Source: Chelativorans petroleitrophicus
GTDB taxonomy: Bacteria; Pseudomonadota; Alphaproteobacteria; Rhizobiales; Rhizobiaceae
Assembly (NCBI RefSeq): GCF_025398195.1
Contig: NZ_JAODNV010000019.1
Location: 1-64,000 of the forward strand
Direction of reading: 5' to 3'
DNA length: 64,000 bases
The notes beneath the pieces are model-generated. The model did not search any database, had not been told where the DNA came from, and saw only the letters and a list, made by a program, of their open reading frames with translations. A program made the position numbers and the translations under genes. Shown piece by piece: positions 1-64,000 of this stretch. Numbering within the stretch: the stretch's first letter is position 1; each line of letters begins with the position of its first letter.

Positions 1-137
1 CTACGCTATGCTCGAAGAGCCGGCCATGGCAGCGTGACTCAAACCAAAATGCCTCCGGCAATCCCGGCGCGGTTCAGTTCTCTGGCTTCTGCACGATTTT
101 CTTGAAGTAGAGAGAGCTTATGTGGGAATTGGACGGG
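1..137. other. Left window edge, no gene assigned
   Basis: One plus-strand frame is open from base 2 to a TGA at 35-37 and could be the last residues of a protein that starts outside the window, possibly a transposase or other element gene. It is too short to identify. The remaining bases before 138 hold no start-and-stop frame of useful length and no clear terminator. Confidence 0.3.
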
Positions 138-1430
138 CTAGGTTCGCGACGACTGCTCCAGCCTCGATCTGGCGTCGGATGGATAGTCAAGGGCTGCGAG
201 ACAGTTGACCTTCACCGCTTGCGCTATACCCTCGGAGGTCGTGCCAGGGGTGACCTTAGTAAGAATCATACCGATCGATGATGCCGCATGCTCTATGACA
301 GGTAACGTCCTCTCTGGCGGCAGCCCTTGCCGGATTCCTCGCTTGCAGATGACAGCAAGGAGATTCGCAAAGGCGTGAATTCCTTCTGGGGTGTCACCGG
401 TCGCGTGGCCTGTACCCCTGACAGGTGGCCTACGAGTTCCGTATGCCGAGGCTGCGTGGCTTCCGTGATCGCTAACAGTCGACGAGTCGATGCCTGCGTA
501 TTCGATCGCCCTTGTCCGGGCCGAACCCGCATCCGGGGCGGTTCTGTGACGGTCGACGGCTTGCCGCGCCGTTCGCGAATCCCCAATAGACCAGTCCAAT
601 ACTGGCAGTACATCGAGCCGGAGCCAGTCTCCCAGTTTGTGTCCACCAGGCCAGGTTGATCTTTGACTGAGGTCCTCAAGGGCTTTCATGAGTTGAGCCC
701 AACGACTGCCGGACGGGAACGATGACCACGAAATGGTCGTGGCTTCCGTCGGGTGCGGAACAGGATGGAGACAGAGGCTACGGAGTTCCAGGATGCAGAA
801 GCGAGATGGCACGACCACTTCTGCCAACGCACGCTTCAGCGCACGTGGCCCGGTGGATCCCTCCAGGGCGATCTGGACCCGGTTGTAGATCCAGCGCAGT
901 CGCCGGAAGAACTGCTGGGCGTATCCCCACTTTGCGGCGTGGTATCGCCTGACCCCCTTGGCCCCACCAACCTCCCGCTCCGAGGAGCCATCAGTCGAGC
1001 CCCGCCGCGAAACCAGGCCGGAGATCTCTGCTACCGTTGGCCTCTTGCCATTCCGGATTGCGTCCAGGACGTCATCGACCATTTCAGGCGCCCGGGACAA
1101 GTGGAACAGCGAGGCCCTTGGGACGCCGGCTACTATCAGACGATCCTTGTATTCCGACAGCGTCTTCGACACCTTGATGAACCTGAATGCGTATTTCCTG
1201 TCATATGGCCAGACAAGGCGCAGCCATTCGTCAAAGGTGCTATCGACGAGCGCCTCCTGTACACGTCGAAGCGCATCTCCCTTTGTGAAGGTCGCGCCGG
1301 TTTCGGTCGCTTCCGTCTTGTTGAGCTGGGCTTCCGACTCAAGGGCGATTAAACGCGCATCAGGATCCAGACGCGTATAGAACCGTGCCTTTTCGTCAGT
1401 CGCCTGGCGGAGTTTCGCGTACGGGCCCAT
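138..1430 (-). CDS. Hypothetical protein of an integrated element
   Basis: A 430-residue protein that I do not recognise. The longer open frame reaches an ATG at 1487, but I prefer the ATG at 1430 because an AGGAGGG ribosome site lies about 11 bases upstream and the Arg/Thr-rich extra 19 residues overlap the integrase tail. The N-terminal 150 residues are charged and helical, and a stretch around residues 60-130 (charged helices followed by a PTVAEI segment) vaguely resembles plasmid or phage DNA-binding proteins; this is weak. The C-terminal third is low in hydrophobic segments. It lies directly downstream of the integrase remnant on the same strand, so it is probably accessory cargo of the element. 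Function unknown. Confidence 0.6.
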   Translation of the reverse strand: MGPYAKLRQATDEKARFYTRLDPDARLIALESEAQLNKTEATETGATFTKGDALRRVQEALVDSTFDEWLRLVWPYDRKYAFRFIKVSKTLSEYKDRLIVAGVPRASLFHLSRAPEMVDDVLDAIRNGKRPTVAEISGLVSRRGSTDGSSEREVGGAKGVRRYHAAKWGYAQQFFRRLRWIYNRVQIALEGSTGPRALKRALAEVVVPSRFCILELRSLCLHPVPHPTEATTISWSSFPSGSRWAQLMKALEDLSQRSTWPGGHKLGDWLRLDVLPVLDWSIGDSRTARQAVDRHRTAPDAGSARTRAIEYAGIDSSTVSDHGSHAASAYGTRRPPVRGTGHATGDTPEGIHAFANLLAVICKRGIRQGLPPERTLPVIEHAASSIGMILTKVTPGTTSEGIAQAVKVNCLAALDYPSDARSRLEQSSRT

Positions 1431-2451
1431 ATCGGTCCGCGCCCTCCTTCTGGTAGTCCGGATGGTGGTGACCATAGGTCTTCTCAAGGGTCTCGAGGGT
1501 CATGCCGAGAAAGCCGCCAGCTCCCATTTGTTGGCTCCAGCTTGCATTCCCCAGGTCGCGCGCGTGTGCCTCAGGGGGTGAGGAGAAACCCCGGACAGGC
1601 CTGCTTTGATGCATGCGTTCCTGAATGAACTCTTCACGTCGCCAATCAGATGGCCGTCATCATGGATGACGTAGTCGCTCGTGCCACGACGCTCGTACGC
1701 CCGCCTCAAATGTGGAACCAGCTTGCGAGGCAGGCGAGCGAGCGGACGCACCTTGTTGTTGTTCGGAGGGCGCGTCGGATCGCGCCAGTCGATTCTCCGA
1801 TCGTTGAAGGATATCTGCGACCAGCGCCATCCGAGGATTGCACGCTTGCGCTGGCCTGTGTGCAACCCGATGACGATGAACAATGGCAGATAGGATCGGC
1901 TCTTTGGCAATCGAAGCGCAGCGCGCAACAGCGCCGCTGCCTCTTGTCGCTCCAGCCAACGTTGCCGAGGGGCCGGCTGCCTCTGGCAGGAATACCTTGA
2001 CCCGTTCCTTCAGGCGTCGCGTGTCCGCGGCGTAGTAGATGGCGGCACGAAGGATCCCAAGTTCCCGGCGGACGGTCCCGTCGGATCGGCGCCGCCATTG
2101 CCCGTATTTCGCACACGAATCCTTGTCGACTTCCGCGACAGTCTTTTCTTCCCAGAATTTCGACAACGGGACCGCCGCATATGCCGCGCGCTCCCTGGAA
2201 TCCGGCTCCATGGCGCCCTCGTCAAGGTAGATCTCCAGCACCTCCGTGAGGAGGAGCTGGTCAGCCGGGGTCAGCTTGCCTGGCTCCCGCAGACGCTCCT
2301 GGAGGAATTCCGCGAGCCTCGCCTCAGCTTCAATGCGGTCTCTCGTACGCGTGCTGCGCTCCTTGCTGCGGCCATTCTCCGACCAGACGATGTAGAAAGC
2401 CCTGCGCTTCGGGTATCATCTGATGCGCGGACCATTGTTCCTTCTGCCCAT
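1396..2451 (-). pseudogene. Tyrosine recombinase/integrase, broken by one stop and two frameshifts
   Basis: Three minus-strand frames join into one phage/ICE-type integrase. The start is the ATG at 2451 (MGRRNNGPRIR). An in-frame TGA at 2416-2418, probably from a TGG Trp codon, is followed without shift by YPKRRAFYIVW and the N-terminal SAM-like domain. A frameshift near 1970-1980 leads to the catalytic domain, where the first catalytic Arg (TGQRKRAIL) and the HPLRHTR box are visible. A single-base deletion near 1515 puts the last part (GFLGMTLETLEKTYGHHH, catalytic Tyr) in a third frame. All catalytic residues remain, but no intact reading frame does. It sits about 1.1 kb from the att fragment of tRNA-Arg and was presumably the enzyme that inserted the element. 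Confidence 0.85.
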
Positions 2452-2615
2452 GCTGTCGTGGTCCTCTCTGCGATAAACTTCTCCCATGCACCGGAAGGGA
2501 TCATTTTGCGCGATCCCACCGGCACATACTCGAGTCCCTGCCGGATCAACTGATCGACCTGGTAGCGGGTCAGCCCCTCTTCCCGCTGAAACTGCGCGAG
2601 TGATCGTAGTGCCAT
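2271..2615 (-). CDS. Small excisionase/HTH-like protein
   Basis: The ATG at 2615 gives a 114-residue frame whose first 50 residues (MALRSLAQFQREEGLTRYQV, then a GSRKMIPSGAWEKF segment) look like the short winged-helix proteins that precede integrases and act as excisionase or integrase regulator. It overlaps the integrase start at 2451 by about 180 bases in another frame. The Ser/Arg-rich second half coincides with this overlap and reads like non-native sequence, so the true product probably once ended near 2430. I would treat the C-terminal half as a read-through tail. It is transcribed with the integrase and is divergent from the gene at 2725. Confidence 0.5.
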   Translation of the reverse strand: MALRSLAQFQREEGLTRYQVDQLIRQGLEYVPVGSRKMIPSGAWEKFIAERTTTAWAEGTMVRASDDTRSAGLSTSSGRRMAAARSAARVRETALKLRRGSRNSSRSVCGSQAS

Positions 2616-2724
2616 AGGTGTTCGAACTCTTGGTGCTAAATTGTGCACCACGCAATAGTGCCGCTTATCCCCCGGTGTCAATGATGGTAGTGGTGGAAGA
2701 CGAGACTCGAACGATTCTTGGTTA

Positions 2725-3462
2725 ATGATGCCACCGACCAATCCGCACTGGCATGCAGTCGCCGAGGAGCTCCGCAAGGAGCTTCAGGCGGCGCGCTACG
2801 GAAGCAAGTCGGAGATTATTCGGCGCTACTCGGAACAGACGGGTTACCACCCCGCCTCCCTGCGACGCGACGTGATGGCCATCGATTTCATACAAGCGAT
2901 GGAGAAGAGCGATCCGGCTTTTGCCGCCATCCTGCGCAAGCTGGGGAGTTCGGTCGTCCTCGAATTGGCCCGCCTCCATGCAACGGATCCCAAAGGCGCA
3001 TTGGAAGCTGCGCTCGCGGCTGTAGCCGGTGCCAGGACTCGCCGTGAACTGTCAGCGCGTCGGAAAAAGCATCAGAGCATGCGAAGGGAGGAGATTCGGG
3101 CGGAAGCAATGCGCGCCTTCGAGCACGTGAGATTTTTTGAACTCCTCGAGGACTTCGGCCGGCCACCGTCACTCGAGGGAAGCGCCGAGGGGGAGCTTGA
3201 GACGGGCATTCACTTCAGCAAGCGTGCCGGCAGCTGCTTCGCCTATTGCCGGTTGAAGGGCACGCGCGGCACGTTCAAGCAGCTGCTTCCGTACCTGGGC
3301 CTGTCGCTTTACTATGGGCGCGTGGTCCTTGCCATCGACGTTCCCCGGGTTCCCAAGGAGTGGCTGCGAGCGTTGTCGAGTTCGTATTCGAATCCTGGCA
3401 TGACGCTCTACGTCAATGATGTGAACCGTTGGCTGCCTGCGCACCCGAGAGAAGTGGACTGA
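2725..3462 (+). CDS. Hypothetical protein at the element's right end
   Basis: A 245-residue protein that I do not recognise. Either of two adjacent ATGs (2725 or 2728) could start it; no strong ribosome site precedes them. Residues 10-60 (KSEIIRRYSEQTGYHPASLR) look like a helical DNA-binding head, the middle is rich in Ala, Arg and Glu and may form a coiled coil, and the C-terminal third has a compact hydrophobic segment (QLLPYLGLSLYYGRVVLAID). There is no signal peptide or membrane span. It is the last gene before the attachment site and divergent from the excisionase-like gene, so it is probably element cargo or part of its regulation. Confidence 0.55.
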   Translation: MMPPTNPHWHAVAEELRKELQAARYGSKSEIIRRYSEQTGYHPASLRRDVMAIDFIQAMEKSDPAFAAILRKLGSSVVLELARLHATDPKGALEAALAAVAGARTRRELSARRKKHQSMRREEIRAEAMRAFEHVRFFELLEDFGRPPSLEGSAEGELETGIHFSKRAGSCFAYCRLKGTRGTFKQLLPYLGLSLYYGRVVLAIDVPRVPKEWLRALSSSYSNPGMTLYVNDVNRWLPAHPREVD

Positions 3463-3500
3463 AGCAGAGGCGTCCGCATAATGTCCGCAGTATGGCCGAA

Positions 3501-3521
3501 AATCCGGGGTTAATCCGGGGT
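3501..3521 (+). repeat. Tandem 10-bp direct repeats beside the att site
   Basis: AATCCGGGGT occurs at 3501-3510 and again at 3512-3521, one helical turn apart. It lies about 45 bases from the tRNA-Arg fragment, inside the element. Paired short direct repeats at this place are what integrase arm-type binding sites look like; that role is inferred. Confidence 0.5.
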
Positions 3522-3566
3522 GTTTCGATTTGCTTCGTCCATTTTTTTCAAGCCCTTGAGCGTTGG

Positions 3567-3618
3567 CTCTGCCCTCCGAAGGCAGAGGTCACACGTTCGA
3601 ATCGTGTCGGGTGCGCCA
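3567..3618 (+). repeat. 3' fragment of tRNA-Arg(CCG), element attachment site
   Basis: The sequence contains a 5-bp anticodon stem (3569-3573 with 3581-3585), a seven-base loop with anticodon CCG at 3576-3578, a normal variable loop, a T arm with TTCGAAT loop and an acceptor 3' half ending in encoded CCA at 3616-3618. The D arm and 5' acceptor strand are missing: the bases before 3567 do not pair with CGGGTGC. This is therefore not a working tRNA gene but the duplicated 3' end produced when an element inserts into a tRNA gene. The intact tRNA-Arg should lie at the other element end, left of this window. Confidence 0.85.
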
Positions 3619-3853
3619 TAATTTCTTTGAATTCCGTAGCTTAAAGAAGCAGCGAAATTGCAGATTCGCAAAGTGCTGGCTGTGCTGGGAACATAGGCCG
3701 CCAGTCGGAGAGGTCGCGGTTTTTTCGCGCCCGCCGCCGTACTTTCTACCAAGGTTCAAGAAGATTGGTTTCGGCATATCGAAACAATGGACAGGCGTGT
3801 CCATATTTGCCTAAGTATAAAATCAATCGCCCGAAACCTGCCTTGGAGATGCC
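3619..3853. other. Intergenic stretch after the att site
   Basis: No supported gene. It is the original chromosome flank downstream of the tRNA-Arg gene and is less GC-rich than its surroundings. Confidence 0.5.
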
Positions 3854-4264
3854 GTGATCGGCGCGGAACCTCACCGCCCAATCGTTGTTCGTGTGCCACG
3901 CTGGCAGCCCGTATTGCTTGCCTGCGTGGTCATCATCGTTGGCATTCACGGCGCGTTTGCCAGAGCCTTCTGGAGTTCCGGGGAACCGGACTCCGTGCTC
4001 GAGTTCAGGCTATTCAAATTTCCCATACGCAGCCATCCGCGACTGGAGGCCCACAGCCGGGACGGTTTCGCCGCCGGCGCGCTTGACGGTTGCGGCCAAG
4101 CCGCGATCGTCTCCCTGCCTCCTTTCATCCCGCTGAAGGCCATGGAAAAATGCGACCTCAGCGGGATGGCTGCCGAATCGCTGCCGTTCCGTCTAGACAA
4201 GGATACCGCACCAAGGGCGCCGCCCGTTGCTTCGCGCTTGCCGGGAACTGACAGCAATCGCTGA
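3854..4264 (+). CDS. Small hypothetical protein with one membrane segment
   Basis: A GTG start with GGAG about seven bases upstream gives 136 residues. Residues 18-37 form one hydrophobic segment (VLLACVVIIVGIHGAFARAF), so the product would be membrane anchored or exported. The rest is Pro/Ala/Arg-rich without a recognised domain. It ends just before the Mrp operon, but a functional link is not shown. It may be a spurious frame, since the C-terminal part has little protein-like pattern. Confidence 0.4.
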   Translation: MIGAEPHRPIVVRVPRWQPVLLACVVIIVGIHGAFARAFWSSGEPDSVLEFRLFKFPIRSHPRLEAHSRDGFAAGALDGCGQAAIVSLPPFIPLKAMEKCDLSGMAAESLPFRLDKDTAPRAPPVASRLPGTDSNR

Positions 4265-4405
4265 GTGACTTTTTCTCGAGCGACCGATTGGCAGGTTCTC
4301 GGTTTCGTTTGCCCTCCCTTTTCCGGCGGTATGGCGGGACAGGGTGTCTTTCGACCGAAGATGCCGTGCGAAGTCCGGTATTCTTTTCGCCTGGGCCGCG
4401 AGTGG

Positions 4406-7330
4406 ATGATGATTACGAACAATGCATTGCCGGCGCTGATTTTTCTGCCCTTTCTGGGGTCGATGCTGGCTGCTTTGCTGCCTGCGAACGCGCGCAACGC
4501 CGAGGCGTGGCTCTCGGGCGTAACAGCATTGCTGACATTCGGGCTCGCAGCTCTGCTCTACCCCTCGGTCGAAAACGGGGGGATCGTCCGCCGGGAAGTG
4601 GCCTGGCTTCCGGAACTCGGCCTTAATCTCGTGCTCAGGATGGACGGCTTCGCATGGCTGTTCACCATCCTGATCGGCGGCATCGGCCTCCTCGTCGTCA
4701 TCTATGCGCGCTACTACATGTCGCCGCAGGATCCTGTTCGGCGCTTTTATTCCTTTCTGCTCGCCTTCATGGGCGCGATGCAGGGGGTGGTCCTTTCCGG
4801 CAATCTGATCCTGCTGGCGATCTTCTGGGAACTTACCAGCATCGTCTCCTTCCTGCTCATCGGCTACTGGTACCACAACGCGGCTGCGCGCGACGGCGCG
4901 CGCATGGCGCTCACCATCACCGGCATCGGCGGCCTCTGCCTTCTCCTGGGCTTCATCCTGATCGGCCACATCGCAGGGAGCTACGATCTGGATGAGGTGC
5001 TGGCATCCGGCGCCGCTATCCGCGCGCATCCGCTCTATCTTCCCGCGCTCCTGCTGATCCTGGCGGGGGCGCTGACGAAGAGCGCGCAGTTTCCGTTCCA
5101 CTTCTGGCTTCCCAATGCCATGGCCGCGCCTACGCCGGTTTCGGCCTATCTTCACTCCGCGACCATGGTGAAGGCCGGCGTGTTTCTCCTGGCGCGGCTT
5201 TGGCCGGTTCTTGCGGGCACCGACGCTTGGTTTTTCATCGTGGGGATCGCAGGCATCAGCACACTGGTGATCGGCGCCTATTTCGCGATCTTCCAGCAGG
5301 ACCTGAAGGGACTGCTCGCCTATTCCACGATCAGCCATCTGGGCCTGATCACGACGCTTCTGAGCTTCGGCAGCCCGCTTGCGGCCGTGGCGGCGATCTT
5401 CCACATGGTCAACCATGCGACCTTCAAGGCTTCGCTCTTCATGGCAGCCGGCATCATCGACCATGAGGCCGGAACGCGCGACATGCGCAAGCTGAGCGGC
5501 CTCTTCAGCGCGCTGCCGATCACGGCGACGCTGGCCATGGTGGCGAGCGCGGCCATGGCGGGCGTGCCGCTGCTCAACGGCTTCCTTTCCAAGGAGATGT
5601 TCTTCGCCGAGGCGATCGAGGAGCATCGGGAATCGCTGCTCGACAGCGCGATGCCTTATCTCGCGACGCTCGCCAGCGCCTTCGCCGTGACCTATTCGGT
5701 GCGGTTCATTCACTCCGTTTTCTTCGGGCCGAAGGCGGCTGATCTGCCTAACGAGGCGCATGAGCCGCCCCACTGGATGCGCCTACCCATCGAGCTGCTT
5801 GTGCTTGCCTGCCTTCTGGTCGGCATCATTCCTGGCATCACCATCGGACCCTATCTGAACACGGCCGTAACCTCCGTGCTGGGCGACCGGACTCCCGAAT
5901 ACAGCCTTTCGATCTGGCACGGATTCAACCTGCCCCTGGTGATGAGCGCGATAGCGCTCGTCGGCGGCGTCATTCTTTACCTCCTCCTTCACCGGTACCT
6001 TGCGCACTGCAAAGAAGATCCGCCCGGTCTGCGCGTGCTTGTCGGCCAGCGCATTTTCGAGCGCGTGCTGGTGACGGTCTCCTGGCGCTGGGCGCGCTGG
6101 GTGGAGGTAAATCTGGGCACCAGACGGCTGCAGCCCCAGCTTCGCGTGCTCGTCACTGTCGCGCTCATGGCAGGCGCCTGGCCGCTCTTCGAGGCGGGAT
6201 TGATGCCGGACCTGATTTCGGTCGCGAACCTCGACCCGGTCCTCGCCATCATCTGGATCGTGGGGATCGGATGCGCCATCACCGCGGCGTATCAGGCAAA
6301 GTATCACCGCTTCGCGGCGCTTATCCTCATTGGGGGCGCGGGGCTTTCCACCTGCATCACCTTCGTCTGGTTTTCCGCGCCGGACCTTGCGCTCACCCAG
6401 CTCGTGGTGGAGGTCGTCACCACCGTGCTTATCCTTCTGGGCCTGCGCTGGTTGCCGAAACGCATCGAGGAGATCGACACACCGACGACCCTTGCTGCGC
6501 GTCTGCGCCGGCAACGCGACTTCCTGCTTGCACTGGCCTGCGGCTTGGGGGTCACGGTAGTGTCCTACGCCATCATGACCAGCGCGCCGCCAACCACGGT
6601 CGGCGATTTCTATCTCGAGCGCGCCTATTCGGAAGGCGGCGGCACCAATGCCGTCAATGTTATCCTCGTGGATTTCCGCGGCTTCGACACGTTTGGCGAG
6701 ATCACGGTTTTGGGCATCGTCGCGCTTTCCGTCTTCGCGCTGTTGCGCCGCTTTCGCCCCGCGCCGGACAGCATCGAACTGCCCGAGCAACAGCGCATTC
6801 AAAACGCCTATGACGATGCGCAGCAGGGACGCAAGCTTGGCGAAACCGCGCATGATTATCTGCTCGTACCCTCCGTTCTCATGCAGTGGATGTTTCCGGT
6901 GATCATCGCGCTTGCAGCCTACCTGTTCCTGCGCGGCCATGATCTTCCGGGCGGCGGCTTTACTGCGGGCGTTGCCATGGCGATCGGGTTCCTGCTGCAG
7001 TACCTGGCGGGAGGAACGCGCTGGGTCGAGGAACGGCTGCGCATCCTGCCCGTCCGCTGGATTGGGTTCGGCCTGTTCATGGCGGCCTTTACCGGCATGG
7101 GCGCGTGGCTCTTTGGCCTTCCGTTCCTCACCTCCGCCTCGGGCTATCTCGAGATCCCGCTGATCGGCGAGGTGCCGCTCGCCAGCGCGCTGCTGTTCGA
7201 TCTCGGGGTCTTCTTGCTGGTCGTCGGTGCCACGGTGCTCATGCTGATCGCCATCGCGCATCAATCGATCCGCAGCCATCGCGTCCGCGCGACAGAGGCC
7301 GCCGCCACCAGGACGGAGGAGGCTGCCTGA
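4406..7330 (+). CDS. mrpA: Na+/H+ antiporter subunit A, MrpA fused to MrpB (PhaA type)
   Basis: The large subunit of the Mrp multi-subunit cation/proton antiporter, 974 residues from the ATG at 4406 (a second ATG follows directly). The open frame extends upstream to a GTG at 4265, but those 47 residues are not membrane-like. Residues up to about 500 are the NuoL/ND5-like proton-pumping core; conserved membrane segments include KSAQFPFHFWLPNAM with the key Lys and His. The C-terminal part from about 800 matches MrpB (GHDLPGGGFTAG), so A and B are one polypeptide, as in rhizobial PhaA. It exports Na+ or K+ in exchange for protons and serves alkaline pH and salt tolerance. First gene of the mrp operon; its stop overlaps the next start by one base. 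Confidence 0.93.
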   Translation: MMITNNALPALIFLPFLGSMLAALLPANARNAEAWLSGVTALLTFGLAALLYPSVENGGIVRREVAWLPELGLNLVLRMDGFAWLFTILIGGIGLLVVIYARYYMSPQDPVRRFYSFLLAFMGAMQGVVLSGNLILLAIFWELTSIVSFLLIGYWYHNAAARDGARMALTITGIGGLCLLLGFILIGHIAGSYDLDEVLASGAAIRAHPLYLPALLLILAGALTKSAQFPFHFWLPNAMAAPTPVSAYLHSATMVKAGVFLLARLWPVLAGTDAWFFIVGIAGISTLVIGAYFAIFQQDLKGLLAYSTISHLGLITTLLSFGSPLAAVAAIFHMVNHATFKASLFMAAGIIDHEAGTRDMRKLSGLFSALPITATLAMVASAAMAGVPLLNGFLSKEMFFAEAIEEHRESLLDSAMPYLATLASAFAVTYSVRFIHSVFFGPKAADLPNEAHEPPHWMRLPIELLVLACLLVGIIPGITIGPYLNTAVTSVLGDRTPEYSLSIWHGFNLPLVMSAIALVGGVILYLLLHRYLAHCKEDPPGLRVLVGQRIFERVLVTVSWRWARWVEVNLGTRRLQPQLRVLVTVALMAGAWPLFEAGLMPDLISVANLDPVLAIIWIVGIGCAITAAYQAKYHRFAALILIGGAGLSTCITFVWFSAPDLALTQLVVEVVTTVLILLGLRWLPKRIEEIDTPTTLAARLRRQRDFLLALACGLGVTVVSYAIMTSAPPTTVGDFYLERAYSEGGGTNAVNVILVDFRGFDTFGEITVLGIVALSVFALLRRFRPAPDSIELPEQQRIQNAYDDAQQGRKLGETAHDYLLVPSVLMQWMFPVIIALAAYLFLRGHDLPGGGFTAGVAMAIGFLLQYLAGGTRWVEERLRILPVRWIGFGLFMAAFTGMGAWLFGLPFLTSASGYLEIPLIGEVPLASALLFDLGVFLLVVGATVLMLIAIAHQSIRSHRVRATEAAATRTEEAA

Positions 7331-7674
7331 TGGAACTTCTTCTGTCGCTGAGTATGGGGGCGCTGGCCGGCTCGGGCGTATGGCTGCTGCTCAGGCCGCG
7401 CACCTATCAGGTCATCATGGGTCTGGCGCTGCTTTCCTATGCGGTGAACATCTTCATCTTTTCCACCGGGCGCCTGCGGGTGAACGCGCCTCCCATCGTC
7501 GAGAAAGGTATGGAAGTCGACCCCGCAGCCTTTACGGACCCCGTTCCGCAGGCCTTGGTACTGACCGCGATCGTCATCAGCTTTGCGACCACGGCGCTGT
7601 TTCTGGTAGTGCTTCTGGCCTCGCGCGGCCTGACGGGAACGGACCATGTGGACGGAAGGGAGCCGGAGAAATGA
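7330..7674 (+). CDS. mrpC: Na+/H+ antiporter subunit C
   Basis: A 114-residue NuoK-like membrane protein with three hydrophobic segments (about 4-18, 27-45 and 70-95). Its ATG overlaps the mrpA stop (TGATG) and its stop overlaps the mrpD start (ATGA), so translation is probably coupled. MrpC belongs to the antiporter core module with A and D. Length is normal for the family. Confidence 0.92.
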   Translation: MELLLSLSMGALAGSGVWLLLRPRTYQVIMGLALLSYAVNIFIFSTGRLRVNAPPIVEKGMEVDPAAFTDPVPQALVLTAIVISFATTALFLVVLLASRGLTGTDHVDGREPEK

Positions 7675-9296
7675 TGTCCGCTCCCTCGCACCTCATCATT
7701 GCGCCCATTCTTATCCCGCTTCTTGCGGGGGCGCTCCTTCTGTTCTTCGAGGATCGCGAACGCCGGCTGAAGGACGCGGTCTCGATACTGACGTCGGCGG
7801 CGCTCGTGGTGGTGGCGGCGGTGCTCCTGTTCAGGACCGGCGCGGACGGTGGACGGATTTTCGTCTATCTGCTCGGTAACTGGCCATCGCCCATCGCCAT
7901 CAATCTGGTGCTCGACCGGCTGTCGGCCATGATGCTCCTGCTGACGGCCGTTCTCGCGCTGCCCGCACTTGTCTTCTCGATCGCCCGCTGGCAGAGGGCC
8001 GGCGCGCACTTCCACAGCCTGTTCCTGTTCCTCCTGGTGGGGCTGAACGGCGCGTTCCTCACCGGGGACCTGTTCAACCTCTTCGTCTTCTTCGAGGTGC
8101 TTCTGGCAGCTTCTTATGGGCTGATGCTGCATGGCTCCGGCCAGCTCAGGGTAAGAGCCGGAATGCACTACATCGTCATCAATCTCGCCGCCTCGCTGCT
8201 CTTCCTCATCGGCGTGGCGATGATCTACAGCGTGACCGGCACGCTCAACATGGCGCATCTGGCCATTGTTCTGCAGGGGCTTGAAGGTGAGAGCCGCTTC
8301 ATGGCCGAAGCAGGCGCTGGAATCCTGGGCATCGCCTTTCTGGTCAAGGCCGGCAGCTGGCCGCTCAATTTCTGGCTGCCCACCGCTTATTCGGCGGCTG
8401 CGGCGCCTGTGGCGGCGATCTTCGCCATCCTGACCAAGGTCGGCGTCTATGTGCTTCTGCGGTTCTCCCTTCTGCTCTTCGGCAGCGAAGCCGCCTCGAC
8501 GGGCTTCGGGGAACAGGCGCTGTTCTTTGTCGGCATGGCCACGATCCTGTTCGGCGCGATCGGCATTCTTGCTTCCCAGGCGCTTGGGCGGCTTGCCGGC
8601 TATTCCGTCCTCGTCTCGTCGGGAACTCTGCTTGCGGCCGTGGGCTTCGCGCAGACCGGTGTTACGGCGGGCGCGCTCTTCTATCTCATCAGTTCCACGC
8701 TGACGCTCAGCGCGTTTTTCATGCTCATCGAACTGATCGCGCGTGGGCAGGACCCTGCGGCCGATGTTCTGGCCGTGACGATGGAAGCCTATGGCGAAGG
8801 CGAGGAAGAAAAGGAGGAGGCGGAGGAAGTGGGCGTCACCATCCCCGAAACGCTGGCCGTTCTGGGCGTGAGCTTTGCCGCCTGCGGCATCCTGCTTGCG
8901 GGCCTTCCGCCGCTGTCCGGCTTCGTCGCCAAATTCGCCATGCTAACCTCCATGTTCAATCCCGACGGGGTCGGCGAGGGCGTCATCCGGCATTCCTCCT
9001 GGTGGCTTGCGAGCTTCCTGATCCTGTCGGGCTTTGCCACGCTGATTGCCATGACGCGTGCCGGCATCAGCGCGTTCTGGGCCCGCATAGACGGGGAAGT
9101 GCCGCGCGTCCTGCTGGTGGAGATGGCACCGGTCGCGGCTCTGCTTGCAATGACGGTGTTTCTTACCATCGGGGCCGGACCCGTAATGCGCTTTCTGGAG
9201 GCCGCCGCGGCGGATCTGCACTCGCCGCAGGCTTATATCCAGTCGGTGATGGAGGCGGTGCAGGCCGTGCCGCATGCGCGGGAGGTTCTACCGTGA
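7671..9296 (+). CDS. mrpD: Na+/H+ antiporter subunit D
   Basis: A 541-residue NuoM/NuoN-like subunit with about 14 membrane segments. The KAGSWPLNFWLP motif near residue 225 carries the conserved Lys of the proton path. The ATG at 7671 overlaps the mrpC stop by four bases. A Glu-rich cytoplasmic insertion (EGEEEKEEAEE, about residues 373-384) is longer than I expect for MrpD and may be lineage-specific. It partners with MrpA in the ion-translocating core. Confidence 0.92.
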   Translation: MMSAPSHLIIAPILIPLLAGALLLFFEDRERRLKDAVSILTSAALVVVAAVLLFRTGADGGRIFVYLLGNWPSPIAINLVLDRLSAMMLLLTAVLALPALVFSIARWQRAGAHFHSLFLFLLVGLNGAFLTGDLFNLFVFFEVLLAASYGLMLHGSGQLRVRAGMHYIVINLAASLLFLIGVAMIYSVTGTLNMAHLAIVLQGLEGESRFMAEAGAGILGIAFLVKAGSWPLNFWLPTAYSAAAAPVAAIFAILTKVGVYVLLRFSLLLFGSEAASTGFGEQALFFVGMATILFGAIGILASQALGRLAGYSVLVSSGTLLAAVGFAQTGVTAGALFYLISSTLTLSAFFMLIELIARGQDPAADVLAVTMEAYGEGEEEKEEAEEVGVTIPETLAVLGVSFAACGILLAGLPPLSGFVAKFAMLTSMFNPDGVGEGVIRHSSWWLASFLILSGFATLIAMTRAGISAFWARIDGEVPRVLLVEMAPVAALLAMTVFLTIGAGPVMRFLEAAAADLHSPQAYIQSVMEAVQAVPHAREVLP

Positions 9297-9778
9297 ACCG
9301 CCTCCTTCCCTATCCGCTGCTGATCGTCTCCATTGTGGTCATGTGGTTAGCGCTCACACGATTTTCGGTCGGGCAGCTTCTGCTCGGCGCGGGGGTGGCG
9401 CTGGTGGCCGCTCAGGGCCTTGCAGCGCTCCGCCCGTCGACACCCAGATTGAGGCGCTGGGACCTCATACCCAAGCTGATCGGCATCGTCCTCCTCGATA
9501 TCGTTCGCTCCAACATCGCCGTGGCGCGGCTGATCCTTTCTGGCAAACGGGCGAAGCGCAAATCGGGATTCGTGGCCATCCCGCTGGAACTGCGCGATCC
9601 GATGGGGCTTGCCGTGCTGGCGGTGATTATCACGAGCACGCCCGGCACCGCCTGGCTCGACTACAGCGACAGGCGCGGCGTTCTGCTTCTGCACATCTTC
9701 GATCTGGTGGATGAATCCGAATGGGTCGATCTGATCAAGACCCGCTACGAATACCTTCTCATGGAGATCTTCGAATGA
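9293..9778 (+). CDS. mrpE: Na+/H+ antiporter subunit E
   Basis: A GTG start at 9293 overlapping the mrpD stop by four bases gives 161 residues. Two N-terminal membrane segments are followed by a cytoplasmic domain with the family signature around ITSTPGTAWLDY. MrpE is needed for assembly of the Mrp complex. The usual length is about 160. Its stop overlaps the mrpF start (ATGA). Confidence 0.92.
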   Translation: MNRLLPYPLLIVSIVVMWLALTRFSVGQLLLGAGVALVAAQGLAALRPSTPRLRRWDLIPKLIGIVLLDIVRSNIAVARLILSGKRAKRKSGFVAIPLELRDPMGLAVLAVIITSTPGTAWLDYSDRRGVLLLHIFDLVDESEWVDLIKTRYEYLLMEIFE

Positions 9779-10056
9779 GTGGTGCCATTCTCGGCTGGTC
9801 GGTGCTGATCGCCCAACTCGCCGTCGCCGCAGCGATGATCCTCGCCGCAATCCGCATGCTGAAGGGACCGCGCGCGCAGGACAAGGTGCTTGGGCTCGAT
9901 ACGCTCTACATCACGGCAATGCTGCAATTCCTGCTGTTCGGGATCAGAACGGGCACCAGCATCTATTTCGAGATGGCGCTCGTCATTGCAATCCTCGGTT
10001 TCGTAGCCACCGTCGCCCTTGCCAAGTTCCTGATGAGAGGGGAGGTGATCGAATGA
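9775..10056 (+). CDS. mrpF: Na+/H+ antiporter subunit F
   Basis: A 93-residue protein with three membrane segments and the conserved GPRAQDKVLGLD loop of MrpF near residues 31-42. It overlaps mrpE and mrpG by four bases on each side. Small accessory subunit of the antiporter complex. Confidence 0.92.
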   Translation: MSGAILGWSVLIAQLAVAAAMILAAIRMLKGPRAQDKVLGLDTLYITAMLQFLLFGIRTGTSIYFEMALVIAILGFVATVALAKFLMRGEVIE

Positions 10057-10442
10057 GCGTCGAATACGATATTCCCCTGTGGATCGCGCTGCCGGTTTCG
10101 GCCTTTTTGCTCATCGGAGCGTTCCTGACATTGACGGGGACCATCGGTCTTATCCGGCTCAGGATCTTCTATGACCGCCTCCATGCTCCAACGCTGGGAT
10201 CGAGCTGGGGGACCGGGGCGATTGTCATCGCCTCGATGATCCTCTTTTCCTATCTCGAGAGCCGGCCGGTGGTGCACGAGATCCTGATCGGCATCTTCGT
10301 GACGGTCACCACGCCGGTGACCTTCATGCTGCTTGGGCGTGCCGCGCTCTACCGCGACCGGTCGGAGGGAAGCCCGCTCGTGCCGCCTATGGACGTCGCG
10401 CCGCCGCCGTCCAAGGAAACGACGGCCGAACCCGCATCCTGA
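10053..10442 (+). CDS. mrpG: Na+/H+ antiporter subunit G
   Basis: A 129-residue protein with three membrane segments and the MrpG signature (IGLIRLRIFYDRLHAPTLGS) near residues 30-50. A Pro-rich cytoplasmic tail follows. Last gene of the mrp operon; it is followed by 22 bases and a convergent gene, and I see no clear terminator there. Confidence 0.92.
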   Translation: MSVEYDIPLWIALPVSAFLLIGAFLTLTGTIGLIRLRIFYDRLHAPTLGSSWGTGAIVIASMILFSYLESRPVVHEILIGIFVTVTTPVTFMLLGRAALYRDRSEGSPLVPPMDVAPPPSKETTAEPAS

Positions 10443-10464
10443 ACCGGATCAATGGCGCCTCAAC

Positions 10465-11397
10465 TCAAGCTCGATTGCTCGCCAGCTGGCTGCGCTCGAA
10501 ACCGAGCACGACCAGAAGCGCGATGATGAAGGGAATGATGAGGTAGAGAAGCCGGAAGACGAGCAGGGCGGCAAGCACATCGGCCCGGTCCATTTCGGAA
10601 AGGCCGGTGATGAACGCGATTTCCAGCACGCCAAGTCCGCCCGGCGCATGAGAAAGAAGCGCGAGCGAAAAAGAAATCACGAAAATGCCGAGCACGACGA
10701 GGAACCCGGGATTGCCAGCAGCCGGGAGGGCGAAATAGATGATCGCGGCCGCACCGATGATCTCCAGCGGCCCGATCAGCAATTGGCGGCCGACAATGGG
10801 AAGGCCGGGATAGGCGATCTCGAGCTTGCCGATCCGCAGAGGCCGCAGCTTCAACGCGCTCCCGATTACGTAAAGCAGCACGGCCCCGAGAAGAAGAACG
10901 CCGGTGGCCGCGGAGGCTTCCATGGGCAGCTCATCAACGAAGCGTTCGGAAAGCTCAGGCACCAGGACGAGCACGAGCCCCGCCAGCAGCGTGATGCCCA
11001 AAGCGAAGGTGAAGGAACAGAACCCGACGAGCACACCGACTTCGGCGGCGGACAGGCCCTTGGCCGAATAGGCCCTGTAGCGCACGAGCGAGCCGGAGAG
11101 CACCGATGCGCCGATGTTGTGGGACAGGGCGTAGGTCGTAAACGACGTTACGGTGATGTAGAACCAGTCGATCCGTTTCTTCAGGTGAAGCAGAGCCAGA
11201 TGGTCGTAGCCCGCCAGCGCCGCGTAAGCCAGAAGAGTCGCCCCAATGCATAGCAGCCAGTTTGGCGCCGAAATGGCAACGATGCTGTCCCACAGTTCGT
11301 CGAGCGAAAGCCCCCGCAGCTCGTGATAGAGCAGCCAAGCGGAGAAGAACACTGCACCGAAGCCAATCGCGGGCCAGAAATACTTCTTAAGCTGCAT
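10465..11397 (-). CDS. UPF0104/YbhN-family integral membrane protein
   Basis: A 310-residue protein with about eight membrane segments and the LSHAPGGLGVLE motif near residue 250, typical of the lysylphosphatidylglycerol synthetase membrane domain/UPF0104 (YbhN) family. Members are proposed lipid or polyprenyl-linked substrate flippases; this one has no catalytic C-terminal domain, so a synthetase role is unlikely. It converges with mrpG and stands alone. Substrate unknown. Confidence 0.8.
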   Translation of the reverse strand: MQLKKYFWPAIGFGAVFFSAWLLYHELRGLSLDELWDSIVAISAPNWLLCIGATLLAYAALAGYDHLALLHLKKRIDWFYITVTSFTTYALSHNIGASVLSGSLVRYRAYSAKGLSAAEVGVLVGFCSFTFALGITLLAGLVLVLVPELSERFVDELPMEASAATGVLLLGAVLLYVIGSALKLRPLRIGKLEIAYPGLPIVGRQLLIGPLEIIGAAAIIYFALPAAGNPGFLVVLGIFVISFSLALLSHAPGGLGVLEIAFITGLSEMDRADVLAALLVFRLLYLIIPFIIALLVVLGFERSQLASNRA

Positions 11398-11746
11398 GGG
11401 CCATTCCGGATCACGCTTTCTTTCCGATTGTCACAATGAAGATGTCCCACCGGTTTGCCTGCGATGCAATAGGCGTTTTGGCCAATCGGCCGGCGGAATG
11501 CAAAGCCTTCGGCAAGCGAACGCCTTCAGCAAGAGGGGTGTTCCCTGATCCCGATAAGCCGGTCCTTCGAATCTGCCGCAGTTTCGTCAAGATGGGGCTT
11601 GCTCTATGGCGCGTTCAACCGCGCAAATCCGCGCAGCAGAAGGCTTCGCTCAGGAAGTGAAGGCGATCGCAATAAAAATGTGCGGCCTGTCGGCTCAGGC
11701 CGGTCGTCTTCGTCCTTTGTTTGCATGCAACACGGAGGACTGACCG
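11398..11746. other. Intergenic region between divergent genes
   Basis: 349 bases between two divergent starts; it must hold both promoters. I see no RNA gene, repeat or convincing operator. A CGGAGGA ribosome site lies just upstream of the gene at 11747. Confidence 0.5.
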
Positions 11747-12100
11747 ATGGCTTATGTAGATGGTTTTCTGATTCCCGTCCCCAAGGACCGGATCGAAGAC
11801 TACAAGGAACAGGCTCGCCTCGGCGAACAGGTCTGGCGGGAATATGGCGCCCTCGATTACGTCGAATGTATCGGCGATGACGTGCCCTATGGCGAGGTGA
11901 CCTCCTTCCCGCGGGCGGTGCAGGCGAAGGAAGACGAGGTCGTTATCTTCTCTTGGATCGTCTACAAGTCGCGCGAGCACAGGGATGAGGTGAACGCCAA
12001 GGTGATGGCCGATCCGCGGATGCAGGTGGATATGAGCAAGTCGCCTTTCGACGGCAAACGCATGATTTTCGGCGGCTTCCAGCCCTTCCTGGGACTTTGA
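11747..12100 (+). CDS. DUF1428 family protein
   Basis: A 117-residue cytoplasmic protein whose start (MAYVDGFLIPVPKDRIEDYK) and conserved centre (WREYGALDYVECIGDDVPYG) match the DUF1428 family, a dimeric ferredoxin-like alpha/beta fold related to antibiotic biosynthesis monooxygenase-like domains. The biochemical role of the family is unknown. A GGAGGA site about seven bases before the ATG supports the start. It is monocistronic. Confidence 0.85.
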   Translation: MAYVDGFLIPVPKDRIEDYKEQARLGEQVWREYGALDYVECIGDDVPYGEVTSFPRAVQAKEDEVVIFSWIVYKSREHRDEVNAKVMADPRMQVDMSKSPFDGKRMIFGGFQPFLGL

Positions 12101-12118
12101 GCACGGGCGATTCGATGC

Positions 12119-12144
12119 GCCGGCTCGCGAAAGGGCGGGCCGGC
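12119..12144. terminator. Hairpin between convergent genes
   Basis: GCCGGC at 12119-12124 pairs with GCCGGC at 12139-12144, between the DUF1428 gene and the debranching-type hydrolase. There is no long T run. It may serve as a shared, weak terminator. Confidence 0.4.
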
Positions 12145-14349
12145 CTAATAAGTCGTGGTGACGCGGGTTTCGCCCTCCCGGTGCAGCACGTGGACAACCA
12201 CTTCCGTCTCCGCCTGCCTCAGAAGCACGTCGATGCGCCCCTGAGGGAGCGTTATGCCGCGCAATGTGACCTCCTTCAGGAAGTCAGGCAGCATGGGCTG
12301 ATGAAAGATCAGCGTCCCGGCGGAACAGTCGAAGCTCATTCCGAGGCAGGATTGCAGGATGGACAATGGCGCCACCGCCGCCCAGGCCTGGGGCGCGCAG
12401 GCCACTGGATAGAAGGTGGGGCCGCGGCTGCGTTGGCGAGGGAAGCCGCAGAACAGCTCCGGCAGCCGGCGCAGATCGATATAGGTCGAGGCCATAAACA
12501 GCCCTTCCAGAACGCGCGCGGCCTCGGCGCGGAAGCCATAGCGGGAGAGCCCGGCGGCAATCAGCGCATTGTCATGCGGCCAGACCGAGCCGTTGTGATA
12601 GCTCATCGGATTGTAGCGTGACTCGGTGGTGGCAACGGTGCGGATGCCCCAGCCGGAGAAGGACGACCGGCCCATCAACACGTGAGCCACGGAGACGGCG
12701 CGCTCAGGATACGCTATGCCGGTGAAGAGGGTGTGGCCGGCATTGGAGGCGCGTACGCGGCAGGGCTTCTTTTCCCCGTCGAGCGCAAGCACATAGGTGC
12801 CGAGCTCCTCATCGAAAAAGGTCCGGTCGAAGCGGCCCCGCAGATCCTCCGCCAGCGTCTCTAGCTCATGCGCACGCGCTTCGAGGCCAAGCGCGCGGGC
12901 AACCCGGGCGGCCGCCTTCCATGCGCCGTAGACGTAAGCCTGCACCTCACATAGCGCGATGGGACCTATGGCGAGACGCCCATCGGCGTGGAAGATCGCA
13001 TCGAAACTGTCCTTCCAGCCCTGATTGGCCAGCCCCGCCACCGTGCGCCGGCCGTATTCCACGAAGCCGTCGCCGTCGCGGTCGCCGTAAGTCCGTATCC
13101 AATTGAGCGCCGCCTCGATGTTGGGCCAGAGCCCGCGCAGCGTGTCCACGTCGCCGGTGCGCTCCAGGTAGCTGCCCGCCAGCATGACGAAGAGCGGCGT
13201 GGCATCGACGCTGCCGTAGTAGCGGCGGAACGGCACCTCGCCCAGCTCCGCCATTTCACCGTAACGCACCTCATGCAGGATCTTTCCCGGCTCCGCATCG
13301 GCGGCAGGATCCTCCTCTGTCGCCTGATTGGCCGCGAGATGCTTCAGCACGCCGCGGGCAATGGACGGGTCCAGCCACAGTGTCTGCATGGCGGTGATCA
13401 GAGCATCGCGGCCGAAGACGGTGCTGAACCATGGAATGCCGGCATAGGGATAGTGGCCGTGCTCCGTCTCGGTGACGAGCATGTAGAGGTCGGCTATGGC
13501 GCGCCGTATGGCCTCGTTGAAGACATCGTGGGAGGTGGCTATGGACGCGGCTTTCGTAACCATGCCACGCATGAAGCGGCGCGCCTCGAGAAGGCCGGAG
13601 AAGAACTGGCGGCGGGGCTCGAATCTCGGCTCCTCCGCCCCGCAGATCACCTCAATGAAGAGCTGGCGCGTTTGGCGCGGCTTCAGCTCCACTTCGTGCA
13701 CCGCGCGCTCGCCGGTCAATTCGTCCGGCGCCGGGTCAAAGCGCAGGACCGTCTGCCGCTTCACGCCGTCAAGGCCCGTGTAGGAAAGAATGACCCGATC
13801 CTTTTCCACCTTGGGCTTGTGCATCGTGCCGCGCTTCGGCCTGCGCGCGCCACGCACCTCGAAAAGGTCGGCGAAATCGGACGCGAAGGCGAGTTCCAGC
13901 CGGATGCGCCGTGTCGTCTCGTCATAGTTGCGCACGCTCACCCGTTCGAAGCAGGTGGCGTTCCACAAAAAGCGCGTGCGGCGGATGTGGATCAGGTCGT
14001 GCTGGAGCCTGAGCTCGTCAGCCTCGTAGAGATCGGGATTGGCAAGGTCGAAGGTGAGCAGCGCGTTGTCATCGCGCAGCATCGAACTCAGCAGAAGCGG
14101 CCGCTCTCCGCCGATCGTGAGAAAGAAATGGGAAAGATAGCGGGTGTCGCGATGGTAGATGCCCTCAGGGCTGTCGGGGCTCCCGAGGGCATCTCCGTTG
14201 TGGTCGAACATGGAGAAGGTGTCCCCATGCTTCTGCGTACGCGGCCGCCGTTCCTGCAGGGGAGCGGTGGCAGCGATAAAGAATTGCGGCGTTCGCGCCG
14301 TGCCGAACTCCATCGGCTGCGGAGTGAGAAGATCCGTACGGTCTTCCAT
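12145..14349 (-). CDS. Amylo-alpha-1,6-glucosidase/glycogen-debranching-type hydrolase
   Basis: A 734-residue protein of the COG3408 type. The N-terminal domain (about 20-220; SPEGIYHRDTRYLSHFFLTI) matches the bis-type glycogen debranching N-domain and the C-terminal part is an (alpha/alpha)6 barrel like GH15/GH63 enzymes, with motifs GIPWFSTVFGRDALIT near 310 and YHNGSVWPHDNALIA near 580. It probably releases alpha-glucosyl units from oligosaccharides or glycogen. The next gene on the strand, upstream at 14370, is a glycosyltransferase 20 bases away, so the two form an operon, perhaps for a storage or osmoprotective glycan. The exact substrate cannot be read from the sequence. Confidence 0.85.
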   Translation of the reverse strand: MEDRTDLLTPQPMEFGTARTPQFFIAATAPLQERRPRTQKHGDTFSMFDHNGDALGSPDSPEGIYHRDTRYLSHFFLTIGGERPLLLSSMLRDDNALLTFDLANPDLYEADELRLQHDLIHIRRTRFLWNATCFERVSVRNYDETTRRIRLELAFASDFADLFEVRGARRPKRGTMHKPKVEKDRVILSYTGLDGVKRQTVLRFDPAPDELTGERAVHEVELKPRQTRQLFIEVICGAEEPRFEPRRQFFSGLLEARRFMRGMVTKAASIATSHDVFNEAIRRAIADLYMLVTETEHGHYPYAGIPWFSTVFGRDALITAMQTLWLDPSIARGVLKHLAANQATEEDPAADAEPGKILHEVRYGEMAELGEVPFRRYYGSVDATPLFVMLAGSYLERTGDVDTLRGLWPNIEAALNWIRTYGDRDGDGFVEYGRRTVAGLANQGWKDSFDAIFHADGRLAIGPIALCEVQAYVYGAWKAAARVARALGLEARAHELETLAEDLRGRFDRTFFDEELGTYVLALDGEKKPCRVRASNAGHTLFTGIAYPERAVSVAHVLMGRSSFSGWGIRTVATTESRYNPMSYHNGSVWPHDNALIAAGLSRYGFRAEAARVLEGLFMASTYIDLRRLPELFCGFPRQRSRGPTFYPVACAPQAWAAVAPLSILQSCLGMSFDCSAGTLIFHQPMLPDFLKEVTLRGITLPQGRIDVLLRQAETEVVVHVLHREGETRVTTTY

Positions 14350-14369
14350 TACATCTCCCGAAGATGGCT

Positions 14370-15455
14370 TCAGGCTATGGTGGGCACACCCGCAGCCTCG
14401 GCCGGGAACGGAATGGCCCGCAGGCGATGGTGCAACAGCCGATCATAGACCTCAAGATAGTCGGAGGCCATGCGGCCGGCGCTGAAGCGCACCTCGAACC
14501 GTCGGCGGATTGCCGCCCGGTCGAGCGAGCCGATGCGGCCGACGGCGGCCACAGCCTCGTCGAGGTTGTCGACGATGAAGCCGGTGAGCCCATCCTCTAG
14601 CACTTCGGGGACCGAGCCGCAGCGGAAGGCGATCACGGGCGTACCGCAGGCCATCGCCTCGATCATCACAAGGCCGAAGGGTTCTGGCCAGTCGATGGGG
14701 AAGAGGAGGGCGGTCGCCTTGCCGAGGAATTCCGCCTTTGTGGCTTCATTGACCTCGCCCACATATTCCACATTCGGATGGCGCTCGACCATCGGCGCGA
14801 TGACCTGGTCCCAATAGGCCTGGTCAACCACGTCGATCTTGGCGGCGATCTTCAGCGGCATGCCCGTGCGCGCGGCGATCTCGATGGCACGGTCCGGCCG
14901 CTTTTCCGGTGAGATGCGGCCGAGGAAAGCAAGATACCCGCCGTCGGCGCGCGCGCTGAACGGCAGGAGATCAAGCGGAAGGCCGTGCAAGACCGTCCCC
15001 TGCCAGTTGGCCATTGGCAGCGGAATGCGCTGATGGTCGGAGATGGAGACGACCGGGATTTCCGGGAAGGCTTGGTAGAACGGCTTGAGGTCGGGAAGGT
15101 CGAGGCGCCCGTGAAGGGTCGTCACCGTACGGTCGGCAAAGGGCCTAATCAGCGGGAAATGCAGGAGGTCTATGTGGAAATGCAGAATGTCGAATTCATC
15201 CATCCTGCGCCGGACTTCATCCAGCAGAATAAGATGATGGGGAATGGGATCGCGTACCGAAGGGTCAAGCCGCAGCGCGCTTTTCGTGCAAGGCACGAGC
15301 TCGGCGCTGGTCAATGAATCGCCGGAGGCGAACAGCGTAACCTCATGCCCCATGCGAACCAGTTCTTCGGTAAGATAGGAAACGATCCGCTCCGTGCCGC
15401 CGTATAGGCGCGGGGGAACGCTTTCGACGAGCGGAGCGATCTGGGCAATCTTCAT
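14370..15455 (-). CDS. Glycosyltransferase family 4
   Basis: A 361-residue GT-B enzyme. The ATG at 15455 is chosen over the longer frame because AGGAGG lies nine bases upstream and MKIAQIAPLVESVPP is a typical GT4 start; the upstream 64 residues are not protein-like. The N-terminal Gly loop is PPRLYGGTERIV, the sugar-nucleotide site is GRISPEKRPDRAIE near 190, and the E-x7-E motif is EPFGLVMIE near 265. It precedes the debranching-type hydrolase on the same transcript, which suggests joint work on one glucan or glycoside. No membrane segment. Confidence 0.88.
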   Translation of the reverse strand: MKIAQIAPLVESVPPRLYGGTERIVSYLTEELVRMGHEVTLFASGDSLTSAELVPCTKSALRLDPSVRDPIPHHLILLDEVRRRMDEFDILHFHIDLLHFPLIRPFADRTVTTLHGRLDLPDLKPFYQAFPEIPVVSISDHQRIPLPMANWQGTVLHGLPLDLLPFSARADGGYLAFLGRISPEKRPDRAIEIAARTGMPLKIAAKIDVVDQAYWDQVIAPMVERHPNVEYVGEVNEATKAEFLGKATALLFPIDWPEPFGLVMIEAMACGTPVIAFRCGSVPEVLEDGLTGFIVDNLDEAVAAVGRIGSLDRAAIRRRFEVRFSAGRMASDYLEVYDRLLHHRLRAIPFPAEAAGVPTIA

Positions 15456-15779
15456 CGGCAACACCTCCTCTTGTCTCAGAGCAAGCATCATCAAGTCAGG
15501 AAGCCCGAACCCCAAGCGGGTCGATACTCGATGATGATTTAGTGCCCAAGCTGCCGCTTCAAAGAGGTGCGGCGTTTTTTCGTTCCATTGCCTGGTTAGG
15601 AAACTTTCCTTGCGGCGGGCTTCCTTTAGCAGCACGCACAGGAACATGGCCGCCTATTTCGACCGACTGACGGAACGCCCGTCCTTCAGGCGGGCGGACG
15701 CTCGACAAGGCGAGACCCTATCTCGACCTCCTCCCCCATCCTATCGTGAGAACATCCCGGAGCAATTTCTGAGGCAGCC
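15456..15779. other. Intergenic region with an orphan hairpin
   Basis: 324 bases without a supported gene between the glycosyltransferase start and the ArsR pseudogene. It contains the terminator-like hairpin described separately. Otherwise nothing recognised. Confidence 0.5.
15553..15580 (+). terminator. Orphan Rho-independent terminator-like hairpin
   Basis: GCCGC (15553-15557) pairs with GCGGC (15569-15573), followed by G and six T residues (15575-15580). On the plus strand no coding gene ends before it, so it may close a small RNA starting somewhere after about 15456. Confidence 0.45.
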
Positions 15780-16135
15780 ATGACCGCCACGCATCAGGTC
15801 AATATGGACCGTCTTTTTCATGCGCTTTCCGATCCGAACAGGCGCGGCATCGTCGAGCGGCTTCCCGTGGGCCTGCATCGGTGAAGGAACTGGCGGAGCC
15901 CTTCAAAATCGCTCTGCCGTCCGTTCTGAAGCATCTGCGCGTGCTGGAGGAAGGCGGCATCGTCCTTTCCTGCAAGACGGGGCGCGTACGCACCTATCGT
16001 ATCGAGCCCACGGCCTTCACGGCGATGGAGGAATCGATAGAAGCGCGTAGGGCTATGTGGCACCGTCAGTTCGACCGTCCGGCCGACCATGTCGCTCAGC
16101 CGGCCGGCGCGCCGCAAAAGGCGTCCCGGAAATGA
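15780..16135 (+). pseudogene. ArsR-family regulator with one frameshift
   Basis: The ATG at 15780 begins a typical ArsR/SmtB winged helix (MDRLFHALSDPNRRGIVERL). A single missing base in the CTTCCC run near 15861-15866 shifts the frame; adding one T restores LSRGPASVKELAEPF and the recognition helix KIALPSVLKHLRVLEEGG through to the TGA at 16133. Without that correction the product stops after about 35 residues. Its stop overlaps the start of the next gene (ATGA), the usual arrangement of an ArsR repressor with an SRPBCC partner. One lesion only, so a base-calling error is possible, but the partner is also broken. Confidence 0.8.
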
Positions 16136-16590
16136 CCCGGAGCCTCGTGGAGCATGTGACCTTCACCATCGAACGCAGCTTCGATGCCCCGCCCGAGCAG
16201 GTGTTCACCGCCCGGGCGAACGAAGATGCGAAGCGGCGTGCCACGATACCGAGTTTGATGTGGAGTATCACCTTGATTTCCGTATCGGCGGCATGGAGGT
16301 GAACCGGGCAATGGGGCCAGCCGGGCCCGAGCATATCTACGAGGCTTGTTCCTCGACATCGTTCCGGACCGGGCATCGTCTACGCATTCAACATGAAGTT
16401 CCGCGGGAGGCGGCAATCCTCCTCGCTGGCAACGGGTCTGCTCCTGCCATCCAGCGCCGGGACGATGATGCGCTTTACCGAGCAGGTGGCGGCGCTGAAC
16501 GGCTATGACGTGGAGCCTCGGATGGCCGGCACTGGAAGTTTTCAGCTCGCGGCCCTTCTTCCGAAGCGTCGTGAGCGCTTGGGGCCGCAG
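16132..16590 (+). pseudogene. SRPBCC/AHSA1-family protein, several frameshifts
   Basis: Pieces of an activator-of-Hsp90-like START-fold protein lie in order but in changing frames: FTIERSFDAPPEQVFTA in the first, DTEFDVEYHLDFRIGGME in the second (shift near 16240), LFLDIVPD in the third (shift near 16345), and IVYAFNMKF to TMMRFTEQVA back in the first (shift near 16370). The original stop is not recognisable and the frame runs into the tail of the convergent phosphoribosyltransferase. Such proteins often bind small hydrophobic ligands and are paired with ArsR regulators. At least three lesions argue for true decay. Confidence 0.8.
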
Positions 16591-16610
16591 CTCGCGGCAT
16601 ATTGCCGGAG

Positions 16611-17294
16611 CTATGCCTCAGGAGACAGCCATTCGCGCGCCGCATTCAGACATGCGACCACCTCGGCGTCGCTCGTCTGTTCGAAATTGTCGTAGTGGAG
16701 CCCTACCGCGCGGAAATGGTCCGGCACGCTGAGGCAGACGACCTCGTCTGCCTCGTCATGGAGCGACTCCAACGTGTCGCGCGGTGCAACTGGAACGGCA
16801 AGAACGATGCGGGCGGCGTTCGCTTTCCCGATGGCTTTGAGTGCCACCCGGACCGTGCCGCCCGTGGCAATGCCGTCATCGACCACGATGGCCGTCCGTC
16901 CGCTGAGCGGGATCGGGGCCCGGTCGGAGAAATATTGCGCCCGCCTGCGCTCGATCTCCTTGAGCTGCCGCTGCATCTCGGCTTCGATGTATTCGGCGGA
17001 AGGACGGACGATCTCCATCGCCTCGTCGTTGAGCACAAGCTGAGGCTCGCTGCCGTCCACCACCGCGCCGATGCCGTATTCGGGATGGCCGGGCGCGCCG
17101 AGCTTGCGCACCATGAGCAGGTCCAGAGGCGCTGCGAGCGCCTTGGCAACCTCGAAGGCCACCGGCACGCCGCCGCGCGGCAAGGCAAGCACGACCGGGC
17201 GCTCCTCTTTCAGATGCAGGAGTTCACCCGCCAGGCGCTGCCCCGCATCATGGCGGTCAACGAACTCAGTTTGGGAGCGGTGCATGAGGCTCAT
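16611..17294 (-). CDS. Phosphoribosyltransferase-family protein
   Basis: A 227-residue protein with the type I phosphoribosyltransferase core. The PRPP loop is TAIVVDDGIATGGTVR near residues 133-148 and the N-terminal part has the VVLALPRGGVPVAFEVAK segment typical of the COG1926 group. The ATG at 17294 follows GGGAGGGACA closely; a longer frame to 17444 is rejected. Substrate unknown. Such genes often sit among stress proteins in rhizobia, and a YciE-like gene follows divergently here. Confidence 0.85.
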   Translation of the reverse strand: MSLMHRSQTEFVDRHDAGQRLAGELLHLKEERPVVLALPRGGVPVAFEVAKALAAPLDLLMVRKLGAPGHPEYGIGAVVDGSEPQLVLNDEAMEIVRPSAEYIEAEMQRQLKEIERRRAQYFSDRAPIPLSGRTAIVVDDGIATGGTVRVALKAIGKANAARIVLAVPVAPRDTLESLHDEADEVVCLSVPDHFRAVGLHYDNFEQTSDAEVVACLNAAREWLSPEA

Positions 17295-17533
17295 CCTGTC
17301 CCTCCCGCGGGCGCCGTCAAGTGTAACGTTTCGCTCCGCAAAGAACATAGCGCGCTGCTGCGCTCCGCAGCGGCCATCGACGCATCCTCCAGGTCTCCAA
17401 CCCTTGTTGCGGAGGATTGTTCGGCGGGAAGCGAAAATCCCCATTTTGAGGAATCCCGAAGCGGCCGGGAACGCGCGGAGGGTAAGGCCGTTGATAGGGC
17501 TTCCCGTAAGCCGAAAATGAAGGAGACGCCAAA

Positions 17534-18028
17534 ATGCCAGGCCAAAGCCGCACTCTTGAAACGCTGATGCTTGAGACGCTGAAGGACATCTACCACGCCG
17601 AGAAACAGATCCTTCGCGCGCTGCCGAAGATGGCCAAGGCAGCCAGCTCCGATGAGTTGAGAAATGGCCTCGAACAACATCGCAAGGAAACGGAAGGTCA
17701 GATCGAGCGCCTCGAAAAGGTGTTCGAGGCCCTGGACAAGACGCCGCGTGGCAAGACCTGCGAGGCCATGCAAGGACTGATCGCCGAAGGCCAGGACATC
17801 ATGGAGGATTTTTCCAATTCCGATGCTCTGGACGCTGGACTGGTCGCCGCCAGTCAGGCCATCGAGCATTACGAGATTTCGCGCTATGGCACGCTACGCA
17901 CCTGGGCGCAGCAGCTCGGAATGGACGAGGCGGCAAAGCTCTTCGAGCAGAATCTCGAGGAGGAGAAGAAGACCGCCGCGATGCTGACGAAGATGGCGGA
18001 AGCAGAGGTCAACCGTCAGGCCGCATGA
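17534..18028 (+). CDS. YciE/YciF-like ferritin-fold protein (DUF892)
   Basis: A 164-residue, almost entirely helical protein matching DUF892: residues 8-30 (LETLMLETLKDIYHAEKQIL) start the first helix, and EQHRKETEGQIERLE and AIEHYEISRYGTL carry the Glu and His residues expected for a dinuclear metal site in a ferritin-like bundle. Family members are stress-induced; biochemical role uncertain. GGAGACGCC lies before the ATG. It has its own terminator downstream at about 18066. Confidence 0.88.
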   Translation: MPGQSRTLETLMLETLKDIYHAEKQILRALPKMAKAASSDELRNGLEQHRKETEGQIERLEKVFEALDKTPRGKTCEAMQGLIAEGQDIMEDFSNSDALDAGLVAASQAIEHYEISRYGTLRTWAQQLGMDEAAKLFEQNLEEEKKTAAMLTKMAEAEVNRQAA

Positions 18029-18065
18029 ACATGGCCGCAGAGCTTGCCTGCGGTTGCGAAAAGGA

Positions 18066-18101
18066 GGCTTCCGCAACGAGGCGTGCGGAGGCTTTCTTTT
18101 T
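18066..18101 (+). terminator. Terminator after the YciE-like gene
   Basis: GGCTTCCGCA (18066-18075) pairs with TGCGGAGGCT (18084-18093), followed by a T-rich tract to 18101. Confidence 0.7.
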
Positions 18102-18119
18102 GAATGCAGCTCGCTACAA

Positions 18120-18148
18120 CCTTCCTGCCTAATATGTAGGCAGGAAGG
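18120..18148. promoter_or_regulatory. Perfect 12-bp inverted repeat upstream of urtA
   Basis: CCTTCCTGCCTA (18120-18131) and TAGGCAGGAAGG (18137-18148) are exact inverse complements around a five-base spacer. No T run follows, so a simple terminator is less likely than a protein-binding site. It lies about 38 bases upstream of the sigma-54 promoter element, where an activator could bind. It does not match the NtrC consensus I know. Confidence 0.5.
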
Positions 18149-18184
18149 CACATTTGATTAAGAATTAGGCAAAACACTTCCCGG

Positions 18185-18202
18185 AAGGCACGCCCATTGC
18201 AA
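18185..18202 (+). promoter_or_regulatory. Sigma-54 (RpoN) promoter of the urt operon
   Basis: AAGGCACGCCCATTGCAA has GG at 18187-18188 and GC at 18199-18200 with exactly ten bases between them and the surrounding GGCACG-N4-TTGCA consensus. Transcription would start near 18212, about 100 bases before the urtA ATG. Sigma-54 control fits nitrogen-limitation control of urea uptake. Confidence 0.8.
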
Positions 18203-18313
18203 TATCGGCAGTGCCATCTCGTTGAAAAACCGTAAGCTTTCTGCAGCGCCGGAACTGGCACATCCGTTGCTTCGACTGTTCGGACCATATCGGCCGCAAA
18301 CAGGGGAAGTGCT

Positions 18314-19615
18314 ATGTATCTGAAGTCTAAAAGGCGCAGCCTGGTGATGGGAGCAGTCATCGTTTCGGGGATGCTGATGGCTGAACCGGGCTTTGCTCAG
18401 GAAGACACCATCAAGGTCGGCGTGCTTCACTCGCTCTCCGGAACCATGGCGATCTCGGAGACCACGCTGAAGGACGTCATGCTGATGCTCATCGAGGAGC
18501 AGAACAAGAAAGGCGGTCTTCTGGGCAAGAAGCTCGAAGCCGTGGTCGTCGATCCCGCATCGGACTGGCCACTCTTTGCCGAAAAGGCACGCGAATTAAT
18601 CTCGGTCCACGGTGTCGCTGCCGTATTCGGCTGCTGGACGTCCGTCTCGCGCAAGTCGGTGCTGCCCGTGTTCGAGGAGCTGAACTCCCTGCTCTTCTAC
18701 CCCGTCCAGTATGAGGGCGAAGAGAGCCAGCGCAACGTCTTCTATACTGGGGCGGCCCCGAACCAGCAGGCGATCCCCGCCGTCGACTACCTCATGAACG
18801 AGGAGGGCGTGGAGCGCTGGGTGCTCGCCGGCACCGACTATGTCTATCCGCAGACGACGAACAAGATTCTCCAGGCCTATCTGGAATCCAAGGGCGTGGC
18901 GCCCGAAGACATCATGGTCAACTACACGCCCTTCGGACATTCCGACTGGCAGACCATCGTCACCGACATCAAGAATTTCGGCTCCGCGGGCAAGAAGACG
19001 GCCGTGGTTTCGACCATCAATGGCGACGCCAACGTGCCCTTCTACAAGGAACTGGCCAATCAGGGGATCAAGGCGGAGGACATTCCGGTCGTGGCCTTCT
19101 CTGTAGGCGAGGAGGAACTCGCCGGCATCGATACCGGTCCGCTGGTCGGCCATCTCGCGGCATGGAACTATTTCCAGTCCGTCGAAAGCGAGGCGAATGC
19201 CGAGTTCATCGAAACCTGGCATGCTTTCACGGGTGATGAAAGCCGGGTCACGAATGATCCGATGGAGGCCCACTACATCGGGTTCAACATGTGGGTCAAA
19301 GCGGTGGAGAAGGCCGGTACGACCGATCCCGACGCCGTCATTGACGCCATTGTCGGCGTTTCCGTGCCGAACCTTTCGGGCGGATACTCCACGATGATGC
19401 CGAACCACCACATCACCAAGCCGGTGCTGATCGGCGAAATCCAGGACGACGGCCAGTTCGAGATCGTTTGGGAGACGCCGGGCTTGGTGGTCGGTGACGA
19501 ATGGTCCGATTACCTGCCCGATTCCAAGGACCTGATCGCCGACTGGCGCGCGCCGCTCTCCTGCGGAAACTTCAACGTCGCCACAGGCAAGTGCGGCGGC
19601 AAGGGCATCAACTGA
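18314..19615 (+). CDS. urtA: Urea ABC transporter, substrate-binding protein
   Basis: A 433-residue periplasmic binding protein of the branched-chain amino acid/amide class. A signal peptide (about 1-28, ending near PGFAQ) precedes IKVGVLHSLSGTMAISE. The body (FGCWTSVSRKSVLPVFE, VPNLSGGYSTMMPNHH) matches UrtA, and length is normal. It delivers urea to UrtBC. A Cys near the C-terminus (LSCGNFNVATGKCGGKG) gives a possible disulfide. First gene of urtABCDE behind a sigma-54 promoter, directly followed by the urease operon, which supports urea as substrate. Confidence 0.93.
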   Translation: MYLKSKRRSLVMGAVIVSGMLMAEPGFAQEDTIKVGVLHSLSGTMAISETTLKDVMLMLIEEQNKKGGLLGKKLEAVVVDPASDWPLFAEKARELISVHGVAAVFGCWTSVSRKSVLPVFEELNSLLFYPVQYEGEESQRNVFYTGAAPNQQAIPAVDYLMNEEGVERWVLAGTDYVYPQTTNKILQAYLESKGVAPEDIMVNYTPFGHSDWQTIVTDIKNFGSAGKKTAVVSTINGDANVPFYKELANQGIKAEDIPVVAFSVGEEELAGIDTGPLVGHLAAWNYFQSVESEANAEFIETWHAFTGDESRVTNDPMEAHYIGFNMWVKAVEKAGTTDPDAVIDAIVGVSVPNLSGGYSTMMPNHHITKPVLIGEIQDDGQFEIVWETPGLVVGDEWSDYLPDSKDLIADWRAPLSCGNFNVATGKCGGKGIN

Positions 19616-19627
19616 CCTGCCCCTCCG

Positions 19628-19659
19628 GGCCGGGGACGGGTACGCTTCCGCCCCCGGCC
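19628..19659 (+). other. Intercistronic hairpin between urtA and urtB
   Basis: GGCCGGGG (19628-19635) pairs with CCCCGGCC (19652-19659) in the 77-base gap. No T tract. Hairpins at this position commonly stabilise the binding-protein part of ABC transporter mRNAs so that more of it is made; that role is inferred. Confidence 0.5.
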
Positions 19660-19692
19660 GGAACGAAAATCCACCAATTGCGACCTGAGCCG

Positions 19693-21309
19693 ATGATGAT
19701 CTTGCGCGCCTTATGGATGCTTCTGCTGCCGCTGCTGCTCCTGCCGGGCGTTGCGCGCGGGCAGGATGCTCCGCTGGGCGAGATCATTGCAAGATTCGCC
19801 AATGTCGAGAAATTCGACCAGACGGAAGCTCTGGTGCGCGAGCTCGGCGCGACCGGCGATCCCGGGGTACGGCCCGTTCTGGAGGCGCTTGCCGAAGGAA
19901 ATCTCTACGTGCGCAAGGTCGACAACGCCATCTTCATCGTCCCCGGTTCCGGCAAGGTCCTGAAGCTCATCGATCCGCTCACGGGCGAAGAGGCCGACGA
20001 GGCATCCTCGTCCGCGCTCAAGAAGGTTCGGGTGAACAACGGGCTGCGGCGCCTCATTCGCGACGTGCTGAGCACGCTTACTCTCGGCGCAAAAAGCGCC
20101 GAAGCGCGCATGGCTGCCGCCGACACGATGTTCGCCAATCCCGATCCGGCAATGATCGAGGCGCTGGACGCGGCAATCGAAGCGGAGTCCGATCCTGCGG
20201 TGAAGCTGCGCATGGAGCGGGCGCGCGCCGCTGCTGTGGTGCTTTCCGATCTGCCTGAGAGCGACAAGATCGCGGCAATCGAACTGCTCGGCTCCCTCGG
20301 GGACCGGAGCGTGCTGTCTTTGCTCGCGACCGTCGAGGCCAATGCAGACGGCGATCTCCAGCGTGCCGCCGCGGACGCGATCGCGGAGATCAGGAGCGTG
20401 CTTGCCGCATGGGATGCGGCGCAGAACGTTTGGTTTGGCATCTCGCTCGGATCGGTGCTGCTGCTGGCAGCCATCGGCCTTGCCATCACCTTCGGCGTCA
20501 TGGGCGTCATCAACATGGCCCATGGCGAGATGGTAATGGTCGGCGCCTACACGACTTTCGTGGTTCAGGGGGCTGTCCACGCCTTCGCTCCTGCCCTGCA
20601 GGAGTGGTCTCTGGCCTTCGCGTTGCCGCTGGCCTTCCTCGTCGCGGGGGCGATCGGCGTTGCGATCGAACGCGGCATCATCCGCTTTCTCTACGGTCGG
20701 CCGCTGGAAACCCTGCTTGCCACCTGGGGCGTCTCGCTCGTTCTGCAGCAGGCCGTGCGCATGATCTTCGGGCCGAGCAACCGTGAGGTCGGAAATCCGT
20801 CCTGGATGTCGGGCAGCTTCGAGATTGGCCAGATGGTCATTACCTGGAACAGGCTCTGGATCGTCGCCTTCTCACTCGGCGTTTTCGTGCTGCTGCTGTT
20901 CGTCTTCAACCGCACGTCCTGGGGGCTGCACATGCGCGCGGTCACGCAGAACCGGCGCATGGCTTCATCCATGGGCATCCGTACGCCTTGGGTCGATGCC
21001 TTCACTTTCGGGCTCGGCTCGGGAATTGCCGGAATTGCCGGCGTGGCGCTCAGCCAGGTTGGCAATGTCTCGCCCAATCTCGGGCAGAGCTACATCATCG
21101 ATTCCTTCATGGTCGTGGTGTTCGGCGGCGTCGGCAATCTGTGGGGCACCTTGCTTGGCGCTTTTTCGCTGGGCATCGCCAACAAGTTCCTCGAACCCTA
21201 TGCCGGAGCAGTGCTGGGCAAGATCATCGTCCTGGTGCTGATCATCCTGTTCATCCAGAAGCGCCCGCGCGGTCTGTTCGCGCTCAAGGGCCGGGCGGTG
21301 GAAGCATGA
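19693..21309 (+). CDS. urtB: Urea ABC transporter, permease UrtB
   Basis: A 538-residue protein starting at the ATG at 19693 with a signal-like segment. Residues 25-240 form the soluble, alpha-helical N-terminal extension peculiar to UrtB, and from about 245 on it is a LivH-type permease with about eight membrane segments (GVINMAHGEMVMVGAY near 270). The extension explains the length, about 240 longer than LivH. Its stop overlaps the urtC start (ATGA). Confidence 0.92.
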   Translation: MMILRALWMLLLPLLLLPGVARGQDAPLGEIIARFANVEKFDQTEALVRELGATGDPGVRPVLEALAEGNLYVRKVDNAIFIVPGSGKVLKLIDPLTGEEADEASSSALKKVRVNNGLRRLIRDVLSTLTLGAKSAEARMAAADTMFANPDPAMIEALDAAIEAESDPAVKLRMERARAAAVVLSDLPESDKIAAIELLGSLGDRSVLSLLATVEANADGDLQRAAADAIAEIRSVLAAWDAAQNVWFGISLGSVLLLAAIGLAITFGVMGVINMAHGEMVMVGAYTTFVVQGAVHAFAPALQEWSLAFALPLAFLVAGAIGVAIERGIIRFLYGRPLETLLATWGVSLVLQQAVRMIFGPSNREVGNPSWMSGSFEIGQMVITWNRLWIVAFSLGVFVLLLFVFNRTSWGLHMRAVTQNRRMASSMGIRTPWVDAFTFGLGSGIAGIAGVALSQVGNVSPNLGQSYIIDSFMVVVFGGVGNLWGTLLGAFSLGIANKFLEPYAGAVLGKIIVLVLIILFIQKRPRGLFALKGRAVEA

Positions 21310-22508
21310 TGTCCTCAAGCTTGTTCGGCGGCGGCCTTGACCGGCGCATTCTCGGGCTGCTTGCCATTCTCACCAGCGCCGCGGTTCTGGTGCCGGTGCT
21401 CAATCTGGCGGTTCCGCCCACCAGCAGCTTCCACATTCCCACCTATGCCGTGGCCCTGCTCGGCAAATACCTCTGCTATGCGATGCTGGCGCTGTCGCTC
21501 GACCTCGTGTGGGGCTATTGCGGCATTCTGAGCCTCGGCCATGGCGCCTTCTTCGCCCTCGGCGGCTACGCCATGGGCATGTATCTGATGCGCCAGATCG
21601 GCACCCGCGGCGTCTACGGCCACCCTGTGCTCCCCGACTTCATGGTCTTCCTCAACTGGAAGGAGCTTCCCTGGTACTGGTACGGCTTCGACCAGTTCTG
21701 GTTCGCCGCACTCATGGTGATGCTGGTGCCGGGGCTTCTTGCCTTCGCCTTCGGCTGGCTTGCCTTTCGTTCGCGCGTCACCGGCGTCTATCTCTCAATC
21801 ATCACGCAGGCCATGACCTATGCGCTGCTCTTGGCCTTCTTCCGCAACGACATGGGCTTCGGCGGCAATAACGGCCTGACGGACTTCAAGGACATTCTCG
21901 GCTTCAGCCTTCAGGCGCCGACAACGCGCGCCGCGCTTTTCTCGATCAGCGCGCTGATGCTCGCAATCGCGGTGATCGTCACGGCGGTGCTCGTCAGCTC
22001 CAAATACGGAAAGCTGATGATCGCCGTGCGCGACGCCGAAAGCCGCACGCGGTTTCTCGGATGGCGGCCGGAAAACATCAAGCTTTTCGCCTTCACGGTA
22101 TCGGCCGTCATGGCGGGCATTGCAGGCGCGCTTTACGTTCCGCAGGTGGGCATCATCAATCCCAGCGAGTTCGCGCCGGCGAATTCCATCGAGATTGTGA
22201 TTTGGACGGCCGTGGGCGGGCGAGGGACCATCCTCGGCCCCGTCATCGGCGCCGTTGCCGTCAACTGGGGCAAGAGCTGGTTCACTGCTGCAATACCGGA
22301 ATTGTGGCTGTTCGCGCTTGGCGGGCTGTTCATCGCCGTCACACTGCTCCTGCCCAAGGGCATCGTCGGGACATGGGATGCGTGGCGCGCTGCACGCAGG
22401 GCGCGCCGTTCGGCGGGGAAGGGGACTTCGCAGGTCGAACCGCCCGTTGCCGAAGGCACAACCGCCCGAACCACCCGGCATTCCATCGAGCCGCAACCTG
22501 CCGAGTGA
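21306..22508 (+). CDS. urtC: Urea ABC transporter, permease UrtC
   Basis: A 400-residue LivM-type permease with about ten membrane segments and the ALSLDLVWGYCGILSLGHGA motif near residues 60-80. The ATG at 21306 overlaps the urtB stop by four bases. The hydrophilic Arg/Ala-rich C-terminal tail of about 35 residues is cytoplasmic. It pairs with UrtB to form the membrane channel. Confidence 0.92.
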   Translation: MMSSSLFGGGLDRRILGLLAILTSAAVLVPVLNLAVPPTSSFHIPTYAVALLGKYLCYAMLALSLDLVWGYCGILSLGHGAFFALGGYAMGMYLMRQIGTRGVYGHPVLPDFMVFLNWKELPWYWYGFDQFWFAALMVMLVPGLLAFAFGWLAFRSRVTGVYLSIITQAMTYALLLAFFRNDMGFGGNNGLTDFKDILGFSLQAPTTRAALFSISALMLAIAVIVTAVLVSSKYGKLMIAVRDAESRTRFLGWRPENIKLFAFTVSAVMAGIAGALYVPQVGIINPSEFAPANSIEIVIWTAVGGRGTILGPVIGAVAVNWGKSWFTAAIPELWLFALGGLFIAVTLLLPKGIVGTWDAWRAARRARRSAGKGTSQVEPPVAEGTTARTTRHSIEPQPAE

Positions 22509-22511
22509 CTG

Positions 22512-23258
22512 ATGACGAACACGAATACGATCCTCTATCTCGACGGCGTCTCGGTTTCGTTCGACGGGTTTCGCGCCATCAATAATCTCTCGCTGGTGCT
22601 CGACAGGGGCGAGATGCGCGCGATCATCGGCCCCAATGGCGCCGGCAAGACCACGATGATGGACATCATAACCGGCAAGACGCGGCCGGACACGGGCACC
22701 GTCTATTTCGACGGCACTCATGACCTGACCCGCTATGACGAAGCCGATATCGCCATGCTCGGCATCGGCCGGAAATTTCAGAAGCCGACCGTGTTCGAAA
22801 GCCATACGGTGGAGGACAACATCGCCCTCTCCCTCAAGGGGCCGCGCACTGTCCTGTCCACGCTTCTCAACCGGCGTTCTGCCGACGATGCCAGAAGGAT
22901 CGACGAGATTCTTGCCACCATCCGGCTGGAGGAGAGGCGCGACGAACTCGCCTGCAACCTGAGCCACGGCCAGAAGCAGTGGCTCGAGATCGGCATGCTG
23001 CTGGCACAGGACCCCAAGCTGCTTCTCGTAGACGAGCCGGTCGCGGGAATGACCGACGCGGAAACGGAAGAGACGGTCCGCCTGCTCAAGGATGTGGCGA
23101 AGCGCCATTCGGTGATCGTGGTCGAGCACGACATGCATTTCGTGCGCGAGCTTGGCGTCAAGGTCACCTGCCTGCACGAAGGCTCGGTGCTGTCGGAAGG
23201 AAGCCTCGATCACGTCTCGCAGGATCCGCGGGTGATCGAGGTCTATCTCGGGAGGTGA
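22512..23258 (+). CDS. urtD: Urea ABC transporter, ATP-binding protein UrtD
   Basis: A 248-residue ATPase of the LivG class. Walker A is GPNGAGKTT near residue 40, the signature is LSHGQKQWLEIG near 155 and Walker B is LLLVDEPVAGMT near 175. Note LSHGQ in place of LSGGQ, usual for UrtD. It is three bases behind urtC and overlaps urtE. Confidence 0.93.
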   Translation: MTNTNTILYLDGVSVSFDGFRAINNLSLVLDRGEMRAIIGPNGAGKTTMMDIITGKTRPDTGTVYFDGTHDLTRYDEADIAMLGIGRKFQKPTVFESHTVEDNIALSLKGPRTVLSTLLNRRSADDARRIDEILATIRLEERRDELACNLSHGQKQWLEIGMLLAQDPKLLLVDEPVAGMTDAETEETVRLLKDVAKRHSVIVVEHDMHFVRELGVKVTCLHEGSVLSEGSLDHVSQDPRVIEVYLGR

Positions 23259-23956
23259 TGATGCTCGAAATCACCGATGCAAGCCTCCACTATGGCGCCG
23301 CCCAGGCGCTGCGCCGGGTTTCGCTCAAGGCCGAGGCGGGCCGCATCACCTGCGTTCTGGGGCGCAACGGGGTGGGAAAGACCAGCCTGTTGAAGGCGGT
23401 GGCCGGTCATCATCCGCTGAGCGACGGCAGCATCTCCTTCGACGGCGAGACGATCAACAGACGTGCCGCCTACGACCGCGCCCGCCTGGGCATAGGCTTC
23501 GTGCCGCAGGGCCGCGAAATCTTTCCCCTGCTGACGGTTCGGGAAAATCTTGAAACCGGCTTTGCACCTTTGCCGAGATCACAACGTACCATTCCCGAAC
23601 ATGTTTTCGAGCTTTTCCCGGTTCTGGCGGACATGCTGTCGCGCCGCGGCGGGGATCTTTCGGGCGGCCAGCAGCAGCAGCTCGCGATCGGCCGCGCGCT
23701 CGTCATGCGGCCGAAGCTGCTCATCCTCGATGAGCCGACCGAAGGCATTCAACCGTCCATCATCAAGAATATCGGCCGCGCGATCACGTGGCTGCGCGAC
23801 ACGATGGGCATGACGATCCTGCTCGTCGAACAGTATCTCGATTTCGCGCGGGAGCTTGCGGATACCGTAGCAATAATGGATCGTGGCGAGATCGTTTTCA
23901 CCGGAAACGCGGCAAGCCTGGATGAGCCGGATGTACGCCGTCACCTCATGCTTTGA
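23258..23956 (+). CDS. urtE: Urea ABC transporter, ATP-binding protein UrtE
   Basis: A 232-residue LivF-type ATPase; the start is one of two adjacent ATGs (23258 or 23261), the first overlapping the urtD stop. Walker A is GRNGVGKTS, the signature LSGGQQQQLAIGRAL and Walker B LLILDEPTEGIQPSI. UrtE forms the heterodimer with UrtD. Only 40 bases separate it from ureD, so the urease genes may be read from the same transcript. Confidence 0.93.
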   Translation: MMLEITDASLHYGAAQALRRVSLKAEAGRITCVLGRNGVGKTSLLKAVAGHHPLSDGSISFDGETINRRAAYDRARLGIGFVPQGREIFPLLTVRENLETGFAPLPRSQRTIPEHVFELFPVLADMLSRRGGDLSGGQQQQLAIGRALVMRPKLLILDEPTEGIQPSIIKNIGRAITWLRDTMGMTILLVEQYLDFARELADTVAIMDRGEIVFTGNAASLDEPDVRRHLML

Positions 23957-23996
23957 GCCTTCCGGCAATTGGCTGCCCCTGGCTGAAGCAGCGACC

Positions 23997-24797
23997 ATGC
24001 CGAAGCTGCAGAGGGCGGGCGGGCATGCGCGTATCGCTTTCAAGCGACGCGAGGGCGCCACCAGCCTTGACCGGCTCTATCAGGAAGGCTGCTCCAAGAT
24101 CCGCCTGCCGCGCATGTCGGGTGCAGTACCTGAAGCCGTGCTGATCAACACGGCGGGAGGCCTCACCGGCGGCGACAGCCTGACTACGGAGATCTCCCTC
24201 CAAGCCGGCGCGCAGGCGGTCATGACCACACAGGCCTGCGAGCGCATCTACCGCTCGGTGGGCGGTGATGCCGAGGTTGCGACGCGCATTGAACTTTCTG
24301 AAGGCACGCGGCTCGACTGGCTGCCGCAGGAGACAATCCTGTTCGATGGCGGGCGCCTGTCGCGCCGCTTCGAGGCGGACCTTGCCGGAGGCGCGGAACT
24401 CCTCGCCGTCGAGGCGCTGGTGCTTGGCCGCGAAGCCATGGGCGAGACGGTCACCTCGGGCCTGTTCCGCGATCGTTGGCGCATCCGCCGGAACTGCAGA
24501 CTTCTCTTCGCGGACGACCTGCGCCTTTCCGGCGACATCGCCGCGCTGGCCGGTGAAAAGGCAACGCTCGGCGGCAACCGCGCCATCGCCACCATCCTCT
24601 TCGTCACCGAGGACGCGGACCAACTCATTGATGCGCTGCGCGACGCCATCGGTGGCGCGGGCGGTGCGAGCGCGTGGGACGGCAAGCTCGTGGCCCGCCT
24701 TGCCGCGCCCGACAGCCTGACGCTGCGCCGGTTTCTCATTCCCGCACTCGCGGTTCTCCTGGGCGGAAGAGCCCTACCCAAAGTCTGGCAGATCTGA
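23997..24797 (+). CDS. ureD: Urease accessory protein UreD
   Basis: A 266-residue scaffold protein for nickel insertion into urease, with the family motifs [11 protein letters not shown] near 45 and QACERIYRS near 80. The longer open frame to 23883 lies inside urtE; the ATG at 23997 is chosen. UreD binds the apo-urease and UreF/UreG. It is the first gene of the ure cluster and seven bases before ureA. Confidence 0.92.
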
Positions 24798-24804
24798 GTT
24801 TTCC

Positions 24805-25107
24805 ATGAACCTGACCCCAAGAGAAAAAGACAAGCTCCTCATCGCAATGGCCGCCATGGTCGCGCGGCGCAGGCTCGAGCGCGGCGTGAAGCTGAACCAT
24901 CCGGAAGCGGTCGCGCTCATCACCGACTTCGTCGTGGAGGGCGCGCGCGACGGCCGCTCCGTCGCCGAGCTGATGGAGGAAGGCGCGCATGTGCTCACCC
25001 GCGACCAGGTAATGGAGGGCGTTGCCGAGATGATCCACGACGTCCAGGTCGAGGCCACCTTTCCCGATGGCGTCAAGCTGGTGACGGTCCATCAGCCCAT
25101 TCGCTAA
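24805..25107 (+). CDS. ureA: Urease gamma subunit
   Basis: A 100-residue structural subunit with the family start [20 protein letters not shown] and the [19 protein letters not shown] segment. Length is exactly normal. It forms the UreABC heterotrimer with the genes at 25719 and 26030; unlike in many operons it is separated from ureB by a hupE/ureJ-like gene. Confidence 0.95.
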
Positions 25108-25134
25108 CGCAGAACCAACCCGGAAGAATAAGCC

Positions 25135-25722
25135 ATGAAGCGCATCGCACTTACCCTCGGAGCCGTCGCCGCAACCTGCGGCCCTGCCTTCGCTCATCTC
25201 GATCCCGTGGAGCACGGCTCCTTCGCGGCGGGCTTCTCGCATCCGTTCGTCGGGACCGACCATGTGCTTGCCATGGTTGCCGTCGGCCTCTGGGCCTCGA
25301 TGCTGGGCGGACGTGCGATCCTCTCGGTCCCGGCCGCATTTGTCGCCTGCATGGCCGCAGGCTTTGCTGCCTCGCTGATGGCGCTGCCCCTGCCGCTCGT
25401 CGAGCCGGTCATTCTCGCATCGGTGATCGCCCTCGGTCTCATGGCAATGATCGCGCTGCGCGTTCCCGTGGTTGCCGCAGCCGCAATGGTCGGCTTCTTC
25501 GCCTTCTTCCATGGCCATGCGCACGGTTCTGAACTCGGCGCGGCGGGGGCGCTCACCTTCGCCCTCGGCTTCGCCGCTGCCACTGCTCTCCTCCATGCCG
25601 CCGGCATTGGCCTTGGCGTCCTCCTCGGCAAGGCCGGCCGCGCCTCATCCGGCAACGTCCTTGCCCGCCTTCTCGGCGCCGCGACCGCCCTCGGCGGTGC
25701 ATGGCTCGCGGTCGGAGCATGA
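25135..25722 (+). CDS. ureJ: HupE/UreJ-family membrane protein, probable nickel permease
   Basis: A 195-residue protein with a signal peptide and six to seven membrane segments. The family motif [12 protein letters not shown] near residues 37-48 contributes His and Asp for metal binding, and a second His-rich site is [12 protein letters not shown] near 120. HupE/UreJ proteins bring nickel into the cell for hydrogenase or urease; its place between ureA and ureB shows it serves urease here. Its stop overlaps the ureB start. Confidence 0.9.
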
Positions 25723-26029
25723 AGATGATCCCCGGCGAAATCATTCCGGCGGAGGGCGAGATCGTCCTCAACGAGGGCAAGGAGGCGATCACGCTGCGCG
25801 TCGCCAATCGGGGCGACCGCCCGGTGCAGGTTGGCTCCCACTACCACTTCTACGAAACCAACGAGGCGCTCGACTTCGACCGTGAAGCCGCACGCGGCAT
25901 GCGCCTCGACATTGCCGCAGGCACCGCGATCCGGTTCGAGCCGGGCCAGGCGCGCGAGGTGCGGCTGGTGCCGATCGGCGGCGCGCGCCGCATCTTTGGC
26001 TTCAACGGTCGAGTGACAGGACAGCTCTG

Positions 26030-26030
<1 letters not shown>
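25719..26030 (+). CDS. ureB: Urease beta subunit
   Basis: A 103-residue structural subunit from the ATG at 25719 (overlapping ureJ by four bases), with [18 protein letters not shown] and the [18 protein letters not shown] core. Normal length. The stop shares one base with the ureC start. Confidence 0.95.
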
Positions 26031-27742
<1,712 letters not shown>

Positions 27743-27752
27743 GGCGAGACGA

Positions 27753-28262
27753 ATGCTGCGCGCCCTTTCCTACATCCGCCACGGGGAGGACCAGCGGCCC
27801 TCCTCGGCCACCGTCCGCCTCGCGCAGGACAAGCGGCACCTGCGTCGCAAGCGCATCACGCTCGACAGCGGCGAGGACGTGCTCGTCGATATGCCCGAGC
27901 CGGTGTTGTTTGCCAATGGCGACCGCCTCGTGTTGGAAGACGGCCGGCAGGTCGAGATCATCGCCGAGGAGGAGGAACTCTACGAGGTCGTGCCGCGCGA
28001 TATGCTGCACCTCGCGGAGCTTGCCTGGCACCTCGGCAACCGCCACTTCCAGGCGCAGATCGAGATCGAACCCCTGCGCATCATGATCCGTCGTGACCAC
28101 GTGCTGCGGGCGATGCTGGAAGGCTTGGGCGCGACCGTGCGCGAGATGGTCGCCCCATTTCAGCCGGTGCACGGCGCTTATCACGGGCATGGTCATTCGC
28201 ATGATGGGCATCACCATCATCACGACCATGACCATGAGCACGGCCATCACCACCATGACTGA
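27753..28262 (+). CDS. ureE: Urease accessory protein UreE, His-rich
   Basis: A 169-residue nickel metallochaperone. The N-terminal peptide-binding domain and the metal-binding domain (around residues 80-135, with a conserved His in [11 protein letters not shown]) are followed by a tail from about 147 that is mostly His with Asp, Gly and Glu, able to bind several nickel ions. The ureF start lies inside the codons of this tail. Confidence 0.94.
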
Positions 28263-28916
28263 AGCGACGACATCAGCGCTGCTGCGGCTCATGACCTGGC
28301 TTTCGCCGGCCTTCCCGGTCGGCGCTTTTGCCTGCAGCCATGGTCTCGAACGAGCGATCGATGAGCGGCTGGTGCGCGACCGCGCATCGCTCATTGCCTG
28401 GCTCGAGGTCCTGCTGAAGCGTGGCTCGGCATGGAACGACGCGGTGCTGCTGGCTGAGGCCTGGCGCGAGGTGATTGCCTCCGGCAGCTGCGCGGAAGTC
28501 GCCGAACTTGCCGAGGCAATGGCCGGCTCGCGCGAACGGCATATGGAAACGATGCTGCAGGGCGTAGCCTTTGCAGCGGCCATATCCGCATGGGCTGGCG
28601 AACCCGAGAAGACCGAGATGCGCATTGCTTATCCTGTTGCGGTGGGGCAGGCAGCCGCGCAACACGGCCTCGAACTGGAGGATACTCTCGCCGCCTATCT
28701 CCACGCCTTCGCCTCGAACCTCGTCCAGGCGGCCGTGCGCCTCGTTCCGCTTGGCCAGCGCGACGGCGTGAAGGCCATGGCAGCGCTCGAAGCCGTGATC
28801 CGCCGGACCGCCGAGCGGGCGGCGGTGTCCACGCTAGACGACCTTGGCTCCTCCGTATTCATGTCCGACATCATGGCGATGCGGCACGAAGTCCAATATT
28901 CGAGGGTATTTCGATC

Positions 28917-28920
<4 letters not shown>
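28255..28920 (+). CDS. ureF: Urease accessory protein UreF
   Basis: A 221-residue all-helical protein with the family motif [17 protein letters not shown] near residues 15-30. I place the start at the ATG at 28255, which overlaps the last bases of ureE; the open frame reaches further up but only through the out-of-frame His-tail codons. UreF acts with UreD and gates the GTPase UreG. Its stop overlaps the ureG start by four bases. Confidence 0.92.
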
Positions 28921-29549
<629 letters not shown>

Positions 29550-29692
29550 GGCTGCGGCTCTGGCAGGGTGAGCGGAACATCCCTTAGACATTTCCGCCAA
29601 TGCCCGTGCCAGCGGATTTGTCGAACCCGGTGCTGACAGGTATCTTTCCTGATCGGCTGCCCAAGGCGCGGCCAATTCGGAGGGATACGAAA

Positions 29693-30838
29693 ATGCGCAG
29701 GTTCGTTGCCTGGGGAATTGTCGCGCTCGCGCTGCTCGGATTGGCCGGTTTCGGGGGCTGGATGCTCACCCTCCCAAGCTCGACCGCGACCGCGGAAGCG
29801 CCGGAAGTGCCGCAGGCCGAAGCCGAGGCGATGCTCGCCTCGCTGAAGCCGCCCAAGCGCGAGCGCCCGCTGATCGCGATCATCGGCCTCAACGATGCCA
29901 CCGAAACGACGGACTACATCATGACTGCGGGCATCCTGCGGCGCGCCGATATTGCCGACGTCGTCATGCTGGCGACCGGGCCGGGTCCGGTGCAGCTTTA
30001 TCCCGCCCTGAAGGCCGAGCCGGATGCAACCATCGCCGAGTTCGACGCTGCCCATCCTGAAGGCGCGGATTACGTGATCGTGCCGGCCATGAGCCGCGAC
30101 GACGACCCGGCGGCGCTGGCGTGGATCAGGAGGCAGGCGGAACAGGGCGCGACCATCATCGGCGTTTGCGCCGGGGCCAAGGTGGTGGCGGCCGCCGGGC
30201 TGCTCGAGGGCAAACGCGCCACGACCCACTGGTACTATCGCCCGAGAATGCTCAAGCTCAGCCCGACAACCCAGTATGTGCCGGACCGGCGGATGGTGTC
30301 GGACGGAAAGGTGATCACCACCACCGGCATCAGCGCCTCAATGCCGATGATGCTGACGTTGATCGAGGCGATTGCAGGCCGGGCGAAGGCGGAGGAGGTT
30401 GCGCACGGTCTCGGCGTGGAGGCGTGGAGTGCGCGCCACGCAAGCGATGCGTTCAGGATTACCCGCGCCTTCGCATCGACGGTACTTGTAAACAGGCTGG
30501 CCTTCTGGCGCATCGAAAGCTTCGGCATCCGGCTGGAGCCGGGCATGGATGAGGTCTCGCTGGCTCTGGTGGCCGATGCATGGTCGAGAACCTACCGTTC
30601 CAGCGCCTCGACCTTTGCCGCCACGCCGGAGCCGGTGGAAACGCGCAGCGGCCTGCGCATCATCCCTGACGAGGCGGCCGGGCAATGGGCCAATGATCGC
30701 ATGGTCTCGACGTTTCCCGACAGTCCTCCAGCCGTGGCGCTCGATCAAACCTTGGCGGCCATCGCGGCGCGCTATGGCAGCCGGACCACGGATGTAGTCG
30801 CCATGCAGCTCGAATATCCACGGGGGCCGGCTCGATAG
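29693..30838 (+). CDS. Membrane-anchored DJ-1/PfpI-family protein
   Basis: A 381-residue protein from the ATG at 29693 (GGAGGG upstream). Residues 5-25 are one membrane segment, followed by an acidic/Ala linker. Residues 60-190 are a glutamine amidotransferase-like DJ-1/PfpI fold with the nucleophile elbow IIGVCAGAK (Cys159) and a GlxA-like ATTHW motif at 176-180. GlxA-type regulators have an AraC helix-turn-helix after this domain; here about 190 residues follow but I see no such motif, so it is not an obvious DNA-binding protein. The fold would lie outside or under the membrane depending on topology. Function unknown; possibly a sensor or a periplasmic hydrolase. Confidence 0.75.
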   Translation: MRRFVAWGIVALALLGLAGFGGWMLTLPSSTATAEAPEVPQAEAEAMLASLKPPKRERPLIAIIGLNDATETTDYIMTAGILRRADIADVVMLATGPGPVQLYPALKAEPDATIAEFDAAHPEGADYVIVPAMSRDDDPAALAWIRRQAEQGATIIGVCAGAKVVAAAGLLEGKRATTHWYYRPRMLKLSPTTQYVPDRRMVSDGKVITTTGISASMPMMLTLIEAIAGRAKAEEVAHGLGVEAWSARHASDAFRITRAFASTVLVNRLAFWRIESFGIRLEPGMDEVSLALVADAWSRTYRSSASTFAATPEPVETRSGLRIIPDEAAGQWANDRMVSTFPDSPPAVALDQTLAAIAARYGSRTTDVVAMQLEYPRGPAR

Positions 30839-30874
30839 ACGGATGCGGCGTGAAAACCGACCCCACTTTTCGCG

Positions 30875-31912
30875 CTATGGGCAGGTGGTCACCTGGTTCG
30901 AACACGTCCCCCGCGTCCAGCCGCGATGATGCCTGCTAAATAAATGGCCCTCCACCTCGACCCACGAGCCGGCACAGGCATGAAGCCTCTGGACGGCGAA
31001 TGAATCTGGCCCCGCCCTCTCGTCAATTTTGGACAGGTCCGCGACGACCATCGCGTCGGATGACGGCTTTTCGTAGAGATAACGGTGGTTGATAAGCAGG
31101 CCGAGATGGTCGCCCTGTACCCATCCTTCCCCGTTGAACACTACCTTGGTTTCTTCATCAAAAATGTAATCGATGACGAAAGCCTGACTGATCCTGAACC
31201 AGCCCTGCTTGAAGCCGGAGATTTCCATCTCCGTTTTGAAGGTGAAGTCCTGGACACGATAAGGTGGCGGCATGCTTCCGATGACCGGAGCGTCAGGCCG
31301 GGGTGCTGCGCGAATATCGAGTTCCTCAGGCCCCGTGCCGTTGAACCAGGCCGATATGTCACACATTCTCACATCGGCCGCCTCAGGGGCGATTTCTTGC
31401 CCGCGACAGGTTTCGATGAGGGGCGCCGCCGCCTCACGGGCGCCCTCCAGCGGAAATTCCTCCACACCGTCCCCTACGAAGACGAACAGCATGCCCCGGG
31501 ACGTCAGGAGATCAATCAGCCGGTCGTTCAACTCCGCCTTGCCCTCCAGAACGAAGGTGTCATCAAGTGCGAGGCGCCAGCCGAAGGTTCTGATAGGCAC
31601 CTCGATGTCACCTGCCTGAAGCAGGACTTCAACCTCGACGCCGTCATAGGCCTCAATCGGTTCATGGATGTAGGTGAAGGTGAGGCCATCGCCCTCGCGC
31701 GAGCACGTGAACGACAGCGGTCCGTAATCGGTGCCGGGAATGCCATAGAAGAGTGCGGCGCTGCTCTCTTCGACACTGCCATGCCATGCGAGATCATCCT
31801 GCGCCACTGCGGGTCCCGCCATAAAGGGCGAGAAAGCCAAGGCCAGCAGCCATGTTAGCAGGTGAGGGCGTATCAGACTGCGGCTTCCCTTTCGTGGACG
31901 GGAGCAGGCCAT
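30875..31912 (-). CDS. Exported hypothetical protein with SH3-like region
   Basis: A 345-residue protein. The ATG at 31912 is chosen because a classical signal peptide follows (LLTWLLALAFSPFMAGPAVAQ); the upstream twelve residues add nothing. The first 180 residues are of unknown fold. Residues about 195-285 (LDIRAAPRPDAPVIGSMPPP) look like a bacterial SH3 domain with the usual RAAP start. Several Cys residues suggest disulfides in the periplasm. It converges with the DJ-1 gene. Role unknown. Confidence 0.65.
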   Translation of the reverse strand: MACSRPRKGSRSLIRPHLLTWLLALAFSPFMAGPAVAQDDLAWHGSVEESSAALFYGIPGTDYGPLSFTCSREGDGLTFTYIHEPIEAYDGVEVEVLLQAGDIEVPIRTFGWRLALDDTFVLEGKAELNDRLIDLLTSRGMLFVFVGDGVEEFPLEGAREAAAPLIETCRGQEIAPEAADVRMCDISAWFNGTGPEELDIRAAPRPDAPVIGSMPPPYRVQDFTFKTEMEISGFKQGWFRISQAFVIDYIFDEETKVVFNGEGWVQGDHLGLLINHRYLYEKPSSDAMVVADLSKIDERAGPDSFAVQRLHACAGSWVEVEGHLFSRHHRGWTRGTCSNQVTTCP

Positions 31913-32163
31913 CAACGCCAAGGCTTTTCCGAAACCGAAATCCCACATCTCCTGCCCCCCTCAAGGTGGATTGCGCGTCGCGCTCCCGGCCGGCCGCGCA
32001 GCTTATCAGTCCTACCAATCTCCTCAGAGCGGTGCGTGCCGCTCCCCATGCACGGGCCGAGGAAGCAGACACGCAGGGAAGACGCAAAGCAAGCATATCT
32101 TGTCTCGTAATAGGAACCGTGGCCTTCATTTCCGGCCAGTCGGCCACCAAATATGCGGTTCCG

Positions 32164-33051
32164 TCAGGCCTGGCTGATCAGCCATTCCGTCAGCGATTGC
32201 GTGGCGGCGGTGGCCGGCTGATGGGGTATCAGCCAGTAGCCGAAAGTCTGGCGCTGCACCTCGGGCGCGACCGCAACGAGGGTTCCGGCCGCTAGAAACG
32301 TATCGACGAGGCCGATCCAGCCGAGGGCGATTCCCTGTTCGGCAAGTGCCGCCTGGATCACGAAGCCGTAGGTGTTCAACCCCAGGTCGCCCTGCGCAGG
32401 TTCCCGCGTGACCCCGTGCATGGCGAGCCACGTGCTCCATGTGAGCCAGCGCGGAACCCCGGAAGTTTCAAGATGAAGCAGCGGCGCCCTCGCCACCGCG
32501 GCCGTATCCTCGAACGGGCCGTAGCGGGTGAGAAAACCCGGCGCGCAGACCGGCACGACGCGCTCTGGCATCAGGAGCCGGGCGTGCTCGGGAAAGTCGT
32601 CTCTTTCGCCGAAAAGCACGGCCGCATCGACGTCCCCCGCCGACTCGTCCTCCAGGCTTTGCGAGGCCACGATATGGACCTCCACATGCGGATGTAGCCG
32701 GCGGAAATCAGCCACTCTTGGCATCAGCCAGTAGGCGGCGAAGCCGTAATCCGTGAAGATCCGTATCGCGGGCGCCCGCGCCCTGCGGCGGATGTCGCGC
32801 GCGGCTTCGTCAATGCGTTCAAGCCCGGAATGCACGACGCGGTAAAGCATCTCCCCGGCTTCCGAAAGCCGGCTGCCTCCGTGAGAGCGATGAAACAGCG
32901 TCGCGCCAAGCTGCTCTTCGATGCGCCGGATCTGATAGGTCACCGCCGGCTGGGAAAGGCCCAGTTCCTGCGCGGCCTTCGTCAGGCTTCCCAGGCGCCC
33001 GACCGCCTCGAAGATGCGAAGCCAGCCAACGTCCAACGGCCTGTCTCTCAT
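32164..33051 (-). CDS. LysR-type regulator of choline-sulfate use
   Basis: A 295-residue LysR protein. The winged helix is GSLTKAAQELGLSQPAVTYQ near residues 16-35; the effector domain follows from about 90. It is divergent from choX and next to betC, the setting of the putative choline-sulfate-utilisation transcription factor family (TIGR03418-type) that I recall beside these two genes. It probably binds in the 118-base gap before choX and senses choline sulfate or choline. Specificity is inferred from context. Confidence 0.85.
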   Translation of the reverse strand: MRDRPLDVGWLRIFEAVGRLGSLTKAAQELGLSQPAVTYQIRRIEEQLGATLFHRSHGGSRLSEAGEMLYRVVHSGLERIDEAARDIRRRARAPAIRIFTDYGFAAYWLMPRVADFRRLHPHVEVHIVASQSLEDESAGDVDAAVLFGERDDFPEHARLLMPERVVPVCAPGFLTRYGPFEDTAAVARAPLLHLETSGVPRWLTWSTWLAMHGVTREPAQGDLGLNTYGFVIQAALAEQGIALGWIGLVDTFLAAGTLVAVAPEVQRQTFGYWLIPHQPATAATQSLTEWLISQA

Positions 33052-33169
33052 AAAGAACCTCTATGGCATCGATCGAAAATCTGCGGGTTCAAAGATAATG
33101 TCATATGCGGAATTAATGGAAGGAGCCCGGTTTTGCGTCACGTGCAACTTGAAAAAGGGGAACTTCGCC

Positions 33170-34117
33170 ATGTTACACCGTTGCCTCGGCCTGGCTGCCG
33201 CCGCTTTCCTGCTCGCAAGCACCTCGGCCTTCGCCGCCGATCCGGAAAGCTGCGAAACCATCCGCCTTTCCGATCCCGGCTGGACGGACATCAACTCGAC
33301 CAACGCGATCGCCTCCGTCCTGCTCGACGGGCTGGACTACACTGCGGAGATACAAACCCTTTCAGTGCTCGTCGGCTATCAGGCGCTGAAGAACCAGGAC
33401 ATCGACGTTTTCCTGGGCAACTGGATGCCCTCGCAACAGAACTTCATCGAGGAGCTCAATCAGGCCAATGCGGCGGAGGTGCTGGTCAAGAACCTTGAAG
33501 GGGCGAAGTTCACGCTCGCCGTGCCGAGCTATGTCACAGCGGAGCTGGGGGTGCGCGACTTCAAGGATCTCGCCGCGCACGCCGATGCTTTCGACAGGCA
33601 GATCTACGGCATCGAACCCGGCGCCCCCGCCAATGAGAACATCCAGCGCATGATCGACGCCAATGATTTCGGGCTGGGTGACTGGCGTGTGGTGGAGTCG
33701 AGCGAAACGGGAATGCTCTCTCAGGTGGCGCGCGCCGCGCGGGGGCAGGACCCCATCGTGTTCCTCGCCTGGGCGCCCCACCCGATGAACCGGAATTTCG
33801 ACATCACCTATCTCTCCGGCGGTGACGATTACTTCGGCCCCAATTACGGAGGCGCGGAGGTGTTCACGATCGCTCGCACCGGCTGGTCCGAGGAGTGTCC
33901 CAATGCGGCGCAGTTCTTCCGCAATCTCGTCTTCACCATCGATATGGAAAACGAGATGATGGCCAAGATCCTGGACGAGGGGAAAACGCCGGAAGAGGCG
34001 GCCGTCGAATTCCTCAAGGCCAATCCCGATCTGCTTGAGCCGTGGCTTGACAGCGTGACGACGCGCTTGGGCGAGCCTGGCCTTGAGGCGGTAAAGGCCT
34101 CGCTCGCAACGCGCTAG
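33170..34117 (+). CDS. choX: Choline ABC transporter, substrate-binding protein
   Basis: A 315-residue periplasmic protein of the OpuAC/ProX class. The ATG at 33170, behind AAAAAGGGG, begins a clean signal peptide ending at SAFAA. The body starts ESCETIRLSDPGWTDINSTN and carries the aromatic residues that box quaternary ammonium groups (FLAWAPHPMN, DYFGPNYGG). It matches ChoX of rhizobia. The matching permease and ATPase (choWV) are not in this window, so it either uses a distant set or one outside. Confidence 0.9.
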   Translation: MLHRCLGLAAAAFLLASTSAFAADPESCETIRLSDPGWTDINSTNAIASVLLDGLDYTAEIQTLSVLVGYQALKNQDIDVFLGNWMPSQQNFIEELNQANAAEVLVKNLEGAKFTLAVPSYVTAELGVRDFKDLAAHADAFDRQIYGIEPGAPANENIQRMIDANDFGLGDWRVVESSETGMLSQVARAARGQDPIVFLAWAPHPMNRNFDITYLSGGDDYFGPNYGGAEVFTIARTGWSEECPNAAQFFRNLVFTIDMENEMMAKILDEGKTPEEAAVEFLKANPDLLEPWLDSVTTRLGEPGLEAVKASLATR

Positions 34118-34140
34118 CGCGGGCTCAGGCGCACATCAGC

Positions 34141-34172
34141 CATCCCGGGTTTCCCTCCGGTTGGCCGGGATG
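34141..34172 (+). other. Hairpin between choX and betC
   Basis: CATCCCGG (34141-34148) pairs with CCGGGATG (34165-34172) in the 146-base gap, without a T tract. It may limit read-through or protect the choX mRNA. Confidence 0.45.
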
Positions 34173-34263
34173 AGCGGTAGGGGGCGGGCCGGGCTGGCGC
34201 AGACGGCCTCGGCTGCCCGTTATCCTTGTTCTCGTCCTTTTCATGGAGCCATCTCGCATCATC

Positions 34264-35778
34264 ATGAAGCGCCCGAACATCCTCATTCTCATGGCCGACC
34301 AGGTCAATGGAACCCTGTTTCCGGATGGCCCGGCTCCATTCCTGAAGACGCCCAATCTTGAAGCGCTTGCTAAGCAGTCCGTCCGCTTCGCCAATGCCTA
34401 TACGGCAAGTCCGCTTTGCGCTCCGGGCCGCGCATCCTTTATGTCCGGGCAACTGCCGAGCAGGACGGGCGTCTACGACAATGCCGCGGAATTTGCCTCC
34501 GACATTCCCACCTATGCGCATCACTTGCGCCGGGCCGGATATTACACCTGTCTCTCCGGCAAAATGCACTTTGTGGGGCCGGACCAGCTCCACGGGTTCG
34601 AGGAACGGCTGACCACCGACATCTATCCGGCCGACTTCGGCTGGACGCCCGATTATACCCGCCCCGGCGAGCGCATCGATTGGTGGTACCACAATCTGGG
34701 CTCTGTTACCGGCGCCGGCGTCGCCGAAATAACCAACCAGCTCGAATATGATGACGAGGTGGCCTATCACGCCACGCACAAGCTCTACGACCTGGCGCGC
34801 GGACATGACCCGCGGCCCTGGTGCCTGACGGTGAGCTTTACGCACCCGCACGATCCCTATGTGGCGCGCCGCCGCTTCTGGGATCTCTATGAGGATTGCC
34901 GGGCACTCGATCCCACGATTCCAACCATCCCCTTCGAGGAGCAGGATCCGCATTCGCAGCGGCTGATGCTCGCGAGTAACCATGCCGCCTATGAGATCAC
35001 GCCGGAACACATCCGCCGTTCCCGCCGGGGCTACTTCGCCAATCTCTCCTATGTGGACGAGAAGATTGGCGAGATTCTCGATGTGCTGGAGCGAACGCGC
35101 CAGGCGGAGAACACCATCATCGTCTTCCTCTCTGACCATGGCGACATGCTGGGCGAGCGCGGCCTGTGGTTCAAGATGAGCTTCCTGGAGGGCTCTGCCC
35201 GCGTGCCTCTTATGATCGCCGCACCTGGCCTGCAGCCTGGCCGCGTAGACACGCCGGTTTCGACGCTTGATGTCGTCCCGACCCTTGCCGAGCTTGCGGG
35301 CGTGGATCTGGCCGAGGTGCTTCCCTGGGCCGACGGCGAAAGCCTGGTGGATGTCGCCTCCGGAGCCCGCAGCCGCGCGCCGGTGCCGATGGAATATGCG
35401 GCAGAGGGCTCCTATGCACCCATGGTGGCGCTGCGCGACGGGCGCTTCAAGATCGTACTCTGCGAACTCGATCCGCCTCTGCTTTTCGATCTCGAAGCGG
35501 ACCCGCACGAGCTTTCCAACCTCGCGGCCGATCCCGACCATGCGGAAAGGCTGGCCGTGATGACCGCGATGGCGAAGGAGCGCTGGAATCTTGAAAGCTT
35601 CGACGCGGCGGTTCGTGCGAGCCAGGCGCGCAGGCGCGTGGTCTATGAGGCGCTGCGCGACGGCGCATACTACCCTTGGGACTACCAGCCGCTGCAGCGC
35701 GCATCGGAACGCTACATGCGAAACCACCTGGACCTGAACGTGCTCGAAGAAGCGCAGCGCTTCCCGCGCGGCGAGTAG
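34264..35778 (+). CDS. betC: Choline-sulfatase
   Basis: A 504-residue type I sulfatase that releases choline and sulfate from choline-O-sulfate. The ATG at 34264 begins MKRPNILILMADQ with metal-binding Asp. The formylglycine motif C-x-P-x-R is SPLCAPGRASF (Cys52). LSDHGDMLGERG near 295 holds further metal ligands, and a C-terminal tail ending YMRNHLDLNVLEEAQRFPRG is characteristic of choline-sulfatases. A longer start at 34243 is possible. The enzyme needs a formylglycine-generating maturase, not seen here. Likely co-expressed with choX. Confidence 0.93.
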   Translation: MKRPNILILMADQVNGTLFPDGPAPFLKTPNLEALAKQSVRFANAYTASPLCAPGRASFMSGQLPSRTGVYDNAAEFASDIPTYAHHLRRAGYYTCLSGKMHFVGPDQLHGFEERLTTDIYPADFGWTPDYTRPGERIDWWYHNLGSVTGAGVAEITNQLEYDDEVAYHATHKLYDLARGHDPRPWCLTVSFTHPHDPYVARRRFWDLYEDCRALDPTIPTIPFEEQDPHSQRLMLASNHAAYEITPEHIRRSRRGYFANLSYVDEKIGEILDVLERTRQAENTIIVFLSDHGDMLGERGLWFKMSFLEGSARVPLMIAAPGLQPGRVDTPVSTLDVVPTLAELAGVDLAEVLPWADGESLVDVASGARSRAPVPMEYAAEGSYAPMVALRDGRFKIVLCELDPPLLFDLEADPHELSNLAADPDHAERLAVMTAMAKERWNLESFDAAVRASQARRRVVYEALRDGAYYPWDYQPLQRASERYMRNHLDLNVLEEAQRFPRGE

Positions 35779-35822
35779 ACCTTGCGCAGCCGCCCGTGAA
35801 GGCGGCCGGCGGCACTGCGCAT

Positions 35823-35852
35823 GCAGCGGTCGGCTCGCGAGCCGATCGCTGC
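35823..35852 (+). terminator. Strong hairpin after betC
   Basis: GCAGCGGTCGGCTC (35823-35836) pairs with GAGCCGATCGCTGC (35839-35852) with one G-T pair. No T run, so Rho-independent termination is uncertain, but it stands 45 bases after the betC stop. Confidence 0.5.
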
Positions 35853-36009
35853 GTATGGCGTGATCCTCAGGTCTCCCCATCACGGATGGCCTTAAGCACT
35901 CCCGGAACGTTGTCAGGCTGCAGTTGTTCGACCAGCACGGGCCGCTGGCGCGCCCTTGCCGGGCACAAGCCCGGCGCGGTTCTGCACCACGCAATCACAG
36001 GGTTCTGTC

Positions 36010-38637
36010 GTGTATCGGGTCGTCCTTTCGCTGATCGTCATTCTTCTTGGACTGGTTCTTGCTGCGGGCGGCGTCTGGCTTGCCGTGCTCGGCGGCTCCT
36101 GGTTCCACATCCTATGGGGTATGCTGCTGACCGCGTCCGGTGCTCTGATCATGGCGCGGCGCCCGGCCGGGCTAGCGGTCTATGGCGTAACCATTCTGAT
36201 CACGCTCGCGTGGGCGCTTTGGGAAGTGGGTTTCGACTGGTGGGCGCTCACTCCGCGCGGCGCAGTTCCCATGATCATCGGGCTCCTGCTTCTCTTGCCA
36301 CCGCTCGTTAGGGCTCTGCACCCCCGTGGCGCGGCGAGGGCGCGCTACGACGCCAACAGCGCCGTGCTTGCCGTCTCGCTTGCCATTGCCGCCGCGGTGA
36401 GCATCTATTCCATGTTCCAGACGCCGCACGACATCGCGGGCAGCTTCCCGCAGGAGCGAATGACGGCGGATGTCGCTGAGGATGAGGGCGTGCCGCCCGG
36501 CGAATGGGCAGCCTATGGCCGCACGCACTACGGAAGGCGCTATTCGCCGCTTGACCAGATCACGCCGGAAAATGTCGCTGAACTTCAGGTCGCCTGGACC
36601 TATCATACGGGTGAACTGCGCGACGAGGACGACCCGGGCGAGACCACTTATGAAGTCACGCCGCTCATGGTCAACGATACGGTGTATCTCTGCACGCCGT
36701 TCAGCACAGTGATCGCGCTCGATCCAGTCACCGGCGAGGAGAAATGGCGCTTCGATCCGCAGCTAAGGCAGCCGCCTACGCCGACGACGCAGCATATGAC
36801 CTGCCGCGGCGTCTCCTTCCACGCCGCATCGCCGGAAGATCTGCCCGCGCGGCCACCCGGAGCGGAAGCGCCGCAGGCGGCCTTGAATACAGAAAACGAG
36901 GCGCCGGTGGGCAGGGCGGCCGGCGACACGGTGGCTGCTGACCAGATCGGCGAGGGTGACGCCAAGCCGGAACCGGAGGAAAGAAGCCTTATCGAGGAAA
37001 GTGTCGCACAGGTGACGACCGGCGCTGCACCCGTCCCGCAGAACATTGTTACCGGTGCCGTCCAAGCGGGCGCACGGGTGCCGGCCGTGGAGCGGGAGGA
37101 GCCGCCGCAGAGCGTGGAGCTGAGCGAGGCGTGCATGAACCGGCTATTCGTGCCAACCTCTGACGGGCGGCTCATTTCCATCAGTGCCGAAAGCGGCGCG
37201 ATCTGCCCAGGCTTCGGCGGCCGTGATGGTACGGTCAATCTGTGGGCCAACATGCCAAATGTGACGCCCGGCTCGTTCTATTCAACCTCTCCGCCGGTCA
37301 TCACCGAGGACGATCTGGTCATCATCGGGGGCGCGGTCAACGACAACGCCTCGACCACATCGCCTTCCGGCGTCATCCGCGCCTACGACGCCTACACCGG
37401 CGCGCTGGTGTGGAATTTCGACAGCAAGAATCCGGATGCTACGGAGCCCATTCCGGCGGGTGAGACTTACAGCCCGAACGCACCGAATTTCTGGAGCGTG
37501 GCAAGCTACGATCCGGAGTTGGGTCTGGTATACTTCCCGATGGGCAACGAGTCACCCGATCAGTTCGGCGGTAAGCGTGGCGAGAACACGGAGCGCTTCT
37601 CCGCCTCGATTCTGGCACTGGACGCCTCGACCGGTGAGATGGCCTGGGTGTTCCAGACAGTGCATCACGACATCTGGGACTACGACGTGCCCGCGCAGCC
37701 GAGCCTTGTCGATCTTACCATCAATGGAGAGGCCGTGCCCGCGCTCGTTGCGCCTACGAAGCAGGGCCAGGTTTTCGTGCTGAACCGGGAAACCGGCGAG
37801 CCGGTGCTGCCCGTGAAGGAGCAGCCGGTGCCCCAAGGCGCAATCGAGGGCGACTTCACCGCGCCTACACAGCCTGTGTCGGCTGTCTCGTTCGCCCCGG
37901 AGCCGCTTACGGAAGCGGATATGTGGGGAGCCACGCCGGTCGATCAGCTCTGGTGCCGCATCCGGTTTCACCAGCTCGACTACGAAGGCATATTCACGCC
38001 ACCCTCAATGAATGGAACTATCGTCTATCCCGGCAATTTCGGCACCTTCAACTGGGGCGCCGTTTCCGTGGACCCCAACCGCGACATCATGTTCGGCATG
38101 CCCGTCTATCTGGCTTTCACGGTGAAGCTGATCCCCCGTCCGGACGGGATGACGCGCGTGGTCACGAAGGAGGGCGAACCCATCTTCAACGAGAATTTCG
38201 GTGCGCCCTACGCCGCCGAGATGGGCCCGTTCTACTCGCCGCTCAACCTGCCATGCCAGCAGCCGCCCTGGGGATATGTCGCGGGCGTAAATCTGACGAC
38301 GGGCGAGACCGTCTACAGGCACGTAAACGGCACGGTGCGCGATCTCGCTCCGGTTCCGCTGCCGTTGGAGATGGGCGTGCCCGGCATTGGCGGACCGATC
38401 GTCACGGCCGGTGGAGTAGCATTCCTGTCCGGCACGCTCGATTACTATGTGCGCGGTTACGATCTCGCGTCGGGCGAGGAAATCTGGCGCGCACGGCTGC
38501 CAGCCGGCGGGCAGGCTACGCCTTCAACCTATATGGGCGCCGACGGGAGGCAGTACCTCATCGTGGTGGCAGGCGGCCATGGCTCCACCGGCACGAAGGC
38601 CGGCGATTCGGTCATCGCCTACGCCTTGCCGCGATAG
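36010..38637 (+). CDS. Membrane-bound PQQ-dependent dehydrogenase (glucose/quinate type)
   Basis: An 875-residue quinoprotein. A GTG at 36010 starts four to five membrane segments (first 140 residues) that bind ubiquinone, followed by a periplasmic eight-bladed propeller with PQQ motifs (GEWAAYGRTHYGRRYSPL near 165; NMPNVTPGSFYSTSPPV near 420; HHDIWDYDVPAQPSL near 555). It oxidises an aldose or cyclitol, such as glucose to gluconate or quinate/shikimate; the sequence alone does not choose. A low-complexity, Ala/Glu/Pro-rich insertion of about 85 residues (roughly 275-365) makes it longer than the approximately 800 residues usual. No PQQ synthesis genes are in the window. Confidence 0.9.
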   Translation: MYRVVLSLIVILLGLVLAAGGVWLAVLGGSWFHILWGMLLTASGALIMARRPAGLAVYGVTILITLAWALWEVGFDWWALTPRGAVPMIIGLLLLLPPLVRALHPRGAARARYDANSAVLAVSLAIAAAVSIYSMFQTPHDIAGSFPQERMTADVAEDEGVPPGEWAAYGRTHYGRRYSPLDQITPENVAELQVAWTYHTGELRDEDDPGETTYEVTPLMVNDTVYLCTPFSTVIALDPVTGEEKWRFDPQLRQPPTPTTQHMTCRGVSFHAASPEDLPARPPGAEAPQAALNTENEAPVGRAAGDTVAADQIGEGDAKPEPEERSLIEESVAQVTTGAAPVPQNIVTGAVQAGARVPAVEREEPPQSVELSEACMNRLFVPTSDGRLISISAESGAICPGFGGRDGTVNLWANMPNVTPGSFYSTSPPVITEDDLVIIGGAVNDNASTTSPSGVIRAYDAYTGALVWNFDSKNPDATEPIPAGETYSPNAPNFWSVASYDPELGLVYFPMGNESPDQFGGKRGENTERFSASILALDASTGEMAWVFQTVHHDIWDYDVPAQPSLVDLTINGEAVPALVAPTKQGQVFVLNRETGEPVLPVKEQPVPQGAIEGDFTAPTQPVSAVSFAPEPLTEADMWGATPVDQLWCRIRFHQLDYEGIFTPPSMNGTIVYPGNFGTFNWGAVSVDPNRDIMFGMPVYLAFTVKLIPRPDGMTRVVTKEGEPIFNENFGAPYAAEMGPFYSPLNLPCQQPPWGYVAGVNLTTGETVYRHVNGTVRDLAPVPLPLEMGVPGIGGPIVTAGGVAFLSGTLDYYVRGYDLASGEEIWRARLPAGGQATPSTYMGADGRQYLIVVAGGHGSTGTKAGDSVIAYALPR

Positions 38638-38899
38638 AGCAGTTCAGGAAAGTGGAGACCGGATTGCCGAGCAGGTGGACAGAAAACACACGAAGGTGGT
38701 GACGAGGGTCCAGGAAGCGAACGGCGCGGACCGTGTCACCGATACGGGTGATGTCGGCACGGGGCAGGCTTCGCCTTACGGCACGGAGGCGCCGGCCGAG
38801 GCACTTGCCGGGGCAGGCCGGGAAGCCCGGCAGGCAGCGCGATGTGGAAAAACTGAAATGTGGCTAGCCGGCGCCTCGTTTTCATGCTCCCCATCGCAC

Positions 38900-39436
38900 A
38901 TGAGCAGGGGGCGGAGCTTCATCAAAACAGTTCAGGCCATGGCCTGCCTGATGCTGGCGGCGCTTGTTTGTGCCGCTTGCGCCCCAAGAAGCACCGGCAA
39001 TTATGCCCTAGAAGACGTTCGCAATCTTGCCGCGTTGCGGCAAGAGGCGCTCTCGCTCGTAAACCAGGCGCGCCGTGAACAGGGAGTTGCCGCGCTCCGA
39101 TTTTCCGGCCCGCTGAACGCGGCGGCGCAGGCACATGCCGAGGATATGGCGCGGCGCGGCTATTACGGCCATTATTCGCCCGAAAGGCAGGACGTTGCCT
39201 ATCGCTATCGCGCTCATGGGGGAGGGCGCTGGTCCATCATCGCGGAAAACATAGCACGGTGCAATTCGTGCGCGCCGAACCGCGAACAGCTTCGCCGCTT
39301 TCAGCAGGGATGGATGCGTAGCCCAGGTCACCAACGCAACATCCTTGACCCGCGGGTGGCAGAGTTCGGTTTCGGCATGGCATCGGCCGGCGGCTCGGTT
39401 TTCGCGGTGCAGACTTTCGTGACGCAGCGCGATTAG
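38900..39436 (+). CDS. CAP/SCP-domain protein, possible lipoprotein
   Basis: A 178-residue exported protein. The ATG at 38900 leads a signal sequence with a possible lipid-attached Cys (LVCAACAPRS); an ATG at 38858 is an alternative. The CAP domain (about 45-178) shows HAEDMARRGYYGHYSPERQ with conserved His and Glu residues, ENIARC, and WMRSPGHQRNIL. Bacterial CAP proteins act in the envelope, sometimes as sterol/lipid binders or nucleases; role here unknown. Confidence 0.8.
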   Translation: MSRGRSFIKTVQAMACLMLAALVCAACAPRSTGNYALEDVRNLAALRQEALSLVNQARREQGVAALRFSGPLNAAAQAHAEDMARRGYYGHYSPERQDVAYRYRAHGGGRWSIIAENIARCNSCAPNREQLRRFQQGWMRSPGHQRNILDPRVAEFGFGMASAGGSVFAVQTFVTQRD

Positions 39437-39464
39437 CGCGGCTGCCGGACGTCAGCTACAAAAT

Positions 39465-39500
39465 ATGTTCCCCGCCGGTTTGTCGGCCTGCGGGGAACAT
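39465..39500 (-). terminator. Rho-independent terminator between convergent genes
   Basis: ATGTTCCCCGC (39465-39475) and GCGGGGAACAT (39490-39500) form a perfect 11-bp stem. Read on the minus strand it is followed by ATTTTGT, so it mainly terminates the gene at 39525; it can also stop the CAP gene. Confidence 0.75.
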
Positions 39501-39524
39501 GATGCGATAGCTGGTTAACGGCGA

Positions 39525-39965
39525 TCAGCGATAGAGCGAAGGATCCATGCAGACGGTCTGCCCGCTGGCAGTGACCTGACATCCTTGGGTATTCGACAGG
39601 TTTTGCGGCAGCGCGTCCTGCTCGGTGTCCGGCTGGATGGTCGCGCCGGGATCGGCGATGCCCACGGAAGCGGTGGTCGTCGTATCGATCTCTCCATACA
39701 TCGCCGTTTGTCCGAGCACCTCGCCATTGTCGAAGCCCGGACCAGCGGGCCGCCGCACCGGCGCGGGTGTCGGTATGGCCGCCGTGGAGAGCGGATCAAC
39801 CGCGACAATTGGCTGCTGCGGCTGTGTCATCTGGAGTTCTAGAGGCAGGTCGTCATTCTCAGACTGGACTTGGACGGTGACGCTCGGATCGTAGAAATCC
39901 TGCGCCATTGCCGAACCCGCCATCAGGGCGAAACCGGCAGCGGCGACTAGCATTCGACGAAACAT
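39525..39965 (-). CDS. Exported hypothetical protein
   Basis: A 146-residue protein. The ATG at 39965 follows AGGAGG by six bases and opens a typical signal peptide (MFRRMLVAAAGFALMAGSAMA). The mature part is Pro/Thr/Gln-rich and probably unstructured, with two Cys near the C-terminus. I do not recognise a domain. Confidence 0.7.
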   Translation of the reverse strand: MFRRMLVAAAGFALMAGSAMAQDFYDPSVTVQVQSENDDLPLELQMTQPQQPIVAVDPLSTAAIPTPAPVRRPAGPGFDNGEVLGQTAMYGEIDTTTTASVGIADPGATIQPDTEQDALPQNLSNTQGCQVTASGQTVCMDPSLYR

Positions 39966-40165
39966 TATGACCTCCTTTGAAGTCGATTGTGCCCCACGAC
40001 CCAACAACGCAATGTCCATCGGGTTCCGGCAGGAATTGCGGCTCTCTGCCCGACCACGCGATTGTGAAGCCGTCTTTTATGAAGCCTCTTTTCGGCAGGC
40101 ACGGCCCGTGTGGAACTGGGGAAAGCTCATGCAGTTCGCCAAGGCGGCTTTGCGGAGCGGTCCCA

Positions 40166-40616
40166 ATGAACATTGCGCGATATGCTCTCTACAGCGGCAC
40201 GATGGCGGGCCTTGCGTCGCTTGCCGTGCTGATGCTTGCCGCAAAGGTGGAGGGCAAGGCGCTGCCTCAGCCGATCAACGCCACGAGCCACTGGATTCAC
40301 GGCGAGAACGCCGGCCAGGTCACGCGGTGGAACGCCCGCCACACCGCAACGGGCCTGTCACCCATTTTGCGTCCGCCATGTTCTGGGCGGTTCCCTTCGC
40401 GGCCTGGTATGTCTGGCAGCGCCCGCGTACATTCCTGCACGGTTTCTGTGGTGCAGCGGTCCTTTCCGCCTTCGCCGCCTTCTTTGGCTACAGGGTGATC
40501 TCCCGACCGCTCACGCCGGGCTGGGAGCGCTGCCGAATGTGTCTGTGGCCGCGGCCTTCGCATCCATTGCGCTGGGACTGGCAACCGGCGCAAGGATCGC
40601 GCGGCCGAAATCGTGA
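40166..40616 (+). pseudogene. Small membrane protein broken by two frameshifts
   Basis: The ATG at 40166 begins MNIARYALYSGTMAGLASLA; after RHTATG near 40349 the frame shifts and continues VTHFASAMFWAVPFAAWYVW, then shifts again near 40525 to LPNVSVAAAFASIALGLATG and a TGA at 40614-40616. Joined, this is a protein of about 150 residues with four membrane segments. I do not recognise the family. Uncorrected, each frame is truncated. It lies before the two-gene 40711/41233 set on the same strand. Confidence 0.65.
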
Positions 40617-40710
40617 GCCGGCTGTAACGCTTCTTCCCGGTTTTCCGGCCCGAATCGCGGAACTTTATCGTTCATATACGGGTTCATCCTGCCACCGGCA
40701 GGAACAGGCT

Positions 40711-41223
40711 ATGGCCAAAACACAGCTACAAGGCCCGCCCATCCGTAAAGACGGATTGCAGATCGACGAAAGGCGGCATTTCCAGGAAATTTTCTGGACG
40801 GTCGAGCGTTTCGCCTGGATCATCTTTGCCCTCATTCTCCTGCTCGCCCTGCTTGGGCTGACCGGCTCCGGCGGATATTTCGCAAAGACAACCCAGACCC
40901 TGGACGCGGGAACGGCGGAATATGCGCGGTTCTCACGCTGGGAAGCCTCCGACGAGATGCGGTTCACCTTTAACGCTGGCGCCGGTACGCATCGCCTGAC
41001 CATAGAGCCTGCCTTTTACGAATATTTGCAGGTGGAGGGCGTTCAGCCCGCGCCTGAACGCGCTTTTTTCAATGAGGATGGCCTCGTGATGGAATTTGCC
41101 GCGGAGCAGGGCGCACCGTTGAGCGCTGTTCTCTATTACCGCCCGCTCAGGCCCGGCTATCTGAGCTACCGGGTGGTGCTGGACGGAAGCGCTGCGGACC
41201 TAGCCACGGTCGTCCTGCCATAG
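40711..41223 (+). CDS. Single-span membrane protein paired with YetF
   Basis: A 170-residue protein from the ATG at 40711 (GGAACAGG upstream). Residues 30-60 are one membrane segment (AWIIFALILLLALLGLTGSG) and the remaining domain of about 110 residues is beta-rich and extracytoplasmic or cytoplasmic depending on topology. Unknown family, but it lies ten bases upstream of a DUF421/YetF gene and the two are probably co-translated, so it may be a partner subunit. Confidence 0.7.
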   Translation: MAKTQLQGPPIRKDGLQIDERRHFQEIFWTVERFAWIIFALILLLALLGLTGSGGYFAKTTQTLDAGTAEYARFSRWEASDEMRFTFNAGAGTHRLTIEPAFYEYLQVEGVQPAPERAFFNEDGLVMEFAAEQGAPLSAVLYYRPLRPGYLSYRVVLDGSAADLATVVLP

Positions 41224-41232
41224 GAGGAGCAG

Positions 41233-41673
41233 ATGGATTCGGTCATCCGAGGAGTTGTCGTCTATCTCTTCCTGCTGGTGGTTGTGCGGCTGTCCGGACG
41301 GCGGACGCTGGCGCAGATCACGGCATTCGATTTCGTGTTGCTTCTCATCGTTGCAGAGACCACGCAGCAGGCGCTGCTTGGTGACGACTTTTCGCTTTCC
41401 AACGCCTTCGTGCTGATCCTCACGCTGTTCACCATCGACATCGCGTTCTCGTACATCAAGGGCTGGTCGCCGCGCGCCGCAGCCATGCTCGATGGCACGC
41501 CGACGGTCCTCATCAGCCTTGGCAAGCCTGACGAGGTAGCGATGCGGCGCGCGCGGGTCGATCTCGACGACATCATGGAAGCCGCGCGCCAGCAGCATGG
41601 GTTGGAGCGGCTGGAGCAGATCAAGTTCGCCATTCTCGAGGTCGGCGGCAATGTGAGCATCGTGCCAAAATAG
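41233..41673 (+). CDS. YetF/DUF421-family membrane protein
   Basis: A 146-residue protein with two to three membrane segments in the first 75 residues (VVVYLFLLVVVRLSGRRTLA, FDFVLLLIVAETTQQALLGD), then a small cytoplasmic domain typical of DUF421 (TPTVLISLGKPDEVAMRRAR). GGAGGAG stands before the ATG. Family function unknown; links to spore or envelope homeostasis exist in Bacillus relatives. Confidence 0.85.
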   Translation: MDSVIRGVVVYLFLLVVVRLSGRRTLAQITAFDFVLLLIVAETTQQALLGDDFSLSNAFVLILTLFTIDIAFSYIKGWSPRAAAMLDGTPTVLISLGKPDEVAMRRARVDLDDIMEAARQQHGLERLEQIKFAILEVGGNVSIVPK

Positions 41674-41747
41674 GGGTAGTCGAGGGGCGACAGCCGGATC
41701 AGCGGAGGATTTCAAAGCGCCCGGGCGCTTCTTGCGGACTGGCGTGC

Positions 41748-41988
41748 TTAACCGTGACGGACGCGTCGGAAGCGGCCGGCGGCCTTCCCGAAACCGCTAT
41801 ACCATGGCTTCAAGCACCTGCCTTGGGCTTGCGATCAGCATGCCACGCTTACGGAGCTATCGGCCTCGTTGCGCACCCAGCCGGTCAAGCCCAGCCGTTG
41901 CGCTTCCGCCCGCGTTCAGGCGCGGAAGCTCATGCCCTGAACGCGGCCGGTGATGCGTAGGCGCCCGCGCCTCGTAGTCGTTCTTCAC
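41748..41988 (-). pseudogene. Acylphosphatase pseudogene
   Basis: On the minus strand, reading from a GTG at 41988 preceded by a purine-rich site, the sequence decodes after a small frameshift as LRITGRVQGMSFRA, the acylphosphatase active-site loop with its catalytic Arg. An in-frame TGA sits exactly where the family has Trp (RA-stop-TRAEAQRLGLTGWVRNEAD). The conserved GWVRNEAD with catalytic Asn follows, then a further shift leads to LIASPRQVLEAMV, a second stop and the TAA at 41748-41750. The total length fits the usual 90-95 residues. Two stops plus shifts mean it cannot make the enzyme. Confidence 0.85.
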
Positions 41989-42126
41989 GACAGCCTCTCA
42001 TCCGTTTTATTCCCGAATTTGCCGCAAGGAGGCTTAAAGTCCAGCCATGACGGCAGCGCCGGAGGGCGCTGCCGCCGCGGGCTTATGCGGCACGCCTCAA
42101 GCTGAATGGCCTGACAGTGAGGCGGA
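41989..42126. other. Intergenic stretch
   Basis: Between the acylphosphatase remnant and the end of the epimerase gene; 41674-41747 on the other side of the remnant is also empty. No gene, repeat or site recognised. Confidence 0.5.
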
Positions 42127-42978
42127 TCAGGCCGCCTGCGTCCAGCCCTCGCGGATGTGGCGGTAGCCGTTGCGATAAACGGCTTCGGGGCTCTCGGCGA
42201 AATCCCGCCAGACCTTCGTCGCCGCGGCGAGGTCCTTCAGTGCACGGCCGAAGGATTCGATGGTGAGCCACCCGTCATAGCCGCTCTGCCGGATGGCCGC
42301 GAACGTCTCCCGCCAGGGAATGTTGCCGCGGCCGGGAACGCCCCGGTCATTCTCCGAAATGTGCACGTGGACGATGTTTCGGGCGTTTCTCGTGAATGCG
42401 CCGATCGGATCGACCTCCTCGATATTGGCATGAAACGTATCGTACATCGCCCTGATGTTCGGATGGCCGATCTCGTCAATATGCGCCGACAGATCGTCCA
42501 TGGTGTTGAGGAAGTAGCATTCGAAGCGGTTGAGCGCTTCCAGCCCTATGGTGACGCCTCGGCTCGCGGCGTGGTCGCCGATGGCGCGCTGGGAGCTGAT
42601 CGAGCGCTTGCGCTCTGAGGCGGTCGGCCCGGTGCCCGTGAAGTGGCCGAGCGCGGAGTGGAGCGGCCCGCTGAGCACGCTCGCGCCGACGGCCGCGGCA
42701 CAGTCGATTGCCCAGCGCATATATTCGATCCCCGCCTTGCGCGTGCCGGCATCGGCCGAGATCAGATTCTTTGCCGGATCGCCAATGGCAGTGACGGCCG
42801 TGCGCTCCAGCCCTATGCGATCAAGCAGGGCCCCAAGCCGGTGGTATTTTTCCGGCGTCCCCTCGAAAATTGGAATTTCGACGCCGTTAAAACCGGTAGC
42901 CTTGATGTCGTGCAGCAGTGCTTCGTGCTTGTTGGAGACGTTGGTCGTCCACAAAAACATGCACATGCCGATTTTCAT
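42127..42978 (-). CDS. Sugar epimerase/isomerase TIM barrel (tagatose 3-epimerase-like)
   Basis: A 283-residue AP-endonuclease-2-type TIM barrel. The ATG at 42978 is chosen by its purine-rich ribosome site (GGGAGGAG) and by MKIGMCMFLW. The four metal ligands of the D-tagatose/D-psicose 3-epimerase family can be placed: Glu in LEALNRFE, Asp in MYDTFHANIEE, His in VHVHISEN followed by GVPGRGNIPW, and Glu in TIESFG. It probably interconverts two keto-sugars at C3 or an aldose/ketose pair. It is divergent from the second TIM barrel at 43303, and a GntR-type operator lies at 43030, 52 bases before its start. Confidence 0.85.
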   Translation of the reverse strand: MKIGMCMFLWTTNVSNKHEALLHDIKATGFNGVEIPIFEGTPEKYHRLGALLDRIGLERTAVTAIGDPAKNLISADAGTRKAGIEYMRWAIDCAAAVGASVLSGPLHSALGHFTGTGPTASERKRSISSQRAIGDHAASRGVTIGLEALNRFECYFLNTMDDLSAHIDEIGHPNIRAMYDTFHANIEEVDPIGAFTRNARNIVHVHISENDRGVPGRGNIPWRETFAAIRQSGYDGWLTIESFGRALKDLAAATKVWRDFAESPEAVYRNGYRHIREGWTQAA

Positions 42979-43029
42979 GATGCTACTCCTCCCCCGGCTC
43001 GTCAGATGCTGTCGTTCGAGCTCGGCTAT

Positions 43030-43040
43030 TGGTAATACCA
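43030..43040. promoter_or_regulatory. GntR-type operator, copy 1
   Basis: TGGTAATACCA fits TGGT-N3-ACCA and is part of the 13-bp palindrome TTGGTAATACCAA (43029-43041). It is 52 bases upstream of the start at 42978. The best candidate binder is the FCD-type GntR protein of 45396. Confidence 0.75.
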
Positions 43041-43207
43041 AATAGGCCGAAGGGTCAAGCAAAGCTCATAAAAGTTGCACCGGAAGACAGGGGCTTCACT
43101 ACACAAAATTTATTGAGAAATCAATTAGATGGACAGAAGGGGCGTTATCTGTCCTACAGCGTCTTGCGGGCAGGCGGAAAGTAGGTTAGACGTTTTTTAC
43201 GCATAAG

Positions 43208-43218
43208 TGGTCGAACCA
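43208..43218. promoter_or_regulatory. GntR-type operator, copy 2
   Basis: TGGTCGAACCA fits the same TGGT-N3-ACCA core. It lies 85 bases upstream of the ATG at 43303, so it can control the epimerase-dehydratase-regulator operon. Confidence 0.7.
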
Positions 43219-43302
43219 GTTTGCGTGTATACGGTTCGGCTGAGGAGGAGATGAGCCGTCCTCCCATCCCGGATGGGCGGCGCAGTGCGGAGGTAGATTT
43301 TC

Positions 43303-44190
43303 ATGCATCTTTCAACCCACAACTGGATGCGGGCGGAGCCCCTGGAGACCACCCTCAGGCGCATCAAGAAGTTTGGCTATGAAAGCATCGAGATTTCCGG
43401 CGAGCCCGAACAGTACGACGTGAAGGAAACGCGCGCTCTTCTCAAGGAGCATGGCATCCGTTGCTGGGGTGCTGTCACGCTGACCCTGGGCGAGCGCAAC
43501 CTCGCCGCCAAGGACGAGGGCCAGCGCGCCCGCTCCGTGGACTATGTGAAGAGTGTCATCACCATGGTTTCCGAGCTCGACGGCGAGATCGTCACCCTGG
43601 TTCCGGCGACTGTGGGCAAGGTGGTGCCGGATGGCTCCGAGGAGGAGGAGTGGAAGTGGGTGGTTGATGCCACCAAGGAATGCTTCGCCCATGCGCAGGC
43701 CAAGGGCGTACGCATAGCCATCGAGCCGCTCAACCGTTTCGAGACCTATCTTTTCAACCGTGCGGCCCAGGCGCTGGCGTTGGCTGACGCCGTTCATCCC
43801 GACTGCGGGGTCTGCCTCGATGCCTTCCACCTCAACATCGAGGAGGAGGATATGTATGAGGCGATCCGGCTTGCAGGCAAACGGCTCTATGATTTTCACG
43901 TCGCCGACAACAACCGCTTTGCCTGTGGCCTTGGCATGCTGGACTGGCCGAAGATCATCGGCACGCTGAAGGAGATCGGCTATGACGGCGCGCTGACGAA
44001 CGAGTTTGTGGCTCCCGTCGATCGCACGCCGGCAGCGAAGTACCCGAACATGGTCGAGCGCAACCCTGTCGACATTCCGCCGGAGCAGCTGAAATTCATC
44101 CAGGACCACGGCTCCAGCCTGTTGACGGAGGAATTCTACGCCGACCAGATGCGAATCACGGCGGAGACCCTCCTGCCGCTGATCAAATAG
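43303..44190 (+). CDS. Sugar phosphate isomerase/epimerase-like TIM barrel
   Basis: A 295-residue relative of the gene at 42127. Ligand positions are Glu in AIEPLNRFE, Asp in CLDAFHLNIEEED, His in DFHVADNN and Glu in LTNEFVAP. MHLSTHNWM starts the first strand. It is shorter in the loop that follows the His (no PGRG, but GLGMLDW) so the substrate is probably different from its divergent paralogue. First gene of a + strand operon with an enolase-superfamily dehydratase, GntR regulator and hydroxyacid dehydrogenase. Confidence 0.85.
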   Translation: MHLSTHNWMRAEPLETTLRRIKKFGYESIEISGEPEQYDVKETRALLKEHGIRCWGAVTLTLGERNLAAKDEGQRARSVDYVKSVITMVSELDGEIVTLVPATVGKVVPDGSEEEEWKWVVDATKECFAHAQAKGVRIAIEPLNRFETYLFNRAAQALALADAVHPDCGVCLDAFHLNIEEEDMYEAIRLAGKRLYDFHVADNNRFACGLGMLDWPKIIGTLKEIGYDGALTNEFVAPVDRTPAAKYPNMVERNPVDIPPEQLKFIQDHGSSLLTEEFYADQMRITAETLLPLIK

Positions 44191-44226
44191 ACGCGGAATT
44201 TCAAAGGCGGCAGGAGACCGGCCGAG

Positions 44227-45399
44227 ATGCGCATACGGAAGGTCGAGGCGTGGTGGGTGCGCGTGCCCATCGAGGAACGGCGGCAGCACCGCAGCGATTT
44301 CGGCCGGACCGTCACCTTTGATGCCGCTATCGTCAGGATCGAGACCGATGACGGGATCGTCGGCTGGGGCGAGGGCAAGAATGCGGCCGGCAGCTCCGGC
44401 AGCTATGGCGCGCTTGTCCATCTGCTCAATCACGAAATCGGCCCGAGACTTATCGGCCGCGATCCCGCTGACATCAGCCCGATCTGGGAAATGCTCTATA
44501 ACGGCGTGCGCCACGAGATGGCCGCCACGGCTGGCCATGCGATGCCGGAGCTTGCCCGGCGCGGGCTGACGGTTGCGGCCATCAGCGCGGTGGACATCGC
44601 GCTGTGGGACATTCTCGGCAAATCGCTCGGCCAGCCGGTGTGGCGGCTGCTTGGCGGCCGCAAGGCCGAGCGCCTGCCCGCGTATGCGTCAGGCGGCTGG
44701 GCGGACGCCGACACGATCGCGGATCAGCTTCGCGGATATATCGAGGCGGGCGGCTTCAAGGCGGTGAAGATGCGCGTGGGTGCCATGGACGGCACGCCGC
44801 ATGTCTCGGCGGAGCGCGTGCGCGCCGCACGGGCCGCTCTCGGGCCGGACACCGACCTGATGGTGGATGCGCACGGAACCTATACGGTCGCGGAGGCGAA
44901 GCGGTTCTGCCGCCTGGTTGCCGACTGCGATCTTGCCTGGTTCGAGGAACCGGTGATCGCGGATGACAAGCCGGGAATGGCGGAAGTCCGGGCGGCGAGC
45001 CACATACCCATTGCCGCGGGCGAATCCGAGGCGACCCGTTTTGCCTTCCGCGACCTTGCGGTGCTGAAGGCGGCGGACATCCTGCAGCCGGACCCCGCCT
45101 TCTGCGGCGGCATCACCGAGGCGATGCGGATTGCCGCGCTTGCTAGCGCGTTCAACCTGCGTTTCGCGCCGCATTTATGGGCTGGCGCACCTTGCTTCTT
45201 TTCCGGCCTGCATGTATGCGCGGCCTCGCCTGCAAGCTTCATCATCGAGTTCTCGCTTGGGGCGAATCCCATGATCCATGACCTCATCGAGGAAGAGGTG
45301 CGTGTGACGGACGGCATGATTGCAATTCCGGAAAAGCCAGGTCTGGGCTTCACCGTGCGTGAAGACTTCCTGCGCGCGCATGCGATAGGGGGACCATGA
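44227..45399 (+). CDS. Enolase-superfamily (mandelate racemase/MLE) enzyme, likely sugar acid dehydratase
   Basis: A 390-residue protein with the N-terminal capping domain (1-125) and the modified TIM barrel (130-370). Visible active-site elements: Lys-Met-Arg in FKAVKMRVG, metal Asp in LMVDAHG, metal Glu in WFEEPV, metal Glu in AAGESEATR, and an acid/base Asp (DILQPDP) with His (FAPHLWAG), the His-Asp dyad of the mandelate-racemase subgroup. Such enzymes usually dehydrate aldonic or aldaric acids to 2-keto-3-deoxy acids. Substrate not readable from sequence. It overlaps the GntR gene by four bases. Confidence 0.87.
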   Translation: MRIRKVEAWWVRVPIEERRQHRSDFGRTVTFDAAIVRIETDDGIVGWGEGKNAAGSSGSYGALVHLLNHEIGPRLIGRDPADISPIWEMLYNGVRHEMAATAGHAMPELARRGLTVAAISAVDIALWDILGKSLGQPVWRLLGGRKAERLPAYASGGWADADTIADQLRGYIEAGGFKAVKMRVGAMDGTPHVSAERVRAARAALGPDTDLMVDAHGTYTVAEAKRFCRLVADCDLAWFEEPVIADDKPGMAEVRAASHIPIAAGESEATRFAFRDLAVLKAADILQPDPAFCGGITEAMRIAALASAFNLRFAPHLWAGAPCFFSGLHVCAASPASFIIEFSLGANPMIHDLIEEEVRVTDGMIAIPEKPGLGFTVREDFLRAHAIGGP

Positions 45400-46109
45400 G
45401 GGAGAACAACCTCCTGCCGGATCTCGCCGCCTATCTCTACGCCCATTCCAACAAGGCGAACGGACGCACGCCGTCCGAACGCGAGCTTGCGGAGCATTTC
45501 GCCGTAAGTCGCGGGCAGATTCGCGAGGCGCTCGCCATTCTGGAGGCCATGCGCATCGTTGAACGGCGTGCCAAGTCCGGCATCTACCTGACGACGACAA
45601 ATGCCAGTGTGGAGGCGATGGCGCTGTTCGCCAGAGCTGGCGTCCCGCTCGATCCGATCCAGATTTACGAGACCGTGGAGCTGCGCAAGATCCACGAGAT
45701 AAAGGCGGCGGAGCTCGCCTGCGAGCGGGCGACCGAGGAGAATTTCGAGCGGCTGAGGGAAATTCTGCGCGCTTCGGAGGAGAGTATCGCCGCCGGGCGC
45801 GGACTCGTACGGGAGGACCGCGACTTTCATCTTGAGATCGTTCGCGCCACCAAGAACAGCGTCTTTCACAAGGTGTGCAGCGTCTACTACATGATGGGCG
45901 AGCAGCGGCTGCCCGTCTATTTCGCCGATCCGGAGCGTTCGCGCATTTCGCACGCGGAGCATATCCAGATTTTCGAGGCGCTTCTCCGCCGCGACGGAAA
46001 TCTGGCCCAGGCGCTGATGAGTGCGCATCTGAAGGGCGCGGAAAGCTACTGGAAGGGTCTGATCGGCAGCCCGGACGAGAAGGAAAGCCGGGAAGAGGAA
46101 CGGGTGTGA
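45396..46109 (+). CDS. GntR-family regulator, FCD type
   Basis: A 237-residue repressor-type protein. The winged helix (about 15-75) includes RTPSERELAEHFAVSRGQIR and the C-terminal FCD domain (about 85-225) has the metal/ligand residues expected (EDRDFHLEIVRATKNS, HAEHIQIFEALLRRD). FadR-subfamily proteins bind TGGT-N3-ACCA-like sites, present three times in this cluster. The ligand is probably a sugar acid of the pathway. Its ATG overlaps the dehydratase stop. Confidence 0.9.
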   Translation: MRENNLLPDLAAYLYAHSNKANGRTPSERELAEHFAVSRGQIREALAILEAMRIVERRAKSGIYLTTTNASVEAMALFARAGVPLDPIQIYETVELRKIHEIKAAELACERATEENFERLREILRASEESIAAGRGLVREDRDFHLEIVRATKNSVFHKVCSVYYMMGEQRLPVYFADPERSRISHAEHIQIFEALLRRDGNLAQALMSAHLKGAESYWKGLIGSPDEKESREEERV

Positions 46110-46112
46110 GCC

Positions 46113-47102
46113 GTGCCGGTCATACTCTCCACCCATCCGCTCCATCCGCAAGTGGAAACCAGGCTTGCCGAGGCGGGGATACTGAGGATAGCGGCGGAGA
46201 GGCAACCGGCGGCGCTCGTCGAAGAGGCCCGGGACGCCGATATCGTTATCGTGCGGGCGCCCCTGCCGCCTGAACTGTTCACCGCCGCACCCCGCCTTCG
46301 TGCCGCCATCCGCCACGGCGCGGGTCTCGACATGATCCCGATAAAGGAAGCAACCGCGGCCGGCGTTCTGGTGGCCAATGTGCCGGGCGCCAATGCCCGT
46401 ACAGTGGCTGAGCACGTCTTTCTGGTGACTCTGGCGATGCTGCGCCGCCTGCGCCTTATGGACCGCGACCTGCGGACATCCGGCTGGTCCGCCGCTCGGG
46501 CACATGCCGATCATGGAGCCGAGCTTTCCGGCCGCATCATGGGCATCGTCGGCATGGGCAATGTTGGCCGCGCGGTTTGCCGTATCGCGCAGGGGTTCGG
46601 CCTGGAGGTGATCGCCAACACCCGCACGCGATCCGCGCTGCCGGAGGGGGTGCGGATGGTCGGGCTCGACGAGCTGTTTGCGCAGGCCGATGTCGTCGTT
46701 TTGTGCTGCCCGCTTACCGACGAGACGCGCGGCCTTGCCGATCGCGCTAGGATCGGGCGGATGAAGCCCACGGCGCTCTTGGTCAATGTCTCGCGCGGTC
46801 CTGTCGTGGACGACGATGCCCTTCTCGCCGCACTGTCTGAAGGTCGGATCGGCGGCGCCGCCCTCGATGTCTTTACCGTCCAGCCGCTCCCCCAGGATCA
46901 CCCCTATTTCGGTTTCGACAATGTGATCCTCACACCGCATGCGGCGGGTATCACGCGGGAAAGCATGCTGCGCATGGGTATGGGGGCTGCCGAGGAGGCC
47001 GTTCGGGTGCTTAAGGGCGAACTGCCAGTGAATCTGTGCAATCCGGAGGCTGTGGCGCTTTACCGGACTCGCTTTCCGCAGCAGCCCTTGCAAGCCGGGT
47101 AG
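46113..47102 (+). CDS. D-2-hydroxyacid dehydrogenase
   Basis: A GTG start four bases behind the GntR stop gives 329 residues of a D-isomer-specific 2-hydroxyacid dehydrogenase. The Rossmann motif is [12 protein letters not shown] near 145, the catalytic Arg is in [10 protein letters not shown] near 228 and the catalytic His in ILTPHAAG near 280. It reduces or oxidises a 2-keto acid with NAD(P)H; here it may act on the dehydratase product. Related phosphoglycerate dehydrogenases are longer. Last gene of the operon. Confidence 0.88.
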
Positions 47103-47186
47103 CGCCGCCTCACGCAATTTCCGCATCTCGCAACTTGCCGCGGCGGGCCCCATATCGGTGAAAACAGGTCAGCCGTGGAGAGCCCC

Positions 47187-48203
47187 ATGATTCCTTTTTC
47201 CGTCCTCGACCTTGCTCCCATCGCGGACGGCGCAACCACAGCCGATGCGCTTTCAAATATCCTTGATCTCGCCCGGCATGCGGAAGCCTGGGGCTACGAA
47301 CGGTTTTGGCTGGCCGAGCATCACAACATGCCCGGCATTGCCAGCGCGGCCACGGCGGTGCTGGCCGCCCATGTGGCGGCGGGCACGAAGCGGATTCGGG
47401 TTGGCGCCGGCGGCATCATGCTGCCCAATCATGCGCCGCTGGTGGTGGCTGAACAGTTCGGGACGCTCGCCACGCTTCACCCGAACCGCATCGACCTCGG
47501 CCTTGGCCGCGCGCCTGGCACTGACATGGTCACCGCTCGCGCCTTGCGTCGGGGCCTGGAACAGGGCGAGGGATTCCCGCGGGATGTGTTGGAGATACTC
47601 TCCTATTTCGATGACCCGCAGCCGGGTCAGGCTGTGCGCGCCATTCCCGGCGCGGGGACCCACGTGCCCGTCTGGATTCTCGGCTCCAGCCTCTATGGGG
47701 CGCAGCTCGCCGCGCAGCTTGGGCTGCCCTACGCCTTCGCCTCCCATTTCGCTCCTGCGGCTCTTGACGACGCACTTGCTCTCTACCGGGAGACGTTCCG
47801 CCCGTCACGCTATTGCGAGCGCCCCCGCTTCATGCTGGCGCTAAATGTCTTCGCCGCCGAAACGGATGAGGAGGGGCTTTTTCTCAAAACCTCCATGCAG
47901 CAGGCCTTCATCAACCTGCGCTCAGGCCGGCCCGGACCCCTGCCAAGGCCGGTCAAGAACCTTTCCGATGAGGTAGAACCTGCGATGATGGCCGCTGTAG
48001 ATCACGCGCTGTCCTTCTCGGCGGCAGGCTCGCCGGAAACCGTGAAGCGGGTGATCTCGGATTTTCTGACACGGTATCGGCCGGACGAAGTTATCATCAC
48101 CGGCCAGATCCACGATCATCGGGCCCGGCTCCGATCCTTCGAGATCGCAGCTGATGTTCTGCGCTCGATCGGCGAGGATGTGAAAGCAGCAGACGATCGG
48201 TAA
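47187..48203 (+). CDS. LLM-class flavin-dependent oxidoreductase
   Basis: A 338-residue luciferase-like TIM barrel. The ATG at 47187 with GGAGAG upstream is preferred to a GTG at 47175. The start ([15 protein letters not shown]) and [29 protein letters not shown] and [17 protein letters not shown] match the MsnO8-like group. Uses FMN or F420 in relatives; no partner reductase lies nearby. A gap of 85 bases separates it from the hydroxyacid dehydrogenase, so co-transcription is possible. Substrate unknown. Confidence 0.87.
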
Positions 48204-48270
48204 GAGCAGTGCCCATCCTAGGAAGTATGCAGCATCCCGCCGCAAGGAAGGGCTCCGCAGCGCCGATAAC

Positions 48271-48377
48271 GGCGGGGCAACGGTCCGCCGGGAGTGGCTC
48301 CCCCCACCCACATTCTCCCGGCGGACCCCCGCCGCCCCCTCCCGAATCCTTTCCGTGTCTCACGGAAGCACGGAAAG
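48271..48377. terminator. Two strong hairpins between convergent genes
   Basis: A 13-bp perfect stem (48282-48294 with 48315-48327) is extended by an outer GGCGGGG/CCCCGCC pairing around 48271 and 48333. A second 9-bp stem follows (CTTTCCGTG 48349-48357 with CACGGAAAG 48369-48377). They separate the flavin oxidoreductase from the convergent ABC transporter genes and probably stop transcription from both sides. Confidence 0.65.
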
Positions 48378-48441
48378 AACTCTGTTGCTGATATTGCGCG
48401 ATTCCGGACGGAAACCAGTGATCGCCTCTCCCGGAAACGCG

Positions 48442-49518
48442 CTAGCCTGCGTGCCTCAGGCTGAGCCCGCTTGAGCCATCGAACAGGATCACTTTCTGCG
48501 GGTTCCACGCGCAGCGCACCGTCTCGTCCACCTCCACCTTGAGCGTGGCTGGAACCGTGGCGCGGAAGATCGTCTGTGCCGCGTTGAGCGTAAGGATCTT
48601 CTCCACGCCGTGGTTTTCCACGTCATGCACCGTGGCTTCGACCGCCGCGCCCGGCTCGACGGAAACGTCCTCCGGCCGGACACCGAAAATGATCGGCCGG
48701 CCCTCATCCGGAACAGCCTGGCCGTTGAGCGGCAGCTCGAACGTGCCGGGTTTAATGACCGCCCGGCCGCCTTGCAGCCGGCCCTCGAACAGATTTATGG
48801 GCGGCGAGCCGACGGAGCGTGCCACAAATGTGTTGCGCGGATTGTTGTAGATTTCGTTCGGCGTGCCGGTCTGCACCAGCCGGCCGCGATCGAGCACGCC
48901 GATCTTGTCGGCCATGGACATGGCCTCTATCTGGTCGTGCGTGACGAAAAGGAAGGTGGCGCCGAGCGTCATCTGCAGGTTTTTCAGCTCCGTGCGCAGC
49001 GCCTCGCGCAGCTTGGCGTCCAGCGCCGACAGGGGCTCGTCCATCAGGAAGACGCGCGGCTTGCGCACGATCGCCCGGCCGATGGAGACACGCTGCATCT
49101 CGCCGCCCGACAGCCTCTCTGTCTTGCGGTCTAGCAGATGCTCGATGCGCAGGATTTTCGCTGCACGGGCCACCCGGTCCCGCATCTCGTCCGGTTCGAC
49201 ACGCCTGATCTTGGCCTTTAGCGGGAATTCGAGATTCTCGCGCACCGTGTAGCGCGGGTAGAGCGAGTATTGCTGCAGCACGAGGGCCACGTCGCGTTCT
49301 GCCGGCCCCCACGTGCCGACGTCGACACCGTCGATGAAAATCTGGCCCTCGGTCGGCTTTTCGAGGCCGGCGATCAACCGAAGTGTTGTCGTTTTGCCGG
49401 CACCGGTCTGCCCGAGGAGGACGAAGAACTCGCCATCGCCGATCTGCAGGTCGAGCTTGCGAAGCGCGGTCGTGGCGCCGAATTTCTTGGTGATGCCCCT
49501 GAGTTCGATATGCGCCAT
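48442..49518 (-). CDS. Carbohydrate ABC transporter, ATP-binding protein 2
   Basis: A 358-residue MalK/UgpC-class ATPase. Walker A GQTGAGKTT near residue 38, signature LSGGEMQRVSIGRAI near 135, Walker B VFLMDEPLSALD near 155, and a C-terminal TOBE domain from about 240. The ATG shares one base with the stop of the ATPase gene upstream (49518). A second, different ATPase in one operon is typical of glycerol-type (GlpST-like) transporters. Confidence 0.92.
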   Translation of the reverse strand: MAHIELRGITKKFGATTALRKLDLQIGDGEFFVLLGQTGAGKTTTLRLIAGLEKPTEGQIFIDGVDVGTWGPAERDVALVLQQYSLYPRYTVRENLEFPLKAKIRRVEPDEMRDRVARAAKILRIEHLLDRKTERLSGGEMQRVSIGRAIVRKPRVFLMDEPLSALDAKLREALRTELKNLQMTLGATFLFVTHDQIEAMSMADKIGVLDRGRLVQTGTPNEIYNNPRNTFVARSVGSPPINLFEGRLQGGRAVIKPGTFELPLNGQAVPDEGRPIIFGVRPEDVSVEPGAAVEATVHDVENHGVEKILTLNAAQTIFRATVPATLKVEVDETVRCAWNPQKVILFDGSSGLSLRHAG

Positions 49519-50627
49519 TACAACCTCACGCCAAGGGAGTTTCCGCTCCTCGTATCGAAGAAATGCGCCTGCGCCGGATCGATGCGCGCCCAGACCTGTT
49601 CACCTGGGCGCGGCACGAAACCGCTTTTCGTGCGCGCGCGCAGGAAACGGTCGCCGATCTGAAGATCGACGATGTCGTGCGAGCCGAGAGGCTCGATAAT
49701 GTGAGCCTCGACCGGCAGATAGCCTTCCCGTTTCTCCCGCTCCACCAGCACGCCCTCGGGCCGCACGCCGAGGCTGATGGCGTCCGGAGAGGCCTTGCCC
49801 GCCTCAAGCAACGCGATGAGCTTGCGGGGGAACGGGAAGCCATGTTCTGCGCCGGGCATGAAGACGCGGGCCTCGTCCTTCTCCTCCGTGATGCGGGCCT
49901 CGGCCACGTTCATGACCGGGCTGCCCACGAATTGCGCGACGAAGAGATTGGCTGGATGGGTGTAAACCTCGTCGGGCGTGCCGACCTGCTGCAGCACGCC
50001 CTCGTTCATGATGACGATGCGGTCAGCCAGCGCCATGGCTTCCACCTGATCGTGCGTGACATAGATGGTGGTAGAGCCCTGCTTTATATGCAGCCGCTTG
50101 ATCTCAGTGCGCATTTCCTCGCGCAGCGTCGCGTCCAGCGCGCCGATCGGCTCATCCATGAGAAGCGCCTTGGGGCTGCGAACCAACGCGCGCCCGATCG
50201 CCACGCGCTGCATGTCGCCGCCCGAAAGCGCGGAAGGCCGGCGCTGCAGAAGCGGCGTGATCTGCAGGATCTCCGCCATCTGCCGCACGGCGCGGTCCAC
50301 TTCTGCCTTGCTCTGGCGCGTGGCGCGCAGCGGGAAGGCGATGTTCTCGTAGACCGTCATGTGCGGGTAGAGCGAGAAGGACTGGAAGACGAAGGCGATG
50401 TCGCGGTCCGCGGCCTTCAGATGCTGCACCGCCTTGCCGTCTATGAGGATGTCTCCCTCGTCGATCGTCTCCAGACCGGCGATGGCGCGCAGCGTCGTCG
50501 TCTTGCCGCAACCGGACGGCCCGAGCATGACGATGAATTCGTTGTCCTCGATGACGAGGTTCATGTCCTTGATGACCTGAACGTCGCCGAAGAACTTCTG
50601 CACTCCGCGAAGCTCGATATGGGTCAT
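49518..50627 (-). CDS. Carbohydrate ABC transporter, ATP-binding protein 1
   Basis: A 369-residue MalK/UgpC-class ATPase. Walker A GPSGCGKTT, signature LSGGDMQRVAIGRAL, Walker B ALLMDEPIGALD and a C-terminal TOBE domain. The ATG at 50627 overlaps the small membrane gene by four bases. The two ATPases would make a heterodimer under the two permeases. Confidence 0.92.
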   Translation of the reverse strand: MTHIELRGVQKFFGDVQVIKDMNLVIEDNEFIVMLGPSGCGKTTTLRAIAGLETIDEGDILIDGKAVQHLKAADRDIAFVFQSFSLYPHMTVYENIAFPLRATRQSKAEVDRAVRQMAEILQITPLLQRRPSALSGGDMQRVAIGRALVRSPKALLMDEPIGALDATLREEMRTEIKRLHIKQGSTTIYVTHDQVEAMALADRIVIMNEGVLQQVGTPDEVYTHPANLFVAQFVGSPVMNVAEARITEEKDEARVFMPGAEHGFPFPRKLIALLEAGKASPDAISLGVRPEGVLVEREKREGYLPVEAHIIEPLGSHDIVDLQIGDRFLRARTKSGFVPRPGEQVWARIDPAQAHFFDTRSGNSLGVRL

Positions 50628-50854
50628 AGGGCGGCTCTCCCCTCGCGCGCGTCTTCCTCCTCTTCGTCCGATGCTTCTGCCTCGAGCGGAATGTGCGAGG
50701 TGATCATGAAGGCGACGAGGCCGACGAGTGTGATGGTCACGCCATAGCGGTGCAGGAACAAGTTCCACGGCTGGCAAAGCGCCACGATGCCGAGGATCAT
50801 CAACGTCTGCGCCGCCGGAACCAGATATTTTTGGTTCAGCTTGCGGAAGGTCAT
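50624..50854 (-). CDS. Small membrane protein of the ABC operon
   Basis: A 76-residue protein with two hydrophobic segments (about 10-28 and 38-54) and an acidic tail (ASDEEEEDAREG). Its start overlaps the permease stop and its stop overlaps the ATPase start, so it is translated as part of the operon and is unlikely to be spurious. A short membrane protein is also found between permease and ATPase genes in glycerol-type transporters (DUF2160), but I cannot confirm homology. Confidence 0.75.
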   Translation of the reverse strand: MTFRKLNQKYLVPAAQTLMILGIVALCQPWNLFLHRYGVTITLVGLVAFMITSHIPLEAEASDEEEEDAREGRAAL

Positions 50855-51807
50855 TTGCGGATCGCTCCGAAGGACATGCCGCGCAGGAGATGGTTGCGTA
50901 GCAGGAAGGTGAAGATAGCGACCGGCAGCAGGAACAGGAACGTGCCGGCGGCAATCGCCGTCCAGTCCGTCAGGCCCGATCCCACCTGGGCCGGAATGAA
51001 GGGCGGCGCCGTCTGTGCGTCGCGGTTGGTCAGCATCAGCGCAAAGGCATATTCGTTCCACGCCGTGATGAAACAGAAGACGGCGGTGGCGGCGATGCCG
51101 GTGGTCGCTTCTGGCAGCACGATCTTGAAGAAGGCCTGCATACGCGTATAGCCGTCGACCAGCGCCGCCTCCTCATATTCCTTCGGGATCTCGTCGATGA
51201 AGCCCTTCATGAGCCACACCGAGAAGGACAGGTTGAAGGCGGTGTAGAGGATGATGAGGCCGATATGCGTATCGGTCATGCCCACCGCGCGGTACATGAG
51301 GAACATCGGGATCGCCACCACCACCGGCGGCAGCATGCGGGTCGACAGGATGAAGAACAACCAGTCCTGCTCCCCCGGCACCCGGAAGCGCGAGAAACCG
51401 TAGGCCGTGAGCGTGCCCATGGAGACGGCGAGCAGCGTGCTCGTCACGGCAACGATCAGGCTGTTCTTGAAGCGGTCGGGATAGCCGGAAAGCTGCACGG
51501 AATCGCCCACCCGCAGCACCCGCTCGCCGCCGTCGTAGATACGCCTCTCCCACCAGGGCGCGGCCTCGTAGACCTCCTCCTCGACCGGCCGAGTAAGCTG
51601 CACCCGCTTGGTGAACAGCTTGATGAAGGGTGTGATCTCCGGCTGGAAGAGAACCGTCGGCGGCACGGTGGTGGCAAGCGCGCGCGGCTTGAACGCAGTG
51701 GAGCCGATCCAGTAGATCGGTGCCAGGAAGATGAGCGTGACGACGATGACCGCCGCGATGGCGAGGCGGTTGGCCAGTCTCTGGCGCGAGGTCTGGACAG
51801 CAGCCAT
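50851..51807 (-). CDS. Carbohydrate ABC transporter, permease 2
   Basis: A 318-residue MalG-type permease with six membrane segments and the EAA loop EEAALVDGYTRMQAFFKIVLP near residues 205-225. A periplasmic insertion of about 60 residues after the first segment (VQLTRPVEEEVYEAAPWWE) is unusually long for MalG types. It pairs with the permease at 51809. Confidence 0.92.
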   Translation of the reverse strand: MAAVQTSRQRLANRLAIAAVIVVTLIFLAPIYWIGSTAFKPRALATTVPPTVLFQPEITPFIKLFTKRVQLTRPVEEEVYEAAPWWERRIYDGGERVLRVGDSVQLSGYPDRFKNSLIVAVTSTLLAVSMGTLTAYGFSRFRVPGEQDWLFFILSTRMLPPVVVAIPMFLMYRAVGMTDTHIGLIILYTAFNLSFSVWLMKGFIDEIPKEYEEAALVDGYTRMQAFFKIVLPEATTGIAATAVFCFITAWNEYAFALMLTNRDAQTAPPFIPAQVGSGLTDWTAIAAGTFLFLLPVAIFTFLLRNHLLRGMSFGAIRK

Positions 51808-51808
51808 C

Positions 51809-52741
51809 TCAGCGCTCCTTCACGCGATTGAGATATTTGATGTAGACGTTGGTTATGGCGATCACCACGATCAGCATGATGTAGGCGAGCGCGCAGGAAA
51901 GCCCGGTCTGCCACTCCTGGAAGGCCATTTTGTACAGTCTGATGGCGATCACTTCCGTGGTAGGCTGGCCGCTCATGATGAAAGGCAGATCGAAGCTCTT
52001 GAACGCCTCCATGGTGCGGAAGATGAGGGCAATCAGGAGCAGCGGCGAGACCAGCGGCAGGGTTATGCGTGTGAAGGTGTACCAGCTCGACGCGCGGTCG
52101 ATCGCCGCCGCCTCGTAAAGATGCTTGGGCACGGCCGAAAGCCCCGCCAGCGACAGCAGCATGACGAAGGGTGACCACATCCAGATATCGGTGATGGCCA
52201 CCGCGTAAAGCGCCATGTCGGGATTGGACAGCCAGTCGAAACGGCCGAGGCCGAGGGCATAGTTGATGATGCCCCAGGACGGATCGTAGAGCAGCTTCCA
52301 GAAGAGGCCCACCACGGCCATAGACATCATCATCGGCAGCAGCAAGAGCGTGGTGACGAAGCCCTTGAAGGGAAAGGCGCGGTTGAGAAGTAGCGCCACG
52401 CCGAAGCCGACAATCATCTGCCCGCCGACCGAAACGATCACATATTTCGCCGTGACGGTGAAGTTGCGCCAGATATTCGGATCGGACAAAAGCCGCCGGT
52501 AGTTTTCGAGGCCGATGAAGCTGGCCGGCGCGTTCACCGAAGCGCGGAAATCCGTGAAAGAGTAGCCAAGCGAGTAGAGCAGCGGAAAGATGTTGAAGAC
52601 GATCAGGAACAGGATCGTCGGAATGATGAACATGTTGCGGATTTTGATGTCGCTCCAGCCGCGGGCGGCGGCGCGCGCCTGCGGATCCAGCCTATCGAGG
52701 GCGGCGGTCGTCACGACCCGGCTCCTTTCGACTTCGGTCAT
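51809..52741 (-). CDS. Carbohydrate ABC transporter, permease 1
   Basis: A 310-residue MalF/UgpA-type permease with six membrane segments and the EAA loop LYEAAAIDRASSWYTFTRIT near residue 215. One base separates it from permease 2. It follows the binding-protein gene after a 59-base gap with a hairpin. Confidence 0.92.
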   Translation of the reverse strand: MTEVERSRVVTTAALDRLDPQARAAARGWSDIKIRNMFIIPTILFLIVFNIFPLLYSLGYSFTDFRASVNAPASFIGLENYRRLLSDPNIWRNFTVTAKYVIVSVGGQMIVGFGVALLLNRAFPFKGFVTTLLLLPMMMSMAVVGLFWKLLYDPSWGIINYALGLGRFDWLSNPDMALYAVAITDIWMWSPFVMLLSLAGLSAVPKHLYEAAAIDRASSWYTFTRITLPLVSPLLLIALIFRTMEAFKSFDLPFIMSGQPTTEVIAIRLYKMAFQEWQTGLSCALAYIMLIVVIAITNVYIKYLNRVKER

Positions 52742-52764
52742 GTCAGTCGGTCATTCAGATTGCC

Positions 52765-52791
52765 ATGGGAGGGAGCGGCGCTCCCTCCCAT
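52765..52791 (-). other. Intercistronic hairpin after the binding-protein gene
   Basis: ATGGGAGGGAGC (52765-52776) and GCTCCCTCCCAT (52780-52791) form a perfect 12-bp stem with a three-base loop between binding protein and first permease. As in the urt operon, it may raise the relative amount of binding protein. Confidence 0.6.
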
Positions 52792-52800
52792 CCTCCGTCC

Positions 52801-54102
52801 CTAGTTCAAGCGGCCATACCTCTTGAACGTCTCCTCCCAGTCTGCGGCAAGGCCGTCGAGCGCTTCCTTGGCCGTTCCCTGGCCGCCCACCACATAAGGA
52901 TAGACGCGGTTGTTCATCTGGCTGAGCAGTTCCGCATATTCCGGCACGGCCCAGAAGTCCTTCACGATCTGCATGGACTGGTAGAACGCCTCGTTGAAAG
53001 GCGTGGCCTTGCGGAATTCTTCGGATTCCAGAACCGCGGCATGGCAGGTGTAGCCGCCGAGTGCGCCCCACTTTTGCTGGACGTCCTCGCGGATGAACCA
53101 CTCGAGGAATTTGAAGGCTTCCTCCTTGTTCTGCGAGTAGCTGACGATCGACATGCCCTGACCGCCCAGCGCTGCGAACTGCGCTCCACCCGGTCCGGCC
53201 GGATTGACGAAATAGCCGGTGTTCTCGGCGTGCGGGTTGGTCGCAGGGTTGGCGAGCGCCGGGAAGAAGGCGAAGTAGTTCATGCTCATCGCCGCCAGAC
53301 CCTCGGTGATCGCCTGGTTGTTCTCCAGGAAGAAGGTCTTGCCCCAGTTGGGCGGCGTGAATTGATAGAGCTCGCGATACATCTCGAGCGCTTCGATGTT
53401 CTCGGGCGAGTTGGTGATGCCCTGAACCTGATAGGTTCCGTAGTCGCCAAGTTCTCCGCCATAGGAGAAGATGGTCTGCTCCACGCCCATGATCAGGCCG
53501 TCATAGGAGTTGTCCGTGTAGATGGCGATGCCGTAACGCCCTTCGTCCGGACGGTGGAAGAACTCCGCGATGTCGCGAAGCTGCTTGTAATCCTTCGGCA
53601 CGTCCAGTTCGTAACCGTACTTCTCCTTGAAGGCCGCCTTTTCGGCCGGATCCTCGAACCAGTCCTTGCGGTAGGCCCAGCCGTTCGCGTCGCCCTCGGT
53701 CGGGATCGCCCAATACTTGCCGTTATATTCGGAGTAGTACTTGATCGTCGCCGGCACGAAGACCTCGTGCAGGTTGTGCTTCTCGAAAAACTCCGTCAGA
53801 TCGACGAAGTGGCCGCCCTCCGAGCCAGCCCCGAGCCACTGGGAATCACCGACCACGAGATCGTAGGCGTCGCCATGGGCGTTGAACTCGGCGAACGCCT
53901 TTGTCTGGAAGTCCGCCCAGGGGGTCGTTTCGACCCGGACCGTGACGCCCGTTTCGGCGGTGTATTCGTTGACCAGTTCCTGCAGGTAGTTGGCAGGATC
54001 CCATTCCGCCCAGAAGATGGTCAGTTCCTGGGCGAAAACGGAGGTTCCGCTGGACAAAACAAGCCCAATGCCGGCGAGCACGCCGGTCAGTTTCATGCGC
54101 AT
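52801..54102 (-). CDS. Carbohydrate ABC transporter, substrate-binding protein
   Basis: A 433-residue family 1 extracellular binding protein with signal peptide (MRMKLTGVLAGIGLVLSSGT, cleavage near VFAQ). ELTIFWAEWDPANYLQELVN opens the mature part; several Trp and Tyr residues (TTPWADFQTK, GYFVNPAGPGG) suit sugar stacking. The GntR-type operator at 54254, about 150 bases upstream, ties it to the catabolic genes at 42-47 kb. The substrate is probably the sugar or sugar acid those enzymes convert. Confidence 0.9.
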   Translation of the reverse strand: MRMKLTGVLAGIGLVLSSGTSVFAQELTIFWAEWDPANYLQELVNEYTAETGVTVRVETTPWADFQTKAFAEFNAHGDAYDLVVGDSQWLGAGSEGGHFVDLTEFFEKHNLHEVFVPATIKYYSEYNGKYWAIPTEGDANGWAYRKDWFEDPAEKAAFKEKYGYELDVPKDYKQLRDIAEFFHRPDEGRYGIAIYTDNSYDGLIMGVEQTIFSYGGELGDYGTYQVQGITNSPENIEALEMYRELYQFTPPNWGKTFFLENNQAITEGLAAMSMNYFAFFPALANPATNPHAENTGYFVNPAGPGGAQFAALGGQGMSIVSYSQNKEEAFKFLEWFIREDVQQKWGALGGYTCHAAVLESEEFRKATPFNEAFYQSMQIVKDFWAVPEYAELLSQMNNRVYPYVVGGQGTAKEALDGLAADWEETFKRYGRLN

Positions 54103-54433
54103 GTCGAATTCCTCCCAATCAATCTACGCATTTGTAGAATGCCGGTATTCCATCCGGCATCCGATCTCCTCCAAATTGCCGCCTCCCGGCGCGAAGCCCT
54201 CCCCTGGCTTCGCTGTCCAGCCGCAGCTTTCCAGCATGCGGCATTCTTCAATCTGGTATTACCAAAGATGAAGTTCCGTCAAGGTCCCTATAGCGCGCTC
54301 CTCCCGTTAACCTCCCTGTAAGAACCGCAATCGGCGCTGTTTTCCGCGATTCCCGGCAGCATATTTCCACAGTGGGGCTTGGCCTTTAGCCGAGAAGCAG
54401 ATTTTCAGACGGTTCGATAAATCCCAAACTGGT
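54103..54433. other. Control region of the ABC transporter
   Basis: 331 bases between the binding-protein start and the end of the TetR gene. It holds the operator copy at 54254 and must hold the transporter promoter. The TetR gene reads into it; I see no clear terminator. Confidence 0.55.
54254..54264. promoter_or_regulatory. GntR-type operator, copy 3
   Basis: TGGTATTACCA is a TGGT-N3-ACCA site, and its flanks match copy 1 (43030) closely; both have ACCAA on one side. It lies 152 bases upstream of the binding-protein start. Confidence 0.7.
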
Positions 54434-55090
54434 CTAGCCAGTTCCTCCTGTTTTGCGGTTTTCCCCCTCCGCGATAGCCGCGCGTACCAAAGCGCCCGCT
54501 GCCCAATCGGCGACCTCCCGGGCCTCTCTCCCCTCAAGCCCCCAGATGTCCTTGAGTACGATCAACATCTCCACGCCAAAAATCAAGGACAAAGCCTGCG
54601 CGAGCCGTTCGACCCGCTTTTCCGGAAGCTCCCGCTTCAGCGGCGCCAGCGCCTGACGCAGCAGTTCGACCCGATGGCCGCGCTTGAATTGCGGCTCGTT
54701 GCCGAGAGCATCGGCCTGCCCCTGCGCCCATTGTTGTAGCGACAGCTTCAGCGCCGCTTTGAACGTGGCCTCGAACTGCTCGAGGCGTGGAAGCGAGGAC
54801 TCGAAAAGTTCGGCAATGCGCTGCTCCGCGCATTGCGAATCCGAGCGCCACGTCAGGATCGGCCCCAGCGCCTCGTCCACTACCGCCTGAACCAGAGCAG
54901 CCTGGCTCGGGAAATAGCGATAGGCGGTGGCACGGGAAACGCCCGCGGCCTCCGCGACCTCGCTGACGGAAGGCGTCACGCCGGCCTGCATGAGCCGGCT
55001 TGCCGTCGCAAGCATAAGACGCCGCGTCCTGGCGCGGGGGCCTCGCTCTGCCTCTTCGGCCAGCTCGAATTGTTGACGTAAGACTTCCAT
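54434..55090 (-). CDS. TetR-family regulator
   Basis: A 218-residue repressor. The ATG at 55090 is chosen; the longer frame upstream is not protein-like. Helix-turn-helix VSEVAEAAGVSRATAYRYF near residues 40-58. It is divergent from the PEP-hydrolase-family gene at 55227 and is therefore its likeliest controller; it may also bear on the transporter. Ligand unknown. Confidence 0.88.
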   Translation of the reverse strand: MEVLRQQFELAEEAERGPRARTRRLMLATASRLMQAGVTPSVSEVAEAAGVSRATAYRYFPSQAALVQAVVDEALGPILTWRSDSQCAEQRIAELFESSLPRLEQFEATFKAALKLSLQQWAQGQADALGNEPQFKRGHRVELLRQALAPLKRELPEKRVERLAQALSLIFGVEMLIVLKDIWGLEGREAREVADWAAGALVRAAIAEGENRKTGGTG

Positions 55091-55226
55091 ATCAATATGA
55101 TACGCACGTCTCAAAAATTTGCAATGGCTTTCGCGCGAGCCGGGTGAACGGAACCTTTCGGGGGTGGCGCGACGGCAGGAAACTGCGGTGCATGCCGCTT
55201 TTGCGACGGACAGGAGGGAAGTCACC

Positions 55227-56075
55227 ATGCCAGCCATTCCGCGCCGGGAGATCCTGGAGAAGTTCCGCGCCATGATCGCGCAGGGCCAGCCGATCATCGG
55301 GGGAGGCGCCGGCACGGGTCTTTCGGCCAAGGCGGAGGAGGCGGGCGGTATCGACCTTATCATCATCTACAATTCCGGCCGGTACCGTATGGCCGGCCGC
55401 GGTTCCGCCGCGGGGCTGCTTGCCTATGGCAACGCCAACGAGATCGTGAAGGAAATGGCGGTCGAGGTTCTGCCGGTGGTCAAGAACACGCCTGTGCTTG
55501 CCGGGGTCAACGGCACGGACCCGTTCGTGCTGATGCCGCAATTCCTGGCCGAGCTGAAGACGATGGGTTTTTCCGGCGTGCAGAATTTCCCAACCATCGG
55601 GTTGTTCGACGGACGCATGCGCCAGAGCTTCGAGGAAACCGGCATGGGCTTCGGCCTTGAGGTGGACATGATCGCGCTGGCGCATGAGCTCGATCTTCTG
55701 ACCACGCCCTACGTCTTCAACACGGATGAAGCCGTTGCCATGACGAAGGCCGGTGCCGACATCGTGGTCGCCCACATGGGGGTGACGACGGGCGGCGCCA
55801 TCGGCGCGACCTCGGCAAAGTCGCTGGATGAATGTGTGGCCGAGATCGACGCGATTGCCGCCGCCGCACGGTCCGTGCGCGAGGATGTCATTGTGCTGTG
55901 CCATGGCGGGCCGATCGCCATGCCCGAGGACGCGCGCTACGTGCTCGAGCGCTGCGAGGGATGCCACGGCTTTTACGGGGCGAGCTCGATGGAGCGGCTG
56001 CCGGTGGAAATGGCGATCCGCGACCAGATCAGGAGCTTCAAGGCACTGCCCCTCAAGACAAAAGCGGGAGGATGA
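55227..56075 (+). CDS. PEP-hydrolase-family TIM-barrel protein
   Basis: A 282-residue protein matching the phosphoenolpyruvate hydrolase-like/TIM-barrel signal transduction family (pfam09370-type): [20 protein letters not shown] near residues 22-42, [44 protein letters not shown] and [12 protein letters not shown]. The family is related to phosphonomutase/isocitrate lyase barrels; its true reaction is uncertain. It commonly follows a UPF0261 (Tm-1-like) gene, but none is seen here. It is directly followed by a cupin gene. Confidence 0.85.
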
Positions 56076-56076
56076 A

Positions 56077-56490
56077 ATGACCGGGGAGAAGTTCTTCGTC
56101 TATCCGGACAAGGTGGACACTTTTGCCTTCGATTGGGGCAGACTGGCGCTGACCGTCGGGCCGGAGGTGAACGGTGCTGAGCGGTTCTCGGGCGGCGTGG
56201 TGGACCTGCAGAAGGGCCAGGGGCATGCCCGTCACAATCATCCCGGCGCGGAGGAAATCATCTTTGTCGTCTCCGGCACCGGCGAGCAGATGGTGGAAGA
56301 CGAAAACGGCAATCCGGTCGTCCAGCAAGTGGGGCCCGGCTGCACGATCTATGTGCCCGAAAGCCGCTTTCACTCCACGCTAAACACGGGCGATGGACCG
56401 ATGCGCCTCTTCGTGGTGTATGCGCCGGCAGGACCGGAGCAGGCCCTGCGCGAACTACCCGATTTTCGGCTGATACCGGCGGAGAAGTAG
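56077..56490 (+). CDS. Cupin-domain protein
   Basis: A 137-residue single-domain cupin. Metal ligands can be placed in HARHNHPGAEEIIFVVSG (His, His, Glu) and a final His in ESRFHSTLNTG. GGAGGA precedes the ATG two bases after the barrel gene. Small cupins of this kind act as sugar isomerases, dioxygenases or sensors; the pairing suggests one pathway with the barrel protein. Confidence 0.85.
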   Translation: MTGEKFFVYPDKVDTFAFDWGRLALTVGPEVNGAERFSGGVVDLQKGQGHARHNHPGAEEIIFVVSGTGEQMVEDENGNPVVQQVGPGCTIYVPESRFHSTLNTGDGPMRLFVVYAPAGPEQALRELPDFRLIPAEK

Positions 56491-56740
56491 CGGCGGCGGG
56501 CTTCGTCTCGAAGGACGTGCCGCACGTCGCCGGTTAGCCCGGCGGCAATGGCGCATTGCGTGCTTTCACGACTTCCAGAACGAAGGGATAGGCGGCTGCA
56601 ATGGACTGCAGCCCCTCCATGCGACTCACTGACCTGCCCATTCTCCCGATTTGCCCTTTTCTCGCCCAATCTGTTCCAAGTTGACGCCCCATTGATCCAA
56701 CAGAAGACCCCAAAAAAGACGATCAACACAGGGGTTGGGT

Positions 56741-57286
56741 ATGATCCAATCACTTGCGGGTGCAAGGCTCGCCGCCATATTCACTTGGGCCGTGTTTCTC
56801 AGCCTGGCTGTTCCTGCCGAGGCCGCCCCGGTGCCGAAATCGCGCTCGGAGATGGCCCCGGTCTATCTGAGCTACAAGAAGGAAATGGAGTGCCTCGCCC
56901 GGGCCATCTATTTCGAGGCAAGAGGCGAGTCCGTCGAGGGGCAACGTGCCGTAGCCCGCGTCATTCTGAACCGGGTGGAAAGCAAGTACTATCCGAACAG
57001 CATTTGTGGCGTGGTCTATCAGAACGACCATCTGCGCAACGCCTGCCAGTTCTCCTTTGCCTGTGACGGCAAGCCGGATCGGATCACGGATGAGAAGGCC
57101 TACAGGAAAGCAGAAAAGATCGCCAGGCAGGTCTACGGATGCGGCCAGAGCTGGTGTAAGCTGTCCGATCCGGTCGGGCGCTCTACGCATTACCATGCGG
57201 ATTATGTGAAACCCGGCTGGGCAAACCGGCTGGAGAGGACGGGCCGCGTCGGCAGTCACATCTTCTATTACACGGCCACGATGTAG
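56741..57286 (+). CDS. Cell-wall hydrolase (SleB/CwlJ type)
   Basis: A 181-residue exported protein with signal peptide (about 1-28). The hydrolase domain has the conserved Glu in ARAIYFEARGESVEGQRAVA, RVESKYYPNSICGVVYQ, CQFSFACDGK and HYHADYVKPGW. SleB-type enzymes cleave peptidoglycan; in Gram-negatives they serve wall remodelling. The Cys residues may form disulfides. Confidence 0.88.
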   Translation: MIQSLAGARLAAIFTWAVFLSLAVPAEAAPVPKSRSEMAPVYLSYKKEMECLARAIYFEARGESVEGQRAVARVILNRVESKYYPNSICGVVYQNDHLRNACQFSFACDGKPDRITDEKAYRKAEKIARQVYGCGQSWCKLSDPVGRSTHYHADYVKPGWANRLERTGRVGSHIFYYTATM

Positions 57287-57308
57287 CCGGGGGCGAATGC
57301 CGCCCGGC

Positions 57309-58493
57309 TCAGTCGCGCGGCATACCGCCTCTGTTCCATCCCCTGCCGCGATCGCCGAACATCTGGTAGCCATCCGGCGTCACCGCCAGCGTGTCTTCAA
57401 GCTTGATGAAACCACGCGTGGGATGCAGCATGGTCGTCTCGACGGAGATCACCATGCCCGCCTCCAAAGGCCGGGCCGCATCGACTCCCTCATAGGTGAC
57501 GGGGTGGTTGGTGGTCAGGAACGGCACCTCATGGGTGATCAGCCCCATGCCGTGGGCGAAGAAATCGGTGTAGGCGGCCACGGGCAAGGTCTTCAGCGTC
57601 TCTTCGGCGGCCGCGATCACGTCGCCGCCCTGCGTGCCGGCGGCGACCTTGGAGAAGGCGGCCTGCTGGACGGTTTCCACGTAGCCCAGCAGATCCTCCA
57701 GCTCCGCATCGGGCTCGCCAAGAATGCCCATGCGGCAGAGATCGCCGATATAGCCCTGATAGTTGCCACCCGAATCGATGGACAGCACCTCGCCCTGCTG
57801 CCACTTCTGTTCGGAAGCGGCACGATTGTGGCTCGAGCCGAGCGTCAGCAGGCAATATTCGAAAGTGAGACCGCGCTTCGTCTCCTCCTGGCGCAGCCGG
57901 TCTATGATCTCGCGCTTGGTCGTGCCCTCCTGCGCCCAGCCGATCGTTGCCAGCATGGCATCGGTGATGCGCTCCGAAGCAAGCCGCAGCTTCTCCAGTT
58001 CCTCGCCGGACTTGATCGCCCGCAGGCGCTCCAGCATGCCTGTCGCATCAACCAGGCGCGCGCCTTCGAGCCTGTCGGAAAGCAGCCGGTATGCGTCGGC
58101 GGGCAGGAAGCCCGGCTCAATGCCAATGGCAGCACTGGTCCTGCCAATTTTCTTCAGATGCTCGAGGGCAGTCTCCGCCGCATCCAGCGTGCCCCAGCAG
58201 GCCGGGTAAAAGGCAGGCGTCCAGAAAGGATGGTTCTGGTGCTCGCCCGCTTCCATGCGGTTGGCGATATAGGCGGCCTGTTCTGGCTGCCCTTTCACAT
58301 AGATCACGATCGGCAGATAGCGGCTGTGACCGATCGCATCCATGGCGGAAAAGAAGATGAACCGGTAGCCCCCGAGAAGATATTGCGTGTTGTGCTTGGA
58401 CGTGGCCACCAGCACGTCGATGCCTGCTTCCTCCATCAGCCGGTCGGCGCGCTGCGTGTCGAACGGAATGCTTGTCCCCATGCCTGAATTCAC
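57309..58493 (-). CDS. M24-family metallopeptidase (Xaa-Pro dipeptidase-like)
   Basis: A 394-residue pita-bread-fold protein. The GTG at 58493 follows AGGAGGAGG with normal spacing and is preferred to the ATG at 58481. N-terminal creatinase-like domain (1-165), then catalytic domain with five metal ligands: Asp in SIDSGG, Asp in YIGDLCRMG, His in FAHGMGL, Glu in VISVETTML and Glu in IKLEDT. It could be a proline peptidase or a creatinase-type hydrolase. Single gene. Confidence 0.87.
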   Translation of the reverse strand: MNSGMGTSIPFDTQRADRLMEEAGIDVLVATSKHNTQYLLGGYRFIFFSAMDAIGHSRYLPIVIYVKGQPEQAAYIANRMEAGEHQNHPFWTPAFYPACWGTLDAAETALEHLKKIGRTSAAIGIEPGFLPADAYRLLSDRLEGARLVDATGMLERLRAIKSGEELEKLRLASERITDAMLATIGWAQEGTTKREIIDRLRQEETKRGLTFEYCLLTLGSSHNRAASEQKWQQGEVLSIDSGGNYQGYIGDLCRMGILGEPDAELEDLLGYVETVQQAAFSKVAAGTQGGDVIAAAEETLKTLPVAAYTDFFAHGMGLITHEVPFLTTNHPVTYEGVDAARPLEAGMVISVETTMLHPTRGFIKLEDTLAVTPDGYQMFGDRGRGWNRGGMPRD

Positions 58494-58687
58494 GACGCTC
58501 CTCCTCCTGATTCCTGACACTGGGTGCATCTGGTCGGACCAATTTCGCACGGCGTGAGAGCGGCGTCCAGAGTTTCTCGATGGCGGATGTCACTCCAGGC
58601 GGAGCTCAGCCTTTGGTTATTGCGTGCCGAAAGACCGGCGCCGCGAATGCCGCAACGGTAAACAGGAGCGCACTGATGACAAGAAAT

Positions 58688-58715
58688 GCCCGCGGGTCAT
58701 AAGAGGCCCGCGGGC
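58688..58715 (-). terminator. Terminator-like hairpin after the peroxiredoxin gene
   Basis: GCCCGCGGGTC (58688-58698) pairs with GGCCCGCGGGC (58705-58715) with one G-T pair. Read on the minus strand it is followed by ATTTCTT. It is about 75 bases after the peroxiredoxin stop. Confidence 0.6.
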
Positions 58716-58791
58716 TAAGATGTTAAGGTTCTGCAAAAAGCAACGCCGCTCCCGGCTGAGGTGGCCAGGTGCGGCTTGCCTTGTCCTCGGA

Positions 58792-59451
58792 TCAGGCGGT
58801 CGGCTGCTTCGTCTTGCGCAGATAGGGCAGGATCGTCTCGAAGCTGCCGAAACGCTGAACCGCGTCCTCGTTGGAAACGGCTGCCGTGATGATCACGTCA
58901 TCGCCCTGCTTCCAGTTGGCGGGTGTGGCCACCTGATGCTTGGCGGTGAGCTGGATCGAGTCGATCGCGCGCAGGATTTCGTCGAAGTTGCGCCCGGTGG
59001 TCATCGGATAGGTCAGGATCAGTTTGATCTTCTTGTCCGGCCCGATGACATAGACGGAGCGCACCGTGGCGTTGTCGGCAGGCGTCCGCCCGGCCGCCGA
59101 ATCGCCGGCATCGGCGGGCAGCATGTCGTAGAGCTTGGCGACCTTCAGGTCGCGGTCGCCAATCAGCGGATACTGCACGGTAAAGCCGGTCGCCTTCTTG
59201 ATGTCGTCCTTCCAGCGTTCGTGATCCTCGACCGGATCTACCGAGATACCGATGATCTTGGCGTTGCGCTTCCTGAATTCATCCTCCAGCCCCGCCATCG
59301 TGCCGAGTTCGGTGGTGCAGACGGGGGTGAAGTTCTTCGGATGGCTGAAGAGCACGGCCCAGCCGTCCCCGATCCACTCATGGAAGTTGATCGTGCCGTG
59401 CGTTGTCTCGGCCGTGAAATCCGGAGCCGTGTCGTTGATACGCAGACCCAT
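58792..59451 (-). CDS. 1-Cys peroxiredoxin (Prx6/AhpC-TSA type)
   Basis: A 219-residue thioredoxin-fold peroxidase. The peroxidatic Cys45 is in FTPVCTTELG; there is no other Cys, which makes it a 1-Cys Prx6-type enzyme. Length and the C-terminal extension (NWKQGDDVIITAAVSNED) fit. It reduces hydrogen and organic peroxides in the cytoplasm, with an external reductant such as glutathione. Confidence 0.92.
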   Translation of the reverse strand: MGLRINDTAPDFTAETTHGTINFHEWIGDGWAVLFSHPKNFTPVCTTELGTMAGLEDEFRKRNAKIIGISVDPVEDHERWKDDIKKATGFTVQYPLIGDRDLKVAKLYDMLPADAGDSAAGRTPADNATVRSVYVIGPDKKIKLILTYPMTTGRNFDEILRAIDSIQLTAKHQVATPANWKQGDDVIITAAVSNEDAVQRFGSFETILPYLRKTKQPTA

Positions 59452-59625
59452 GGCGTCTCTCCCTGTTTGAAAGATTTATCTTAACATAGGAGGCTGAACA
59501 GCGGGAATTGAGGATCGGAATAGGCGTGAAATATCCCTTGAAGGAAAACTATTCCAACAAGGGGCAGTTCGAAACAACAGCCTGCTAACCGACCAATTCC
59601 CGAGCAATTCCGATGAGCTGGCTAC

Positions 59626-60501
59626 CTAGTCGTCGTCCTCGCTCTGGGTGGCCCGGAACGGGTGGCCTTCGTAGACGCCCAGAATGCGCACTTCGCGTGA
59701 GAAGAAGCGTAGCTCCTCCAGCGCAAGTGCCAGGTTACGGTCGTCCGGGTGCCCTTCCACATCCGCGTAAAAGAGGGTGGAGAAGAATTTGCCGCCGAGC
59801 TGGTAGCTTTCCAGCTTCGTCATGTTGACGCCATTGGTGGCGAAGCCGCCTAGCGCCTTGTAGAGCGCGGCCGGCACGTTGCGCACCCGGAAGATGAATG
59901 TGGTGATCATCGTCTGATCCGGCGAGCGGCGCTCTGCCCAATGGCTGTCCTTGGACAAGACGACGAAGCGGGTCACATTGTTGTCGGCGTCCTCCACGTT
60001 CTCCGCCACGATTTCCAGGCCGTAGAGCTCGGCCGCGAGCCGGGGCGCAAGCGCGGCGTTGGACCGCACCTTTTCCTCTGCGACGATGCGTGCCGCCCCG
60101 GCCGTGTCGCCCGCTACCACTGGTTTCCACCGGTGCCGCCGGATAATCTTACGGCACTGGCCGAGCGCGTGGATGTGACTGTAGACCGCCTTGATTTCCG
60201 AAAGCTGGACGCCCGGAAGCACCATGAGCTGAAATTGGATTGGCAGAAAATATTCACCCACGATATGCAGCCTGGACTGGGGCATGAGGTGGTGGATGTC
60301 GGCCACGCGCCCGGCGATGGTGTTCTCGATCGGGATCATGGCCAGGTCCGCCTTGCCCGTTTCCACCGCATTGAAGGCATCCTCGAATGTAGGGCAGGGT
60401 AGCGGCTCCATATCGGGAAACATGTCGCGGCAGGCCGTATCCGAATTGGCGCCCGGCTCGCCCTGAAAGGCAATCCTGTTCGTCTTGCGTGGCAGCATCA
60501 T
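59626..60501 (-). CDS. pheA: Prephenate dehydratase
   Basis: A 291-residue enzyme of phenylalanine synthesis that turns prephenate into phenylpyruvate. Residues 8-190 are the catalytic domain (AFQGEPGANSDTA; IPIENTIAGRV; DNNVTRFVVLS with the catalytic Thr-Arg-Phe) and from about 205 an ACT domain for feedback by phenylalanine (NGVNMTKLESYQLGGKFF). No chorismate mutase part. Start at 60501 or 60498; it shares one base with the kdsB stop. Confidence 0.93.
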   Translation of the reverse strand: MMLPRKTNRIAFQGEPGANSDTACRDMFPDMEPLPCPTFEDAFNAVETGKADLAMIPIENTIAGRVADIHHLMPQSRLHIVGEYFLPIQFQLMVLPGVQLSEIKAVYSHIHALGQCRKIIRRHRWKPVVAGDTAGAARIVAEEKVRSNAALAPRLAAELYGLEIVAENVEDADNNVTRFVVLSKDSHWAERRSPDQTMITTFIFRVRNVPAALYKALGGFATNGVNMTKLESYQLGGKFFSTLFYADVEGHPDDRNLALALEELRFFSREVRILGVYEGHPFRATQSEDDD

Positions 60502-61250
60502 CAGTTTCCGTTCGCGGAGAGAATTTGCCTCGCCCGCTCCAGATCCGCCGGCGTATCGACACCGAGCGGCACGGTGCGGACGATCTCGGCATCGATGCGC
60601 ATGCCCGCCTCCAGTGCGCGAAGCTGTTCCAGCCGCTCGCGCTGTTCCAGCACGCCTGGCGGCAGTGCTACGAAGCGTTCAAGCGCCGCGCGGCGATAGG
60701 CATAGATGCCGATGTGGTGATAGAGCGGCCCGTCGCCCCATGGGGCTGTGGCCCGTGTGAAATAAAGGGCGCGCAGTCGCTCCTGTCCGGGCGTCGCAGG
60801 GAGCGGCGCGCCGACGATCTTCACGACTGCGGGGTTTGTCTTTTCCTCCTCGTTTGAAATCTCCGCGCCCAGAGTCGCAATGTCCACATGCCCGTCCTCC
60901 AGTGGGCGCAGCACGGCGCGAATGTCCTCCGGCGCGATGGTGGGCAGGTCACCCTGGAGGTTGATGACGATCTCGGCCTTGCTGTCCGGGTCGATCTTGC
61001 CGAGTGCCTCGAAAATGCGGTCCGAGCCGGACGGATGGTCGCCGCGCGTCATGACCGCCTCTACGCCTCCCGCTTTCGCGGCAGCGGCGATCTCGGCTGT
61101 ATCGGTGGCCACCACGACGCGGCCGATTCCGCTCTCGAGGGCTCGTGCGGCAACCTGAGCGATCATCGGCTTTCCGGCGATATCGGCGAGCGGCTTCCCG
61201 GGCAGGCGCGTGGAGGCCATACGGGCGGGGATCAAGATGATGGCGGTCAT
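60501..61250 (-). CDS. kdsB: 3-deoxy-manno-octulosonate cytidylyltransferase
   Basis: A 249-residue enzyme that makes CMP-Kdo for lipopolysaccharide. The ATG at 61250 is chosen over a longer frame. [20 protein letters not shown] near residues 7-26 is the CTP-binding loop, with [11 protein letters not shown]-type and NLQGDLPTI motifs (here [12 protein letters not shown]). Translationally coupled to pheA. Confidence 0.93.
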
Positions 61251-61457
61251 AGACGGCGGTGCTGCGAGGCTGTCGGCGGGATTGAAAAGTGGCAAAAGGT
61301 CTCAGTTGCAAACAGCCTTATATGTGTTGCAACGCTTCAGCAAAAGACCTAGTTTCCGCGCCGGTTTTACCGGCAGCGGCCGACGCGGGGGACGTGATGG
61401 CAGGTGAGAACGGCGCAGCGTCTCCTGGCGCGCGGTAGAAGGGAGCCTCTGGGCAGC

Positions 61458-62276
61458 ATGGATTCTTTCGAACTCAACAAGCTTATCGGCGCATTCCTCG
61501 GCGTCGTTTTCATCATCTTTTCCGTCAGTCTCATTTCCGACGCCATCTTCCACTCTCCCGCGCCAGAGACACCAGGCTATGCGATCGTGGTGCCGGAAGA
61601 TGGCGGGGCGGGCGCAGACGGTGGCGCCGAAGAGCCCGCGGCCGAATCAGTGCTGCCGCTTCTCGCCTCCGCCGATCCATCGGCCGGCGAAGGTGTCTTC
61701 AAGCGCTGCGCGGCCTGCCATTCGACGGAGCAGGGCGGCCCGAACAAGGTTGGTCCGAATCTATGGGACGTCGTGAACCGGCCCATCGCCAGCCACGAAG
61801 GCTTCAGCTACTCCTCCGCGCTGCAGGAATTTTCCCAGGGCGGCCAGGTCGTGTGGGACTATGAGCATCTCGACCACTTCCTACTCAATCCGAAAGGCCT
61901 CGTGCCAGGCACGGCGATGTCGTTCGCAGGCCTGAAGAATATTCAGGACCGCGCCAATGTAATCGCCTATCTGCGGACGCTTTCGGACAATCCCGCGCCT
62001 CTGCCTGAGGCCGCTCCCGCTGAAGACGAGAGCGGTGAAGACGCCGCGCCTGCGGAGGACGATGCGCAGCAGGAAGCGCCGGCCGACTCCAGCGGTGCCC
62101 AAGCCGCTCCGGCCGAGAATGGTGCCGGTGAGCAGGATGCTGCCCCCGCCGCGGCGGAAGAAAGCTCCGCCCAGCCTGATGCGGCGAGCGACGGCCAGGC
62201 TGAGCCGGAAGCAGCTGGCGATGTCGACACCGCACCCGAAGCCACGGAAGAGGGCGAGGCTGCACCGGCGCCTTGA
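61458..62276 (+). CDS. Membrane-anchored cytochrome c (CycM-like)
   Basis: A 272-residue protein. The ATG at 61458 gives [15 protein letters not shown] with one membrane anchor (about 9-30), an acidic linker and a class I cytochrome c domain (75-180): heme motif CAACH (Cys84-His88) and sixth ligand Met154 in PGTAMSFAG. Residues from about 185 on are a long tail of almost only Ala, Glu, Pro and Asp. It carries electrons from the bc1 complex to a terminal oxidase in relatives. The tail is unusual. Confidence 0.9.
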
Positions 62277-62301
62277 TCCGCCGCTCCATGCGTTAACAGG
62301 A

Positions 62302-62323
62302 AGCCGGCCTGCGCCGGCTTTTT
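62302..62323 (+). terminator. Terminator after the cytochrome c gene
   Basis: AGCCGGC (62302-62308) pairs with GCCGGCT (62313-62319), followed by a T run to 62323. Confidence 0.8.
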
Positions 62324-62411
62324 GTTTGCGTGAGGTGATGCGCCATTTGCCTTCGGCCGCGGATGAACTAACTTCGCCGAAAAGAAAAAGCGGACGAAGG
62401 GAGAAAAGCGG

Positions 62412-64000
62412 ATGCCGACCGCATTGATGGGGCAGGGGTGGAAGGCCGTGGCAGTGGCGCTGGCCTTGGTGCTCATGGGTGCGGTTGCAGGCGCGCAGGA
62501 GTGGCGCACATCCTCCTCGCTCATCAATCCGGAAATCGAGACCCAGCCTTTCGAGCGGTACAGCTATGTCAATCCCGAGGCTCCCAAGGGCGGCACGCTC
62601 AATTCCGCAGCCTTCGGTACGTTCGACAGCTTCAATCCCTTCCTGGTGCGTGGCACGCCCGCGGCGGGCCTGACCTCCTTCGGCGGGCTGATCTGGGAGA
62701 CGCTGATGCAGCAGTCTCCGGAAGAGCCCAGTACCAGCCATCCCCTCATCGCGGAGGCGTTCAAGTATCCCGAGGATTATTCCTCGGCGACCTATCGCCT
62801 GGACCCGGATGCGCGCTGGCATGACGGCACGCCGATAACAGCCGAGGACGTCGTTTGGTCGCTGGAAGTGCTGAAGAAGATAAGCCCTATGCACAACCGC
62901 TACTTCGCCAATGTCACCGAGGCCGTGGCGCTATCGGATCACATGGTGGAGTTCCACTTCGATCAGGCGGGCAATCGCGAGCTGCCGCATATCATGGGCG
63001 ATCTGCCGGTGCTGCCGAAACACTGGTGGGAGGGCACGGACACCAAGGGCAACAAGCGCGACATCACCCAGCCGACGCTCGAGCCGCCGCTAGGCAGCGG
63101 GCCGTACCGCATCGCCAGCTTCCGCGCGGGATCGGAGATCGTGTGGGAGCGCGTCGAGGACTATTGGGGGGCCGATCTGCCGGTCAACATCGGCCGCAAC
63201 AATTTTGACCGCATCCGCTACATCTATTTCCAGGATCAGAATGCGGAGTTTCTGGCCTTCACCAGAGGCGGCGTTGAGGATGTCCGCCGCGAAGTGAGCA
63301 CCCGCCGCTGGGCCCAGGATTACAATTTCCCCGCGTTCGAGGCAGGCGACGTCGTCAAGCGCGAGTTCGTCAGCAACAGCGTGGAGCCGATGCAGGCCTT
63401 TGTCTTCAATATGCGCAAGCCGCGCTTTGCCGACCGCAGGGTGCGCCAGGCGCTCACTCTAGCCTACAATTTCGAGCAGCAGAACCGCACCCACTTCTTC
63501 GGCATGAACAAGCGGTTCAGCAGCTATTTTGAAAAATCCGAACTCTCCGCCACAGGCGTCCCCGAGGGACACGAACTGGAGATACTGGAGGAATTCCGCG
63601 ATCAGCTCCCGCCGGAGCTCTTCACGCAGCCCTTCGAGCTGCCGGTCTATGATTCGCCGCAGGACGAGCGGGAATATTTGCGCGAGGCCGTACGCCTGTT
63701 CAACGAGGCCGGCTGGGAAATCAGGAACGGCCGCATGGTCAACAGGGAAACGGGCGAGCAATTCAGCGTAGAATTTCTCGGCGCCTCGCCCACCGACGAA
63801 ATCATCGTCAGCGGCATCATCCCCAATCTGCGGCGCATCGGCATCAACGCCGAGCTGCGCGTGGTCGACACGTCGCAATACATTCAGCGCATCCAGAATT
63901 TCGATTTCGACGCGATTACGAGCCGGTTCGCCCAAACCCATTCCCCCGGCAACGAGCAACGCGATTTCTGGGGCTCGGAAGCCGCCGACATGCCGGGTTC
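62412..64000 (+). CDS. Extracellular solute-binding protein family 5 (YejA-like), cut by window edge
   Basis: The frame from the ATG at 62412 stays open through the last base, so at least 529 residues. A signal peptide (about 1-28, ALVLMGAVAGA) is followed by a family 5 oligopeptide-binding body: YSYVNPEAPKGGTLNSAAFG, RLDPDARWHDGTPITAEDV, GSGPYRIASFR and RRVRQALTLAYNFE. The PEAPKGG start and FDSFNPFLVRG are typical of YejA/microcin C-type binding proteins, so yejBEF permease and ATPase genes probably follow outside the window. It would import peptides. Confidence 0.9.
   Translation, partial: MPTALMGQGWKAVAVALALVLMGAVAGAQEWRTSSSLINPEIETQPFERYSYVNPEAPKGGTLNSAAFGTFDSFNPFLVRGTPAAGLTSFGGLIWETLMQQSPEEPSTSHPLIAEAFKYPEDYSSATYRLDPDARWHDGTPITAEDVVWSLEVLKKISPMHNRYFANVTEAVALSDHMVEFHFDQAGNRELPHIMGDLPVLPKHWWEGTDTKGNKRDITQPTLEPPLGSGPYRIASFRAGSEIVWERVEDYWGADLPVNIGRNNFDRIRYIYFQDQNAEFLAFTRGGVEDVRREVSTRRWAQDYNFPAFEAGDVVKREFVSNSVEPMQAFVFNMRKPRFADRRVRQALTLAYNFEQQNRTHFFGMNKRFSSYFEKSELSATGVPEGHELEILEEFRDQLPPELFTQPFELPVYDSPQDEREYLREAVRLFNEAGWEIRNGRMVNRETGEQFSVEFLGASPTDEIIVSGIIPNLRRIGINAELRVVDTSQYIQRIQNFDFDAITSRFAQTHSPGNEQRDFWGSEAADMPG

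Follow-up and report, generated by a model that had tools for sequence, protein, structure and literature searches.

A catabolic regulon controlled by a GntR/FCD protein, with at least four transcription units, is likely encoded in the Chelativorans petroleitrophicus DNA analysed here (GCF_025398195.1, contig NZ_JAODNV010000019.1, positions 1-64,000 of the forward strand; these 64,000 nucleotides are called the window). The units comprise EpiA, the divergent EpiB-MLE-GntR-DHA operon, the transporter operon and the M24 gene (Table 1), and carry matching promoter palindromes, which numerous genera of the family share. The GntR protein of the cluster is the probable repressor.

The gene identities proposed in the initial annotation (two barrels, MR/MLE, GntR-FCD, dehydrogenase and transporter) agree with Pfam and NCBIfam matches and with annotated counterparts. 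The transporter, in contrast, had been called distant; in relatives it usually adjoins the cluster, and the luciferase-like gene is the odd one here. This gene (LUX), with no match at >=45% identity in the stretches of 42 relatives, is by this comparison a lineage-specific insertion outside the system.

Table 1. Features of the regulon and its surroundings in the window
Feature	Positions	Strand	Basis or remark
EpiA, xylose-isomerase-like barrel, ketose-3-epimerase-like	42127..42984	-	PF01261 (AP_endonuc_2)
O1, EpiA promoter, TGGTAATACCA	43030..43040		score 26.6, top of 29 genome core sites
O2, EpiB side, TGGTCGAACCA	43208..43218		score 14.5, sixth of 29; 178 bp from O1
EpiB, second xylose-isomerase-like barrel (AP_endonuc_2)	43303..44190	+	closest: IolO (5-keto-L-gluconate epimerase)
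MLE, MR/MLE (enolase superfamily), probable acid-sugar dehydratase, His-Asp dyad	44227..45399	+	PF02746+PF13378
GntR/FCD regulator	45396..46109	+	PF00392+PF07729
DHA, D-2-hydroxyacid dehydrogenase	46113..47102	+	PF00389+PF02826
LUX, luciferase-like monooxygenase	47175..48203	+	PF00296
ABC ATPase 2	48442..49518	-	74-75% identical S. meliloti and R. leguminosarum counterparts
ABC ATPase 1, UgpC/MalK-like	49518..50642	-	404 bits, under cut-off 432
Small protein, gene flanked by permease and ATPase genes	50624..50854	-	no Pfam family; kept in relatives
ABC permease, GlcU/MalG/UgpE-like	50851..51807	-	NCBIfam, under cut-offs
ABC permease, UgpA/GlcT/MalF-like	51809..52741	-	NCBIfam, under cut-offs
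Sugar-binding protein	52801..54102	-	PF01547; nearest solved structure 5IAI
O1, transporter promoter, TGGTATTACCA	54254..54264		score 24.7, second of 29
Degenerate O2, transporter promoter, TGGTCTAGCCA	54430..54440		one mismatch; score 14.4; 176 bp from O1
TetR-type regulator, neighbour module	54434..55090	-	69% counterpart in R. leguminosarum annotated TetR/AcrR
PEP-hydrolase-like TIM barrel, neighbour module	55209..56075	+	PF09370; nearest solved structure 2P10
Cupin protein, neighbour module	56077..56490	+	PF07883
M24-family enzyme, Xaa-Pro peptidase/creatinase fold, extra regulon member (predicted)	57309..58550	-	PF00557+PF01321; likely ATG 58481
M24 gene operator, TGGTCGGACCA	58531..58541		score 23.6, third of 29

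Operators and their conservation

The exact core TGGTNNNACCA is present before gene starts at 43030, 43208 and 54254, as first reported, and that list needs two additions, the degenerate palindrome at 54430 and the site at 58531. The window holds five exact matches against 0.31 expected from shuffles; besides 43030, 43208, 54254 and 58531, one at 34681 lies inside a sulfatase-like reading frame (34243-35778) and has a low trained-motif score (7.5). An identical 11-mer is found at 43030 and 54254 on opposite strands and is absent from the other core sites of the genome (29 in total). The 54430 palindrome was also scored as terminator-like.

Across the genome, the bare core is not enriched (29 sites versus 46 for the reversed control). 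The motif alone therefore proves nothing, and the case is carried by an extended motif and by conservation; the frequency check suggested earlier thus counts against the bare core and favours the longer form. Trained on 114 sites, all from outside the genus, the extended motif places 43030, 54254 and 58531 at ranks 1-3 among the 29 core sites of this genome. In six whole genomes, 22/25 of its sites are at promoters of the gene set, which for this count takes in an extra barrel and DJ-1, and 2/25 are in reading frames (24 examined), while the reversed control gave 6 matches.

Conservation among relatives is extensive. Every EpiB upstream region has a site (43/43; 82 exact sites versus a shuffle mean of 0.10), as does every region upstream of the binding protein (29/29; 51 versus 0.07), and the core arms are 98-99% conserved versus 45-46% in the remaining aligned columns. 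Where EpiA lies outside the fetched cluster stretch, the site is kept in 11/16 genomes; the other five EpiA genes have none within 350 bp. That the palindromes are functionless matches due to chance or composition would fit the low genome-wide core count, which is below its control, but is extremely unlikely given that 43/43 and 29/29 regions are occupied, where shuffles average about 0.1 site, and that EpiA genes located apart from the cluster retain a site in 11/16 cases. Together with the finding of GntR in 69 of the 70 EpiB-bearing genomes (297 family genomes sampled), these counts support the original proposal of one GntR regulon.

The M24 operator at 58531 precedes the likely start codon of the gene by about 50 bp. 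Divergently placed M24 genes have an operator upstream in 12/12 genomes, and no site was mapped in the 9 genomes with M24 placed after the cupin gene; the predicted regulon also includes the M24 gene through the 58531 site. Sites were further seen at 8/30 DJ-1 loci and 21/30 extra-barrel loci, with none at the copies of these two genes in the present genome. A beta-proteobacterial relative has two TGGTTTAACCA directly upstream of its GntR gene, a number reached in 4/100 shuffles of that stretch; its GntR, DHA and MLE are 39%, 43% and 62% identical to those described here.

FCD proteins often have TGGT-ACCA cores in common, and TGGT-type half sites are those of FadR, LldR, UxuR, PmiR and DhdR. 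The operators could thus be those of a different FCD protein that recognises a similar sequence, with the GntR of the cluster serving some other role. The genome has 11 matches to the GntR protein, itself counted, and NanR uses TGGT-type half sites, comparable to the TGGT arms here and arranged as direct repeats TGGTATAW (PMC4494728). This assignment is nevertheless very improbable, as the GntR gene accompanies EpiB almost without exception and is itself part of the regulated operon, and as the genome's three top-scoring sites all lie at this locus. We infer, with good support, that the cluster-encoded GntR would bind the operators as a repressor.

Promoter architecture and the regulator

A TTGAC box precedes O1 by 12-14 nt in 29/29 transporter and 35/43 EpiA regions. 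In the window, the boxes at 43054-43058 (EpiA) and 54278-54282 (transporter), both on the minus strand, are 13 nt from O1. This distance puts O1 over the spacer and the -10 region of both promoters, where bound GntR would exclude RNA polymerase. No TTGAC box accompanies O2 (0/29 transporter and 0/43 divergent regions). A possible EpiB promoter, deduced from conserved columns, consists of CTTGC (43163-43167) and TTAGAC (43186-43191), immediately upstream of the O2 at 43208. As a consensus scan for sigma-70 promoters returned none in the three window regions, the promoter boxes rest on conservation.

Allowing one mismatch where needed, an operator pair is found in each main promoter region (43/43 divergent, 29/29 transporter). 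The spacing between O1 and O2 is mostly 139-184 bp, and 65 bp in two genomes. Helical phasing over distinct spacings is not significant (n R2 0.84 and 0.22); counted per genome, n R2 is 7.6 (divergent) and 2.6 (transporter), the genomes being related to each other. Both O2 sites of the window score weakly (Table 1).

The chances are about evenly balanced that O2, together with O1, would allow a pair of bound dimers to loop the DNA, by analogy with Atu1419 of Agrobacterium fabrum, a VanR-group protein that matches the FCD fold of GntR at ~17% identity. As described in the precedents for the FCD metal site and loop (PMC7797058, PMC6608401), Atu1419 has in common with this system an Asp/Asn-His-His-His metal site, likely repression and a far-apart palindrome pair, separated by 190 bp. 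Its palindrome is ATGTATACAT rather than TGGTNNNACCA, and a tetramer and a loop have been shown for it. That O1 and O2 act independently, with the EpiB O2 repressing EpiB and the transporter O2 serving as an auxiliary or activator site, falls just short of an even chance. The variable spacing, the lack of significant phasing over distinct spacings and the position of each divergent-region operator beside its own likely promoter are in its favour, but the transporter region has two sites, one visible promoter and no TTGAC box by its O2, and Atu1419 loops across 190 bp. How common looping is among FCD repressors could be judged cleanly from the O1/O2 layout.

The regulator itself exceeds the cut-offs for both of its domains (PF00392, 41.9 bits, cut-off 27; PF07729, 82.4 bits, cut-off 24.3). 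It resembles the FadR-group FCD proteins FadR, LldR, UxuR, NanR, PmiR and DhdR in domain layout and structure matches, and reaches none of the NCBIfam cut-offs of NanR, LldR, UxuR, PdhR, GlcC or ExuR (NanR 98.7 of 260 bits, the best; LldR 68 of 311; UxuR 66 of 442). Invariant among 41 sequences are E28, R39 and R43 as well as D141, H145, H189 and H211, the Asp/Asn and three His residues that characterise the metal site of FCD regulators; their spacing equals that of D138/H142/H186/H208 in HypR. A carboxylate, probably one of the pathway's sugar acids, would bind at this site and release GntR from DNA.

Proposed chemistry and its limits

None of the cluster enzymes searched against NCBIfam reaches the curated cut-off of a listed family. 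EpiA matches D-psicose 3-epimerase best (159 bits, cut-off 300), and its residues E149, D182, H208 and E243, which we take to be the metal residues of the tagatose-3-epimerase family, are invariant in 26/26 sequences. Similarly, EpiB (IolO, 146 bits, cut-off 300) has E141, D173, H199 and E234 invariant in 43/43, presumably the acidic and His metal-site residues of the family. Family and metal-site residues are thus common to EpiA, EpiB, IolO (TM0416) and the D-tagatose/D-psicose 3-epimerases, with bits below cut-offs. In MLE, which is under the cut-offs of galactonate (216 of 311) and arabinonate dehydratase (215.6 of 650), K181, R183, D214, E266, D289, H316 and E341 are invariant in 31 sequences and E240 nearly so; from the superfamily, we assume the roles of a Lys base, three metal acids and a His-Asp dyad. 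The nearest solved structures include 3OZM/3H12, presumably Bordetella proteins, and 4GGB/4HPN, listed under generic names. DHA has G147, G149, G152, R228 and H276 invariant in 41/41. The identity of ATPase 2 rests on its counterparts, the R. leguminosarum one being annotated as an ABC ATP-binding protein.

We infer a single pathway for all these enzymes and the transporter. The pump would import a carbohydrate or sugar acid, EpiA and EpiB would epimerise beside a keto group, DHA would reduce a 2-keto sugar acid, and MLE would dehydrate the product to a 2-keto-3-deoxy acid, which would enter central metabolism via enzymes encoded elsewhere. This order of import, epimerisation, reduction and dehydration is the weakest step of the proposal and is doubtful. 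Neither a kinase nor an aldolase could be recognised among the cluster genes; nor, by Pfam/NCBIfam, could an altronate dehydratase and altronate oxidoreductase (presumably the UxaA/UxaB families) of the kind used by Luteolibacter LG18.

The combination of enzymes had been said to fit no nameable pathway, but a published epimerase-reductase-dehydratase route follows similar logic. In the L-glucose/L-galactose pathway of LG18 (LguA-H; PMC12632266), a ketoaldonate epimerase of the tagatose-3-epimerase family is followed by a reductase and an aldonate dehydratase yielding KDG. Assays of the LG18 dehydratase contained Fe2+ and DTT; this enzyme and the reductase are annotated there as altronate dehydratase and altronate oxidoreductase, in contrast to the MR/MLE and D-2-hydroxyacid dehydrogenase here. 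The LG18 regulator is annotated as Btr-type, and the epimerase gene of that pathway lies outside its cluster. With a defined operator, a regulator and a single binding protein, the substrate of the present system should be straightforward to look for.

The neighbouring genes raise the question of a second substrate. The TetR-type regulator has no NCBIfam match at 1e-8. A Tm-1-like/UPF0261 partner of the PEP-hydrolase, absent from this locus, is found in 26/27 relatives' stretches holding TetR and PEP-hydrolase or cupin. To our knowledge, no function is known in bacteria for the Tm-1-like/PEP-hydrolase module. The UPF0261 domain is called uncharacterised in the abstract of PMC5028733. A possible but unlikely reading has two substrates behind the shared regulation: the pump, epimerases, MLE and DHA would act on one, and the M24/DJ-1/PEP-hydrolase/cupin module on the other. 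Mapping assigned no GntR core to the genes for TetR, Tm-1-like, PEP-hydrolase-like or cupin proteins, the exceptions being the transporter O2 and a single core elsewhere that lies far from its neighbours, and a relative outside the family retains just GntR, DHA and MLE of the set; however, divergent M24 has its own GntR site, and the two modules adjoin in many genera.

A more far-reaching version is improbable: a rhizobial pathway, unnamed in the literature searched, would break down a nitrogen-linked or otherwise conjugated sugar acid. The M24 hydrolase (with DJ-1 in some species) would free the sugar acid, the two barrels would epimerise it, DHA and MLE would turn it into a 2-keto-3-deoxy acid, and further processing of the product would fall to the PEP-hydrolase-like/Tm-1-like/cupin module. 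If true, an enzyme of sugar-acid catabolism would be the ancestor of the plant antiviral protein Tm-1.

Roughly one in four of the family genomes sampled (69/297) has this regulon, EpiB being present in 70/297. It also occurs on plasmids of model symbionts, namely pSymA of S. meliloti and pRL12 of R. johnstonii 3841.

Putative operators of a probable GntR regulon

Judged from the operators, a GntR/FCD regulator (GntR) very probably co-regulates its own cluster, comprising two xylose-isomerase-like barrels (EpiA and EpiB), a probable MR/MLE dehydratase (MLE) and a D-2-hydroxyacid dehydrogenase (DHA), together with an ABC transporter. The initial annotation had proposed such a single regulon from three palindromes, whose positions proved exact in a search of the window sequence, and by the measures of comparative genomics the regulon holds up: the operators are conserved and the genes co-occur across relatives. 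The putative operators come as pairs (O1 and O2), one between EpiA and EpiB and one before the binding-protein gene of the transporter. The palindrome TGGTNNNACCA has five matches in the window against 0.31 expected from shuffles, and one of them, beyond the range considered initially, precedes a gene of the M24 family.

Across the organism's whole genome there are 29 bare cores, fewer than the 46 found for the reversed control, so that the core by itself would not justify the claim. The extended pattern WWYTGGTNNNACCARWW has 25 sites in six whole genomes against 6 for the reversed control; 22 of these stand at promoters of the regulon gene set (an extra barrel and DJ-1 counted), two lie in reading frames and the remaining one is listed in the table. 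On the initial concern that the core might be equally common elsewhere, the bare core thus fails to set the regulon apart, whereas the extended motif does so. When the 29 core sites of this genome were scored with a weight matrix built from 114 sites of other genera, both O1 sites and the M24 operator ranked highest.

Coordinates of putative operators, rejected palindromes and other features (window positions unless a contig, C, or fetched stretch, L, is named)
Feature	Position	Matrix score or rank (of 29 core sites)	Remark
O1, EpiA/EpiB	43030	within ranks 1-3	
O2, EpiA/EpiB	43208	14.5, sixth	
O1, binding-protein gene	54254	within ranks 1-3	
O2, binding-protein gene	54430	14.4	degenerate; flagged terminator-like on + strand, opposite to genes there
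M24 operator	58531	within ranks 1-3	about 50 bp upstream of likely gene start
M24-family gene	57309..58550 (-); likely ATG at 58481		
Weak operator-like site CTGGTCCTGCCAA	58136	10.4	within M24 gene, 395 bp from M24 operator; possibly a second, degenerate M24 site
Palindrome	34681		rejected as operator; within sulfatase-like reading frame
Core site	C10:14663	fourth	rejected as operator; within reading frame
Remaining WWYTGGTNNNACCARWW site	G290:C4:21858		
Luciferase-like gene (LUX)	47175-48203		between DHA and transporter
Locus missing the Tm-1-like gene	55090-55209		
Extra barrel and dehydrogenase pair	L068:4557-6925		
Amidase gene, genome G230	L074:11064-12359		between DHA and transporter
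MLE relative and several MR/MLE genes, haloarchaeal plasmid	L141:4314-19614		

Conservation was assessed in 40 stretches, from 38 of the 68 non-window genomes with the regulator and two same-genus genomes, each covering 20 kb around the regulator (less in a few); stretches from S. meliloti 1021 pSymA and R. leguminosarum WSM1325 brought the set to 42 relatives. All 43 regions upstream of EpiB (330 bp each, the window included) contain one or more exact cores (82 in total; shuffle mean 0.10), as do 29/29 regions upstream of the binding-protein gene (400 bp each; 51 in total; shuffle mean 0.07), only 29 of the 43 stretches reaching as far as the transporter promoter; these counts are not independent because the genomes are mutually related and were all picked for carrying the regulator. 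In the two alignments, conservation is 98-99% in the core arms versus 45-46% in other columns, and the non-core columns reaching 95% (5 and 12) belong partly to TTGAC and ribosome-site stretches. That the palindromes are a chance motif was rejected on this conservation across promoter regions and on the matrix ranking.

Membership, gene order and distribution

Several genes placed apart from the cluster carry the same sites. In 17 genomes where the fetched stretch does not include EpiA, the gene was searched for elsewhere and located in 16; 11 of these have a site 21-67 bp upstream that reaches the scores of the training sites, and in the other five there was no site within 350 bp upstream. 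The M24 gene was observed in 22 genomes. Where it is divergent, an exact core precedes it closely (by no more than ~200 bp) in 12/12 genomes; no core was mapped in the nine genomes where it follows the cupin gene, and the single distant copy (G118) has a core 809 bp upstream. In many relatives (L068, L146 and L225 among them), an extra pair follows the same operators, in some cases well away from the cluster; it consists of an IolE-like barrel and a Gfo/Idh/MocA protein resembling levoglucosan dehydrogenase. The extra barrel has an upstream site in 21 of 30 scored loci (44 matches), many of these sites being the cluster's own O1/O2 and hence not independent; for DJ-1 the figure is 8 of 30 scored loci (33 matches). 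Neither DJ-1 nor the extra barrel has a site upstream in the window's own genome.

The series EpiB-MLE-GntR-DHA is complete in 40 of the 42 relatives' stretches; 25 of the stretches include EpiA, and 31 include all five main genes of the transporter. Usually, EpiA faces EpiB-MLE-GntR-DHA, followed by the transporter on the other strand and then by TetR, Tm-1-like, PEP-hydrolase-like, cupin and often M24 genes, with further genes between the DHA side and the transporter in some relatives. The transporter, at first described as distant, is therefore as a rule a direct neighbour among relatives. LUX, a luciferase-like monooxygenase gene inserted between DHA and the transporter in the window, was rejected as a member of the system, since nothing in the 42 relatives' stretches matched it at 45% identity or higher. 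The amidase gene of G230 has no core mapped beside it. The Tm-1-like (UPF0261) gene lies between the TetR and PEP-hydrolase-like genes in 26 of the 27 relatives' stretches holding TetR and PEP-hydrolase or cupin. At this locus, the window retains the PEP-hydrolase-like gene and lacks the Tm-1-like gene, a 56% relative of which is found elsewhere in the genome, on contig C68.

By sequence matches, the regulon is widespread within one family. Relatives of GntR at E 1e-50 or better occur in 69 of 297 sampled family genomes and 30 of 109 genera. Seventy genomes of this sample have EpiB, 69 of them being the GntR-bearing ones, the sole exception being G104, with EpiB and no GntR match. At E 1e-90, MLE was detected in 8 of 398 phylum genomes, every one from this family; the best 80 of 500 MLE relatives include Rhizobium, Mesorhizobium, Phyllobacterium, Sinorhizobium/Ensifer, Aquibium, Chelativorans and Ferirhizobium. 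On a plasmid of the beta-proteobacterial Diaphorobacter, GntR, DHA and MLE are adjacent (39%, 43% and 62% identity), and just upstream of GntR are two TGGTTTAACCA sites 14 bp apart, a number also given by 4 of 100 shuffles of that stretch. Two haloarchaeal plasmids (L141 and L142) carry an MLE relative (44-45%) and several MR/MLE genes close together.

Promoter architecture and the regulator

TTGAC is situated 12-13 nt upstream of the transporter O1 in 29/29 regions and 13-14 nt upstream of the O1 facing EpiA in 35/43; at O2 it is found in 0/29 and 0/43, respectively. O1 is likely to span the spacer and the -10 region of a promoter with TTGAC as its -35, which would account for the A/T-rich centre of O1. 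A consensus promoter scan of the three window regions found no promoter.

With the outermost sites taken, and one mismatch allowed where there were fewer than two exact sites, the distance between O1 and O2 is 139-181 bp in the 43 divergent regions, 34 of them having 175-181 bp; in 27 of 29 transporter regions it is 160-184 bp, and in the other two 65. For the regulator Atu1419, passages of PMC7797058 describe palindromes 190 bp apart and loops observed by electron microscopy. By analogy, looping between O1 and O2 is plausible, with roughly even chances. Helical phasing was not significant over distinct spacings; counted per genome, the divergent region gave n R2 7.6, the genomes being related.

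The GntR and FCD domains of the regulator are clear in a domain search. Its model (mean pLDDT 81.5) matches structures of PmiR, DhdR, NanR, Atu1419 and FadR, and its scores are under the cut-offs of the named equivalogs listed. Residues D141, H145, H189 and H211 do not vary among 41 sequences; going by the excerpts of the respective papers, they are spaced as the metal site of HypR (PMC6608401) and are of the same kind as in Atu1419. Similarly, E28, R39 and R43 are invariant in the 41 sequences, with a spacing like that of Glu34, Arg45 and Arg49 in the Atu1419 excerpts (PMC7797058). From these likenesses, we infer that the effector may be a carboxylate.

Enzymes, proposed chemistry and literature

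EpiA and EpiB share 29% identity, and the metal residues typical of the tagatose-3-epimerase family are conserved in both, presumably with the roles familiar from that family; EpiB is closest to IolO. MLE retains the Lys, metal acids and His-Asp dyad of superfamily dehydratases, presumably in their usual roles, and DHA is a D-2-hydroxyacid dehydrogenase by sequence. Assignments of the cluster enzymes to named equivalogs were not kept, the scores of those run being under the cut-offs.

We tentatively propose that the enzymes epimerise, reduce and dehydrate one sugar acid, a scheme we regard as possible rather than probable. All would work around C2-C3: epimerisation would take place adjacent to a keto group, a 2-keto acid would be reduced, and dehydration would give a 2-keto-3-deoxy acid. 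In passages of PMC12632266, the L-glucose/L-galactose pathway of LG18 runs from epimerase to reductase to dehydratase, and provides a precedent for the proposed logic, although its enzymes are annotated differently and the set is not the same. The model of the binding protein (mean pLDDT 78) matched many sugar-binding proteins at ~20% identity, from which no substrate could be named. For M24, a PDB search at E 1e-20 gave no relative.

The system belongs to a known kind; a description of the regulon itself was not found in the published literature searched, and passages of PMC3333776, PMC1557990 and PMC4136779 do not describe the locus. Individual S. meliloti locus tags that may belong to the locus appear in passages of other papers: SMa1353 is listed by an acid-stress study (table in PMC4941405) with the annotation D-tagatose 3-epimerase, SMa1354 is an isomerase (PMC12542648), and SMa1334 has 398 residues and symbiotically normal mutants (PMC3462710). 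Judged by this length and by gene order, SMa1334 is probably the Tm-1-like gene.
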